This document shows, piece by piece, positions 1-64,000 of a DNA stretch of 64,000 bases. The DNA is from Anaeramoeba flamelloides. Its lineage: Eukaryota; Metamonada; Anaeramoebidae. The notes beneath the pieces were generated by a model that did no database searches, was not told the origin of the DNA, and saw nothing but the letters and a program-made list of their open reading frames with translations. The position numbers and the translations under genes are program-made. Numbering within the stretch: the first letter of the stretch is position 1; each line of letters starts with the position of its first letter. The stretch lies in NCBI GenBank assembly GCA_027625915.1, contig JANTQA010000023.1:6448001-6512000 (forward strand), given 5' to 3'.

Positions 1-2491
1 CTTGATTTTCATTTTGATTTTCATTTCCTTTAAAAGCATTTTCTTCATCATTAAAATTTTCACTTTCATTTTCATTTTCATTTACATTTTCATTTACATT
101 TTCATTTACATTTTGAATTTCTTTATTTTCAAAAAGATCATCATTTTTATCTTCATTTTGATCATCTTTCATATTCAAATATTCTTTTTTATTATTTTTA
201 GTATCGCCTCCAATTTCATCCCCATTCGATGTTTCGTGATCATCATTAAAATAATTCACTTCTTTACCCACTTCCCTTTCCTCTTCTTTATCTGTATTTG
301 CATATATATTGATTTTTTCTTGTTCAAAATCATTAAATTGATCATTCTCATTTCCATTATTTTCATAATTAGTTTTGTTTTGATAATTTTCTTCTTCATT
401 ATATATTTTTTCATTAAGTTTGTTGTTATAACCTTCATTTTCATTATATTTATGTTCGTTTGTTTGTTCTCTTTTTGTTGTTTCGGTTTCATTGTATTGA
501 TAATCATCATTATAATGATAATTATCATCATTGTTTTCTGAATATTGGTTTTTGTTTTCATTTTCCTCTTTTTTATTGTTTACATGATAATTATTTTCTT
601 GTTTTTCATAATAATTATTTTCATCACCTTTAGTTTGATAATTTTCATTATACTGATAATTATCATCATTGTTTTCTGAATATTGGTTTTTGTTTTCATT
701 TTCCTCTTTTTTATTGTTTACATAATAATTATTTTCTGAATTTTCATAATTATTTTCATTTTCCTCGTTTTTGTAATTTTCATTCACATTATTATTACCA
801 TTGCTTTCATAATTGTTTTCATTTGTAAAATTTTCTTCTTCATTATAATCATTTTCATTAGGGTTGTTGTTATAACCTTCATTTTCATTAAATTCATTTT
901 CATTTGTTTGTTCTAGTTTTGATATTTCAGTTTCGTTGTATTGATAATCATCATTATAATGATAATTATCACCATTATTTTTTGAATATTGGTTTTTATT
1001 TTCATTTTCCTCTTTTTTATTGTTTACATAACAATTATTTTCTGAATTTTCATAATTATTTTCATTTTCCTCGTTTTTGTAATTTTCATTAACATTATTA
1101 TAGTCATTTATGCAATTTTCATTATAACCACCATTTTTATTTACTTCGTTTTCATTTGTTTGTTCTTGTTTAAATTGTTTCGATTCACTGTATGAATAAT
1201 TTCCATCATTTTCAAAAGAATTGTTTGTATTAATTTCTTGTTGCTTTTCTGTTTGAGTAAGATCCAATTGTTTCTCATTTTCTTGGTTAAAATTATCAAG
1301 CTCTGGCTTTGCAAATAGTAAAATTTTGGATTTGGGTAAAATGTTTTTATATTGCAATATCATTGTCATAATTAATTTATAAGGGAACGACAAAGTTGCA
1401 GAATATACAATACAAACATTTTTAATAGTCATTTTATTTATTTCGTTCCTTTCTTGAATTCTTGATAAATGCGGTAACAGTTTACATAAAACCATTCGAT
1501 TGGAGATGGGCAATTTTTTTAACAGCCTTTTGATTCCTTGAAGGAAATCTTCTCCTTTCAACTCGAGTATCGTTTTGGCGAATTGGCGGTTTCTGTTTGT
1601 TATAAGCGGTACGGGAAGCTCTCTAAACCAGAGTTTAATTAATGAAGCAACTGTGTTTACGTCTTTGCAATCATCAAAACTGACTGGAGTGCCTGAGTTG
1701 TAAAGATCTTTATAATAGTTGACCTGAAGCAATGATCCACTCAGGCGGTAGATCCCGACATCATTCAGCCCATGGCTATCGATATAGTCGATGCATTGCT
1801 CAACGATGATCGGTATTTCGTTTGCTTTTCTCCCGTCCAGTTGTAGTACCGTTTGGAGGGGAACACCAAAGATTGGGTTTGTGTATGTCTTTGGTTTGAT
1901 TTGAGGTTCTGTTGTTTTGGCTTCCGTTTTTGTGTTGGTCGTTTTTTCCTGATACTTCTTCTTGGCTTTACTCCTCAAGACCTTTGCTTTCTCCCCCCAG
2001 ATTTTGGATTTCTCCTTTGAGACATTTCCCGCCTTTTTCCCCAAAACCTTTGCCTTTTCTCCCCAGATTTTGGATTTTTCCTTTGAAACATTACCTGCTT
2101 TTTTCGCGAATTTTTTAAATGTCTTCCAGCCTTTCTTTTTTTTTCCTGTTACTTCTTTTTTTATATTTTCACTTTTTTGGTATAAGCTGCTCTCGTAAGT
2201 ATTTTCAAAAAGTTCTTGGCTGTTATTACTTTGAGGATTTGGTTCATTTTTGTTTCTTGTTTTTTTCTTGTCGAATAATTCTTGATCAGAATCGCTATTT
2301 GTATAACCACTTTCCGAAATGTCACTGTCGTCAACCCCAGAAGAAGAGTGGCTTGGTTCACGAAATTCATAGAGCTGTTTTGGTGGGTTTCTTTTTGGTG
2401 GTTTTCTTTTTATCAGTTTTCTTTTTGATGGCTTTTTTTTTGGTGGTGGGTTTGGAAGCTTTTTAGGTGTTGGTAGTGGCATGTTCGTCAT
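1..2491 (-). CDS. RhoGAP domain protein with Asn/Glu-rich tail (3' end cut by window edge)
   Basis: The frame is open from an ATG at 2491 to the left edge, about 830 codons, with no stop in the window. Residues 1-45 are Pro/Lys-rich. Residues about 129-172 hold two back-to-back copies of a 22-residue basic segment containing VSKEKSKIWGE. A RhoGAP domain spans about 208-395: it opens FGVPLQTVLQ, has the catalytic arginine finger in GIYRLSG (R249), and keeps the Lys and Arg of the SLIKLWFRELP helix. The usual GPxL motif has drifted to SATL. Such domains speed GTP hydrolysis by Rho/Rac/Cdc42 proteins. The remaining 430 residues are Asn/Glu/Tyr low-complexity sequence built of tandem repeats. The next gene is divergent, 1.4 kb away. 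The RhoGAP assignment is secure; the GTPase target is unknown. Confidence 0.88.
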   Translation of the reverse strand, partial: MTNMPLPTPKKLPNPPPKKKPSKRKLIKRKPPKRNPPKQLYEFREPSHSSSGVDDSDISESGYTNSDSDQELFDKKKTRNKNEPNPQSNNSQELFENTYESSLYQKSENIKKEVTGKKKKGWKTFKKFAKKAGNVSKEKSKIWGEKAKVLGKKAGNVSKEKSKIWGEKAKVLRSKAKKKYQEKTTNTKTEAKTTEPQIKPKTYTNPIFGVPLQTVLQLDGRKANEIPIIVEQCIDYIDSHGLNDVGIYRLSGSLLQVNYYKDLYNSGTPVSFDDCKDVNTVASLIKLWFRELPVPLITNRNRQFAKTILELKGEDFLQGIKRLLKKLPISNRMVLCKLLPHLSRIQERNEINKMTIKNVCIVYSATLSFPYKLIMTMILQYKNILPKSKILLFAKPELDNFNQENEKQLDLTQTEKQQEINTNNSFENDGNYSYSESKQFKQEQTNENEVNKNGGYNENCINDYNNVNENYKNEENENNYENSENNCYVNNKKEENENKNQYSKNNGDNYHYNDDYQYNETEISKLEQTNENEFNENEGYNNNPNENDYNEEENFTNENNYESNGNNNVNENYKNEENENNYENSENNYYVNNKKEENENKNQYSENNDDNYQYNENYQTKGDENNYYEKQENNYHVNNKKEENENKNQYSENNDDNYHYNDDYQYNETETTKREQTNEHKYNENEGYNNKLNEKIYNEEENYQNKTNYENNGNENDQFNDFEQEKINIYANTDKEEEREVGKEVNYFNDDHETSNGDEIGGDTKNNKKEYLNMKDDQNEDKNDDLFENKEIQNVNENVNENVNENENESENFNDEENAFKGNENQNENQ
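412..1100 (-). repeat. Tandem duplications inside the RhoGAP gene tail
   Basis: Long stretches recur almost unchanged. The block starting near 423 recurs at 864, and a block of about 90 bases starting near 509 recurs near 652 and 961. They encode repeated segments with NNKKEENENKNQYS. The copies are in frame, so the low-complexity tail grew by duplication without breaking the gene. Confidence 0.8.
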
Positions 2492-3858
2492 TTGGTTGAA
2501 TTGTTTTTTAACAATTGATCAGCTTTGAAATTTTGTTGGCCGTAAATAGAATCAAATTTTCACACAAAAATATGGTAAAAAATGAAAAAATTTCCTTCAA
2601 ACTAGTTATTTTACAAAATAATGCATTTCTTGAGATGCTACTATTATTTTTAAGTCTCTTTGTTCTTGAATTAAAAAGAAAAAACACGAAGTTAAAAAAT
2701 TTTTGAGAAAATTGAATTTTTAAGAATTTTTTAAAAAAAAAGTTTAAATAATTGAATAAAAGTGATTTGAATTCAGTCTAACAAAGAAGTTTTCAAAATT
2801 ATCTCTAAAAGATATAAGCATCTTTGTTAAACAATTCAGTGGTATAGTATTGAAAAAAATACAGGAAATAAAGAAAGTTCAGATATTGTTTCTAATTGTG
2901 AATATTCTGAAAATTGTTGTTGAATTTCTTTTAGTAGGAAAATCAAATCCTTTTTTGAACAAAACAAATTTTTTATGAACTCAGGAATAAAACTAGCCCA
3001 AGTTCATTAAAATCAGGTAATAATAGAATACTCACATTTAGTTGTTTGTAAACTAAAGTAGATCTGCTTTATTTGGAAACAAATGTGTTTTTTATAGAGG
3101 TTTGTTATTTATTTGCAAAATGATAATTTATAATTTTTGTTTTTTGATTGATTGAAGATTGTTTTGAACAAGTAAAATTGAAGTAGTTATCATTTTAATA
3201 AGTGGGGGTTATAATTTCTGAGTTTGGCTCTTGAACTTGAGAAAAATATTTAAAAATACACAACATTTTTCCAAATTTTAACAATTAAAAATTGTCAAAG
3301 GTATTTTTCTCAAGATTACAAATAATTTTTTTGATTACTATAAACTAATTATTCATTTTTTGAAAAAATTGTATTTCAACTGATAAATAAACTTTGTTTC
3401 TGGAAAAGGAGTGCCAAAAAATTTTTTTTTTTTAACTTGAATTGTTCTGTTTGTGGATTTTTGAGCAATTAAATTCGGACCCTTCTTCCCGAATAAAAGA
3501 ATTTTTGTTTTTGTCTCAAAGTTAAGAATTTTCAATCAAACAAAAAAAAGTTAAAAAAAAAAAGGAATTGTAATTAATAGAACAATTTGTAATCTTGTTT
3601 TCAATTCAAAATGGTTTGTAAAAAAAATCAAAGTACAATAAAATTTCCAAGTAATAATAAAAATTTATTCCTAATAATCTCCTTATTTTAGATGCAGTAT
3701 CTGAAACTATTGAAAATTTTGATGAGAAATAAAGTAATTCACATTATGTTTCCAAAAAAAGAATTTGCAAAAACCAGAATCAGATCAATTTTTCTTTTTT
3801 TTAACTTTGCAAGCAAGTTTTTTTTCAAAAAATTCAAATAAAAAAAAACCAAAAAACA
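2492..3858. other. Divergent intergenic region
   Basis: AT-rich spacer between two head-to-head genes, so both promoters should lie here. I see no coding exon, inverted repeat or recognisable promoter motif. Short open frames at 2515-2706 and 3353-3535 have no coding character. Confidence 0.6.
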
Positions 3859-6267
3859 ATGTTTATTATTCCACGAGGAATTCCACTTCTGAAGGGGAAA
3901 TTTAACCCATTAGATCATGCGATTACTCAAGGTTTTCATGTTTTACCACCACCACCAAATTCGCTTCGAACAACAAGATCTGTTTCATGGCTGCAGGAGG
4001 TTGTTCATAACTCCAAACTGACAATCCAAACAGCCTTCAGCGCGCACTGTTTGTACTTATTAAATGCACTTAATGTGGTGTTGCCGTGTGGGAAGAATCA
4101 GATTAAAATCTGTCAAACAGAAGAAGAGCAATGTGAGAACAATCTTCATGAATTTTTAAGAACATTAGAGAAATATGAATGTCCCCATTTCAAAATGTTT
4201 CCAAAAGAAAAATTTTTAGAAGGGGACAACGGCGCAATTAAACATGCAGCTAATTGTATTCTATGGCTTCAAAAGAATTATGAAAATAATGGGATTGTTC
4301 ATGATTCTAATGAATCGATAAGAACCTTTAGTTTATTTGTTAACCCAAAAGGTGAGCAACTTCAAAACGATCGAGTCAATCCATTTTTAATCGATTCAAA
4401 TGAACTTGACTTACAAGATGATCAAGAAATCAAAGAAGACCACATTTTTACGAATATTTTTTATCTTGATGGCGAAAAAAGAGAACAAATTTTAAAACAA
4501 AGAAGATCAGAGCTCGGTCAAGAATTGTCTGAAGATGAGAGTGAAATCGATTCTGATGATATAATTTTTGAAAGTGACGACAGTGACGAGAATTGGGAAC
4601 AAGTAGATATAAACAAGGCAAAAAGAATTACTGATAAGAAACAAAAAGAAAATAATAATGAACAAAACAATAACAAAAACAAAAACAAAAACAAGGACAG
4701 CAACAGAAAAAATAGTGGCATTATTAGTGATGAATCATATTTGGATCCTGAAGAACTAATTGAAAAATTAGAAAAGAAAAATCAGGACTTTAGTTCAAGT
4801 GATCCAAGTGAGGAAACTAACCAACTACCAAATAATCAAAATGTTATGTCTTGGGCCAGTTTAACGAACAATAGCGAAAGTGGAGATGATTTGAAAAAAA
4901 AAACAAAAGATTCCCAAGATCTGAGTAATGAATTGAGTAGTTTAGAAAGTGAATTAGAGATATCAAACAGAAAAAAAAAAACCAAAAATATCAATAAAAA
5001 CAAAAGTAAAAACAAAAACAAACTTAACAATCAAAATAATGACAACGACATAAATAGAAATAAGAATAAGGCTAGTAACAAAACAAAAAATAATATTAAG
5101 ACAAAAAAAAGCCAAACAAAGCCAAAAACAAAATCAACAAAAAATAAACAAAAAACTTTTGATGAAAGATATTTTGAAAACGCACCACACTTAAACACCT
5201 TATCAGACTATTTAGTGGCTGAATTGTCCAACATTTATAGCCAAAAAAAAACCGAAGAAGAAAATGGAAAAATGATTCCGAGTGATGAAACCATTTATTT
5301 AATTTTTTTCCTGTTAAATACTTTAGATGAATGGAATACCAATATTAGAGAAACGTCAATTACCTTTCGAAATGGGGAATTAGGAGAATTTTACGACGGA
5401 CTAAGTAAGGACTGCGTCTCAGATACAATAAATATAGGCAAACTAGGCGAAATGACCTTCCCGTGTGAATTATATCAAAAGAAAGGTGAAAATAAAAATA
5501 ATGAAAAAGTGGAAATAGAAATCAATAAAAAAATAATCAAAGTTTGCACTGTTGATCATTCAGTCCGATATTTTAAATCGGATTTAAACACTTCATTAGA
5601 TATATCAATAAACGTCAATGGTGAAAATTATTATATGGCATTAAGCATTGGCTCAAATGAAAAAAAAACTGTCGAAAATTTTGATTGCATTGTCAAATTT
5701 TCACAAGAAAATCAATTAGCGACCTGCTTATCGACAATCCTATATTTTATCAATAATAAAGGCAAAAAAAATGTAATTGGCAATAACCCACCAACCCCAA
5801 GAGAAGTTCAGGACTATTCCAGCAGGGTCTATCCCATTCTAAGAGCGCCAAATAAAAAATTTGAAAAATTACTGTCAAGCGTGGAAAGCGTCGACATGTC
5901 TTCTAATCCTCAAAATATTTTAAACAAATATTATCAAAACAATGGAGTCAATTTTCTAATAACAATAATCACAAATAATGAATTCCCACTCACGCCAGGC
6001 TATATCGAAATTAGGAAGAAAAAACTTAAAGTTTATAAAGCAAAAAGCTTATACCAAACAATCCCATTTAGTGGCAGACCCGTGACTTATAAAAGCGAAA
6101 AAAATATTTGCTTATTTAGATTACAATGGGAAAGAAATAGAGCATGCAGGGCAGCAACAGATACCACAATAACATTTTTAGCAAAACGTTCAAAAGAAAG
6201 GAGTTTGATTTCCAGATCAATTTCTTTCTTTGCTTCAAATTATCGAAAGCATTATGAAAAAAAATAA
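3859..6267 (+). CDS. Calponin-homology domain protein with PH-like C-terminus
   Basis: A single uninterrupted frame of 802 residues from ATG to TAA. Residues about 41-140 fit a calponin-homology (CH) fold: a leading helix, the LYLLNALNVVLPCGK segment, N-NLHEFLRTLEKYECP, the F-xx-xxFLEGDNGAIKHA helix and a closing ILWLQK. CH domains bind actin or act as signalling adaptors. Residues 195-440 are acidic then Lys/Asn/Ser-rich and probably disordered. Residues 440-700 are globular but not recognised. The last 89 residues (714-802, from GYIEIRKKKLKVYKA) look like a PH-type barrel with a closing helix. One CH domain alone rarely gives strong actin binding, so an adaptor role linking cytoskeleton and membrane is inferred. 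Confidence 0.8.
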   Translation: MFIIPRGIPLLKGKFNPLDHAITQGFHVLPPPPNSLRTTRSVSWLQEVVHNSKLTIQTAFSAHCLYLLNALNVVLPCGKNQIKICQTEEEQCENNLHEFLRTLEKYECPHFKMFPKEKFLEGDNGAIKHAANCILWLQKNYENNGIVHDSNESIRTFSLFVNPKGEQLQNDRVNPFLIDSNELDLQDDQEIKEDHIFTNIFYLDGEKREQILKQRRSELGQELSEDESEIDSDDIIFESDDSDENWEQVDINKAKRITDKKQKENNNEQNNNKNKNKNKDSNRKNSGIISDESYLDPEELIEKLEKKNQDFSSSDPSEETNQLPNNQNVMSWASLTNNSESGDDLKKKTKDSQDLSNELSSLESELEISNRKKKTKNINKNKSKNKNKLNNQNNDNDINRNKNKASNKTKNNIKTKKSQTKPKTKSTKNKQKTFDERYFENAPHLNTLSDYLVAELSNIYSQKKTEEENGKMIPSDETIYLIFFLLNTLDEWNTNIRETSITFRNGELGEFYDGLSKDCVSDTINIGKLGEMTFPCELYQKKGENKNNEKVEIEINKKIIKVCTVDHSVRYFKSDLNTSLDISINVNGENYYMALSIGSNEKKTVENFDCIVKFSQENQLATCLSTILYFINNKGKKNVIGNNPPTPREVQDYSSRVYPILRAPNKKFEKLLSSVESVDMSSNPQNILNKYYQNNGVNFLITIITNNEFPLTPGYIEIRKKKLKVYKAKSLYQTIPFSGRPVTYKSEKNICLFRLQWERNRACRAATDTTITFLAKRSKERSLISRSISFFASNYRKHYEKK

Positions 6268-7064
6268 CAAAAAAATATACATTTGTTTTTTTATGTTAAT
6301 ATTTTGGATATTATTTATAATATGACTGAGAAATTCTAAAAAAATATAAAATAATTTTTTTTAGTTCATTATCCATTTTTTTCATTGGTAAAAGGAACTT
6401 TCGAAAAATAGTTCATTATAAAGAACATTTCTAAAATCAACTAATTTTACAAATTTTCTTTGTATTTATAACCAAAACCATTCTTTTATTGTCTTTATTT
6501 AAAGCTGAATTAAAAAATTTGAAAAAATGGAAAACTGTTCGAAAAAAATTTTTTATATATTTTAGAATTTATCAGCATTATTAAGCATTATTATTATTTT
6601 AATGATTACTTTATTTAAATTAACTGAATTAACAATAAAAATATTAAAATTAATAATAAAAAAAAAGCAACCTAAAAAATTTTCAATCTTCTTTCCATTT
6701 CTTTTTTATTTGTCATCTTTTTCATTGTATAGTATGGTAATCAAATATTATTTTTATTTTAACGGAATTTCGTAAAAGTATTACTCGTGAATTTTATTTT
6801 TGAAATTACAGAGAAAGTGATTTATTTAATATTGGGGAAAAAGGTTAAATAGTTTTCAATGGGGTGGAAGACATGTAGTATCAAAAGACAGAACATTCTG
6901 TTTGTTAAAATCACTAAATGAATTTTGGTGATTTTTATATTCATTACATCTTTGATAGTATTAGAAATTAGAGGATAACCTTTCTTCAAATAATTGGAAA
7001 TAAAAAATATGAATACCAAAAGTATATTACAATTATTTTTATGGTTGAAAATACAAGAATATAA
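6268..7064. other. Non-coding 3' flank of the CH gene
   Basis: About 0.8 kb of AT-rich sequence between the CH gene stop and the next element. I see no exon, RNA gene or repeat in it; the open frame at 6822-7097 on the minus strand has no coding character. Confidence 0.6.
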
Positions 7065-7066
7065 TA

Positions 7067-8335
7067 GAGGTTTTGATGATAACATGCTATAATTCACGAT
7101 AAAGTTACAAAAATCGCGATAATTTCCATCAAATCGCGATATATCTTAAAATCGTGATAATTCAATATTATTGTGATAATATATCAAATCGCGATATTCT
7201 ATAAAATCGCGATAATTATTATAAAATCGTGATAAATGCCAAAATATCGCGATTACTTTTTAATCGCGATATAATAGTTGATGGGTTTTTGGGCTAATTG
7301 AGAAATATTTTGCATAAAAAATTTTTTTTGATCAAAAAATAGATTAGGTGACAAAAAGTCATTCTTTTGAAAAAACAACAAAAAAGATACTTGATCCAAT
7401 CGAGGATCAGATCAAAGAGTTTTGTTGTGTTTTCATTTTATTTGGTTGACAAACCGATCGATCCTTTTAGATCAACAACAATAAGAACTAAAGAGAAATA
7501 AATATTTTTTCAGTTAATGGTGGTGCTGTAAATTGCTTTGAATAAAAGACCTTCTAAAACAACCAACCCTTAGTCTGTTCTTTAAAGAATGTTTTCTTGG
7601 GTTACAATATTTTCATTTTTTCTCAGAAAGCTAAAAGGAGTTGGATAACTCTTCAAAAGATTTCACAACATCCTTGCCAGATGATCACCAATTATTCAGA
7701 TTTTTTATACAATTCTTGTCTTCTTCTTCTTTTTCTACTCATATCTTTGTATTGGACAGAAAACACAATTAAAATAATAGAGGTTTTTGTTTGATCGATC
7801 ACCAATAAGAAGTCAAATTATTCTTTATTCTTTTTGGCTATTTAAAATTGTGAAGGTAACAACTCCATTTTAAGAAAACACACACAATTTATATTCAAGT
7901 GTATTGATGAGATTGGTAATTATTAGTTTGATCATAAAATTTGTTTGAGATTTTATATTTTGTTAAAAAAAAAATGAAAAGAATAAAATTTTTTCCACAA
8001 CAAACCAAACTCATTCCCTTTCTAAAAGTTTTCTATCTTTCAAAACTTTCAAACACTTGAAGACAGTTCATAACCTTTGCAAACACTTTCTGACATTATT
8101 AAAGGGGAAAGTGTTGTAAAAATCTCAAGGCTTTGTAAAAGTCAAGAGATTTTTTTTAAAAATGAAATGAAAATAATAATTTTTCATTTTTTCACGATAA
8201 TGTGAATATCGCGATAATGTTGTTTATCGCGATTTTATGATTTTTCGCCATAAAGTTGGACTAATAGTGATTTTTTTAATATTATTGCGATTTTATTGTT
8301 AATATCATGATGTTATATGTTATCATCAAAACCTC
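7067..8335. mobile_element. Non-autonomous TA-flanked DNA element with ATCGCGAT subterminal arrays
   Basis: The ends are perfect 19-base inverted repeats (GAGGTTTTGATGATAACAT at 7067-7085 and its complement at 8317-8335), each next to a TA (7065-7066, 8336-8337). Inside each end lies a cluster of the palindrome ATCGCGAT and near variants, about ten at 7105-7272 and four at 8195-8290. Clustered subterminal motifs are usual transposase-binding sites. The 1.27-kb element holds no transposase frame, so it must have moved in trans. TA duplication points to the Tc1/mariner group; the array is unusual for that group. Confidence 0.85.
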
Positions 8336-8903
8336 TAATTAACAAGAAATAAATAAAAAAAAAACTAAAAAACAATAATGAAATAATATTAATAATAAAG
8401 TTAAAATTAAAATATAAGGAAACCAAGAGTTCAAAAGAAAAAAATGGTATACAATAATAAAAATTCAATGTGATCGATTTAATTAAGAGCATTTAAAGTT
8501 TCCACCAGTATACTACACATAATGTATTTAGTTAATTTGACGAATTTGAATGTTGATCATGAAAATTTATTTGGGAGGGGGTTGTTTTCATATTTTCATT
8601 ACTTTTTTCTTTAAGATCCATTTTTTTGAACCCTCAATATTTTTTGCCTTTGCTTTTTCATTTTTTTTTTTCAAGTTTTTTAGACTTTCCCGTATGTGGG
8701 TATTTTAGTATATGCAAGTCACTGATTGATTTTACCATTTGTAACACATCTTTTCAGACAAAAAAAGAAATTCAGTTAGACAAAAATGGTTAATTATATT
8801 CAGAGTTTATTAGCTATTCGAGTCAAAAAAAAATTATTTAATTAATTATTTAAGATTTATAAAAGTTGAAGGAATATTTTGGGTAAGTCGTCTTTATGTT
8901 TTT

Positions 8904-8985
8904 AAAAAAATCACAAATATATTTGAATATATTTGTGATTTTTTTGTTTAAAAATTCCAATTATATTCAAATATATTCGTGATTT
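8904..8985. repeat. Palindrome cluster based on AATCACAAATATA
   Basis: 8904-8945 is a perfect hairpin with 18-base arms around TTTGAA. A degenerate second copy ends near 8985. The same palindrome recurs three times at 11336-11515. It could be a structural RNA stem, a protein-binding site or the subterminal repeat of an element. Confidence 0.7.
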
Positions 8986-9874
8986 TATAAAAATAAATTG
9001 TTGAAATATTATTAAATTTGTTCTAATTTTACACAAAATTTGTTTTAAAATAGATTCTTATTAGTATTTTACATCGATTTTTCAAATTTTATATTGAAAA
9101 TTTCAAGTTTTTAAATTTTGTCAAAAAAAATCGAGATTTTTTCAGATATATATTATGATTTTAAAAAAAAATGAAAAAAAAATATTTTAAACTATAGCGG
9201 TTTCAGAGAAATAATATTGAAAACCCAAACACATAACATTTAAATGTTGTATTATGAAATTTAATTTTTTTTAAATAAAATCTAAATTTTTCAATGTTTT
9301 ATGAATGAAAATTTTAATAAAATTTTAATTTTGTTTTGATACAACATAGCGATTAGGAGACGGAAAATCGCAACATCAGCTATACTGAGTACTATTAGGG
9401 GCATGGCATGTCTATTAATTTAAGATAATTTTTGATTATTTTATCACAATCTTTTTTTCAAAAATCCCAGTAAAATAACTAGTGAATTACTATTTTTTTT
9501 TGTGACCCAAAAGAACTTTGAAAAAAAATATCACCAAATAATATATTTGATGTCTAGTCTATCGATTGGTTTTATTCAGAAATCTCTAAATCCAAGACTC
9601 TTCTGAAATTATAAGGTTTTTTTTAAGTAGAAAACTCAACTCAAAAAAATTTTCCTATTTTTTACCTAAAATTCAAAAAAAAAAAACCAAAAGTTAATAA
9701 AAGGAGTGGGAAGGACAGTACTATTTATTTATTTAAAATTGGGAAATATCCGTTTTGAAAATTGAAAAGATCATATTTGTAACGTATAAAAAGTAAAAAA
9801 AAAACATTAAGAAGAAAAATTTTAAAGAACTAAAAAATTTGGTTTCAATACTTGTTCAGATTTTCATCACTTAA

Positions 9875-9932
9875 TTCTTCTTCTTCTTCTTCTTCTTCTT
9901 CTTCTTCTTCTTCTTCTTCTTCTTCTTCTTCA
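9875..9932. repeat. TTC/GAA microsatellite
   Basis: About nineteen uninterrupted TTC units immediately before the MITE copy at 9948. The GAA strand makes a purine tract that can form triplex DNA. Confidence 0.9.
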
Positions 9933-9947
9933 TAGTCGGAGTTATTA

Positions 9948-10143
9948 CGGTCAGTTTTAAATTTAAGGCACAAACTGAACGAAATTTAAGGCACAAAAAA
10001 ATCTCAATTTAAGGCACAAAATTTGGATTTTTTTTTTTACCACAAATAGATTTTACTAAAATATGAATTTTGTACTTGAATTTGAGATTTTTTTTGTACC
10101 TTAATTTTCGTTCAAGTTTGTGCCTTAAAAGTGGAACTGACTG
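9948..10143. mobile_element. Palindromic MITE, family A copy 1
   Basis: 196 bases that fold back on themselves almost end to end. The arms carry TTTAAGGCACAAA repeated three times per arm, with ends matching CAGTCAGTT/AACTGACTG. TA lies on both sides (9946-9947, 10144-10145). It belongs with the copies at 10606, 26568, 29991 and 58571. Confidence 0.88.
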
Positions 10144-10391
10144 TATTACTTGAATTTTTTTCTTTATTATTTGACTTTTTGAATTCCTTATAAGCACACA
10201 GATAAAAATTTTAAATCTGACAGTATCCAATCCCTATGTCTCATAATTGTTTTTAATTAATTGAAAAAAATTTTCTGTTGTTCATTGCCAAAGCAAAAAA
10301 ATCTCTTTCTATTCTCTAGTCTTTCTGTGTCTAAAAATTTTACTTTTAAATATTCATTGTATCATTTTTTGAGAAAGTATACTTACATTCC

Positions 10392-10896
10392 TTGTTCGTT
10401 TCCTAAATCTTTCCAAAAGCTTCTTCCTGAAAATTTTTGATGTGTGTTAATTAAAAGTTGACTCAAAGAAGCAACAAGGTTGTGGAACTGGTGCTTTATG
10501 GTTTGAGAGATAGCTAGACTTTTAAATTGAGTTACTTTTTGTTTTGGAAATTTGCTTAAAAATTTTTCTTTATTCTCAGCAATTTCGAAAACTTCCTTTT
10601 CGCTATAGTCAGTTCCATTTTTAAGGCACAAACTTTCAACAAAATTTAAGGCACAAAACAATCTCAAATTAAGGCACAAAATTTATAATTTTTTTTTACA
10701 ATTTATTTTACTAGAATGTGAATTTGGTGATTTAATTTGGGATTTTTATTGTGCCTTAAATTTCGTTGCAGTTTGTGCCTTAAAAATGGAACTGACTGTA
10801 ATAAACAATTTTTTGTCGGTATTTTGTTGTTTTTACTTTTCTTTTTCGTTTTCCTTTTCCGTTAAATTTGAATGATCTTGATTTTTTTTTTTCCAT
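10392..10896 (-). pseudogene. Coding-like exon split by a MITE; family not recognised
   Basis: On the minus strand an ATG at 10896 opens a Lys/Arg-rich frame up to the MITE at 10798. Beyond the MITE, from 10605 to 10392, the sequence reads as good protein (SEKEVFEIAENKEKFLSKF ... FSGRSFWKDLGNEQG) and ends at a consensus GTAAGT donor. Removing the MITE with one TA leaves the two halves out of frame by one base, so this is probably a dead gene, unless the second half starts independently. No convincing next exon is visible at lower coordinates, where another MITE sits. I do not recognise the family. Confidence 0.45.
10606..10798. mobile_element. Palindromic MITE, family A copy 2
   Basis: 193 bases, same fold-back structure as copy 1, flanked by TA at 10604-10605 and 10799-10800. 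It lies inside a coding-like exon on the minus strand. The apparent open frame across it is an artefact of the palindrome. Confidence 0.88.
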
Positions 10897-11987
10897 TAAC
10901 AAATCTCAATTTAGAAGTTTGGAATGCACCACATATTCATTTAAAATTTCCTTTTCTTTCTGTTCTTTAAATAAATTTTTTGTTTACATATTTTGTTTTT
11001 TAAGAAAAAAAATAATGAGCTCTTTGTTGGATTTTTGCTTTCTATAAATTTGTTCTTGCTTTAATTGAAAGGTTCCGGTCATTCAAATAGTCTTTAAGTA
11101 ATTTTTTTGGTTTTAGGTCAAATCATTTATTACTATTTATTTCGAGAAGAAAGTCTTTTGAGACATCTGTTAGCTGATAATTTTTGCGCCTGAAAACATA
11201 GACAACAAACAACACAATTTCCTTTTTACAATGGTCAAAAAGCTTTTAGAGTAAGATTTAGCTTCAACTTGTAATTAATCTCTGGCAATAACAAAACTTT
11301 AAATTCCATCAAAAAAGTAGAACAAAAAAAAAATAATCACAAAAATATTACAAAATATTTTTTCCAAATTTTTAACGGAAAATTGAAAACCAAAAATCAC
11401 AAATATATTTAAAAATATTCGTGATTTTTTTTTTTTTAAATCACAAATATATTCAAATATATCTGTGATTTTCATAAACAAAATATTTTTAAATATATTT
11501 GAGATTTATCTCTTTAATAAATAAAAACTTAACTATAATAGATTTTGATATTTTTATTTGTTTTTTTTTTACAGTTTTGATTAAGGTTTAAAAAATTACA
11601 CATTTATTTTTTTATTTAAAAATTTTTTCCAAGACACTTTTGAATCTCAGATCAAAGATTAAACTTTTCAACATTCAACAACATTTTTCTCTTTGATTTA
11701 CAAACTTATAACCCCATCTCAATTCCAACCATATCCAAAACTTTTTAATAACATCCATATCGATTGAAGTAAAAAATTAATAAAAAAAAAAACTGTTTTA
11801 CAAAACCATTAATTTTTGTTTGAAAAACATTGTGAAATAAAAATTCGATCAAATTTATTTTTCAAAAAAACAAAAAAAAAAATTGTAAAGGTTTGTGAGA
11901 AAATTTTTCAATAGTAAAACATTTCCACAAGACAAATAAATAATATTCAAAAGATTGATTAATAAATGAATAAATTATTTTCAAAAT
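10897..11987. other. Non-coding gap between relic exon and ERCC1
   Basis: AT-rich with no supported gene. The palindromes at 11336-11515 are the only structure seen; the minus-strand open frame at 11299-11481 is produced by them. Confidence 0.6.
11336..11515. repeat. Second cluster of AATCACAAATATATTT palindromes
   Basis: At least three imperfect palindromes of the ATCACAAATATATTT type follow one another, separated by T or A runs. They match those at 8904-8985, about 2.4 kb away. The interval between the clusters contains the relic exon and two MITEs. Confidence 0.65.
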
Positions 11988-14900
11988 TTATTTTTTATTA
12001 AAATTCGAGCTCATATTCCAATTTTCGTGACTATTTGAACTTTTTGTATATTTTTTATATTTATTTTTTTCTAAATCATCCTTTTTCTGTTCATCATTAT
12101 CTTTTGGAAAAAAAGGTGTCTGAAACACTTTCAACATTTCTTTAATTTTTGTTTGGCCAATACCATCAATCAGCATGGTGGTAGTTGTTGGGGCTTTAAC
12201 GATTTCAGCAAACGACCCAAATTTTATTAACAAGTCTTGTGCATTATTTGTATTAATACCTTTAATTTGTGTTAGACAGTCTAAAGATGCCTGGAAATTG
12301 TCATTTGATTGGTTTTCACCTACAATTAATTGTGGCCCTTTCTTTGAAACGGATTTGTAGCTTTGGATATACCTTGCTCCTTCTTCATGTGACCAGATTA
12401 TATTTAAACACCAATCATTATCAATCCCAAGTTTCGTTAAACCTTGGATAGCCAAATCAGAGTCTTCAATATCAACATATCCCATTAATATTCGTAAGTT
12501 ATATCGCCCCTTTAAACTTTCCATTCTTTCAATAATGTAATTTTTGTTGGATAAATGGTATTGCAAACTATTCATTTGAAAATCAGAATTAGAAAAAGGT
12601 TTTAAATTTAAATAATTGAATTGTTGAAATTAATTTTAAAAAAAAGAATTCTTTAATTCTGAATTAATAATAAGGAAAGAGAATGAAAATTACAAAAAAA
12701 AAAATCTACAACTTTTTTTAAAAGTAATTAGGCATTAAAAGCGTTTTTTTTTTTTTTTTTTTACAATAGAAGAATTTGTTTTTGCTTTTGATTTTGTTTC
12801 AATAAATGAATAAATTAATAGTACCAAAAATATTTGAATTCGAAGAAATGTGACTTTCAAATAAAGTGGATTATATTGAAAGGGTTAGTATTGTCACTTA
12901 AAAAAGGTGATAATAAAGGTCTTAAAAAGTAGCCCGAAAATATTTCTAAAGAATTAGTGTAATAATCTATCCAACATTTTTTAATTTTTTTTTTTATTTT
13001 TTCTTTTTTAAAATGAATGGTGAAATTATTTTGGATTTTTTTTAACAACAAAATTATGTGTTGGGATATTGAAGATCAAAGTTTCTTTAAGGAATTATTC
13101 ACTTCCTCTTCTTCTTTTTATATTCTGATTTTGATAATACATTCATTATTTATTATTTTTCATTTTTTCCCAGGCTGAATTTTCTTTGTATTGAGAAGAA
13201 TAGTTACAAAGGAAAAAGAGCTATTGGATAACCTGCTAATACTGTGATACTGGAACACGATAGTATGGGTAACTTGAAAACAAAAACCCAAAAGCAAAGG
13301 CTAAAAATGACCAAAGGTTTAAATTTAATCAGATCAAAAAGAAAAAAGAAATTATAACAATTAAATAATGATCCCCCCAAATGAACATTCATGATCAATT
13401 ATCAAATTAAATTAAATCAACCAAAAGTATCGTGGCTATAATTTTAGGTGTTCCTAATTAAAGATAGCATTGGGTTTTTTTTTTTTGATTTTTGCCAATT
13501 GCTTTTTATAAACTCTTTTTAAATTTCTTTTTTTTTCATTTTCTTTTTCCTTTTTTGCATTCAACTTTTTGTTTTTGCTTGTTAATCATAAAGATAATTT
13601 GGGTATGCACTTATTGTGAATAATCATGAAATATATGATTTTATTCTTAAACCACCTTTGAGAAATTTAAGAAAAAGGACATTTATAGTGTAATTTACAC
13701 TTCTTCAATAATAATAGATATTATTCTTTTTAGTTGGAGCTTTTGAAATAAGAATATTCAGCAAACACTTCCAAAATAAAAAAAAATTATTTTTCATTTA
13801 AAAAATTGTCTTTCTGAGTATTGAATTTTGGAATTTTTTTTAAATGATGGAAAAACACCACCAATATTTTATTAGTTTCGTGGTGAATATATTCAGATTT
13901 TTCACAATTGCCTTATCTTTATAAGAATCGAGATTTTTTTCTCAAGTGATCGCAAAAAAATGTTGACTACATATTAAGGATTATTTCTGAAAACCATAAT
14001 TTAAGAGAAACGAATTACCCTAAAAATGCACTTTTTACTCGTTTTTTGCTACAATATTTACAATTAAAAATATAGTCTTTGATTTTGAAGGCATTCTACT
14101 TGAACTATCTTGACGAAATTGATATTCGGGAAATCTAGGTTAGATGCCATACCTATTAAAATATTTTGATCCTGATTTGTGTTCTTATTAACTTTTTAAA
14201 AATATTGGTGAATTTGTTCGTTTTTACGAAGGTTCTCAATTAAATTTTTAGTATTTCATTAAAAAATGAACTCATTTTTTTTCCAGATTTACTTTTTTGT
14301 TAAGATCAGTTAATTTTTATTTTTAATAGTATATTTTGATCCAGTTTTTACATATATACAAAGATTTGTTTTTTCTTTAAAGAAAATAATTTTTTTAATG
14401 AAATAATTTGGAAAAATATGTTGATTATTAAACTCTTCTAAAAATGTGAAATATGAGCCAAACTTTGAAAAAACAAGAATTCGTTTATTATTGAAAATAA
14501 CTTTAAAAAGAAAGTTCGGTATTATAGTAATCATATTTTTTTCTTCATTTTTCAATTTCAAAATGTGGTAAAAATATTTATTTGATTTGCTATTTAATTT
14601 GCTCTCAGATTTTTTTCGATTTGTAACTGCTTCAAAAGTGTAAAAAAATAGTTTTTAATGATTAGAGAAAATTGAACTTTGGGGGTTTGTTTAATTTTTC
14701 ATTGATAGTTTTGAAACATTCTTTTCACACACATTTTTAGAATGGATAATGCACAAGGGCGATACATAACAATTTTTAACAAATAACGTTTCAGGTATTT
14801 AAGGTGGTTTAGTAAGAAAGTTAGGTTTTTTCTTTTCGTTAACTTTTTTTTTAATTTGAAATTTGTAACCAATTTGGAGAATTCGAGAAAAACAAACCAA

Positions 14901-15199
14901 AGTAATTGTTACGATAAATATTTTTTTTGAATGATTTAAAACAAGACCGGGTCATTATTTTGATTAATTTTTTTTTTTTAGTTTGTTTTTTTTTAATGAA
15001 AGTGTTATTCTTACCTGAGGAAGAGAATACAAGTAAACTCAGAAACCACAAAATCTGCCAAAATATTTCCAAACTTCCATTGGTTTTGATGAAAAAACTT
15101 TAATACTGGATTGGATCGCATACGCCCAGAGACCAAAATGTGCTCATCTGAAAAAGTTGATTTGTTATTAATTTTTGGTTGTTCGTTCAAGTTGTTCAT
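11988..15199 (-). CDS. ERCC1: ERCC1/Rad10 DNA repair endonuclease subunit, two exons
   Basis: Exon 1 is 15199-15015 and exon 2 is 12567-11988, giving 254 residues. The junction joins FL-S-LQYHLSNKNYI, exactly where ERCC1 proteins read FLSLRYH. The donor is AG|GTAAGA and the acceptor GAATAG. The central domain is clear: ILVSGRMRSNPVLKFF, QWKFGNILADFVVSEFTCI, YNLRILMGYVDIED, IIWSHEEGARYIQSYK. The C-terminus has the tandem helix-hairpin-helix (LTQIKGINTNNAQDLLIKFG, then LIDGIGQTKIKEML). ERCC1 is the non-catalytic partner of XPF; the pair cuts 5' of DNA lesions in nucleotide excision and crosslink repair. The N-terminus is shorter than in animals and the last 40 residues are Lys/Asn-rich. The ATG at 15199 is the first in frame. 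Confidence 0.93.
13185..13445. repeat. Dispersed repeat B, copy in ERCC1 intron
   Basis: From GTATTGAGAAGAATAGTTAC to about 13440 it parallels 16236-16500 along its whole length in the same orientation, sharing ACATTCATGATCAA near the end. The copies are clearly diverged. No terminal inverted repeat was found. Confidence 0.65.
13500..13740. repeat. Dispersed repeat C, copy in ERCC1 intron
   Basis: Shares order and wording with 40440-40690: CTTTTTAAATTTCTTT, a T/C-rich block, a GATAATTTGGG-like step, then GTGTAATTTACAC and CTTCAATAATAATA. Diverged and without an open frame. Confidence 0.55.
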
Positions 15200-15731
15200 A
15201 ATCAATTTATCTTTTTTTATTTGGGTTGTGTTCGTTAATTGTTTATTATAATTGAATTTTAGAAGAACAAAGAATTGGTGAATTGAGAAGTTGTTTCTGA
15301 AAAAGACAAAAAGTTAAGTCAAATGATCTCTTGGTGAAATTCTCAGTTAAAGAATTTTTGGATTTAATTTGAAGAATATTTGTTTGTGATAAAAAAAGAA
15401 ACAAAAATTGTTTTTTTGTTATTTTGTGTAAGAATTAAAAAAGAAAGAAGATCTTTACCTTGAAGAAATCAAAGTGTTCTATTCTAGGTGATTTAATTTT
15501 ATGTTTTGATTATTCCAAACCTAATTAAAAAACGTAATTAATAGGAAAAAAAGATAATCGAGAAAAAATGATATTTTACAAGTTTCAAAATGGTTTTTTT
15601 GGTGGTGGGAACCAAATTTGTTGAAAAAGATGTAAAGACTAGAATATATTTTAAGTAAGTAAACAATTCAAGTCAAGATAAATTGTATTCTTTTTAAGGT
15701 GCATTTGAAATTGGAAATAAAAACGACAGTA
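15200..15731. other. ERCC1 5' flank
   Basis: Upstream region of ERCC1 that should contain its promoter. T/A-rich, with no motif I can name and no other exon. Confidence 0.6.
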
Positions 15732-16207
15732 CAGTGGTGTAAATAACCCTTGTTTTTTATTTTAACCCATTACTAAAATTTAACTCATGCAAAAAATATT
15801 GGCTGACTCTAGAAATAAAAGAAACAAATCCATCCGGTGAAAACAGTATATAAACAAGAAATAGGGTTCTTTAAATAAATTTTAAAAAAGAATTATGAAG
15901 ATACTGGAAGATTAAAATATAATTTTTTGACAAAAAAATGAAGAATAATTTCATTTTTTGAATTTTATAAAACAATCATTTAATCTCACAAATTTTGTAA
16001 ATCTGACGAAATTTTTGAAACAAAGGCACTTAATATAATTGAGCCATTTTGATTAATCAAAGATCTAACCTCTAAAGTCGATTTGATTCTGAATCAAGAA
16101 TCTATTAGTGATTTCTGGTCTTCCAATACCCAAGTCTGAAGAAAAAAACACGAGTTAAATTTTAGTAATGGGTTAAAGGTTGTCTGAACGGGTTATTTCC
16201 ACCACTG
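15732..16207. mobile_element. TA-flanked MITE with CAGTGGTG ends
   Basis: 476 bases. The left end CAGTGGTGTAAATAACCC pairs with the right end (complement CAGTGGTGGAAATAACCC), and a second inverted block follows: TTAACCCATTACTAAAATTT near 15761 and its complement near 16156. TA flanks at 15730-15731 and 16208-16209. CAGTG-type ends are common in Tc1/mariner elements. No transposase is encoded. Confidence 0.88.
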
Positions 16208-16235
16208 TAGAATAAATTTTTTAATATTTTATCTG

Positions 16236-16500
16236 TTAAATTTTCTTAGTATTGAGAAGAACAGTTACCAATGAACAAGATTAAGTGGTTACTTATAAAT
16301 ACAGTTACATGGGAGTTTGAGTAAGTTTAAAATAAAAAAGAAAATCCAAAGCCTGAAAAATTTCGAGGTTTTTAAAGCAAATTCAAACAAAAAGAAAACT
16401 AAAATAGATATTACAACAATTATATAACAATCTCTATACTAACATTCATGATCAACAATTAAACCAAATCAAACTAATCAATCGTATTGTCTCTGAAATG
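16236..16500. repeat. Dispersed repeat B, second copy
   Basis: Matches 13185-13445 (GTATTGAGAAGAACAGTTAC at the start, AACATTCATGATCAACAATT near the end). Same orientation, same length, moderate divergence. Confidence 0.65.
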
Positions 16501-16699
16501 TTATTTGATCTTATTTTTCTGTATCTATAATTATAATTATTTTAAAATTATTATATAAATCTGATTTCAGGATTGAGACTCTACTAAAATAAGAAATTGA
16601 TCAAAAAAAAATCTATCCTTTAGTATTCAAAAAGAACAATTAATAATTAAATCTAATTAATCAACTTCTTTTTTTAATTCTTAAAAAACATAGAAAAGT

Positions 16700-16950
16700 A
16701 AAATATTTTTAAAAATAAAAAAAAAAAACCAAAAACTACAAAAAAAGTAAATCATAATTTTAGAAATGATCATTAAAGATTTTTTATTATTGAATTATCA
16801 CTAAAAACATGTTTAAAACAGGATTAATTGGTAATAATTAAATTCATGTTAAAAGGCATTACCTAGTCTCAATTTTCTTAATGTTTATTTGTCTTTTCGT
16901 AGATCATTTTTTTTTTTCCAACTGATGTTTTGTAAAAAAAAAGTATCAAG
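16700..16950. repeat. Dispersed repeat D, copy 1
   Basis: Parallels 42915-43145: ACCAAAAACT, GATTTTTTATTATTGAA, CTCAATTTTC and GATCATTTTTTTT occur in the same order and spacing. Non-coding. Confidence 0.55.
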
Positions 16951-17288
16951 AAAAAAGAAAAAAGAAAAAGAAATTTATAGAAAAAAAAAAAAGAAATTTT
17001 TAAAAAAAAGAAAATCAAGATTTTTTAAAAGAAAGAAAAGAAGAAACAAAAAAAAAACAAAAATTTAACAAAATTCGAAAAAACAATGATTCTGGATCTA
17101 AAAATTGAAATTTTTATTTTGATAAGAATATGGGAAAAAACCTGATAAAACCACTTCCATTGATATTATAAAGTGAGTAAATATTACAAAAAATAGTTTA
17201 TATATGTATATATTTATTGTTTGTGGAAAAATTTAATAAATAATAAGAGAATTTACAAACAAAATAAATACTTATCATAAAGTCTTCT

Positions 17289-20200
17289 TTATATTTTATT
17301 ATCCATTTCTTTATATTTTTCAACAAATCTTTTTTGTACTTTTCTTTTAACAAATAATTGTTGGAAAATTTTATTTATTATCTTAATATCAAATTTTAAA
17401 TCTTTATTAATTTTTTCTAAATATAACCATTTAACAACGGTTTCGATATCCTGTTTATTACATTTTATATTAAGAAATATTCTGCCGTTTTGAATACTTT
17501 CTTCGTTTATTGATAGTTTTGATTGCTTATTATTATCATTATTATTATTATCATTATCATTGTCATTGTCATTATTATTATTTTTATTTTTATTTATCGT
17601 GATATTTACCATATTTTGATTTAATTTATTATTCTTGTGATTCATAACATTTACATGTTTTGAATCAATGTCATTTTCTTTGTTTCTTTTTAAATCATTC
17701 TCTTTTATTTCTTGATTTGATTTGGATATTGATTGTTTATTTCTTGGAAGTATCTTATTTTTCTTTGAAAAAAAATTTTTGGTTTTTAATTTTAATATAA
17801 AATAATGTATCTTGATTTCAGTCTTATTAGAATTGTTAATAATCAAAAAATCAGAATTAATGTTTTTGCTATTATATAATAATTGTAAATCATTAATAAT
17901 CCCTGATAACCCTGATTTTCTGGAGAATTGTGCCATAGAAAAATTGAATAAATTCTGAACAATTTTTAAAAATTTTATTGAGCAATTCTTCTCAACTGTA
18001 CCTGTATAAAGCCACTTAACAATATTTAATCTATCAGATGAATTAACGTTTGTTAATAATGTGTTAATATCATTTTTTTTAATTCTTATGTTAAACCAAT
18101 GATTATTTTGAATATTGTGTTTTAAAAAATATTGATCATTTATTTCCTTGTCAAATAATTTCATTAAATCAAAAGTTAAAGGGTGTATCTGATCGTATAG
18201 TATAACCGCGGAGCGTGAAGCGCCTTTTATTATAACTTGTGAATTTTTTTGAAGACCAAAACAGTGTATCAAAAAAGCGTCTTTGATATACCTGTAAAAA
18301 AATTTCTTATTAACTAATTTCTGATCAAAATATTTCCCCCATCCGTATATATGATTTTTGTCATCAAGAACAAAACAAAACTGAAATTGTGATACAAATT
18401 GCTTTATATTATGATCTGACAAAGCCTCAACTATCTTAAACCCCCCCGATACAGGGTCAGACCAATAAAGAGTATTTTTTTTTTGTTTGTTGTCCTGAAT
18501 CAATAATATTAGTTGGTAATAATTATATTCGACGTGTGTTACATTTAAAAAATTTGAAAATAAGTTATTTTTCACTTCCAAAAATAAGCCAATTGGCGTT
18601 ATATGTTCTTCATTGGAATCTAAAAATTGTTGAAAACGAGTGATGTTAGTAATTAATTTCCCATTTTGAAGAAGAATAAAAATATGGTCATTGTAGAAAT
18701 TAGAAAAAACCCTTTTTACATTCTTGATTAGCAATTCTGGCACTTTAGCCCTGCAATATTTTACAGTTAATCTATTGTCGTTGGGTGTGCGCAACCTCAA
18801 ATAATAATTCCCTTTAAAATAAAGATCGCCATTTTGAAACAAAAAATATGTTTTATTTTTATCACAGAAAATATCTTTCAGTTGCCCACTAATCCCGGTC
18901 ATCTCTTGAAAACGATTTTCTTTAATTATTTTTTCAAATTTTGTTTGGTGGTGTTTATATTGATAATATTCGTTATCATTTGTTTGGAAAATATAATTGA
19001 AATGTCCCATTTTAATTGTTTTTATTTCTTTCTCCTCATCACCTATCAAATTATGTTTATAAAGGTATTTATAATTCGAGATTTCATAAATTTTATTATT
19101 ATGCTCTGATCTGAAAAAGATTGCATTATTATTTAACCAAAGATCTTTCATTCGAATATTTTTTAAAAATTTTATTTCATTGAAATGATTTTTTTGAAAA
19201 TCTGAATTATTATTATTTAAATTTAAAAATAAATTCTGCCCTATGGATATTTTTATCTGTGGTATTTTTGCTTTTTCGATTATTCTTAATTTTGATTGTA
19301 GTTGTAATTTTTTGTTTTCATTTTTTATTCTGCTTAATTCGTTGATAATATTATTATTTATTTTTAATGTTTTTAATATGAAAAATAAATCATTAAAAGA
19401 TTTTGAATTATACATTATATAATTATATTTATTGTTTTTGCTACTGCTGCTGCTGCTGTTGATGTTGCTGTTGATGTTGTTGTTGTTTTCGTCGTCGTAG
19501 TCGTCGTTTTTGTTTTTGTTTTTGTTGTTTTTGTTGTTGTTGTTGCTGCTGCTGCTGTTGATGTTGTTTTTGTTGTTTTTGTTGCTGCTGCTGTTGTCGT
19601 TTTTGTTTTTGTTGTCGTCGTCGTCGTCATTCTTGTTTTTGTTGTTGTGTTTATTATTATTCTTATTATCATTATCGTTTTTATTCTTATTCTTATTCCA
19701 ATTATTATTATTGTTTTTATTATTATCTGTTTTTCTAAAATTTAATTTATTAAAATAAAGTAATTGTTCGAATTGATCAAATAAATTATCATTAAAATTT
19801 ATATTTATATTTATTGCCTTTATTTTTTCTTTATCAAGAAATAATTTTTGATAATATTTACTTGAAATTTTTAAAATAAAAGGATTAATTTTTTTTATAA
19901 TTCCATTTTTGAAATTTAATTTAATTTTCTTTTGATTGCTTATCCGAGATAAATTTATATTTTCTTCTTTTTTTAAGTACGTTTCATAATAATATAATAA
20001 ATCGCTTTTTATTGATTTGTAACCAGATTTTTCAAATATTTCAATTCTGTTCATCTTTAATTTCTTAAAAATTAATTTCATATTTTTTGTTACAGTGTTT
20101 TTAAAAAATCCACAATATAACCAATTTTTAATTAAATTTATTTCTTCAATATTCAATAATTCGAGAACATTCGAATTGGCTCGTATATTAAACCATTCTA

Positions 20201-22018
20201 TATCTTCTAAAAGTCGGTTATTTCTTTTATTAGTATTCTTTATTTGATTAAAATGGTTTGAATAGGCCATTAAGTTTTCTAAAATGGGACTAATCTTTTG
20301 ATAAGTAAGGAAAGCGGAGCTAAATCCTGCAAATAGTTTCATTTTCTTTGTATATCGCAAATTGGAAATTGGTTTTAATTCTGTTAATTTTGGAATATAA
20401 TCTGTGTACGGAATACCTAATTGATTTTTTTTATTACACCCACAGACATATATTTCATTATTTTTTGTCAAGACCAAAAATCCATTAATTAATAATTTCA
20501 CTTTTATTGGATTTAATTTTGATGAATTTGGCACTAATTGAAATTCTGGGAAAATTTTATTTTCGTTATGCCCATTGAAATTGCCCGTGCCACAAGAATA
20601 TATTGAATTCACATTATTATTATCTTTCATTAAAAGAATTGTAAAATATTTATTGGGTTTAATTTTAAGACAGTTTTTATTGGCAAAAAATTTGTTCTCT
20701 ATAAATCTTATAATGTTTTTTTTTGTAATTTCACCAATTCCTAATTGCCCTTTTTGATTACATCCTTTAACAAAAATTTTTGTATTTAATTTCTGAAGAA
20801 AAATATTATTAGATAATCCATTTGCCCAGATTTTTAAAACGTTGCTTTGGATTAATATTGGCTTAAGTATTCTTTTTTCTAAATTATCATCTCCAAAAAA
20901 AACAATTCCATCTTTTCCAATACCATATAAATTGTTTTTATTAGTTAAAAAATAGGAGATTGTATTTGAGCTATAAATATTAATAATTTTTTCTTGGAAA
21001 TTTAAAAATATATTCAATTTTATTAATTTATGAAATATTTTTTTTTTTTTTTGGTTGGATCCTAATTTTCCATAAATCCATTTCCCTAAAAAATAAATTT
21101 CATTTCTTTTTGACAAAAATAAAAAATTTCTATTACCCGAACAAATTTTTTTAAAGTCAATATCAGTTTTTTTTTCTTGATCAAATTCTAACATTTTAAT
21201 ATTCATATTTTCGTTTTTGCGTCTTTTTTCTTTTTTGGTTTTCATTTTTTTTTTGTTACATTTTACTTTTACCCCATCCTGTTTCTCTTTTTCGTTATTA
21301 TAAAAACCCTTTTCCTTTTCGTAATATTCCAAATTTTCTATATTTTCTTTTTCCTTTCCGATTTCAATTTTAATTTCTTCTTCAGTCGTATTTCCATTTT
21401 CTTTAGTCTTATCATTTTCTTTTGTTTCTTCATTTTCTTCTTCATGGTTATTTGTTGCTATTTTATTATTGTTTCTATTTAACAAATTTCGATTTAATTT
21501 AATTTTGTATTTTTTACTTGAAAAATAAAGTAAATTCTTTTTATTTTTCCTTTCAATTATTGTGCAATTTTGTGAAAAGATGACTTTTTTTATATGAGAA
21601 TGTTTAAAATAATGATGTTGGATTGGATTATTTTTTTTTGTTTTAATCCCTAATGCCAATTGGTTCAAATTATTATTTCCCCAAACAATATTATACTGAT
21701 TTTTATTATAGCAATAAAACTGTAAATTCTTTTCTTTTAAAAGTAATTTATTATATATTTTTTGTAATTTTTTTTTAAAGCCACAACTTTTAGACAACTG
21801 ATAAAAGTCTTCTAATAAAAATAAATCACGAATCAATTTTTTGGTAAGATCATTTTTTTTAATTTGTAACTCTCTAAAATATAAATATTTGATAAAAATT
21901 TTAAATGATTTTAAACTTGAATTTGAATATTCTTTTAATTTAAAAATTTTTTCATCAACATTATTGTTTTTATTGTTGTCATTATTATTGTTGCTGCTAC
22001 TGCTACTATTGTTGGTGG

Positions 22019-22049
<31 letters not shown>

Positions 22050-23879
22050 ATTGTTGTTGTAATCGTAGTCGTTGTTATTGGTATTATTACTAAAGTTGTA
22101 GTCATTATGAAAGGATGTTATATTTTGTATCATGTCTCTAAATAATTGAGATCTTAATAATAATATACATTTATCGATAATTATTTCTTTATTATTTTTA
22201 ATTAAAATATAAAAATGGGATTTATTTGCTTCATATCGTTTTTTCCTGCTTTTGTATAAATTTAAATAATCAGATTTTAAACCTGATTTATTTGATTTTA
22301 ATAAATACCAATTCGAATCCTTTTGGTTAATCGTTAAAATTAATTTTTCATTTTTTTTATTTTTCTTATAATTTCTAATTTCCCCAGCATATACCCATTT
22401 TAATAAATTTTTTATATTTGTTAATTTTTCTTCCTTGAGAATCTTTTTAATCTTTTCGAAATTTGAATTTAATCGAAGTTCTAAAATTAATGGATGATAA
22501 TATATTATATTTTTATTTAAAATATTATTTTTCAATTTATTTAAATTCTTTACAAAATTATTTTTTGGATTTTTACTAATTTGATTATGATTATGAATAT
22601 ATAAAAAGTCATTGCAAAATTCTTGATTATTTAAAAAATCTAAATAATCTAAGCAATAATCGGGTTTTGCCTTCCTTTTGCCAGTAAGAATTAAAGTCCT
22701 TTCGCCTTTTATAAATTTAATTGGCTGCCCCTTTGGGAATCCATTCATGTTTAATAAATTGATAACAGAACCAATCTTGATGTTATATTTTGATTGAGTC
22801 ACAAATTCAAGATTTAAAATCAGAAACTGGTAATTATCAGCAATTACAAATATTTGAGCATAACTATTCTCAATACTATTGATATTATAGTGTCGTAGCA
22901 TTTTTATTAAATGAATTTTATAATTAATCTCTATTTTCGAATGCTTTTGCTCCTTTGGAATAAAAAGTCCATTACAAAACGGCTTTTTGCTTTTGTGTCT
23001 GTTAGAATCACTGGGAATGATTTTTTTCGAATTGTCGTTTTCAATTTTTTTAAGGCGATATAATTTTCGATGTGAATTTGGTTTTGCAATTAACAAAAAG
23101 ATATAATTTTTGATCATAATCATTTTGACAACTTTTTGGTTATTTAAAATTTCAATTTTATGAAATAATTTGTTTATTTTTTTGCTTAATTTTTCATTTT
23201 GAAAAACATTGGTACTTTTGCGAGTTATTCTTTGACAGTACTCTTTTAAAGTTGGTTGTTTCTTGTCCTTTGCCTTTTCGTTAATTAGTTCATAATAATT
23301 GTTGTCTTGTTTTTTAATCACCAAAATCTGAGAAAGGCAATAGATTTTTTTCACCTTTGGACAGATCAGTGTTGGGTAATTACTGTGTAAGCCAGACCCA
23401 ATTAAGCCAGCAAAATACAAATCATCGCTTTCTGTCAGAAAATAACAAACTCCACCCAGACATCGAATCTTTCGAATTCGGATCCCTTTTAACAAAAAGA
23501 ATTCATTTTTAATGAGATTGGTGCTGTTGTAAACCGGAAAATAATCACCAATACCAAATTTCCCTGAATTGTTATATTGGCCACAATAGACGATCCCTTG
23601 TTTTGTTAAAATCATGATCGAGTAATTATTAAAACTAATTTGAGCTACTTTTTTGAACTCATCCCTTTGGAGCACCTCATAACTCCCCCTTTTTGTCTGG
23701 ATCTTCTGAAAGGATCCATCCAAATAATGTACACTAATCGAATTGTATTTTTCATAAACATTCTTGATACCTGGACAGGTGTTTGTTTGTAAATACTCTG
23801 GAAAGAAATTATGAACCAAATTGTTTTGAGGATTTCTGTGTTGGTAAAAAAAATACTTTTCTTCTTGTTTTTTTTGCAT
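17289..23879 (-). CDS. Giant RCC1-repeat/BTB protein, three tandem modules
   Basis: One intronless frame of 2196 residues from ATG 23879 to TAA. RCC1-type blades (GxxYxxGxNxxGQLG-like) occur in three blocks, about 60-400, 725-1180 and 1540-1870, for example IYVCGCNKKNQLGI and HIYGWGKYFDQKL. Each block is followed by BTB/POZ-type segments: KNLLKWVYAGEI near 495 with a BTB at 550-690; LIKNWLYCGFF near 1255 plus another to about 1370; NIVKWLYTGTV near 1954 plus one to 2165. A KSG-LKSD-L-LY-like motif recurs after the first BTB segment of each module. Long N/S/D tracts lie at about 600-640 and 1381-1485. RCC1-BTB proteins commonly act as scaffolds or cullin-3 substrate adaptors; that role here is inferred. 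Many blades are degenerate. Confidence 0.85.
19436..19735 (-). repeat. Asn/Ser/Asp trinucleotide tract in RCC1/BTB gene
   Basis: Encodes about 100 residues of N, S, D and K. The codons are largely AAC, AGC and GAC, unlike the AAT/GAT preferred in the rest of the gene. A similar shorter tract, mostly AAC, is at 21965-22075. Confidence 0.85.
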
Positions 23880-24335
23880 TATAGTTCTTTGTTTTTTCTT
23901 TTTTTACTGTTTTGTTTTTGCAAATAAATTTTGGAGATTCTTGGTGTTTGAACTTTTTGAAGATTTCAGTTGAAGTTATTTAATTTTGTTTTTGTTTCAC
24001 AATTATTATGGATCAATTATTGTTGTCAGAAAAGAAAATTATAAAATGAAGAAAAAAAGACAAAAAATAAAAAAAGTGTTCCTCAAAATATTTACCTCAA
24101 AATTACTGTTTATAAAATACAAAAAGCTCAAAAACTAGGATCACATTTTTTTATTCATAACACTTTTTTTTTTTGAATTTATTTGATGATGTCAATAAGT
24201 AGTCCAAAATGAAAAATCCAAATAACTTGCAATTTCAAAGTTTTTCTAATTTAAGCTATGTAAAACTCAATATTAAATTTTGATACTTTGTGGATTTTAC
24301 CTTTTACAAAAAAAAGATAAAAGTTTTCGAAATTA
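23880..24335. other. RCC1/BTB gene 5' flank
   Basis: AT-rich upstream sequence that should carry the promoter; no motif recognised and no exon seen. Confidence 0.6.
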
Positions 24336-25262
24336 AGGGACTAGTCTATATTAATTTTTTTTTGACCAATAACCAAATAAGGAATTTTAGATTGAAATAT
24401 GTTTAAAATTGAAAATAGACAGGTTTTTTCAATGTTAGAACCTTTAGTTCTTGTTTTTTTAAAATTTTACAATTCTGTTAAAAAAAGTGACTTTTAAAAA
24501 TTTATTTTAAAAGAAAGATCTTTAATGTATGAGAATTACTTAATTTTGGTTTTAATTATTTTCTCAAAAATAATATTTATTCTCATTTTGAAAAACGAAA
24601 AAATAATTTAAAACTGGTGAATATTTTCTCTTTCACTTCTGTTCATCCAACTTGACTCTATAAAGAACCCAATTTATTTTATCAATAATTCTTTTTTTAA
24701 CAAATAGTTCTTATTCTTTTCTTTTATTTTGTTTGACTCTGGCAAAAACTTTTGGAATGATAATTTGGGAATACTTTTTAAAAATTTAAATTCAACAAAA
24801 ACAAAAGAGTGTAAACTCAAAAAGTAGATTCATGAAAAAAAAGAAGGTTACAAGAAAAGAAAGAAAATCTTTTATTAAGAGTAAAACATATATTGTATAT
24901 TTTTTTCAAATCAAACTATTTTTTCATGCAAATCCAAAAAAACCTTTAAAGGTTTATTTTTCAAATTATTTTTTGTAGGTCTTACACAAACACAACAAGG
25001 TTTTACTTTCTTGATCATATTTTTTTTTATTTTTTGTAATTTTGTGAAAAGTTGAAAAAAAGCAACTTTCAAAAAAGTGAAAAAATGTAAAATTTTTTAT
25101 TTCTATAAAAACAATAACTAAATTTAATGAATGTCATTTATCGAGATTTCATTACTATACAAAGATGTTTTTCACTTTGATTTCAAATCTAAGTAATTTG
25201 CAAAAAAAAATTCTAAATCTCTATTAAATTTACCTAAACAAATTTAATAGAGACTAGTCCCT
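24336..25262. mobile_element. TA-flanked element with AGGGACTAGTCT ends
   Basis: 927 bases between inverted ends AGGGACTAGTCTATATTAAT and the complement of AGGGACTAGTCTCTATTAAA, each bordered by TA (24334-24335 and 25263-25264). The interior is AT-rich with no transposase. Likely a non-autonomous Tc1/mariner-type element. Confidence 0.82.
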
Positions 25263-25264
25263 TA

Positions 25265-26567
25265 AGGGGTTAAAATCGGTCTTATTTAAGTTTAAAATTA
25301 ATATCTATTGTTATAAAGTGAAAAACAGTTTTTTAAATCCATTATCCAAATTTCTCTCAAAAATTTATTAATATATTGAATTCTTAAATTTTTATTCTCA
25401 TCAATTAAAAATTATACTAGTATTAAAAAATAGAAAACCCAAGAATTTTATAAAAAAATCTTTAATTCAAAAAAAAAAAAGAAAAGGGATGAAACGTTAA
25501 TAAAAAGATTCAAAAGTTGAAAAATATTTTTTTTAAATTTATCTTGAAATATAGATTAGTTGCTAAAATTATCAGTTTTGTAAAAAATTAAATAATCAGA
25601 ATAGAGTGTTTTCCTAATTATTTCTCTCACCTCGGAAATTTATTGAAAATGCTCCTTCATAAAAAGAAAAACAAAACTAATCAACTTTTAGGCTTTTATT
25701 AATAATTATTGAGTAAATCTTGAAATTTAAAAAAATCAGAAAATAATAATTTTGGAAGTTCTAAAGTTTTTATCAAATGTTTGAATACTTTAATTTTGAG
25801 TTTTCTATTTTAATTTGGAAAAGGAATAAAAAAAAAAATTCCAAAAATATAAACGTTTTAATAGTAATCATTAGTAGAAAAACTAAAAATATATTCTTTC
25901 AATATTATTTATTATAGATTTTTTAAACGTAATTTAAGCCATCCTGTACTGATATTCTTTACTCTCAATAATGACACGCTTTAATTAACTGTTAATCAAT
26001 ATTGAAGCGAATGTTTCAAAAAAATATGTTTAATATGTTAAACTAAACAAAAATAATAATCAATATCAAATGTCACCACCCGACTAAAAAAATTTATATA
26101 ACATGTTATGAAAGTGTTTTAAAGATATTATAACATTTTAAATGTTATAAATTTTCATAATAATAACTTTTATAACATAAATGTTTGTTATGTAATGTGT
26201 TATAAAATTTGTAACATGTTATAAGAATTTTTTTAAAAAACAGAATGGAAATAATTATGATATAAAGGGGAATTTTGTTATAAAAATGTTAAATAGATGT
26301 TATAAAGAATTTCTTTATTAGGGTATTTTTGAAAAAAAGTGAAACGGGAAAAAAAGTGATAAACAGTTTTTAATTTTGACACTTGGTGGAAATGAAAAGG
26401 AAGATCGAATAATAAAGGAAAAAATTAATTGTTAAAGAAAAAATAGGGGATTCAACACAATAATTGTATTTGGATGATATCCGATGTAATGGTTTTTCTT
26501 TGGTTGGTCGATATATTGGAAAATTATTTAAAAAACACCTATTTTTGTAATCTCCAAAACGAATCTG
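25265..26567. other. Non-coding stretch with a TTATAACA cluster
   Basis: No exon or RNA gene found. The only structure is the cluster of short palindromes at 26096-26312. Confidence 0.6.
26096..26312. repeat. Cluster of TTATAACAT / ATGTTATAA motifs
   Basis: About nine copies of TTATAACA or its complement occur in 215 bases, in both orientations, some joined as ACATGTTATA. The arrangement recalls the subterminal array of the 7067-8335 element, but I could not find matching terminal repeats. Confidence 0.6.
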
Positions 26568-26738
26568 CAGTCAGTTACACCTTTACGGCACAAAACGCAA
26601 TCAAAATTAAAGTACAAAATTCAAATTATAGTAAAATAATTTGTATAAAAAAAAATTCCAAATTTAGTGCCTTAATTTGAGATTTTTTTGTGCCTTAAAT
26701 TTCGTTAAAAGTTTGTTCCTTAAAAGTAAAACTGACTA
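26568..26738. mobile_element. Palindromic MITE, family A copy 3
   Basis: 171 bases with CAGTCAGTT at the left and AACTGACTA at the right; TA only on the right side (26739-26740). It is the most worn and shortest copy. Confidence 0.82.
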
Positions 26739-26740
26739 TA

Positions 26741-27540
26741 AAAATTTTATTAAGAAAATATATTAAAATTAGATTTCTTGGATCGTTTGAAAATAATATA
26801 ATGGATTATTATTTTAATTTAATTTGTTTCTTCTATTAATCGATTTTACTTCTTATTGTTAAGGTTTTATGAATTGCTTCCAATGAAAACTCATTTTGAA
26901 CTTTTTTTCCTGTCTCACTTTCTTTTTCAAATGTTTACCTTTTTTTAGAAATTAATTTTTTTTTTTTTACACTTTTTTCCGTTTTAGAAAGTTTCAAAGT
27001 TTTAGAATTTTGAAAAATGATGAAATAGGATCGAACTTATGAAAGGGATTGAAATATAAAACTGAAAGTTTGAAAGGGGTTCAAAATTATTTCTATAAAT
27101 TATATGAATTATATTTTATATTTACTCTTAAAAGTTCCAGTCAAATAAAATTGAGTAATTGTATTCCATGTATTACTATTTCAAAAAAGTAATAAAAATT
27201 TTCAAATGTCTCATTAAAACTGATCTTAAGGGGTATAATTGATATTAAGGGTAGCAAATTATGATTTTTTATAGGTATTTGATATTTAAATATGAAAAAA
27301 TAACCTACTTTTCTTTTTGTTTTATATATTCTGAAATATTTATTTTATTTAGTCTTCTTGCTTCACCGAATTTTAGGTAATATAAAATATAAACAAACTT
27401 ATCAATTGAGATCTTTATAATTCGATTTATTTCTAATAATAAAATAAATAAACATTGGTGATTGTGGTATTTTTTAAAAATAGAATGAAACCTTATTAAG
27501 ATTTTAATTTTTTTTGTTTTTTAATTTGTGTTTCGGCTGA
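26741..27540. other. Non-coding AT-rich stretch
   Basis: Nothing recognisable: no exon, inverted repeat or RNA gene. Confidence 0.55.
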
Positions 27541-27544
27541 TGAA

Positions 27545-28560
27545 ATGGATGAGTTAACCCAATATAAAAAAAATATCAATTTGAGTTTATTTTTCATAAT
27601 ACAAATCTAAAACGTTTCCGAATTATAAATAAAAAGGTTAAGGGGTTGTTTTTATTAACACTTAATTGAATTGTTGAGTAAGAAGAAACATATTTTTCCT
27701 TTTATGTTGGAAAATAGTAATGGTGAAAGAAAATTTATTTTTTTGTTATTATATTTCATTTTTAATATTTCTAATCAATATCTAAACAAATAATAAGAAT
27801 TAGGGGTGTGATGATTAAATAAAGGGAAATTTAATCTTATTATATAAAAAAATTATCAATGAAAATTAGATCTATTACATAAAATCAATTTAATTCTTTA
27901 ATGTTTTGAAAAAGTTGTTAATAATTCTTATTCTGGTTATCAAAATAGGGAAAAAAATAATAATAACTCTAAATCTTGAGAAATTTTTTAAATAAATTGT
28001 TTTGTTTTATTTCTAAGAATCCCAAAAATAATTTAAATCGGTTTTGTTAGAAAAAAAGGTAATTCTGAATTTTGAGGATTAAATTAGTTTTTTCCCAAAT
28101 AAATCTGAGAAAGATATCTTTTAAATTAAATTTTATCTTAACATAAAAAAATTTTTCTTGGTATAATTTTGAAATTAATTTAAAACCTAAGGGTTCAAAC
28201 CATTATTAAAATAAGTCAATTATAACTTAATATTTTCAAGAAATCAATTTTTTTGGTTAAAAAAAAGAAATATGTCAAAAAATAGAACAAATCTTTCCAT
28301 TTATATTCCTGGTAAAAAAATACATGACATTGTATCAGAAGGTTAGGTTAATAACAATAAAAAAGATAAAAAACTTTATATGAGGTAAAAAAATTAACTG
28401 AATTTATTATTTTAGTTTTTCATAAAAAATGGAAAATAAAATTGGATATCAGTGAAAAAATTTTGTTTTGGGGGTTTCTTCTTACCCGATCAGAATTTTT
28501 TGCAACTTGAAGTTGACAAATTTTACAATTAGATAATATAACTAATAATATATTTTAATA
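27545..28560. repeat. Dispersed repeat E, copy 1 (about 1 kb)
   Basis: Runs parallel to 41740-42780 in the same orientation. Landmarks in the same order include TATGTTGGAAAA, GTGATGATTAAATAAA versus GGTGATTAAATAAA, AGATCTATTA, TTTAATTCTTTAA-GTTT, and GATCAGAATTTTTT. Strongly diverged and non-coding, so an old element or duplication. Confidence 0.6.
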
Positions 28561-29990
28561 ATTTTGACCATTTGTGGTAGAGTATTGGTACCATCTATTA
28601 TTTTCAATTCAATTATTAAATTATTTTTAGATATGCTTTACTTAAATAATCCTTTAATTTGTTTCAAAAATATCTTAAAATTTATTAAATTTTTTTCATA
28701 AAATTTTTATTGTTATGAAAAGTTAAATAGTACAACTTGGAAAATTTTCTTCCAAAAAAAAATCTCTAAATTTTCATATTTTTGAAATACATCCTCCTTC
28801 TAAATATTATTATACAAAAATAAATTTTAAAAGGTTTTCAAATTTATTAAATATTAATTGGGAATGAAATACAAAAAGAATCTTTTCATTAATTTATTTC
28901 AATTTTAATTGCAAAATTTTTGAAATATTTATTTGACTTAGTGGAGAGATTATTTAAATATATTTTTTTAATAGTCTAAAAAGTATAATTTTTTTCAATT
29001 TTTTTAATGAAATCATATATATATTTCAAAAGATATGATCAAATTAAAAAAAAAAAAAAATTTGTGTTTATGTAATATTTTCTTTTATTTTATTTTTTTT
29101 TCAAGTTTGAATTTAATTGCATTACCCTGTTTTTTTTTGGCAAATTATTAGAACTATTATTATTTTTTCATTCTCGATGTTGAATATTAAATTCATTCAA
29201 TAAAGCATATTTTAAAAAAAATTACCCCAAAAATTGGTATTTGTTTCAAAAAGTTTTTTAATTTTGAAAAGGGGTCATTCAAATCTTAATTGGTTTAATA
29301 TTTATCTTTTCTTAATGACATAAAATTATCATCATTTTCAAAAAATAATTTATAAAAAATGTATAACTGAAATCAAATGTGAGGAAATTTTAGCTAACTT
29401 TAATTTTCAGAATTTATTTTTTCCTTATAATCTTAAGTTTCCAAATAAAAAGCTTGTTATTTTGTTATAGAATACCTGTACATTAACCGATCAAAGAAAT
29501 CAACAATAAGCCTTAAGTAAAGCTGGTATTGATTTCTTAATATTCTATTATTAAAAAAGAATTTCTCAAAATTAAGTATCGAATTGAACAATTTTATCAC
29601 AAAAAGAGTGAGTTAAGGCTTTAATAAAGAATTTTTATCTTTTGAAAAACAAAAAAAAACCTAAAATTTCTGAGAATATTAAAAAAAATTTTTGACAAAT
29701 CCCTTTCTAAATTAAAATTTTACTGAAAATATCCAGGTGTGTACTTTCAAAATTGATTTGACCCAAGGCATACTATTTGGTAAGTGAATTATATTGTGTC
29801 TTTGAACAAGAAGAAAAAAAAGTATGATTTCAATATTGAAACATTGATTATAATCTCTAAGTACTAATTATTTTCAGCAATGTTAAATAGATGGATCAAA
29901 GAAAAACCCTTATTTAGTAAAAGATAGTATCATAAAAACAATTCTTTTGTTTGATCCTAGTTTTTTCTTTCGTCATGTTGTTTTTCCCTA
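28561..29990. other. Non-coding AT-rich stretch
   Basis: No gene, RNA or inverted repeat seen in 1.4 kb apart from homopolymer runs. Confidence 0.55.
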
Positions 29991-30181
29991 CAGTCAGTTT
30001 CACTATTAAGGTACAAACTTTCAACTAAATTTAAGGCACAAAAAAATCTCAAATATAGGCAAAAAAATTCAAATTCTAGTAAATAATTAGTGACAAAAAA
30101 TTCCAAATTTTGTGCCTTAATTTGAGATTTTTGTGCTTTAAATTTCGTTGATAGTTTGTGCCTTAAAAGTGAAACTGACTG
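29991..30181. mobile_element. Palindromic MITE, family A copy 4
   Basis: 191 bases with intact CAGTCAGTTTCAC ends and TA on both sides (29989-29990, 30182-30183). Arms repeat TTTAAGGCACAAA. The best-preserved ends of the family. Confidence 0.9.
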
Positions 30182-30394
30182 TATATTAATTTGATCTTCT
30201 TTTTCCTTCACAATAATGTGCCCAATTAATATTCATGTTGAACTTTTTTTACTTATGTTTAGTTTTTTCCTAAATGGCAATGATTTGAAAAATAAAAATC
30301 ATGAACGTGTTTGTTAATTATGATGTAAAAATAACTTTTTGAAATGGTAAAAAATTATTGTAATTTTAATTTTTCCAAGTCAATTAAAAGCCAA

Positions 30395-31060
30395 TCGAAA
30401 TATGGTGTGTTATCGATCTCCAAAAACCAACAATCAAAAGCGAGATCATTTTTAGAAAAAAGCTCCACAGATCGTAACCCATTCCACAATTTGAACGGTT
30501 AGAATATAAAATTTTAAAAACACAACAATGTCAGTTTTCAAGTCTCACTCTTTGAAGCTTTTTAAGATATCGATGTTTTTGTTGTTTCTTTTTTTTCATT
30601 TTTTTTTAATGAGAAATTTATCTTTCAATTAATGTTACAAAATGCTTTTTTTCTCAAATTTAGAACGTTACAAAATAACTCCAAATAAGATTAAATCGAA
30701 TTAAATTGATTTTTATAAACAATTAGTTTTAAATTGGAGAAATTTGATGTATTGGAACAATAAAAGTAGAAAAAGATGAATGTTATTTTTTAAAATTTGT
30801 TATTGAATAGCGAAGAATAATTTAAAACTTTCAGATAATCAAGTGAAATGTTCTTGGTATCCAATGAAACTTTTTATGTTTTAATTATTCGAATTTTGTC
30901 AATAGAATCATCAGAATTCTTTTTTTTATTGAGATATTGCCAATCAAAAGATCTACAATTTCATAATATACTTTAAGGTTAGAAGCCACACCTTTGTTCT
31001 GGATCAAATTCAAGATAAGTTAATAGAGTCTTAAACTTTGTTTCTAAAATAATTATTGGG
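30395..31060. repeat. Dispersed repeat F, copy 1
   Basis: Parallels 44865-45790 in the same orientation: TTACAAAATAACT-CAAAT, TTAAATCGA, TCAATCAAAAGA-CT, and a closing GTT/CTGGATCAAATTCAAG-TAAG block. Diverged and non-coding. Confidence 0.58.
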
Positions 31061-32128
31061 AAAATCAGAAATTTGAACTATTCTTGGTGTTTGAATTTAA
31101 AGGGGATAAATCTCCACTTCTGTTTTTCTTCTTTTGTTACAAAGATAATTTTTAAATAAAACGGGTTTAATTTGTGATCTACAATATATTCTTTGATACT
31201 GTTTATTGATATATTTTGTTTATAAGAATCCGAAAAGAAACTCAGTCATCAAGATTGGAAAAACTAAAATCAGTTGGAATTGTACCTGATTCAAATTTCA
31301 AAAGTAATTAACAAAATTTAAATAATTAGATCATAATGTGTTATTCTTTGACAAATCAAATTTTGAGAAACCTTTGAGACAATGGAGTACTAATATGGTT
31401 TACCCCCACTACTAATGTTTTTGTAATAAATTGGAAAAATGTTTAAGGAATTTCGTTTTTCCGTTTTTAAAGACGAATAATATTGTACAAAAAACTTCAT
31501 TCCAAACTATCCAAGTAAAAAAAGAAAGATGAAGGGAAAATTATTTCTCATACATTCTTCAAATCTTAGTGACTACTGTCTTTAATTTCAGATTTCTATG
31601 TAGAGAGACATTAGTTCCTTAAAACGCAATCAAAAGGTACTTTCGTTTTTTTTTAACAGTAAAAGTTTGGAGAAATTTTAATCTGGAAAGTACAGAACAA
31701 AAATTATTATTCTCAATTACCCAAATAGATCATAAAGAAAAATAAGTGGTATTAAGGTTTTGTTGTTCAAAGGTTTTAATTGTTATTGATTTATAATGGG
31801 AAAAATTTCACTCAATTTTCCTATTATTTTCTTTTGTAAAGAGAGTCACAAGTGAGAATCTACACCTTTGAGAACTCTCTTTATAAAAAGCAAAAAGAGG
31901 ATCAGAAAAGTGAAAATTTTTTCCCATTTCTAATTCAAATACCATTAATAAACATTTAAGTCGAAAAAGATTGAAAGTTTTTTGAAAAAAATCAAGACGC
32001 TTAGGGGATTAGGTTATTGAATACCACTATTTTTTTTCCAAACTTACCTGAATACTCACATTAAAGAATTATTTATTTTTTTTGGGTTTCAAGAGAAAAC
32101 AAGTTTTATTAGCCATTGATAATTCTTT
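31061..32128. other. 5' flank of the Ubl-domain gene
   Basis: Intergenic sequence upstream of the ATG at 32129. It contains one clean hairpin, 31837-31846 pairing with 31874-31883 (TAAAGAGAGT/ACTCTCTTTA) around a 27-base loop in locally less AT-rich sequence. No exon seen. Confidence 0.55.
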
Positions 32129-33783
32129 ATGAGTCAATGGTTTTTCCCAACTGAAGACATACAACCACGTGTTGTCGACGACAAGGTAATTTTTCGGATC
32201 TTTTTAGAGGACAAGTCGTATCGATCGTTTGTCTTAAACAAAAATGTGAGTGTCTGCGACATCATCGAGAAGGTCTCATTGAAAATTCAAATTCAAAGAC
32301 AAAAAACAAAAAATCTTGGGTTGTATCTGCGAACGCCACAATTTAGCTGGCGTTTGTCAAGCGAAGAAACGCCTCTGCAGTGGATAATTAAAAAGAAATC
32401 ACAAAATGTTTGTGCTTGGCTGTACCTGTCCCTTGAGAATTCGCATCTCAAAAAAAGAAAAAACAAATTTGTTTTTTTGAAAAGTGTGGAGAAAAAATTA
32501 AAGGATTCTCTGTCACAGTCTCTGATTGGAGAAATAACATTTCTTTTCTCTCTCCCAGAGACAATAAAATCTTGTCAATATATCTTGTGCTACTGTAATT
32601 CAACACAATTAGTTAGTGACTTCTTAAGCGAATTAAACTCATTTCTTGATTTAAAGAATGAGAAGAAACTTGTAATTCGTTGTGCTTATTTGAAAAATGG
32701 TTTGAATTTTTTTATTTTCAATCAAAACAATTATTTTTGAGATTTTTCCTTTTTCAATTCTCAACAAACACAAATGAAAAAAAAAAAAAAAAGGTCTTTT
32801 CAGAAAGTGAATCATAAAAAAGTTTTAAAAAGTGCCACTAAAACTATTTTGTTCCTTTCAGCGATTTGTGTCTCACTTTTTGTAAAAACTTTTTGAACTA
32901 ACTTTTTGAAAATTCCCTGCCCAAAAACAAAATATTTTTTATTTACAAAACCCGTTTTTTAGATTGCCGATCTTTCCAAACTGATTTTCAAAATCAGACC
33001 CTAAGGGATGTTCTACAAAAAAAAGTTGGTTGGACTTCATTCTCGATTCGTGTTTTATCACAAAAATTTCTTCAATTAGCAAAAGTCGATTGTCCCAAAA
33101 AGAAACACAAAAAATCAGAAAATTCACATTCGGTGACCCCAACCAAATACAACAAAAATTGTTTGGCAAGAAAAAACTCGGATATTTTGCAAAAAAATAG
33201 ATACACTGTTGCAGACCTCTCAGAAAATGATCTAAAGTCTCTTTCTTCAACTAAAGTAAACAAGACAAAAAATAAAAATGGAAATGGAAATGGAAATGAA
33301 AATGAAAATATAAATGAAAAAAATAGATTTCAAAAGGAAAATAGAAATGGAAACAAAAACGACAAACACAAATTTTCAAAGTCTTTTATCCACTACAAAA
33401 ATAAAACAAAATCCTTAAAGTTGACTTCTTTTAAAAGCTCACCAAATTTAAAGAACTTTGATCCAAAAAATAAAAAATTGAATTATTCCTTCACTGAACA
33501 AGCTAATTTGGAAGGAAAATTGGTACAGTTTCATAAATTTAATCGCACGATCATGGATCACATTGTCGATTTAAACAAACAATTTTTAAAAAAATATGGT
33601 TTTTATTTTGAAACAAAAGGCAATCTAGGCAAAATTGAAAAAAATTTTAGTATCCTCGAAGAATTTAAATTTCAAAAAGAAGACTATGGATCGAACATTT
33701 CCATACACACCATTTTATTAAAGGGTGTAATCGACGACAAAATAATTGAGTACATGAATTTTTCAATTGAATGGATCAGGAAT
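32129..33783 (+). CDS. Protein with two ubiquitin-like (RA/FERM F0-F1-like) domains; 3' end open
   Basis: Exon 1 is 32129-32699 and exon 2 is 32963-33783. The junction is inferred: GTTTGA donor, TTTTTTAG acceptor, phase 1, giving YLKN-D-CRSF. Residues about 18-102 form a first ubiquitin-like domain (VIFRIFLEDKSYRSFVLNKN ... GLYLRTPQFSWRLSSEETPL), recalling Ras-association or talin F0 folds. A second spans the junction (ITFLFSLPETIKSCQYILCY ... LRDVLQKKVGWTSFSIRVL), which supports the splice. A Lys/Asn-rich linker and an unrecognised globular part follow, ending at WIRN before a T-rich intron-like run with a GTTTGT donor. No stop is reached in credible coding sequence, so more exons should follow, perhaps at 35307 and 36174. 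Confidence 0.6.
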
Positions 33784-35306
33784 GTTTGTATTTTCTTTTC
33801 AATTTTGTCTCTTCTATTTTTTTTTTTTTTATTATTATTTCTTTTCGGGCTTTTGTCTCTTTTGTTTATTCAATTTTTCTTTTAACTTACAACAATCCAA
33901 GATAAGAGTGTTATTATTGTTAATAATATTTAAAAAGAAATTCTGTTACTGTATTTATTAATGCCATTTCAATTATCACAAATAATGTTTTTCTCGTTTT
34001 CATTTTCTGAAAAACCAATATATTTTAACAAAAACAAACTTGAAAAAAAATTGTTTTCATTTTTTCTTCATACTTTTAATATTTTTGTCATTATTCTGAT
34101 TCACCAACGTTTTCCTTAGTTAGAATTTAAAATTGATGGGTTGTTATAATTTTTAAATTGTGGGAAAAGTAATTTTTTCCAAAAAGCGTCAACAATATTC
34201 GTAATGACATATAACAATTCAAGAAAAAATCTTTAAAGGGATTGGTTTACAGAGAATGACCTATTATTAAGTACAGTTCCTTCATCACTCAGTTTATGAA
34301 TAAACAATATATTTATTTATTTTGATAAAAGTATCGTTTTTGCTGTAAAATACAAATTAATAAAAAATCAACTTTTCTCTCAAAGTTCAAAAAAGATGTA
34401 AAAAGTGAAAGGTAAATTCATAAAACTGCTTATTTTAAAGTGCCTTTGTTAAGATCTTTTTTTTTTTTTTTTTTTCATAGCAGTATTAATAAGGAGGCTA
34501 TATATTTTTTTTAAAACTCAAACTTTTTATTTGTAAAAATTACAAGGATATATAATTCCTCATAACTACCGATAAGAAAGTGATTATAACACTGAAAAGT
34601 TTAGGATAGTATTGTAGCCACTGTGGAAAGATTTTGGGAAATCATTAGGTTATTAGGCAAAGTCAAAAAATTTTCTGATCTTCTAATTTTGAATTCAATT
34701 TGAGTAAAATAGGAAGAATTATACTAACAAATTATACTTTAAAAATGTTAAAGTTATTTTAAAAGAGATTAACCATTTTTTTTGAGACGTTGTTAAACTC
34801 ATAAATCCCAAAAGATTGCCTTACTCAAGGATTTTTTACAATTTGAAAAAATTAATTTGGTTTTAGGAATCCAATTATTTGTTCAATAGATGACAAAGAA
34901 ATAAGTAGTTTAATTTTCCCTTAAAGGTTGGGAATTGATTGAATTCTCTTTCTTTGTTTAAAAAAAAAATACCCAAAACCAAACAGCGTTTTTGGTTTTG
35001 GTTCGATTGAAATCAATACCATTTTTAAAAAATAAAAAATGTTTTGTTTCTTTTTTCTTCGAAAAAAAAGAGAGAAGAGACCCTTAATAAGAGGTTTAGG
35101 AAAAAAAGAAAAATTACAAATTTATGAAATTAGAAAAAAAAAAAAACATTTTTTTTTTTCTACGTCAAGTCAAGAATTTTTAGAGAAATGCACAAAATCA
35201 GTTACTGTTAAGAACACATAATACAGTGTGTGTTTTATCTTTGGTCTTCTTCAGCTGTTTCTAAATAAGTATGATATAAAAGAGGAGATAGAGACCCGTT
35301 GAAAAG
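33784..35306. other. Non-coding stretch, probably intron
   Basis: T-rich at the start, then plain AT-rich sequence. No exon seen. If the flanking plus-strand exons belong to one gene, this is a 1.5-kb intron. Confidence 0.5.
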
Positions 35307-35495
35307 TTGAATCATCTAGTTTGTCTCTGTTGCATTTTAAACCAAGTTTTATCCTCAATGGATGAAAATGTAAAATTTAACTTCAATGTTTTCGATAACT
35401 CCATTTGGAGAAAAAGATCCTTTGAAGAACAAGTTATTCGAAGTACCATTAAAAAAGAAGAAATTAGTTGGTTTGGTTTAAATTCGTTTTTTATT
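35307..35495 (+). CDS. Probable coding exon, gene assignment uncertain
   Basis: An open frame reads well as protein from about 35307 (acceptor AAAAG just before) through MDENVKFNFNVFDNSIWRKR at 35358 to a possible GTTTGT donor at 35496, phase 0. The following sequence turns T-rich. The phase fits the exon starting at 36174. It may be the first exon of the PH-PX-ankyrin gene, starting at ATG 35358, or a middle exon linking it to the Ubl gene upstream. No domain recognised. Confidence 0.45.
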
Positions 35496-35575
35496 GTTTG
35501 TTTTGTGTGTCTTTGTTTATTGTGTTAGATCCTTATTTCCAAACAATAAATAGCAACTCATATTGTTTCATTTGT

Positions 35576-35765
35576 TCAGAAATCACCAGTTGTGATTCCT
35601 CGTTTTGGTTCTCCTCCCAGACTTAAAATATGATGAGATTGTTCTAATGCTAAGAGGATATTAATTGTCGTTCTTCGAGCTCCTCAATATCATCTTATAT
35701 CACTTTGAACAATATCATCTTTCTCGTTCGACCAGGTTAAACTCGTAACATAACAAGGCGAATGT
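35576..35765. other. Base-composition island, possible ncRNA
   Basis: Noticeably richer in G+C than its surroundings and not readable as a good exon on either strand. It contains the hairpin AATCAC(35581-35586)/GTGATT(35592-35597), a TATGATGA box resembling a snoRNA C box, and two copies of CAATATCATCTT. No D box (CTGA) was found at the expected 3' side, and it does not resemble a spliceosomal RNA I know. Confidence 0.35.
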
Positions 35766-36173
35766 TTCCAAATCAAAACAATAAAGATAGAAATAATATT
35801 TGGGAAAATTGAAATAACAATTTTTCTTTTATTAATTGGAAAATAATAGTAGTTGAAATATCATTTACCCAATTTATAATTTTTTTTTTTTTAATTGTAA
35901 TAACAAAACTTTCATAAACTAGATAATTTTCAATATTTTGTTTTGCTTTTGATTTTTAAAACTTAATTTTTTCAAAATCTTTTTCTGGTGTATTTTTCTG
36001 AAAAGAAAAAAAAATAATAATAATAATTTTGAAAATGAGATTTATCTTATAACAAACAAGAAGAAAAAAATGTATGTATAAAACATATAAAAAAATAAAC
36101 CTTATTTTTTTCTATTTTCAATAATTAATATTAAATTCAAATTTTTTATTTTTATTTTTATATTAAAATTTAG

Positions 36174-39100
36174 TCATTTGATCTTGGAAAACAAACTTTA
36201 AAATGGGACGATTTAGAAAAAATTCAAAAACAATTAAAAAAATGTAAACCAATCCAATCAAACCGAGGCATAATTGATGGGTTTTCTTTAACAAAAGATC
36301 TTATTTCATTAAGAAAATTTTTTTATTTAACTGAAGAAGTAAGTTTTTATTCTTATTCTTATTCTTCTTCTTATTATTATTTATTATTCTTATTCTTATT
36401 CTTATTCTTATTTTTTTATTTTTATTATATTTTAATTTAAATAAAATAAATAATCTTCAAAATTATAATTAATAAAATATTCTCTCTATACACATACATT
36501 TTCTTATCAAAAAAAAAAAAAAAAATCAAAAATGACTCAAGGGTGTATTAGGTTTAATAAGACAAGATTTAGCAGTCTATTGGTTTGATACCAAAAATGA
36601 ATTAGAAATGGCAAGTGAAAGGGAAATTTTAACTGAATATGGTGTTAGATTTTTATCCAAACCATTAAAAAAGGGAAAAATCTCGATTATAACTGCAAAA
36701 TCAAAAAATTTACTAAAAGTTTATTTTGTATTAACAGCAAATTTCATCCAATACATAATTTTAAATGAAGAAGAATTTGAAAGTAAAATGAAAAAAAGGG
36801 TCATTGACTGTAGTATTCCAATAGTTTCATTAAATATAAGCCGAAATATAAAACACAAAATCTCCAAAAAAAAAGATCGCAAGTTACCTAATTTTGGATT
36901 ATCATACGGATCAAAAACTTTAGCTTTAATTTTACAATCGGAAGATGAAAAGGAAAATTGGATGAGATTAATATCAATAATGCAAGCAAGGGCATTAATT
37001 CAAAAATTAATCAAAATTAATTTGATCATTAATAAGAAGAATTTTTTTTATATTGTAATTCCCCATAGTTTTATCTTTTCAAAAAAATTTATCTTTTCTT
37101 TTGATGTTAAATGTTATTCCTCAATGTGGCATCTTAAAAAGAATTTTGATGATTTTATTGAATTTAGAAATAATTTACATTTATTATTCCCAAATATAAT
37201 ATTTCCAAAAATTAAAAGATCAAAAAAAAAAATTGTTGAAAAGGTTTCAATTAATCAAATTATCCATAAACATAATGATAGAGAACATAGTAATAATAAG
37301 AATAATCATAACAATAACAGCAACAACAATAACAACAACAATAATAATAATAATCATAATAATAATAATAATAATAATTCTGAAAATGAAATTGAGTCAA
37401 AAAAGAGAATAAAATCAATATATTTGGAATCCTTTTTAAGAGCCGTTTTATCAAATAATGAAATTGCAAAATCAAAAATCACTTTTCAATTTTTAGGATT
37501 ATATAATATTTTCAATCCAATACTAATGAATGATTGTAATTATTTAAAATTCTTATTAAATTTTGATGATAAAATAAAAACACAAAAAAATGAAAACGGC
37601 GAAAATCCATTATATTATTGTATCAAAAATAATTATGATCAAAAAATTATCAAAATTCTTTGTAAAAACATTCCTGATTTATATAAAGAAGTTTGTAATG
37701 ACCATCTAAATTCCTTATTATTAGCAATTGAGCTTGATCAATTAGAAACAATCAAAACATTCAATAAAGTGGGAATAGATTTCAATTATGCTGAAAATAA
37801 GTTGAATGGCATCACATCTTTATTATTTGCAATTACAAAAAAGAAAATCAAAATTGCAAAATATTTGATTGAAAATTGCAACTGCAATGTCAATACCCAA
37901 TTAAAATATAATAAATATTCTGCATTACATTTAGCAATAAATGAAAATTCAATTGAAATAATTCAATATTTAATAACTAATAATAATAATAATGCTAAGA
38001 AAAATTGTTATGACAATAGTCTTGTTAAGGATAATGAAATAAACGAAGAAACTGACCACACCAACAACGAAAGTAGCAGCAGCAACAACAACAACGACAA
38101 CGACAATGACGACGACAACAACGACTACAACAACGACTACAACGACAATAACAATGACAACAACAACAACGACGACGACGACAGCGACGACGACAACGAC
38201 AACGACAATGACGACGACAACAACAACAGCATTGATTTGGAATTATTAGATTTACAAAATTTATCACCAATTAATTTTGCTATAAATTTTAATCATAACA
38301 ATGAAATAATTAAATTATTTTTAAAACAAAAAATAAATTTAAATTCAAAAAATTTCCAAAATCAAAATAGTTTACATTTAATTTGTATTAATGAAAATGA
38401 AGAGATATTAGATTACATTTATAATGATAAATTAATGAAAAAGGAAATAGAAAAAATCATTAATGAAGTGGATGTTTTTAATAAAACTGCATTATTTTAT
38501 GCTATTGAAAAAGAGAATTTATTTATCATTAGAATATTATTAGAATTAGGCACTAATATAGAAAAATTAGATTATAATTTAATGAATGCATTGCATTTAA
38601 CAATCAAATTAAATAATTCAAATATTTGTAAATTATTTCATCAAAATAAGAAAGCCAATGTCCAATTAAAAAAATCTACGAATATTGCAAATAAAAATTT
38701 AGATTATCCAATTCATACAGCAGTATTAAATAGTAATATAAAAAATTTATTTTTATTGTTATTATATGATGCGGATATTAATAAGGTGAATAAAAAAAAT
38801 CAAACTGGACTGCATTTAGCTTCAAAGAAGGCAGATTTAAAAATGATAGATTTTTTATTAAAAAATGGAGTAGATACGAACATCAGAGATGATGAGAATT
38901 GCTATTCTATTTATTATATTTGTTCAATATTAAACAAAAATTTAGCTTACCAAGCATTTTCAATTTTTTATAATTTGATCAAATTTGATCAACTAAATGA
39001 AAAAAATGGCCAAAACTCCTTAACTTGCCTACACAAATCAATCTTAAATAAAAATGAAAAATTATCTAGGTTATTAATTGACATTGGCTCGGATGTTAAT

Positions 39101-39658
39101 ATTCCAAATAAAAAAAACGAAACACCATTACATCTCGCAATAAAAAAAAGTAAAAAAATATCTGATTATTTAATTCAAAACGGTGCCAATCCGAATTTGA
39201 TGAATAACAATCAAGAAACGGTTTTTTCTTTAATCAAAAACAATTCAAGTTATATCAACCAATTATCTGTTAAGATCCATTTCTATGAAAAGAATAAGAA
39301 GAACAGTAAGAAGAACACCATCAATGAAAACAATATCATCGAAAACCATTTGTATGCCACTTGGAATTATTTGGACCAAGACAATGTATTAGACTTTAAT
39401 CCTAATTTAATAGAAAAAAAAACATTAACCATAGATATTTCTAATATGTTGATTATTAATGATATTATCCAATATATAAAAAATAATTTTAATTTATCAG
39501 AAAACGTAGATATAATTCCTATTGTCCAATCAAAATCTAATTATGTAACCTTTTTGAATAATGCCCACCCAATTAATTTTTTAATGACGTTTAACAATAC
39601 AATTGATTTATATAACAAAGAACTCGCAAATATTTTGTTTGATTTTGAAAAAATTTAA
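36174..39658 (+). CDS. PH-PX-ankyrin repeat protein
   Basis: Exon 36174-36338 (55 codons, AG acceptor, GTAAGT donor) joins in phase 0 to exon 36542-39658, which ends TAA. The upstream start is not certain. After a lead-in of about 75 residues a PH-type domain lies at about 36660-36990, ending in the expected ENWMRLI helix with its Trp. A PX-type domain follows (37040-37500): the FDDFIEFRNNLHLLFP core, a basic patch KIKRSKKK, then an Asn tract, then the closing SFLRAVLSNN helix. From 37510 to 39260 run about ten or more ankyrin repeats (for example TPLHLAIKKSKKISDYLIQN). The last 100 residues (TLTIDISNMLIINDIIQYIK) look ubiquitin-like. PH and PX domains bind phosphoinositides, so a membrane-recruited scaffold is inferred. 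Confidence 0.85.
36345..36417. repeat. TTATTC microsatellite in short intron
   Basis: Imperfect (TTATTC)n and TTCTTATTATTA run filling the first half of the 203-base intron 36339-36541. Confidence 0.85.
38040..38235 (+). repeat. Asn/Asp/Ser tract within ankyrin region
   Basis: About 60 residues of N, D, S and Y encoded almost wholly by AAC, GAC and AGC, between two ankyrin repeats. The rest of the gene uses AAT and GAT. A second Asn tract at 37285-37380 splits the PX domain and mixes AAT with AAC. Confidence 0.88.
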
Positions 39659-39714
39659 ATAATATCCTATTATAAACTCTTTTTCAAAAATAGCTATCTT
39701 GGCAGTTCTTTTTC

Positions 39715-39717
<3 letters not shown>

Positions 39718-39749
<32 letters not shown>
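39718..39749. repeat. AT dinucleotide microsatellite
   Basis: Sixteen or so uninterrupted AT units about 60 bases after the PH-PX-ankyrin stop. Confidence 0.9.
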
Positions 39750-39753
<4 letters not shown>

Positions 39754-41022
39754 ATGATATTTCATCAATATTAAAGCAATTGTTTTAATTATTTTCATAA
39801 AAAAAATTTTTCTTATTTGTTGATTAAACAAATGATTATTTTAAAAAAAAAAACAAATTACTTTTAAATTGAAACTAAAACTGATTTTAATTGAATTCAA
39901 AAATCAAAATTTTACCTTTCGCGGGTGGTGATTTTTGAGTGTTAATTTATATTATTTCTATTATTTATCTTAATATCATATCATTGTGTAATAAATTTAT
40001 AATTTTTCTTTTTTTTATTTTTATTCTAGGTTTTATTCATGATTATTATTATTATTTTCTTTTTCTTTTTCTTTAACTTTTGATGGAGTAACCATATCAC
40101 AATTTACATCAAGATTTTAGTATTTTATTCTTTATTGCATATTATATTACTGATCTGAAGTGTGATGTAACATTCATGGATTCTGAAATTAATAATGTAT
40201 ATCATTATACTATACAACTCGAATTTTTTTTGATTGTTAAAATTGGTTTACATGTAGAAAACTATTTAGTTAATGGGTAATAAAATAGGAACAAAGATTA
40301 TAAAAAATATTTTTCGGGGAAAGTAAATTTTTTTTTTTTTGAAAGAAAGTGAAAAAACAGTCAAAACAAATTTTTTTTTTTAAGAAAAAGATTTTCTGTT
40401 ATATGTGCTTCTAATCTTTCAATTCAGAAATTAATAAATAATATTTAAACCCTTTTTAAATAACTCTTTTTAAATTTCTTTATCTTTTTTTTCTTTTCAT
40501 TTTTTTCTTTTTTTCTTTTTTTAGTTTGGCTTTTTAAAACATAGAGAAATTTGGGTTTACCTTTTCGATGAGAAATAGTGGAATTTATTTTTTTTAGGAT
40601 TAATTTAAAGAAGGGTTTTATATTGGTAAAAGCTATCCTCGGTGTAATTTATACACCTTCAATAATAATAAGAAAATAAGGGTATGTTTTGAAATTTTAC
40701 AAATAATCATTACCTAACTTTTTTCATAAAGGTTATAGAAATTAAAGTAACTTGTAAATAGTTACAGATAACAAATACAAAAATGTTTTTCTTTTGGTAT
40801 TTCAAGGTTTACCAACTCTTCTTTTTACATTTTAATTTTTTTTCAACTTTATTACTTGTTTGAGTCCAAAAAAGAGTTAATTTTTGTATTTGAAAATCCT
40901 TTTTTTTTTGGAAAAATGTGAATAATCATAAATGAGTTATCTTGTAAAGTTTTACTAATATTTTTAATTAAAACCAATATTTAAAAAGAGATCAGTTATT
41001 ATTTTTTTTTCGTTATAATTTA
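39750..41022. other. 3' flank of the PH-PX-ankyrin gene
   Basis: No gene seen. Contains dispersed repeat C at 40440-40690. The gap to 43684 lies between two convergent genes. Confidence 0.6.
40440..40690. repeat. Dispersed repeat C, second copy
   Basis: Corresponds to 13500-13740, sharing the T/C-rich block and the GTGTAATTTATACACCTTCA stretch (GTGTAATTTACAC there). Confidence 0.55.
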
Positions 41023-41425
41023 TCCAAATGTATTTTTTTATCAAATTTTTAACACGATGGCTAAAATAAAACTAACATTTATTCCATATTTAGTACAATT
41101 TTGCAATTTTTGAGAATTTTTAACTTTCCTTTTCAACATGTTAAAAATTAATATTTAGACTTTAGTTATTTTTTCAAAGGGTTTCTTTGACTCAATATTA
41201 ATTCCAAAAGTGATAATATTTTATGAAATAATTTTTATCAATTTAGCTTTTTCTTATTTTAAAATCATTGTAATCAGATAATAGTCTCTTACGAAATAAT
41301 GAAAAATACAAACAAATCAAATTAAATTTATTAACCAAAAAAAAAAAAATTGTACTAAATATGGAATAAATGTTAGTTTTATTTTAGCCATTGTGTTAAA
41401 AATTTGATAAAAAAATACAGTTGGA
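41023..41425. mobile_element. TA-flanked MITE with about 80-base inverted ends
   Basis: 403 bases. The arms pair over about 80 bases; a long part (GGCTAAAATAAAACTAACAT onward, 41059-41102 with 41347-41390) is almost perfect. TA at 41021-41022 and 41426-41427. Near-identical arms suggest a fairly recent insertion. No coding capacity. Confidence 0.85.
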
Positions 41426-41739
41426 TAACTTCCACAAATATCTAATTTTAATATTTGTATTATATATATCATATTCATTTGGTATACCAATAATTAAAAC
41501 ACAATATATAGGACAAGTCGAAATTTACATTCTAATTCAAAAGTAGAATTAACAAATCACACTCGTTCACCAATAACCTTAATATAATTTTAAAAAAGGA
41601 ATCAAAAATTATTTTAAACAGTTAATACAAAAAAGGGAAATAAAAAACTTAAAAGGAGATATTTTTTTAAAAAATAAAATAAAATTGTTTTTGAGATCTT
41701 GAAATCCTTTTTTTTTACAATTTGAAAAGTGATTTATGA

Positions 41740-42780
41740 AATTGATAGGTTTACTTCATATAAAAAAATATATCAATTTTAGTCTGTTTTTAGAATTAGA
41801 AATTTTACAGGTTTTCCATATAAAATGAAAAAAAGTAACCGATTATTTTCTATAAAAAAAAAAACAAATTATTTCTTGATAATGGTAAAACATATTTATA
41901 GTTTTATGTTGGAAAACAACGATTTTGAAAAAAAAATTCCTATTATCCATTATTATTTTTTTTAATTAATATTTCAATTCTAATATCAAGAATCAAAATT
42001 AATTGAAAAACCGGTGATTAAATAAATTTTTATTTGAAAGAATTTTAATTAATATTACTTGAAATTCAGATCTATTAAACAAAACAATTTTATTCTTTAA
42101 AGTTTGGAAAGAGGTCATTTTCACACTTTCACACTTTCACACTTTCACACTTTCTCAAAAAAATTGTATAAAACTGATCAAAATTTTGAACAATAATTTT
42201 CACAATTCATTTGGATTTATTGAAAATAATTTTGTATAGCAATTCAAATAATATTTGTATAAAAAAAAACGATTTTAAATTTTAAGGTTAAAATTACAAA
42301 TTCCCAAATATCTACAAGAAGATTTTATTTTTTAAAAAAAACCATTTTATTATTAAAATAAAACCATATTTAATACGTTCGATTTTTAAATTATTTGATA
42401 AATTTTAATTGCTTAAATTATTATTTTTAAAACTGTACTAATGGTTTACAAGATGTTGAATAAAAAAATTTTTTTGTTTATAGTAAAGAATTCTCTCAAA
42501 AAAAAAAAAAAAAAAATCACATTAATATTTATTTAACTAAAAGCTTTTGATAATTAAATTTTTGATGAAAAAATCACAAACGAGGTAAAAAATTTTCTAG
42601 TGTTTGAGATAAAATGAATTTAAAAATTTTCTTTTTCAGAAAAAAGGATTAAAAAAATTGATCTAAAAGAAAAATATTGTTTTCTTGTGTTTCTTAGTTG
42701 AGATCAGAATTTTTTTAAATCTTGTCATATTCAGAATTTGTAAGTAGAGAATATCATCTAGAATATATTTTAAAAAATTT
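41740..42780. repeat. Dispersed repeat E, second copy
   Basis: Counterpart of 27545-28560 in the same orientation, with the octamer array 42118-42154 sitting inside it and absent from the other copy. Confidence 0.6.
42118..42154. repeat. TTTCACAC octamer array
   Basis: Four and a half tandem copies of TTTCACAC. Absent from the homologous position of repeat E copy 1, so it arose after that duplication. Confidence 0.85.
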
Positions 42781-42914
42781 TCCTGTTGTTGTGAAAGGAT
42801 AATACCTTTAAGTTAATTTTCATCAAAATCTAAAAACTAAATATAAATCATTAAATATGATTAATAATAGCCCAAGTAATTAAATAAAATATATAAAAAC
42901 CCTATATTTTAAAA

Positions 42915-43145
42915 ATTATAAAAAAAAATAAAACCAAAAACTCAAAAAATAGTATATAAAAATGTTCGAAATGAGTATTACAGATTTTTTATTACTGAAC
43001 TTTCAGTGAAAAAAAGTTAAAAAGAAGATTTTTTGTTGATTAATATATCTACAGTTTAAAATAAGTTCAATAATCTCAATTTTCATAATTATTATTGGTA
43101 TTTTCAAAGATCATTTTTTTTCTGCATGATCTTTTGTTTCAAAAA
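42915..43145. repeat. Dispersed repeat D, copy 2
   Basis: Corresponds to 16700-16950: ACCAAAAACTC, GATTTTTTATTACTGAA, ATCTCAATTTTCATAATT and GATCATTTTTTTTCTGCATGAT appear in matching order. Confidence 0.55.
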
Positions 43146-43683
43146 AAGAAATAAAAACAAAATATACTCTTTAAAATAAAAAACAAAACAAAACCAAGAA
43201 AAAATAAAAAGTCACTTGAAAAAGTAAAATTATTGTCAAATTGAATCAATATTTTGTAATTTTTAAATTTTTAACTGTTTGCATATTCTCAAAAAAATTG
43301 AATCGTTGTAGAATTAATATGTTTTTATTATCACACAGAAAGATCATGTCTAAGAAATTTTCAATATTATTTTTCTGCATGTTTATTTTTATTCTGGTAT
43401 TTATAAAAATTCTTCATCGAAAAAAATTGAAGGAAAACGTAGGATATTTTAAAATTAATAGAATAAAAAATTATAATTTTGTAATGAATTGATTAAAAAT
43501 ATTTATTTTTAAAGATTATTCGATATATTCTTAAGATTTGATTAAAGAAATGTTTTTGTCAGACCCTTATATCAAATTCATAAGTATTGTTATGAATTTT
43601 TTACTAAACAGAAATAAAATGAAGAAAATACGTCAAAGTAAAAATTAATCGGTTTTTGTTTTTTTTTTTAATGGCAAAAATAT

Positions 43684-46600
43684 TTAATTAAAGATTTCAA
43701 GAAGCTCTTCTTCACTAATTTTCTCAACATAATTTGATGGAAAAAACCCTTGTTCAATCTTTTCATTTTTACCCTCTACATTAGAAATAAGGGTTCCAAA
43801 CCAAAATTCTTGATCATCAGTATTTAAAACAGAAATAATATCACCTTCATTGAAATATAATTGGTCATTTTCTTGATTATTGTTTTGAGTGAATGCTTTT
43901 GTTGCCATTGCAATAAATAACTCTTCGAATTGTTCCTTATTTCTAAATATAAAATCATAATACTTGAACATTGTTGAAACGATTATACATTCCTTTTGCA
44001 TATTTGTAACATCATTAGAATATATACCTCTACGTGAGCATAATGTTGGCCCAAATAGTAATGCTAAATTTGAAATATCCATTTTATTAGCTGATTTGTG
44101 TTTGGAAATATTTATACATAATTCTGAAATAATTCGAAAAATTATTCGATTTAATTCTGGTAGTTTATAAACTAATTTTTTTAATTCAATTGATAAATTT
44201 TTATCTTTGTGTTCATCTATAAGTTAAATAACGTAATAACAATAATACGTGTATATTATAAGAATATTATGTTTATTAAGTAAACGATCAATTTTTATTG
44301 ATTAATATTTTTTTTTTTTTTTTTTTTTTTTTCATAGAATTTTGAAAAATCTAAAGAATTTTATTTATTAATTGATAAAAACGCAAAATTAACTAAAATA
44401 TACATTTGGTAATATATTTTCTTAAATGAAAACAGTGTTAACAATTAAATGTTTTAATTGCTTTTATAAATAAATTTATTTTTCAATTCGAATAGACCTC
44501 CAAAAACAGATATAACAAAAAAAAATATATTATAAAAATTTAAGTTTCTTTTGAATATAATTCTTTTTTTAAATCTATTTTTATATTAATTAATTGTCCT
44601 CATATTTTGAATAGATGTATTTATTCATGATTTAAAACAATGGGATGTTTTAATTATTAAATCTATTTAACTTTTTTATTATTTTTTTACTTGATTAGAA
44701 ATATTACAATTAAACTATTTTTCAGTTAAACTTATTAGATTTTTGTGATTGTCTCATGAATTACCAGAAAGTAGCGCTAAGCTCAGAGTTTTTTTTTAAA
44801 AAAAAAAAATACAGGTAGAGATGTTATTTTGAAATATAAATTTTGAAATCGAAAAAAAAAAATTGTTATTTTTAATAGACCTAATACCAAACAAAAACAA
44901 ATCAGTTGGTGAAGCACGATCAATGTAGGAACAATCAGCAATGAAAAACTTGGTACCTTTTAGAAAAAAGTACCAAAGAGTAAAACCCAATTTGAATGGT
45001 TATGAATTATAATTGTAACAATAACTGTGATTGTGTTTCGAAGCGTTGATCTGTGGTGCTTTTTGAGATCTCGAGGTTTTTTTTTTTCATTTTTTATTAT
45101 TTTTCAATTGGGTTATTTTTACTGGAAAGAATCAGACAAAACCATTACTTTGTCAATTATAGACTATTACAAAATAACTACAAATTAGTATATAATTTAA
45201 TTAAATCGATTTTGAACAGAAAGAAATTTATTTGAAATCGAAGAAATTTAATCATTTAGACATCTGAAAATATAAAAAAAGAAAATAAAAGATTAATTTT
45301 TTTTATTATTATTTGAATTTTTTAAAATTGAGAACACTTTTCAATTTTATTTTTTATTTTTAATTTAGATTTTTTGGGATTAAAACTTTTTGACAGTTAT
45401 TGGATTTTTTGTAAATTAGAATTTTTCTTATTTGTTTTATTTTCCATTTATATCATTTGAATGGTTTTTGTTTTCATTACTCAGAAATATAAAATAAGAA
45501 AAGACATTATTTTTTTATTTATTCTTGGTATTTTTATTATCTAGATCACTTTGAACTTTTTTTTGTTAATTTGATTTTTATAAATGTTTATCGTTTGAAA
45601 TATTTTTTTTTAATTTCATTTTTTGTTGATTGATATCTATGAATTTTTTTTTATTTTGAATTTTTTCAATCAAAAGAACTGTAATTTCAAAATATCCTTT
45701 TTCGTGGTAGGTCACTCCTTGAGTATGTAACAAATTCAAGTAAAGTAACTAGGTCCTCAAGAAGTAGTAAGAATAATAAAGATATTTTCATAGTAATTCT
45801 GAAATTAAAAAAAAAAAAAAACTAGGCACTATTTGGTAGTTGTTAATACCCTTGGATACATGATAAAATGTATCTGATTTTTTTTTTTTTTTTTTGTTTT
45901 TTAGCAAGTTATTTAGATTTATAAAATCTATTAAAAAGGGTATTAAATCTACTCTAACTTTAATATTTAAAATTTAAATTATTCATGATTTTACAGTCAA
46001 AACAATCAAAATCATTAATATTGTAAAAAAAAAAAAAAAATTGTTCACCAGATTAGGAAAGAAAGTTTAGATTTGGAAGAAATTAAATTTTTGTGATAAT
46101 TCAATAAAATGAAGATTTATTTTGTATCAGATAAATAGAAAAAAAGAAAGAGTGATCTTACTTTGAATTTTTATAAAGTCAAAATATAAATTTGATGTTA
46201 ATAATGTTTCAGGGAGTTCTCGGAACCATAATTTTAACAGACCAGTAACATTATGCACATTATTTTCATTTTCAAATAATAAATTTTCCCCCAAATTAAT
46301 ACGTTGTTTATATTGATCAATTTGTTTTTTATAACCACTTTTTCTAAAAATACCCAATGTTTTTAAACCTAATTTATTTGAAATAATTAATAATTTTTGG
46401 TTAAATAAAGAAATTTGTTAAAAAATGAGAAATTTTAATTGTTAATAAGAAGAAAAAATTTCGATTAATATTTAATCAGAATTTATAATAGGATTTCTTT
46501 CAAGTTTTTTTGTTTTTATATTTTTTTTGTTTAATGATCCAAAAAAAATTTATTGAATTCAAATGTTTTCCTATTTTTGAAAGTGATATATAAATACATA

Positions 46601-49600
46601 AGGATTTTTTTGGCAAAAATAATTTTTTTCTAAAAATTATCATTTTTTTGATATTAAGATTATTTTTTTAAAAATTGGTTTCTGAATACTCCTTTTTACA
46701 AAATAATGATTTTTATATTCTTTCAAAATATAAAATATTTATATTTATCTTTAATTTCTCATGATTACAAAAAGCATTTAAAGGACAAGAAATATAAATA
46801 CAAAAAAAAAAATAAACAAAATGCTCATAAAACTTTTAATTGTAGGGTTATTGACGATAATTCTTCTTCTTCTTCTTCTTTTTTTTTACAATATAAATAA
46901 GATTATTTCTTATTTTCCATATCAAAATTAGTAATAGGTTGATTTGAAAAATGCTTCATTAGAGTAAACTAAATTAATTTTTTACTTAGTACATTACACA
47001 AATAAAATATAGATAAATCCATTGATATATGAAACTATAATCATTAAAAATTGATTTTTGGAAGAAAAAAAATGTTGTTTTATATTTTTGAGAAGGTGTG
47101 TAATTTAATTAAAATATAATAATGAGAATTTTGTTTCAATTTATTTTTTGATAGTTTTACTTTGATAAACTCTGTTTCAGTCAAAAGGGCCCAACCATTT
47201 TTTCAAATATCAATTATTTTATATAATTTACCATTTGAAGAACAAATAAGAAATAAACAGAATAATACATCTCAAAGAATTGTTGATATATGTCTGATAG
47301 AAAACTAATTAATCAATAAATTTTCCAAAAAAATTTCAAAACTCAAATTCTTAGGGCCTTATTGAGAAAAACAACAATGTTTGTTTTGAACTTCTACTGG
47401 TATTTGAATAATAAATATTAAACATTTTTCACTTCATTTTCCATACTTTTCTTTTAGAAATCAAAGTCCCTAAACGAAGTGTGTTGGTATTTGTGGTCTC
47501 TATTTGAAAAAGGGAAATGAAAATTCAGTGGAAATTTTTCACATTTATTAAACAAATCTCAAGATCAAATATCAAAGAGAATTGCAATAGAAATCAATAT
47601 GATTTCTCAGCAATCATATTCCTGGTTTCAATAACCTTAGAATAACACATTTTTACCAAGTGACTATTGATCTTACAATAAAAAAAAATTTTGCAACTGA
47701 ATGACCTTTTAAAAAAAAAAACAAAAAAAAAAAACCAAAAATGTGAAAAAATGTGAAAAACAGATTTCAATTTTGAAAATGTCCAAAATAAAATTTTTCT
47801 TCTAATATTTATGCAAACCCTACAAAAACATGTATTATACCCATTATAACTGGGCCGACTTGACTGAAAAATAGTTTAATTCCAAATTAAGTTCCTATTA
47901 CAACCATGAAAAAAGAAATTTCAAAATAAAATAAATTCTTTGCTACTTTTACAATTTTTAATAACTTTCCTTAGAATAAAAATTATTGGTCCATAACAGA
48001 TCATTGATCAAAAATTATTTTTAAAGATATTTTATCATTTAAGTTGATAAATTCAATTTTCCAGGTTCTATTAATTTTTTTTCGAAATTTAATAGTTAAA
48101 ATTTTGAAAAAAACTTTTTTCATTACAGTGAATAGGTTTTTATTATATTTCAGTCAAAGTACTTTAAATTTAATAAAGATCTTTCAAAAGGATAATCAAT
48201 TATTTTGACTATTGAACCATTATTTATTGTTTTAAATTGAAAAAAATAATTTTTTTTTGGTTTTCCGTTAGGTTTTTTTTAATTCTGAAATGAATTGAAA
48301 ATTTAAATAAATTTTCTGTTTATTTCAAAAAGTAAAAAAAACCTAGGACACTTTTCGTTGGGTTTTCTTGAGTTTTCTTGTTTATTTAGAAAATCGATTG
48401 ATTTTCGTTAGGTTTTTTTTACTTTTTGAAATAAACAGAAAATTTTGATAAATTTTCGGTTTATTTCAAAAAGTAAAAAAAAAACTAGAAAACTTTACAA
48501 ATAAAACAGAAAACCTCAAGAAAACCTAGAACACTTTTCGTTAAGTTTTTTTTATTTTTGAAATAAAAAGAAAATTAAATAAATTTTCAGTTTATTCCAA
48601 AAAGTAAAAAAAAAACACAGTTATGTTTTCGAGAATTTAAAAGAATTGAGTAAAATCCTTGATTTTTACACTATTCTTTTAAATTCTGGAAACGCAAGGA
48701 GAGGGATATTTATGACCATGAATTATTTTTTCTAGATTCCAGTTTTATTATATTAGTACAGCATTTTCAAAACTGTTAATTATTATTAATTCAAAGTAAA
48801 TATCTCAAAGTTGGGTTTATATTAAATTCATTGCCGGAGTGATTTTAAAAATTTTTACACCCAAAAAAAACCTTTTTATTTCTTGGAGAGAGGGTTTTCA
48901 AAATTTTTATATTAGTAACAACAACAAAAACAATTTCCTCCATAATTTGAAGATTTATAATATTTATTATATATATATAAATAAACTAAATTGCTAATCA
49001 TGAAATGTTAATTAAAGAGTTAGTTTTATCTAATTTGTTTTTTTTTTCAATTTTATTTTTTCATAGAAGTGATGTAAAGGGGTAATTATTCATTTTTATT
49101 TACATTTATATTTAATTAGTAAATAACTAATTATTGTGTAAATAGTGAGATTATATTATATAATATTTAAATTTTCAATCTTGATATTGGTCTTCAGAAC
49201 ATTATCAAAAATTAATTTCAATTTAATTATTATCTAATATAATCTCACTATTTACACAATAATTAGGAATCTGATAAATTAATTATTATATGAAATAGAA
49301 AAATAATAATTTCATTGGAACAAAGATATCAAAAATAGACAATTAATTCAAAAAAATGAACCAAAATAAAAGAAATTAACCTAATGTTCAGATTAAATGA
49401 TAATTCTCTTTTGATTTTGATTTGGTTCAAGTATTGATCGAGCCTTTACATTCATCAATAAAAATCAATTTAGCAATAACCATAAAATCCCAACTGATTA
49501 CAATGTTAGATATAGCCACTAATAAAAGTTCCCAGAGGATAATACAAATCAACCTATAGAATTCGTTATATATATTTAATTCTCTTTAGTTAAATGATTT

Positions 49601-52600
49601 TTCTAACCTTGCCAATTCAGCTTAAAAAAAAGCAGTTTAAATTCAAAATATTTCACAAAAAGTTATACCTAAAAGATAGATCTGAAGTTTTTTTTTCATC
49701 TCTCTCTTTTTTTTTTAATGTAACTCAAACTTTTACTTTTAAAATTTTAGAGTAGTTCAATTAGAGTGTGTGTAATACAAAAGTCCTCAATTTCACTTTT
49801 ATTATTATTTTTTTATTAGATCTGAAAATATTATTGTTTATTTTAACTGTGAGATCTTGATTTTTATTATTTCAAGTGCTTCATTAAAAATATATTATAT
49901 TTTAGTCTTCAAACATCAAATAAAACACCAAATAGAATTTTGAGATAGAAACAAAAGATAAACCAATAAACATTTTTTAAAATAGATAAGACAATTCAAC
50001 TTAACATTATGTGATGAAATATAATTTTATCCATGAAAACAATTAATAAATTATTTTTAAGCAATTACTTTGAATAATAAAACTTATCTAGAGTAAATAA
50101 TGTTGTTTTTTAGATCATCTTTCAAAAAAATAAAAAGTGGAAATTTTGACTTTATAGCTGCTCCTCCCTGAAGATAGCTATAATAGAAAAATAAATACTT
50201 GTTTTTAAACTTCTGATCTGTTGATAATGAGAATTCGTTTAACAAGAGCAAAAAAGAAAAAATCAAAGAAAAGGGAGATGTGTGTGGGTTATTAAATAAT
50301 AAATAAGTGAAATAGCTTACCATTTTTTTCAAGATATTTAACAGAATTTAATATTATTTTTGGAATTTTTGAATTGTCCCTCTGAATAACAGTTTGTAAA
50401 GGTACACCAAATATTTCTGTATTTAAACTTTTTTTCTTGGTAGTAGGTTTGTTTTTATATCTTTTCTTTGGTGTTCCTAGGATTTTTTTCTCAAAGATTG
50501 CATGTGTTACAGATCTTGCTAAAGTATTAATTTTTTTTTTTTTTTTTATTTTCGTTTTTTCTCGTTTTTGGTATAGGGATCCACGACTTAAAGATCTTTG
50601 GAGCCTTGGTTTTTTTTCATCTATATCAATGAGTAACGTGTTTTTTCTTTTTCCTTTTAAATATTGGAATTTCTAAAAATCAAATTATAGATATTTATAG
50701 ATAGAGAGAGAGATAGATAGATAGATTTTAAATGAGATAAAATTAAAGATATTAATCGAAAATTTCAGATATTTTAATGATTTATTTGTTTATTTGATTT
50801 TATTTTTATTTTTTTTTATTGAATTTTGAAAAATCTAAGAAATTTTATTAATTAATTGCTAAAAATGACAAAAAAAATACAAAGAGTTCAAGTTTAATTT
50901 TAAAAATAAATATAATTAATGATATCTCTTTTAGTAAAATAAAAATTATTCAAGATTTAAATTGTTTTTATTTATTTATTTAAAATGAAAAAATAAAACT
51001 CAATTTTGTTGCTTTCAAAGTTTAAAAAAATTTCAAATAACAATTTTTTTTTCGAATTGAGCTATTAAAGAAAAAAATCAGAAATAAATAGAATAAAATA
51101 AATTAAAGAATAGCCGATATCCATCTGAAGTAAAAATATAATCAATTGATTATATTTACCTCAAAATTGAAAAACTAATAATCTTAGGAATAAAAATCGA
51201 AAAAACAACAATTTTCAATTTGATCTGTGATTGAAGATCAAAAGAAAATTCCAACCAAAATCACAATGATTTCTCTACATCATGTTCACTCCTTCGATAA
51301 CATTGAATTGAACACAGTTTTAATTAGTGAAGATAGATCTTGCAAAAAAAAAAAAAAAAATTGCAAATGAATTACCTTTCAAAAAAAAAAGCAAAAGTTC
51401 CAAAAATGTGAAACGAATGATTTCAATTTTGGAATTTTTAAAAATTAATTTTTTTCTTTAAATTTCTATTTAAATCCTTTTAACGCATGCAACTCATTTA
51501 TTACTACTGGTCAGTTTTACTAGAAAATATTAATTTTAGTTTTTTTTTGAAATTTTTAAAAATTTCATAGGTGATCTTAATGATTAACTAATATGCAAAC
51601 CATAATAAATAATCGTTTTTTGAATAAATTTTCTAAAACTGTAATATAGCGCATTAAATATTTTTTAGTTTTTCGGTTTTTAAAATTAGAATTTAAAAAC
51701 AATAATCAATAAATTTCATTTTCTCATTTGAATTCTTGAAAATATCTAAATAGAATTGGTGTTAGAAAAAATCAAACCAATAGTTTATTTTTTCCCTGAA
51801 AATTATTCTTATTTATTTTATTCAGTTTTTTTTTATTTTTCTTTTGATTTTAGTTAACATACATTTAATGATCATAAGTACTTTAATCAAAAATTTTTGT
51901 AATAATAATAATAAATTTCAAATTAGGATTCATAAAATGGATAATTTTGGGCATCTTTTTCAAGAATGACTTTTTTGTATAGACTTTTGTCTAAAATTTT
52001 TGTTAGTTTATTTTTTCCATTTTATTTGAATGAATTTATATTTTTCACAATACTAGATAAAATTATTCAAATTTTTTATATATTAAAATCAATAATCACA
52101 TTTTTTTTTTAATATTTTTTTTGAATATGTTGCAATCTTGTTTATTTTTTAGATCATTTAAATAAAGGTAAAGATATTGTTTAAATATATTCTATATAGA
52201 CCCCAATTCAAAATTTTTAACACACCAAAATTCAATTTTCGAAAAACATATTTAATCAATTCTCAAAGAAATACCAAATTATGAATCATTCACTGATTGG
52301 AATGTTAACACTTGTTTATAAATTACAATACTCAAAAAATCAAAAATGAAATAATTATCAATACTAATAAATTATTGGTGTGTCTAAAAATTTTTAGAAT
52401 GGGTATAACGAAAAAATTCATAGGTAAATTTGTAAAAATTCTATTAGGATTATTGATCTATCAAATGGTTAGGTAATATAACTAATTGTATTTGGGTACT
52501 TCTTCTTCTTTGAATAACTCAACTTTAATATAATATCAATTGTGGAAAAAAATATTTCATTCAAATGATATAAGTTAGGTAATTCAAAAAATAAAATGAT

Positions 52601-55600
52601 AACAAAAAACTAAAAGATGAAAAAATGATTTTCATATTTTTCAAAAATCAAAATGATTTTCCAATTTGAATGAAAATGTATTATTATGATTATTTTAACC
52701 AATTAACTGTGTGAAAAATTTTCAATTTTAGTTTATATTTGTGTGTATGTGTTTGTGTGTTATTTTTAATTATTTATCTTTTAAATAGTATAGATTAAAC
52801 TCAGAGTGTAGATATTTCTACTATATTAAGAAAATCAAAATCTAAATTTTGATTGAATATACTTTTTCGTATGGTTTTCCATCTTTGTAAAAATAATAAT
52901 AAGAACAAGGTTGCTTTCTCATTCAATTTCGATATTTTAATTAGAAAATATTCGATTCAATTAAAAAAAAAATAATGAAATAATTAAAATTATTTATTTA
53001 CCTTTGAAACTGTTTTTATTTGTGTGTTCAACATTTTTATCCATTCATCCCGTTCTTTTTTTGAAGTGCAATTAAATGTCCACGATTTTGTTGTCGATTG
53101 AAGTATAAATTGTTTGCTTTGTTTTTTTTTAGAATGTTTTTGCAGTATTCTGCAATCCTTTAATTGAACTAGTCCTGTTGGTTCTTCGTTCTATTAAATA
53201 TTATGTTTTAGTAAGAAAAGAAAGAGATATTATAGGTATTTGAAAGAAAATTTTTATAATTTTAAATAATTTTTGAGATTCTTTTTTACACAAAATAAAG
53301 GTATAACAATATGGGATAGAAATAGATTAATGAATGAAATGCTTTCATTATAACAACAAAAATTTTATTTTCTCATTATGAATCAACTTGGTGTTTTTGA
53401 ATAATTTACTTTTAGAAAAAATTAAAAATAAATAAGGAGAATATTTATAGGTAAATAAAAAAAAAATAGGTGTACAGCTGTTACAAGGCTACCGTGAAAT
53501 TTTTTCAATATCAAATTTTGATGTTAATATGGATTTTTAAATCTAAGAATATAAGAATAAGAAAGCTTATATTAAAAATATTTTCCCATTAATGAGTTGA
53601 TATGAAAAATATTTTTCTAATGTGATAGAAAAATAAATTCATTTTTTAGAGGATATTTGATGTCGTTTCTTAATAAATTTTTGATATTTAGAGTCATTTT
53701 GGGTACTGAAAATGTATTTTTTGAAAGTCTATTAAAATTCTTGAATATTGACTCATTTAGGAATTTTTTTTTCAAAATTAGTTTTATTATTCTCATATTG
53801 AACTTTTTAAAAATTTATATCAACATCAAAATTTGATATTGATGTAATTTCATGGTAGCTTTGGATTGACTGTAATTTGCTGAATTGTGATAATTTAATT
53901 TGTTTAAAAAATGATAAATATCGCTAAGTTAACGTAAAGTGAAATTATAAATAAATTTGAAACTTTTTGATTATTTTATATGTTAATTTATTCATAGTTT
54001 GAAGAAAAATTAATCATTGTATTAAAAAGAGAAAGATGTATTTTATATTCAGAATAATTGTGTGAGTTTATTCAATTTAATAAGATCAAGTATGAGAAAT
54101 ATGAATATGTTATTTGAATTATAAATAGGAAAAAATGTTTACTTATATTTTCTGATATTTTTCTTTTCCTTTAACAAATAGATAATTCAAGAATTATTGT
54201 GTAATATGTGATCTCTATCTATATGTTTGGTACTTTTTTTTGTATTTATTCTGTAAAAGAAGGATCGAAAGAAAAAAATATTAAAAGAATTGAAAAAAGA
54301 TATAAGATGAAACTTTATCTCATTGAAAGGATTAATCTCACCCTAAATTCGTCTATAATTAAAGTATGATGGAATTGGGTGTAAGTGATATTAGTGTTCC
54401 ATGGTTCAAATGGCTCTACAAAAATCTATTATAATTGTTATTGCACAATAAATTATTGGATTTTTTTGCAAAGGATCACAATTAAAATTTTCATTTTGGA
54501 AATTTTTTTTTTAATTCCTTTTCCAAATCTAAAGACAGAAAACCCAAATAAAAGTATTCAGGTATTAAATAATTTAGATTTAGAACTTCCAAAAGTAACT
54601 ATTTTTAGAATTTTTGAATTTCAAAGATTAACTCAATAATCATCAACATAAAAACCCAAAGACTGGTTAGTTTTGTTTCCTCTTTCTTAAAGTTAATTGT
54701 AACATCAAGATATTTCCAATGTGCTAAAATAATTTGTCAAAATAATCTCTGGGTTAATTGTTTAATGTTTTAAAAAAAATTGAATTTTTTAGCAACAAAT
54801 CTACATTTTACAACAAATTTAAGAATAATATTTTGCAAATTTGAAGTCTTGGATATTGATAATTCAGAATTTAAAATTTGTGGAGAAACATAGATTTTTT
54901 TTTGAAATTCTTGAGATTTTTTTACGAATACAAGCATCATTTTTAATTGATCAAGATCAACAAATAGTACTTTTTTACTAACCGATTTTTTAGAGACATT
55001 GAAAGAATGACACTCTAGTGTGATTTACATCATATAGAATATACTAATTTTAGACTTCTCATTCGGAAACGCTACCCCTTAAATGTCAAATAATATACAT
55101 GCTCAAAAAATGATTTCTTGAAATTTTTTAGTATTTTATAAAATTTGTCATTTTTCGAAAAACGGTAAAACTTTTCCAAACTACCCACTAGCCAGAAGTT
55201 ACTTTTCCAAAAACTTGAGTATTTATAAAAGCAAAAAATTCAATTTAATAAAAGAATAAAAATATTTTGGGTCAAAACAGAAATTTTAAAATCGAAAATT
55301 ATTTTCAGAAATCAAAAAATAAAACAAATACAAACTTTTTAATTTTTTTTTTAAATTGAATTTTTTGCTTTTATAAATACTCAAGTTTTTGGAAAAGTAA
55401 CTTCTGACTTGTGGGTAGTTTGGAAAAGTTTTCGAGTTTTTGAACAATTACAAATTTTATCAAAACCTTAAAATTTTATATTATTGGATTTATGACATGT
55501 GTTATGAAAAAAGTAAATGGGAAAAAAATTTTTTGTTGTTTTTTTCTTCATTTTTAAATCTTTTTCTCATTTCAACTGTTACCTCAACCAAAGATAAAAG

Positions 55601-56427
55601 ACATAAAAAAGTTGTATAAAAAAAATCACTTTCAAAAGAAAAACATAACAATATTTTCGCTTTTTTTCCTTTAGAATTTTGGGGTAAATAAAAAAGTAAG
55701 TGATCTTAAAATATGTTACCTTTTGAAATTTGTAAGCTTGGAAGGAATTAGTTCTTGCTAACACACAACCAACGGTAGTTCACTATTTAAAAGTTACTTA
55801 TTCTTTTCAATTTTTTTTCCAAATTAGACCCTTTGTGACATAGCATTGAATTTTCTTCAAAAAAGGAAAAAAAATTTTTTTTCAAAAAAGAAAAAACATT
55901 TTTCGAAAAAAGATTAGTGATTTGGTGCACAAAAATTCCAAGAATTTTTTATTTGAACTCAAAATTGATATTGAATCTTTAAATTATACTAAACAGTCTT
56001 TTTTATCAGGTTTAACTTTCACAAAATATAAAACACAAAAAAAACAAAAAGAGAAAGAAAAAGAAGAAGAAACTGAAAATAGCAAAATTACACTCAAATT
56101 TTTAAACCAAGTTAGTGATCTTGGATAAAGTTTTATATATCTTTTTCTCCATTTTTGAAATTTTGATCTTCGCTTACAAAGCTTTCCTTGAAAAATTATC
56201 TTCTTCAGATCTGCTTGCTCCAGATTTTCCAAGTTGTTGTCAAGCTGTTCAACATATAATCTTGGAAAAATGCCTATTTTTTTTGGATTGTTTGCCAAAA
56301 AGCCTTGACAATATCCTTTTTTGAAAGGCTTTTTTGTTAGGTAGACAATCTCGCCAACTGTTAATTTAAGTTGTCCCTTTTTTTTTGGTTTGTGTTTGTG
56401 AAGCACACGATTCGGTAATGAACTCAT
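43684..56427 (-). CDS. SH3-PH-RhoGAP-SH3 protein, five exons over 12.7 kb
   Basis: Exons, in coding order: 56427-56092, 53190-53002, 50672-50321, 46368-46162, 44216-43684. All junctions are GT-AG (GTAATT, GTAAAT, GTAAGC, GTAAGA donors) with compatible phases, giving 538 residues and a TAA stop. SH3-1 is at 17-63 (LTVGEIVYL ... GIFPRLYVEQL). A PH domain at 75-175 is split by intron 1 (KWRKRYIKLYPRSLTWF, then GLVQLKDCRI and the invariant Trp in ERDEWIKML). A basic linker follows. The RhoGAP at 263-450 has arginine finger R301 (GIFRKSG), K338 and R342 (LLKLWFRELPE) and NLALLFGPTL. SH3-2 is at 466-528 (NEGDIISVL ... GFFPSNYV). All catalytic residues are present, so it should switch off a Rho-family GTPase at phosphoinositide membranes. 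Introns are 77 to 92% of each inter-exon span and hold several MITEs. Confidence 0.92.
44217..46161 (-). other. RhoGAP intron 4 (1945 bases)
   Basis: Bounded by GTAAGA and TATAG. Carries dispersed repeat F at 44865-45790 and long T runs. No embedded gene seen. Confidence 0.8.
44865..45790. repeat. Dispersed repeat F, second copy
   Basis: Counterpart of 30395-31060 in the same orientation but longer, with extra AT-rich sequence in the middle. Confidence 0.55.
47168..47876. mobile_element. Family G TA-flanked element, copy 1
   Basis: 709 bases. The ends AACTCTGTTTCAGTCAAAAG and the complement of AACTATTTTTCAGTCAAGTC pair, with GGGCCC-like continuation. TA at 47166-47167 and 47877-47878. Very close to 60141-60834 along its full length. 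No transposase frame. Confidence 0.9.
48245..48690. repeat. Nested hairpin block, copy 1
   Basis: Built of repeated fold-back units: GTTAGGTTTTTTTTACTTTT ... AAATAAACAGAAAA followed by its complement, occurring about three times. It ends with a stem GAATTTAAAAGAAT/ATTCTTTTAAATTC. A related block is at 61455-61990, also a few hundred bases after a family G element. Confidence 0.8.
49127..49266. repeat. Perfect-arm hairpin, possible MITE
   Basis: CTAATTATTGTGTAAATAGT and onward to AGATTATAT pairs with 49235-49266 without mismatch over about 30 bases, around a spacer of roughly 70. No clear target duplication. Confidence 0.75.
50996..51530. mobile_element. Family G element, old diverged copy
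   Basis: Internal order matches family G (AGAAATAAA-AGAATAA, the CAACAATTTTCAATTTGATC region, TGATCTTGCAA-AAAAAA, CAAATGAATTACCTTT, ATGATTTCAATTTTGGAA). The right end reads ACTGGTCAGTTTTACTAGAA for ACTGGGCCGACTTGACTGAA. Shorter than the other two full copies. End positions are approximate. Confidence 0.65.
52199..52405. mobile_element. Small TA-flanked MITE
   Basis: 207 bases. Left GACCCCAATTCAAAATTTTT pairs with the complement of right TACCCATTCTAAAAATTTTT, then AACACACCAA with AGACACACCAA. TA on both sides (52197-52198, 52406-52407). Found once in the window. Confidence 0.75.
53475..53872. mobile_element. TA-flanked MITE with GCTACCGTGAAATT arms
   Basis: 398 bases. Arms of about 55 bases pair (AATATCAAATTTTGATGTTA near 53508 with its complement near 53820; GGCTACCGTGAAATT with GCTACCATGAAATT). 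TA at 53473-53474 and 53873-53874. Confidence 0.82.
55140..55460. repeat. Long hairpin with about 108-base arms
   Basis: 55140-55248 pairs with 55350-55460 with few mismatches (for example CTTTTCCAAACTACCCAC and its complement). The AT-rich loop is about 100 bases. Probably a MITE core; terminal duplication not resolved. Confidence 0.8.
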
Positions 56428-56639
56428 TATGTCAGTAAAAAAAAGAATAATTATTGGGAAAAAATAATGAATTGAACAAAGATCAAATTGATATTTGACA
56501 ATTAACCTTTTGGTTAGTATTGCATAGTGGGAAACGGTGATACTGTATATAAGGGTTGTATTTTGTGAAATAAAAAAACTGTTGCTTTCCTAATTTTTAA
56601 AAGATAATATTTGGTTGTGATTTTATCCGATTATTGGAT

Positions 56640-57330
56640 GTTAAAATTCGAAAAAAAATTGGACAATTTATTGTTCAAGAGAAAGAGAGTACAAACCCCC
56701 TCTTCTTCAAAAGTGTCTCGTAATAGAAATATTTTTTTCCAAGTACAATCAAATATTTACACTTGTTTCTTTGAATCTCAGAATGCTTTTCATCAACAAC
56801 ATTTTTCTCACTTAAAAAACCGCTTTTAAACAGCAACATACATACACTGTGTTTATATTTCTTCTTTTTTCGAGAATCTCCAAAGAACTTGAAGAATGTA
56901 CATTACAAAATTTTCATTTTTCTGAACAAAACATTCTAAAATTATAAATCTATTCATTTGTTGAATTTGGAATCTCAGAAATGACAAGACAGAAACAATT
57001 TCCTCTTTTTCATACTTGAAAAGATCTTTGAAATATGAAAGAGATAAAATTCCAAATGAGCTTCTGTTAATGCAATTCTTGGTTTGCTCAACACACCTCA
57101 AGATGGATTAAAGAAGATCCAAAGAAATAAATAGAGATCATGTCGATTATAGTCTTCTTCTTCGAAAACTTTACTTGTAAAAACCTTAAAACGGGAAAAA
57201 ATGTCAATAAATTACTATTTTTCAATTCTATAATAGTGGTTTCATTTAGGGCTCCAATTTCACCAAGTGTACATTGCAGAAAAATGGCCTTGTGAATAAA
57301 CCGAGCCCAAACATTTCAATCCCTAACGTG
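56640..57330 (-). pseudogene. Possible decayed gene, family not recognised
   Basis: Three overlapping minus-strand frames read as protein but do not join: one around 57330-57105 (WARFIHKAIFLQCTLGEIGA), one 57101-56853 (LFKYEKEEIVSVLSFLRFQI ... FVMYILQVLWRFSKKEEI), one around 56830-56650 (LSEKNVVDEKHSEIQRNK). G+C is higher than the surroundings. The pieces may be exons of a small gene or a relic with frameshifts; the helical middle piece faintly recalls lipid-kinase accessory domains, which I cannot confirm. It lies about 200 bases upstream of the RhoGAP ATG. Confidence 0.3.
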
Positions 57331-58570
57331 AAATTGATTTGAAATACAACAAAAGAAAATGTAGTGAAATTTTAAATTATAAGACTTTTGAACCTGATTT
57401 ACTTTTTTTCAGAAATCTGTCGATCTGGTTTGGTAAAGAAATTGTTAAAGATTAATTTTGGGTCGAAAAAAGAGTTAATAATTCTTCAGTGCGTTTTAAC
57501 CTAGAATTAAATGTGTCACAGTAATTTTCGAAACCTTAAAAATCGTCAATTTTTTTAACCAAATTTTGAATTAAAGATCAATAAAAGAAAAATAACATAA
57601 TCAAAAGATATAGTTTAAAAAACACTTTTATTGTGTTAAATCCCTCATTTTGTATTTAACCATTGTTTTTTTTTGTTGTTACAGTCTCTAAATGTTAATT
57701 TTAATGAATTTGTACTCGAAACAAATGTATTGATATTTTTTTCATTTTTAACTTTTTTTTAGTTGTTTGAAATATTTCATAAAATTCCTGAAAATAGAAA
57801 ATACTCTAATATTTTTTAAACACTTAAAAGCACTTTCTGAAGAACTTTTAAGAAACCTCAATGTTCAGAGACAAATGATTATGGTAAAAAAACTATTTCA
57901 TTTTAAAATAATTATTTTGAATTTTCTACTTTTAATCCCTTAAGAGTTTTTGGTAACATTTTGAGTAAACCCTGGTAATTTAAGTCCTGATCAGTGGATA
58001 TATATGAGAATTAAACATGTTAGGGTTTGATAAAACATCATAGAGTTGAATTGCATGTCGAGATAAAATCAATATTTCTCATTTGGGATTGAAAGTTAAA
58101 TAAGATTCATTTCGATCATTTTAATGGTGGGGGGTATTAGTGTGTAAGATTGAATGCTAATCTTTTATTTTAGTAATTTATATTAAAATAACAAAAAAAT
58201 ATATACCTGAGAAATTTACATATTTTATAAAAGATAAAATTTGAATAAATAAGTTATTCAAGAGAAAAACAAAATTTCTTTCTTTAGGCCAAAATTAAAA
58301 GTCTCATAGATAATTTTCTAAAACGTTAATTTAAACAATAGAAAATAATTGAAAAAATAAACAAAAAAAAAAATTGTAAAATAATTTTGTGGATCACATT
58401 AAAATTAGACCATTTAAAAATTTTTTTAATAGATAAATTAATCAGCATTTTTTTTAAAAAATATAAAATAACTTTTAAATATTATTCAAAGATAAAAGAA
58501 TAATCTTTCAAACCAAGAAAACAAATAATTGAAAAATTTGAATTTTTCAATCTAAATTAATCCAGATCTA
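57331..58570. other. Non-coding stretch
   Basis: AT-rich, no supported gene. A short frame near 57470-57520 (minus) could belong to the relic next to it. Confidence 0.5.
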
Positions 58571-58767
58571 TCCAGTTCCACTTTTAAGACACAAACTTTC
58601 AACTAAATTTAAGGTAGAAAAAAATTTCAAATTAAGGTTCAAAATTCAAAAACGTGTCAAATATTTTGAGTTTTAAAAAAAAAAAACAAAAAAAGTTCTT
58701 TAATTTGAGATTTTTTACAAACAGTAAATTTTATTGAAGGCTTATATCTTAAAAATGGAACTGATCG
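58571..58767. mobile_element. Palindromic MITE, family A copy 5
   Basis: 197 bases, ends TCCAGTTCCACTTTTAAG and the matching complement, TA at 58569-58570 and 58768-58769. Worn, with the terminal CAGT altered on both sides. Confidence 0.82.
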
Positions 58768-58769
58768 TA

Positions 58770-60140
58770 TAGTAAAATAATTTTTGATCTCGGTGGATAT
58801 ATTTGTATATAAAGTTTTTGATTAACAAATTACTTTTTATTTCTAAATAATTTTCCAAAATTAATTTAAAAATCCTATTATCATTTATTTCATTTAAATA
58901 TAGTTTAGTTCAGAAAATAAGATATTTTTTAAATCCTCTTCAGAAATTACGATTTAATGGACGAATTTTGTTTGATTTTTTAATTATTTATTTTTCTTTT
59001 AAATTGGGGACTAAAAATAATTCTGAACCTGATTGGATTTTTTTCTAAAATTTTCAATTGTTTTGGGTTGAATCTTTTGTAACTGTTTTTTGATTCTGAA
59101 AATTCAACCCATTTCTTTTATTTTTTGAAATAGTATTCTTTATTTTGTTTTATTTTTTTGATAAAAATATTTGAAAATTGAATTTTGAAAGTTAATTTGT
59201 AAAAAATTATATAAAATAATTATAAATAGTAATGTGGTTGATAATTCAATGTTATAAATCATATGGGTAGATTCAAATAGATAAGAAGAAAGAGAAAAAA
59301 AATCTTCAAATTAGGATTTGGTTTTTTTTTTTTTTTTTACATTCTTGATTTCAACAAGTTTATTTTGAAAGGTGATCTTTCGTATTTGTTCTTCTAAAAG
59401 AAAATATTTGTTTCAAATACACACTTTTCGGGTCTATTTTTTTGGTTTACTCTTTGATTAATTTCACTCATTCGTATAAACACATTTCTAGATCCAAAAA
59501 ATAATTTAACAAAACCAAAAATTTTAAAAAAATCGAAAAATTAAAGATTCAACTTCGAATTACATTGAGTTCGTTTTCTTTTCACAAATAGAACAGAGAA
59601 TGGTATTTTGGTTCCAAGTTTCTGAAATGGTGGCATTCAAAAAATATTTTTCAGTAATTGTTTAACAATTAACATTTTTAAAAATGGTAAAATTAACTTA
59701 CTTCCTTAAGAAAATTTATTTTATATCTGACTACCTAATTATTAATTTGTTCAAAATCTTTCATTTTATTACAGTGAATATCAATTTTTATCCCCTATCT
59801 CTTCAATATCTAAATTTATTAATTAAAATCATTTTCACAACTTGAGTTGGTTTTATTTTTCAATGAGTTTAATCTTACTTTTATTGATACTTTTCTTAAA
59901 TGAAATCAAAAACAAGCTGGTCATTTTCTATTTTTATTTTATTTTTGAAATAAAAATTTTTGTGAATACTTTTATTCATACAGAAAAACTAATCAATAAT
60001 TGATTTGATGAAATTCAAAGGCGTGAAATCAAATTTTTACAAAAATTGGATAAAATTTAATGAATTTCTGGCATTTTGATGGAGCTGATCAATGGATTTT
60101 ATAGTAATCCAACCCCAATAATTAATCATCAAAAAATGTA
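58770..60140. other. Non-coding stretch
   Basis: 1.4 kb of AT-rich sequence with no exon, RNA gene or inverted repeat that I could find. Confidence 0.55.
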
Positions 60141-60834
60141 AACTCTGTTTCAGTCAAAAGGGCCCAACGTTTTTTTCAAATATCAATTATTTTATATAAT
60201 TGACCTTTGAAGAACAAATAAGAAATAAACAGAATAATACACCTCAAAGAATTGTTGATATATGTCTGAAAAAAAACTAATTAATCAATAGATTTTCTTA
60301 AAAATTGAAAAACTCAAATTCTTATGGCCCTATTGAGAAAAACAACAATGTTTGTTTTGAACTTCTACTGGTATTTTAATAATAAATATGAAACATTTTT
60401 CACTTCATTTTCCATACTTTTCTTTTAGAAATTAAACCCTCAAACGAAGTTTGTTGGTATTTGTGGTCTCTATTTGAAAAAGGAAATGAAAATGAAGTGA
60501 AAATTTTTCACATTTATTAAACAAATATCAAGATCAAATATCGAATTGAATTCCAATAGAAATCAATATAGATTTCTCAACAATCATTACATGGTTTCAA
60601 TAACCTTAGAATAACATGTTTTTACCAAGTGACTATTGATCTTGCAATAAAAAATTATTTTGCAACTGAATGACGTTTTAAAAAAAAAATCGAAAAAAAA
60701 AAAACAAAAATGTGAAAAAATGATTTCAATTTTGAAAATGTCCAAAATTAAATTTTTCTTCTAATATCTATACAAACCCCTTAAACACGTGTATTATACC
60801 ATTACAACTGGGCCCCCTTGACTGAAAAATAGTT
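60141..60834. mobile_element. Family G TA-flanked element, copy 2
   Basis: 694 bases, ends AACTCTGTTTCAGTCAAAAG and the complement of AACTATTTTTCAGTCAAG, TA at 60139-60140 and 60835-60836. Differs from 47168-47876 by scattered substitutions and small indels only. Confidence 0.9.
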
Positions 60835-60836
60835 TA

Positions 60837-62470
60837 TTACCTGTATTTTATTGTCTAATCCCAAATAAAGTATTCTTTATGGCTTCTCCTTGGAACACGC
60901 ATTGTACAAAAATAATAATATTCATAATTTCAATGATTAATTAATGATAATATGCGGGGTTTTAGTTTTAATATCATTTTCACATGAAAAAAGCTTTGAA
61001 TACAATAAAATAAAAATAATTGAATGATTTTGAAACTGAAAAATACGCTATAAAATCAAGATTTGAAATTTTGATCACTTTTATTTCTGCAATATTTTAC
61101 AAAAAATTTAGATTGGGTTTATATTAAGAATCAATAAATGATTAAGAATTATTTATTAAATTCAAATAGTTTTTTTCGGGTTGTATTGAATTAAGAAAAT
61201 TTATAATAAATTTGGGCTTATTTTCTCGAAAGTGATCCAGGCTAAAAAATAAAAATTAAGTTTTTTTCTATGGAATTGCCCAACCTATGAAAACAACTAT
61301 AAAATCTGAATAATATAATTAAAAAAATTAATCTACTCAATATATTAAAAAAATAATTATATTTTTAATATTATTACAAAAAAAAATCCATCAGATTTTT
61401 TAATAAATATCGGTTAATGAACTTGATTTTAAGTTTTTAATAAGATTTCCTTAAAAAAATTTTAGGAAAACTGGAAGTGTTGTAGAGATTTGTCAAGTAC
61501 CTAGGTTTTACAGAATTTAAAAGAATCGAGTAATATCAAGGATTTAACAAAATTCTTTTGAATTGTGGAAAATCTAGTTTCGTTTTTTTTTTTAATTCTT
61601 GTTTTTGTTTTGAAAATTTTTTGATTGTATTTATAACAAGAATTTTAAAATTAACCTAACAACATTTTTCCTTTTTATCTGTAAACATCTATCAATTTTC
61701 GTTAGGTTTTTTTGAGTTTTCTATTTATTTATAAAATGAATAGTTTTTCCTTAGGTTTTTTTTAGTTACTGAAATAAACCGAGATTTTATTTAATTTTCT
61801 GTTTATTTCAAAAAGTAAAAAAAACCTAGAACACATCACAAATAAAATAGATAAACTCAAAAAAACCTAGAACACTTTACGAATAAACAGAAAACTCAAG
61901 GAAACCTAACAGCACTTTTTATTTATATCAAAAGAATTTAATTAAATCTTAGATTTTTCACTATTCTTTTCAATTCTGGAAAAGTTAACTGTAAACAAGA
62001 GGGGTTAATACCCCCCCTTAAATAATAATAAGAAAAAATTATGTTTTTTATCTACAAAAGTCTTTTCAAAAAAAAATATCCCTTTTTTTGAAAATCGACT
62101 GACCACTTATTAGTAACATTTTTTTTTTTTTTTTTCAAGCAAAATGATATGGTTCAATTAAGAAACTTTAAAAATAACAATAATATTAAAAAATATTTTT
62201 CTTCTTTTACTTTTTGTATTCTTTTTTAGTTAAAAATTGAAAATGCCACATATCTAAGTAAATGTGCACTACCCAAATTATATTTAAAAAATATAACCAA
62301 TTGGAAAGTTAATAAAAGTAAAAAATAAAAGAATTAAATTGGTTGATTTAAAATTTATTTAAATTTGGATAATTATTAATAAGGAATTTATCAATAAATA
62401 AAAATTCAAATTTAAAAATAAGAAAAAAAAAGATTTATTAAAAAATAAGAAATAATAATAAAAATTAATT
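60837..62470. other. Non-coding 3' flank of RBBP4-like gene
   Basis: No gene seen. Contains the hairpin block 61455-61990 and long T and A runs. Confidence 0.6.
61455..61990. repeat. Nested hairpin block, copy 2
   Basis: Same units as 48245-48690: CGTTAGGTTTTTTTGAGTTT, TTCTGTTTATTTCAAAAAGT and AAAAAACCTAGAACAC, arranged as consecutive fold-backs, with the AATTTAAAAGAAT stem at the left and its relatives at the right. Confidence 0.75.
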
Positions 62471-63046
62471 TTAATCAAAATCATCAGAAGGGAAGTATTC
62501 TAATTGATCGTCTTCAAATTCACAAAGATCGTCTATAAAAACTTGGGGATTCACTGCAAAAATTTGAAAAACTGAATCATCATCTACACTTGCAATGGTC
62601 CAATCAAAAGCTGAACACCATGTGAAGTCTCGAACTACTGATTTGTGTCCATTGTGTGTAAACTAAAATTTAGATAAAGGGTAAAAGAAGAGATATTAAT
62701 TGCGTTTGTAGAAATTTTCAAATTTATAATAATAAGAAGATGAATTAAATCAAAATGATAATTGATTCATTTTGTTTGAATTTTGATTTTATGGGGATTA
62801 TGATAATATTTGATAAATTAAAATTTGACTTACAAGTAATTCTGGTGGACCTTCGTCAGCATCTAATTCCGATTGTTCGTCACCAATTTTGGAAATATCC
62901 CATAAAATTATTTTATGATCATCTGATGAACTTGCAAAGAATGTTTCTCCACCTGGATACCATGAAACTTTATATACACTATCTGAATGGGATGCAAAAC
63001 AATGGATGTTGTCGAGGGGTTTTCTAATATCCCATAAATATGACAT
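62471..63046 (-). CDS. RBBP4/RBBP7 (Msi1/HAT2)-like WD40 histone chaperone, C-terminal exons
   Basis: Exon 63046-62834 (CAG acceptor, GTAAGT donor, 71 codons) joins in phase 0 to the last exon 62662-62471 (64 codons, TAA). The 135 residues contain the final WD40 blades: YLWDIRKPLDNIHCFASHSD, VYKVSWYPGGETFFASSSDD, then IILWDISKIGDEQSELDADE with GPPELL, which is the diagnostic RBBP4-family insertion, and FTHNGHKSVVRDFTW. The acidic tail EFEDDQLEYFPSDDFD closes it. RBBP4 proteins bind H3-H4 and sit in CAF-1, PRC2, NuRD and HAT1 complexes. The upstream exons lie beyond the right edge. Intron 62663-62833 is only 171 bases, far shorter than those of the RhoGAP gene. Confidence 0.92.
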
Positions 63047-64000
63047 CTGATAAAAGTGATTTAAATATAATTTAAAAAATAAACATAATTAAAATATATA
63101 AACGAAAATAATTGGGAAGATTGGTTTAATGATGGGTAAAATATAAAAAAAAAAAAAAAAAATAAGGCAACTTAAGTCCTTTTACAGAGTTCTGAATATG
63201 ATCAAATTTTTTTTTAAAATCATTTTTATCTTGTTATATTCTTATAATTTTTTTTTTTTTTTTTACTTTTTACAGAAAATTTTACTAATATAAACTCTTT
63301 TTCAGTCAAAGCGGGGCAGTTTTATTGAAGAAATAAAACATATTCTATGTGTTTAATTTGTTATTCTTCTCAAAATAAAATTTTCAAATTTTAAATCTAA
63401 TGATTTTTTCTGATTTAGTGATTTTTTTTTTAATTTTGCTTTTTGTTTTTTGATTTTTGCTTTTTTTTTTATTTTTTTTGAAAAAAGTCACTTTGAAAAA
63501 AAAAATGTTTGAAACTCGAAATTAACATACAGAAAAGTGAAACTTTGAATTTTATTTTAAAATTCAGAAATTTACAATTTAAAAATCTTATTGTCAACAA
63601 TTTTAATTTCCGAAAGAAATTGAGAATTTTTGCACAAGGCATCCCAATGAAAGGGTCCCAAAATTTTTTTAAACATTATTTTTTTTTTTGAAAAAATATG
63701 GTTTGTTCAGGCTTTTTTTTATGATTATCGGCCTTTAGTCAGAAGTTTATTATTTCTCTTATTTCTAAATAATCTTAGTTTGGTTTATTCTTAAAAAAAA
63801 GTGAATTTTTCATTTTTGGCTTATATTCTTTGAGTGAAATGAAGTTTATAATATTACACAATTGGCAATTTGTGAACGTTAATTAAGAATAAAAAAAAAA
63901 ATAGAACTAACTTTATGAAAATATTTTGAATTTTTATTCGGTTATGATTATTAAATATTTATTTGCTATTGGAATTTTTCTTTTAATTCCGAATAAAATC
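63047..64000 (-). other. RBBP4-like gene intron to right edge
   Basis: No further exon of the WD40 gene is visible, so this is intron at least to the edge. It contains the family G-related element 63293-63747. The open frame 63509-63691 lies in that element. Confidence 0.65.
63293..63747. mobile_element. TA-flanked element with family G-like ends
   Basis: 455 bases. Left end AACTCTTTTTCAGTCAAAGC is nearly the family G end; the right end is the complement of AACTTCTGACTAAAGGCCG. TA at 63291-63292 and 63748-63749. The interior does not match the other copies closely, so it may be a sister family sharing the transposase. Confidence 0.7.

Follow-up and report, generated by a model that had tools for sequence, protein, structure and literature searches.

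What kind of protein is encoded by a 2196-residue open reading frame (ORF) on the minus strand of an Anaeramoeba flamelloides contig, and is it, as an initial annotation of the locus proposed, a chain of three tandem modules that each combine RCC1 repeats with two BTB domains? We examined the ORF within a 64,000-nucleotide stretch of contig JANTQA010000023.1 (the window, to which all coordinates refer). The ORF stands on the strand and at the coordinates originally claimed and has no in-frame stop codon, whereas each of the remaining five frames holds between 118 and 308 (190 and 308 in the other two minus-strand frames of 17289-23879; 181, 118 and 130 on the opposite strand). It was read as a single open frame from the genomic sequence. 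We favour one gene with three diverged modules, each an RCC1-like propeller followed by two BTB domains, that would act as a multivalent adaptor, and we give this reading a probability of roughly 0.4.

Each module shows the same order: an RCC1-like propeller, a BTB-like segment, a link containing a KSG/SDL motif and a second BTB-like segment (Table 1). Pattern searches placed the tryptophan of a W-[LV]-Y-x-G motif at residues 495, 1253 and 1956, a KSG/KSN...D[LY] motif at residues 528, 1284 and 1988, and a second LY motif at residues 665, 1373 and 2151; the patterns are loose, and 6 of 12 matches to the LY pattern and 1 of 4 to the KSG pattern fall outside the assigned sites. An [LV]Y pair occurs in all six segments, in the order WVYAG (495), YLYF (665), WLYCG (1253), LLYF (1373), WLYTG (1956) and WLYL (2151). 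As a series of ordered segments, the architecture is likely to be correct. Three tandem RCC1-like plus two-BTB modules in one chain are the best reading and a partly supported one: the motif order recurs threefold, but BTB identity is direct in one of the six segments. The triple-module protein of the initial annotation thus holds in large part, with uneven support.

Table 1 Features of the ORF and of a neighbouring gene, in window coordinates.
Feature	Residues	Coordinates	Strand	Basis
Whole ORF	2196 aa + stop	17289..23879	-	Open-frame reading
Module 1	1-720	21720..23879	-	End placed at start of module 2 propeller
Module 1 propeller, PF25390-matched part	74-158	23406..23660	-	E 5e-4, 19.9 bits, below cut-off 150
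Module 1 first BTB-like segment and link	455-548	22236..22517	-	No Pfam BTB match; motif register
Module 1 second BTB	545-720	21720..22247	-	PF00651 E 4.1e-6, 27.4 bits without residues 595-640
Low-complexity run inside module 1 second BTB	588-650 as masked	21930..22118	-	Entropy mask
Module 2	721-1532	19284..21719	-	Profile match; module 2/3 alignment
Module 2 propeller	721-1195	20295..21719	-	PF25390 E 2.8e-26; PF00415 E 6.4e-13, three stretches; query 721-1200
Low-complexity insert, module 2 propeller	787-896	21192..21521	-	Entropy mask, two runs, 787-858 and 864-896
Module 2 first BTB-like segment and link	1222-1305	19965..20216	-	No Pfam match; aligns with module 3
Module 2 second BTB-like segment	1300-1532	19284..19982	-	PF00651 E 0.027, 15.1 bits, below cut-off 20.5; LY motif 1373
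Low-complexity run, module 2 second BTB-like segment	1373-1496 as masked	19392..19763	-	Mask starts at LY motif
Module 3	1533-2196	17292..19283	-	Module 2/3 alignment; structure model
Module 3 propeller	1586-1907	18159..19124	-	AlphaFold2 model residues 57-378; Foldseek E 3.2e-9 to UVR8; PF25390 E 4.2e-4, query 1533-1900
Module 3 first BTB-like segment and link	1918-2007	17859..18128	-	No Pfam match; aligns with module 2
Module 3 second BTB-like segment	1998-2196	17292..17888	-	No Pfam match; KWLY motif 2151
Low-complexity run, module 3 second BTB-like segment	2082-2128 as masked	17496..17636	-	Entropy mask
RhoGAP-SH3 gene with split RhoGAP domain		43684-50672	-	Pfam and splice ends by eye

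To assign the propellers, we searched the protein with Pfam profiles. The whole protein scored above the cut-off for RCC1 (PF00415; 40.7 bits, cut-off 21.7) and RCC1_2 (PF13540; 28.4 bits, cut-off 22), and RCC1 repeats are thus present by profile, clear in module 2 only. The RCC1-like domain (PF25390) reached 117.7 bits over the whole protein (E 9.7e-34), below its cut-off of 150. On the thirds 1-725, 726-1490 and 1491-2196 this profile gave E values of 0.0012, 2.7e-25 and 0.003, and on the trimmed pieces 1-430, 721-1200 and 1533-1900 it gave 5e-4, 2.8e-26 and 4.2e-4; as a yardstick for the weaker of these values, unrelated families reached 0.0085 on real pieces and 0.031 on controls. No RCC1 or BTB family was found in the six control sequences (reversed and shuffled versions of the module 1 propeller, the module 3 propeller and the module 1 second BTB), which yielded four unrelated weak matches. 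On these profiles only module 2 has a clear predicted propeller; the signal from modules 1 and 3 is weak.

For module 3 we built an AlphaFold2 model, which has a mean pLDDT of 41, a pTM of 0.38 and 64 of 667 residues at a pLDDT of at least 70. When the model was compared with the PDB, Foldseek returned 216 matches at E ≤ 0.001, of which the best was UVR8 (3.2e-9); RPGR, RCC2, HERC2 and RCC1 were also among the best 50 of the 216. By title or known identity, 47 of these best 50 are RCC1-like propellers, and the remaining three are two chains of Tetrahymena complex IV and chain K of a Set8-nucleosome entry. The query-normalised TM scores for the best 50 of the 216 were 0.15 to 0.23, so blades are recognised and the ring is poorly reproduced. 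The input was a three-row alignment of the modules with module 2 among the rows, and the Foldseek support is therefore not wholly independent of that module. With this reservation, the low-confidence model of module 3 resembles RCC1-like propellers.

The initial annotation had expected the three thirds to align with each other, and this was borne out pairwise for two of them. In a self-BLASTP comparison residues 1614-2034 aligned with 900-1341 (E 2.7e-7), an alignment that takes in propeller and first BTB-like segment in the same order, and the next best off-diagonal match paired residues 124-158 of module 1 with residues 1654-1690 of module 3 (E 0.07). Smith-Waterman alignments with low complexity masked gave z 12.0 for module 2 against module 3, with none of 200 shuffles as good, but z 0.3 for module 1 against module 2 (80 of 200 shuffles as good) and z 0.8 for module 1 against module 3 (37 of 200). 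The tails alone behaved similarly, with z 6.6 and 0 of 500 shuffles for module 2 against module 3, and 99 of 500 and 86 of 500 shuffles as good for module 1 against modules 2 and 3, respectively. Module 1 was recovered by profile: against a profile of modules 2 and 3 it scored 32.7 compared with a null maximum of 23.5 (0 of 100 shuffles), in an alignment confined to propeller residues 122-181 and in register. On these alignments modules 2 and 3 are homologous from the propeller into the BTB part, in the same order, and the triple chain presumably arose by internal duplication.

BTB domains proved harder to assign. PF00651 scored 26.3 bits on the whole protein (cut-off 20.5), and the match falls in module 1. 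Across the six segments the BTB profile rose above the cut-off in one (the second of module 1), stood at chance level in one and gave no match in four. The chance-level value, E 0.027 in the second segment of module 2, is no better than the unrelated matches of 0.0085 to 0.019 in the same search or of 0.031 in a control. A direct Pfam search of the second segment of module 3 gave no PF00651 match. The initial annotation had read the W-LY-G segments as BTB-like and had staked that reading on profile searches; in direct Pfam searches PF00651 matched none of the three, which by that rule counts against a BTB fold in them.

The segments can still be related to one another. A profile of the three first segments scored 17.6 against a profile of the three second segments, compared with a null maximum of 15.0 (0 of 100 column shuffles), and the two aligned at the LY motif, over 33 columns only and with an HH-suite probability of 1.56. 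This short match is suggestive of a BTB origin for the W-LY-G segments, and together with the motif register it makes the case for the four segments without a Pfam match; BTB identity for most of the segments is what we infer from it, and we regard six true BTB folds as an even call. A model of the module 1 tail, built on a three-row alignment, has a mean pLDDT of 39 and shows a strand pair followed by helices in the second BTB and helices only in the first. Foldseek found no PDB match to it under E 0.001 (best 4.2); 11 of 44 matches were chains of BTB proteins by title, all at E of at least 4.2, and we discounted this likeness. Searching PDB sequences with the second BTB of module 1, its low-complexity run cut out, returned no BTB and one designed protein (E 0.17), and a search with a profile of the three tails returned nothing at E up to 5.

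These results also bear on a different reading, which accepts as real the propellers and the module 1 second BTB but no more, and takes the W-LY-G segment for an unrelated helical domain similar to the final helices of a BTB. The failure of PF00651 in all three W-LY-G segments is consistent with it, as are the helices, with no strands, in the low-confidence model of that segment in module 1. The match between first- and second-segment profiles at the LY motif, short as it is, speaks the other way, and we consider an unrelated domain rather unlikely.

Low-complexity runs had been described as spacers that follow the second BTB and close each module. Their positions do not confirm this: in modules 1 and 3 the run comes before the second LY motif, and in module 2 it follows the motif. 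When residues 595-640 were left out, the BTB match in module 1 grew from 31 residues (557-587) to cover positions 13-106 of the concatenated query and spanned its junction at 50, so the asparagine-rich run sits inside the second BTB. In module 2 the weak BTB match stops before the run, and it is only their order that places the run within the tail. Directly after residue 720, module 2 begins its first RCC1-like stretch (732-774), with no low-complexity spacer of comparable size between.

An interrupted BTB, together with outer propellers that score weakly with RCC1 models, might mean that the outer modules are losing function and that the chain is a relic of internal duplication. We think this very unlikely, because the 2196 codons hold neither a stop nor a frameshift, a run with a probability of about 10^-99 from base composition alone, and because modules 1 to 3 abut within the one ORF with no intergenic stretch between them. 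Were the outer modules nevertheless decaying, the gene would illustrate how a repeat-rich genome can harbour internal duplications, and loops rich in asparagine within a folded domain. For a chain of three working modules, the uneven conservation (the propeller is canonical in module 2, and the BTB is best in module 1) suggests a division of labour among the modules and not three equal units.

RCBTB2 and its kin have one propeller, unlike the present protein. They share with it the presence of RCC1 and BTB parts in one protein (RC/BTB2; PMC3387240). RhoBTB has two tandem BTB domains, as proposed here, and a Rho GTPase domain where the present protein has a propeller (passages of PMC1257465). 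Three RCC1-like domains per chain have a precedent in HERC2, as described in part of PMC11577452, in which they lie far apart in a 528 kDa HECT ligase; HECT was absent among the four families that Pfam found in the whole protein at E up to 5. The nearest plan is that of human IBTK and Schizosaccharomyces pombe Btb1, which, in the passages of PMC4447969 used here, combine ankyrin and RCC1 repeats with two BTB domains that lie apart. The motifs of our protein follow the same order of RCC1 repeats and then two BTB domains, three times over and with BTB identity uneven. IBTK and Btb1 have N-terminal ankyrins and one such set, whereas the present protein has three modules and, in a Pfam search of the whole protein at E up to 5, no ankyrin family. 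Because it has no ankyrin repeats it does not belong to the IBTK family, and its plan is nearest to IBTK or Btb1 minus the ankyrins, three times over. Its parts belong to known types, and what is unusual is the triple chain.

What is described for these relatives in plan guides what the protein might do. According to the same passages of PMC4447969, IBTK is a Cul3 substrate receptor that loses its association with Cul3 without both BTB domains, carries a 3-box after the second BTB and, when stripped of its ankyrin and RCC1 parts, binds Cul3 as well as wild type does; Pdcd4, the one IBTK substrate tested, is bound by the C-terminal region and not by the RCC1 part. In fission yeast, Btb1-3 join a ligase with a Cul3 homologue, and the cullin interaction of Btb3 requires both BTB domains (passages of PMC1257465). 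By analogy, the propellers of the present protein would bind partner proteins, the BTB-like domains would pair with each other in the same chain, with those of other copies or with a cullin of the Cul3 type, and the chain could act as a multivalent adaptor, perhaps for Cul3 ligases. The dispensability of the IBTK RCC1 part for Cul3 binding and the binding of Pdcd4 elsewhere argue against propellers as substrate receptors, and we put forward a Cul3 adaptor function only tentatively. A scaffold independent of Cul3, in which binding falls to the propellers and the degenerate BTB-like segments serve only to stabilise the chain or to pair internally, is a possibility we take seriously without favouring it; five of the six BTB-like segments fall under the BTB cut-off and four have no BTB match at all, although the nearest described plan, that of IBTK and Btb1, works with Cul3 (passages of PMC4447969).

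If all modules of the favoured triple chain are functional, nature would here have fused an IBTK-like adaptor into a multivalent form, and the protein would lend itself to testing whether BTB domains can pair within one molecule. A stronger version, in which three propellers and six BTB-like domains make up a pre-assembled scaffold with its BTBs paired within the molecule, so that one chain replaces the dimerised, separate RCC1-BTB adaptors of other eukaryotes, strikes us as quite improbable; such a scaffold might gather several cullin ligases or partners simultaneously.

We searched for relatives in viral and prokaryotic collections, and absence from such collections says little. In viral contigs tblastn confirmed no relative, whether the query was the whole protein, the propeller of module 2 or the alignment of all three modules, none was found in the genome contig collection with the whole protein as query, and phages gave no tblastn match at E 1e-5. 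In the rest of the window, tblastn of the protein found no second copy under E 1 (best 1.1). Among the open-licence literature matches listed, no description of a triple RCC1-BTB-BTB chain was found. The Anaeramoeba genome is A+T-rich, as stated in part of PMC11550330, and the words 'BTB' and 'Rho' are both absent from the main text of that paper.

The ORF had also been singled out as intronless among genes with giant introns. Long introns do occur nearby: a RhoGAP domain identified by Pfam is split on the minus strand into pieces at 46127-46417 (profile 12-85) and 43684-44223 (profile 93-145, then SH3), and GT and AG ends, read by eye, lie about 1.9 kb apart between them. A piece at 50292-50672 on the same strand looks like the start of the same RhoGAP domain, although it has no Pfam match; its GT and the next AG are about 3.9 kb apart, and a second intron of that length is likely, again judged by eye. 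The contrast with the neighbours was not confirmed: the window also holds uninterrupted ORFs of 802 and 1016 residues and one of 830 that runs off its edge, and long unbroken ORFs are ordinary here. The 1016-residue ORF, at 36608-39658 on the plus strand, encodes a PX domain and ankyrin repeats with Asn/Asp-rich inserts, and a piece of an ERCC1/Rad10 gene (E 3.5e-17) lies at 11988-12629 on the minus strand. We also observed several repeats in the window. A segment of about 0.7 kb is duplicated at 47166-47841 and 60139-60800, with a spacing of about 12.97 kb and 83 to 94% identity in six pieces. Units resembling AAGGCACAAA form a dispersed short repeat in both orientations (9978-10037, 10610-10703, 26647-26740, 29995-30088 and 58573-58666), and long inverted repeats at 55126-55473 and 41017-41431 have arms of 142 nt (83%) and 96 nt (93%), respectively.
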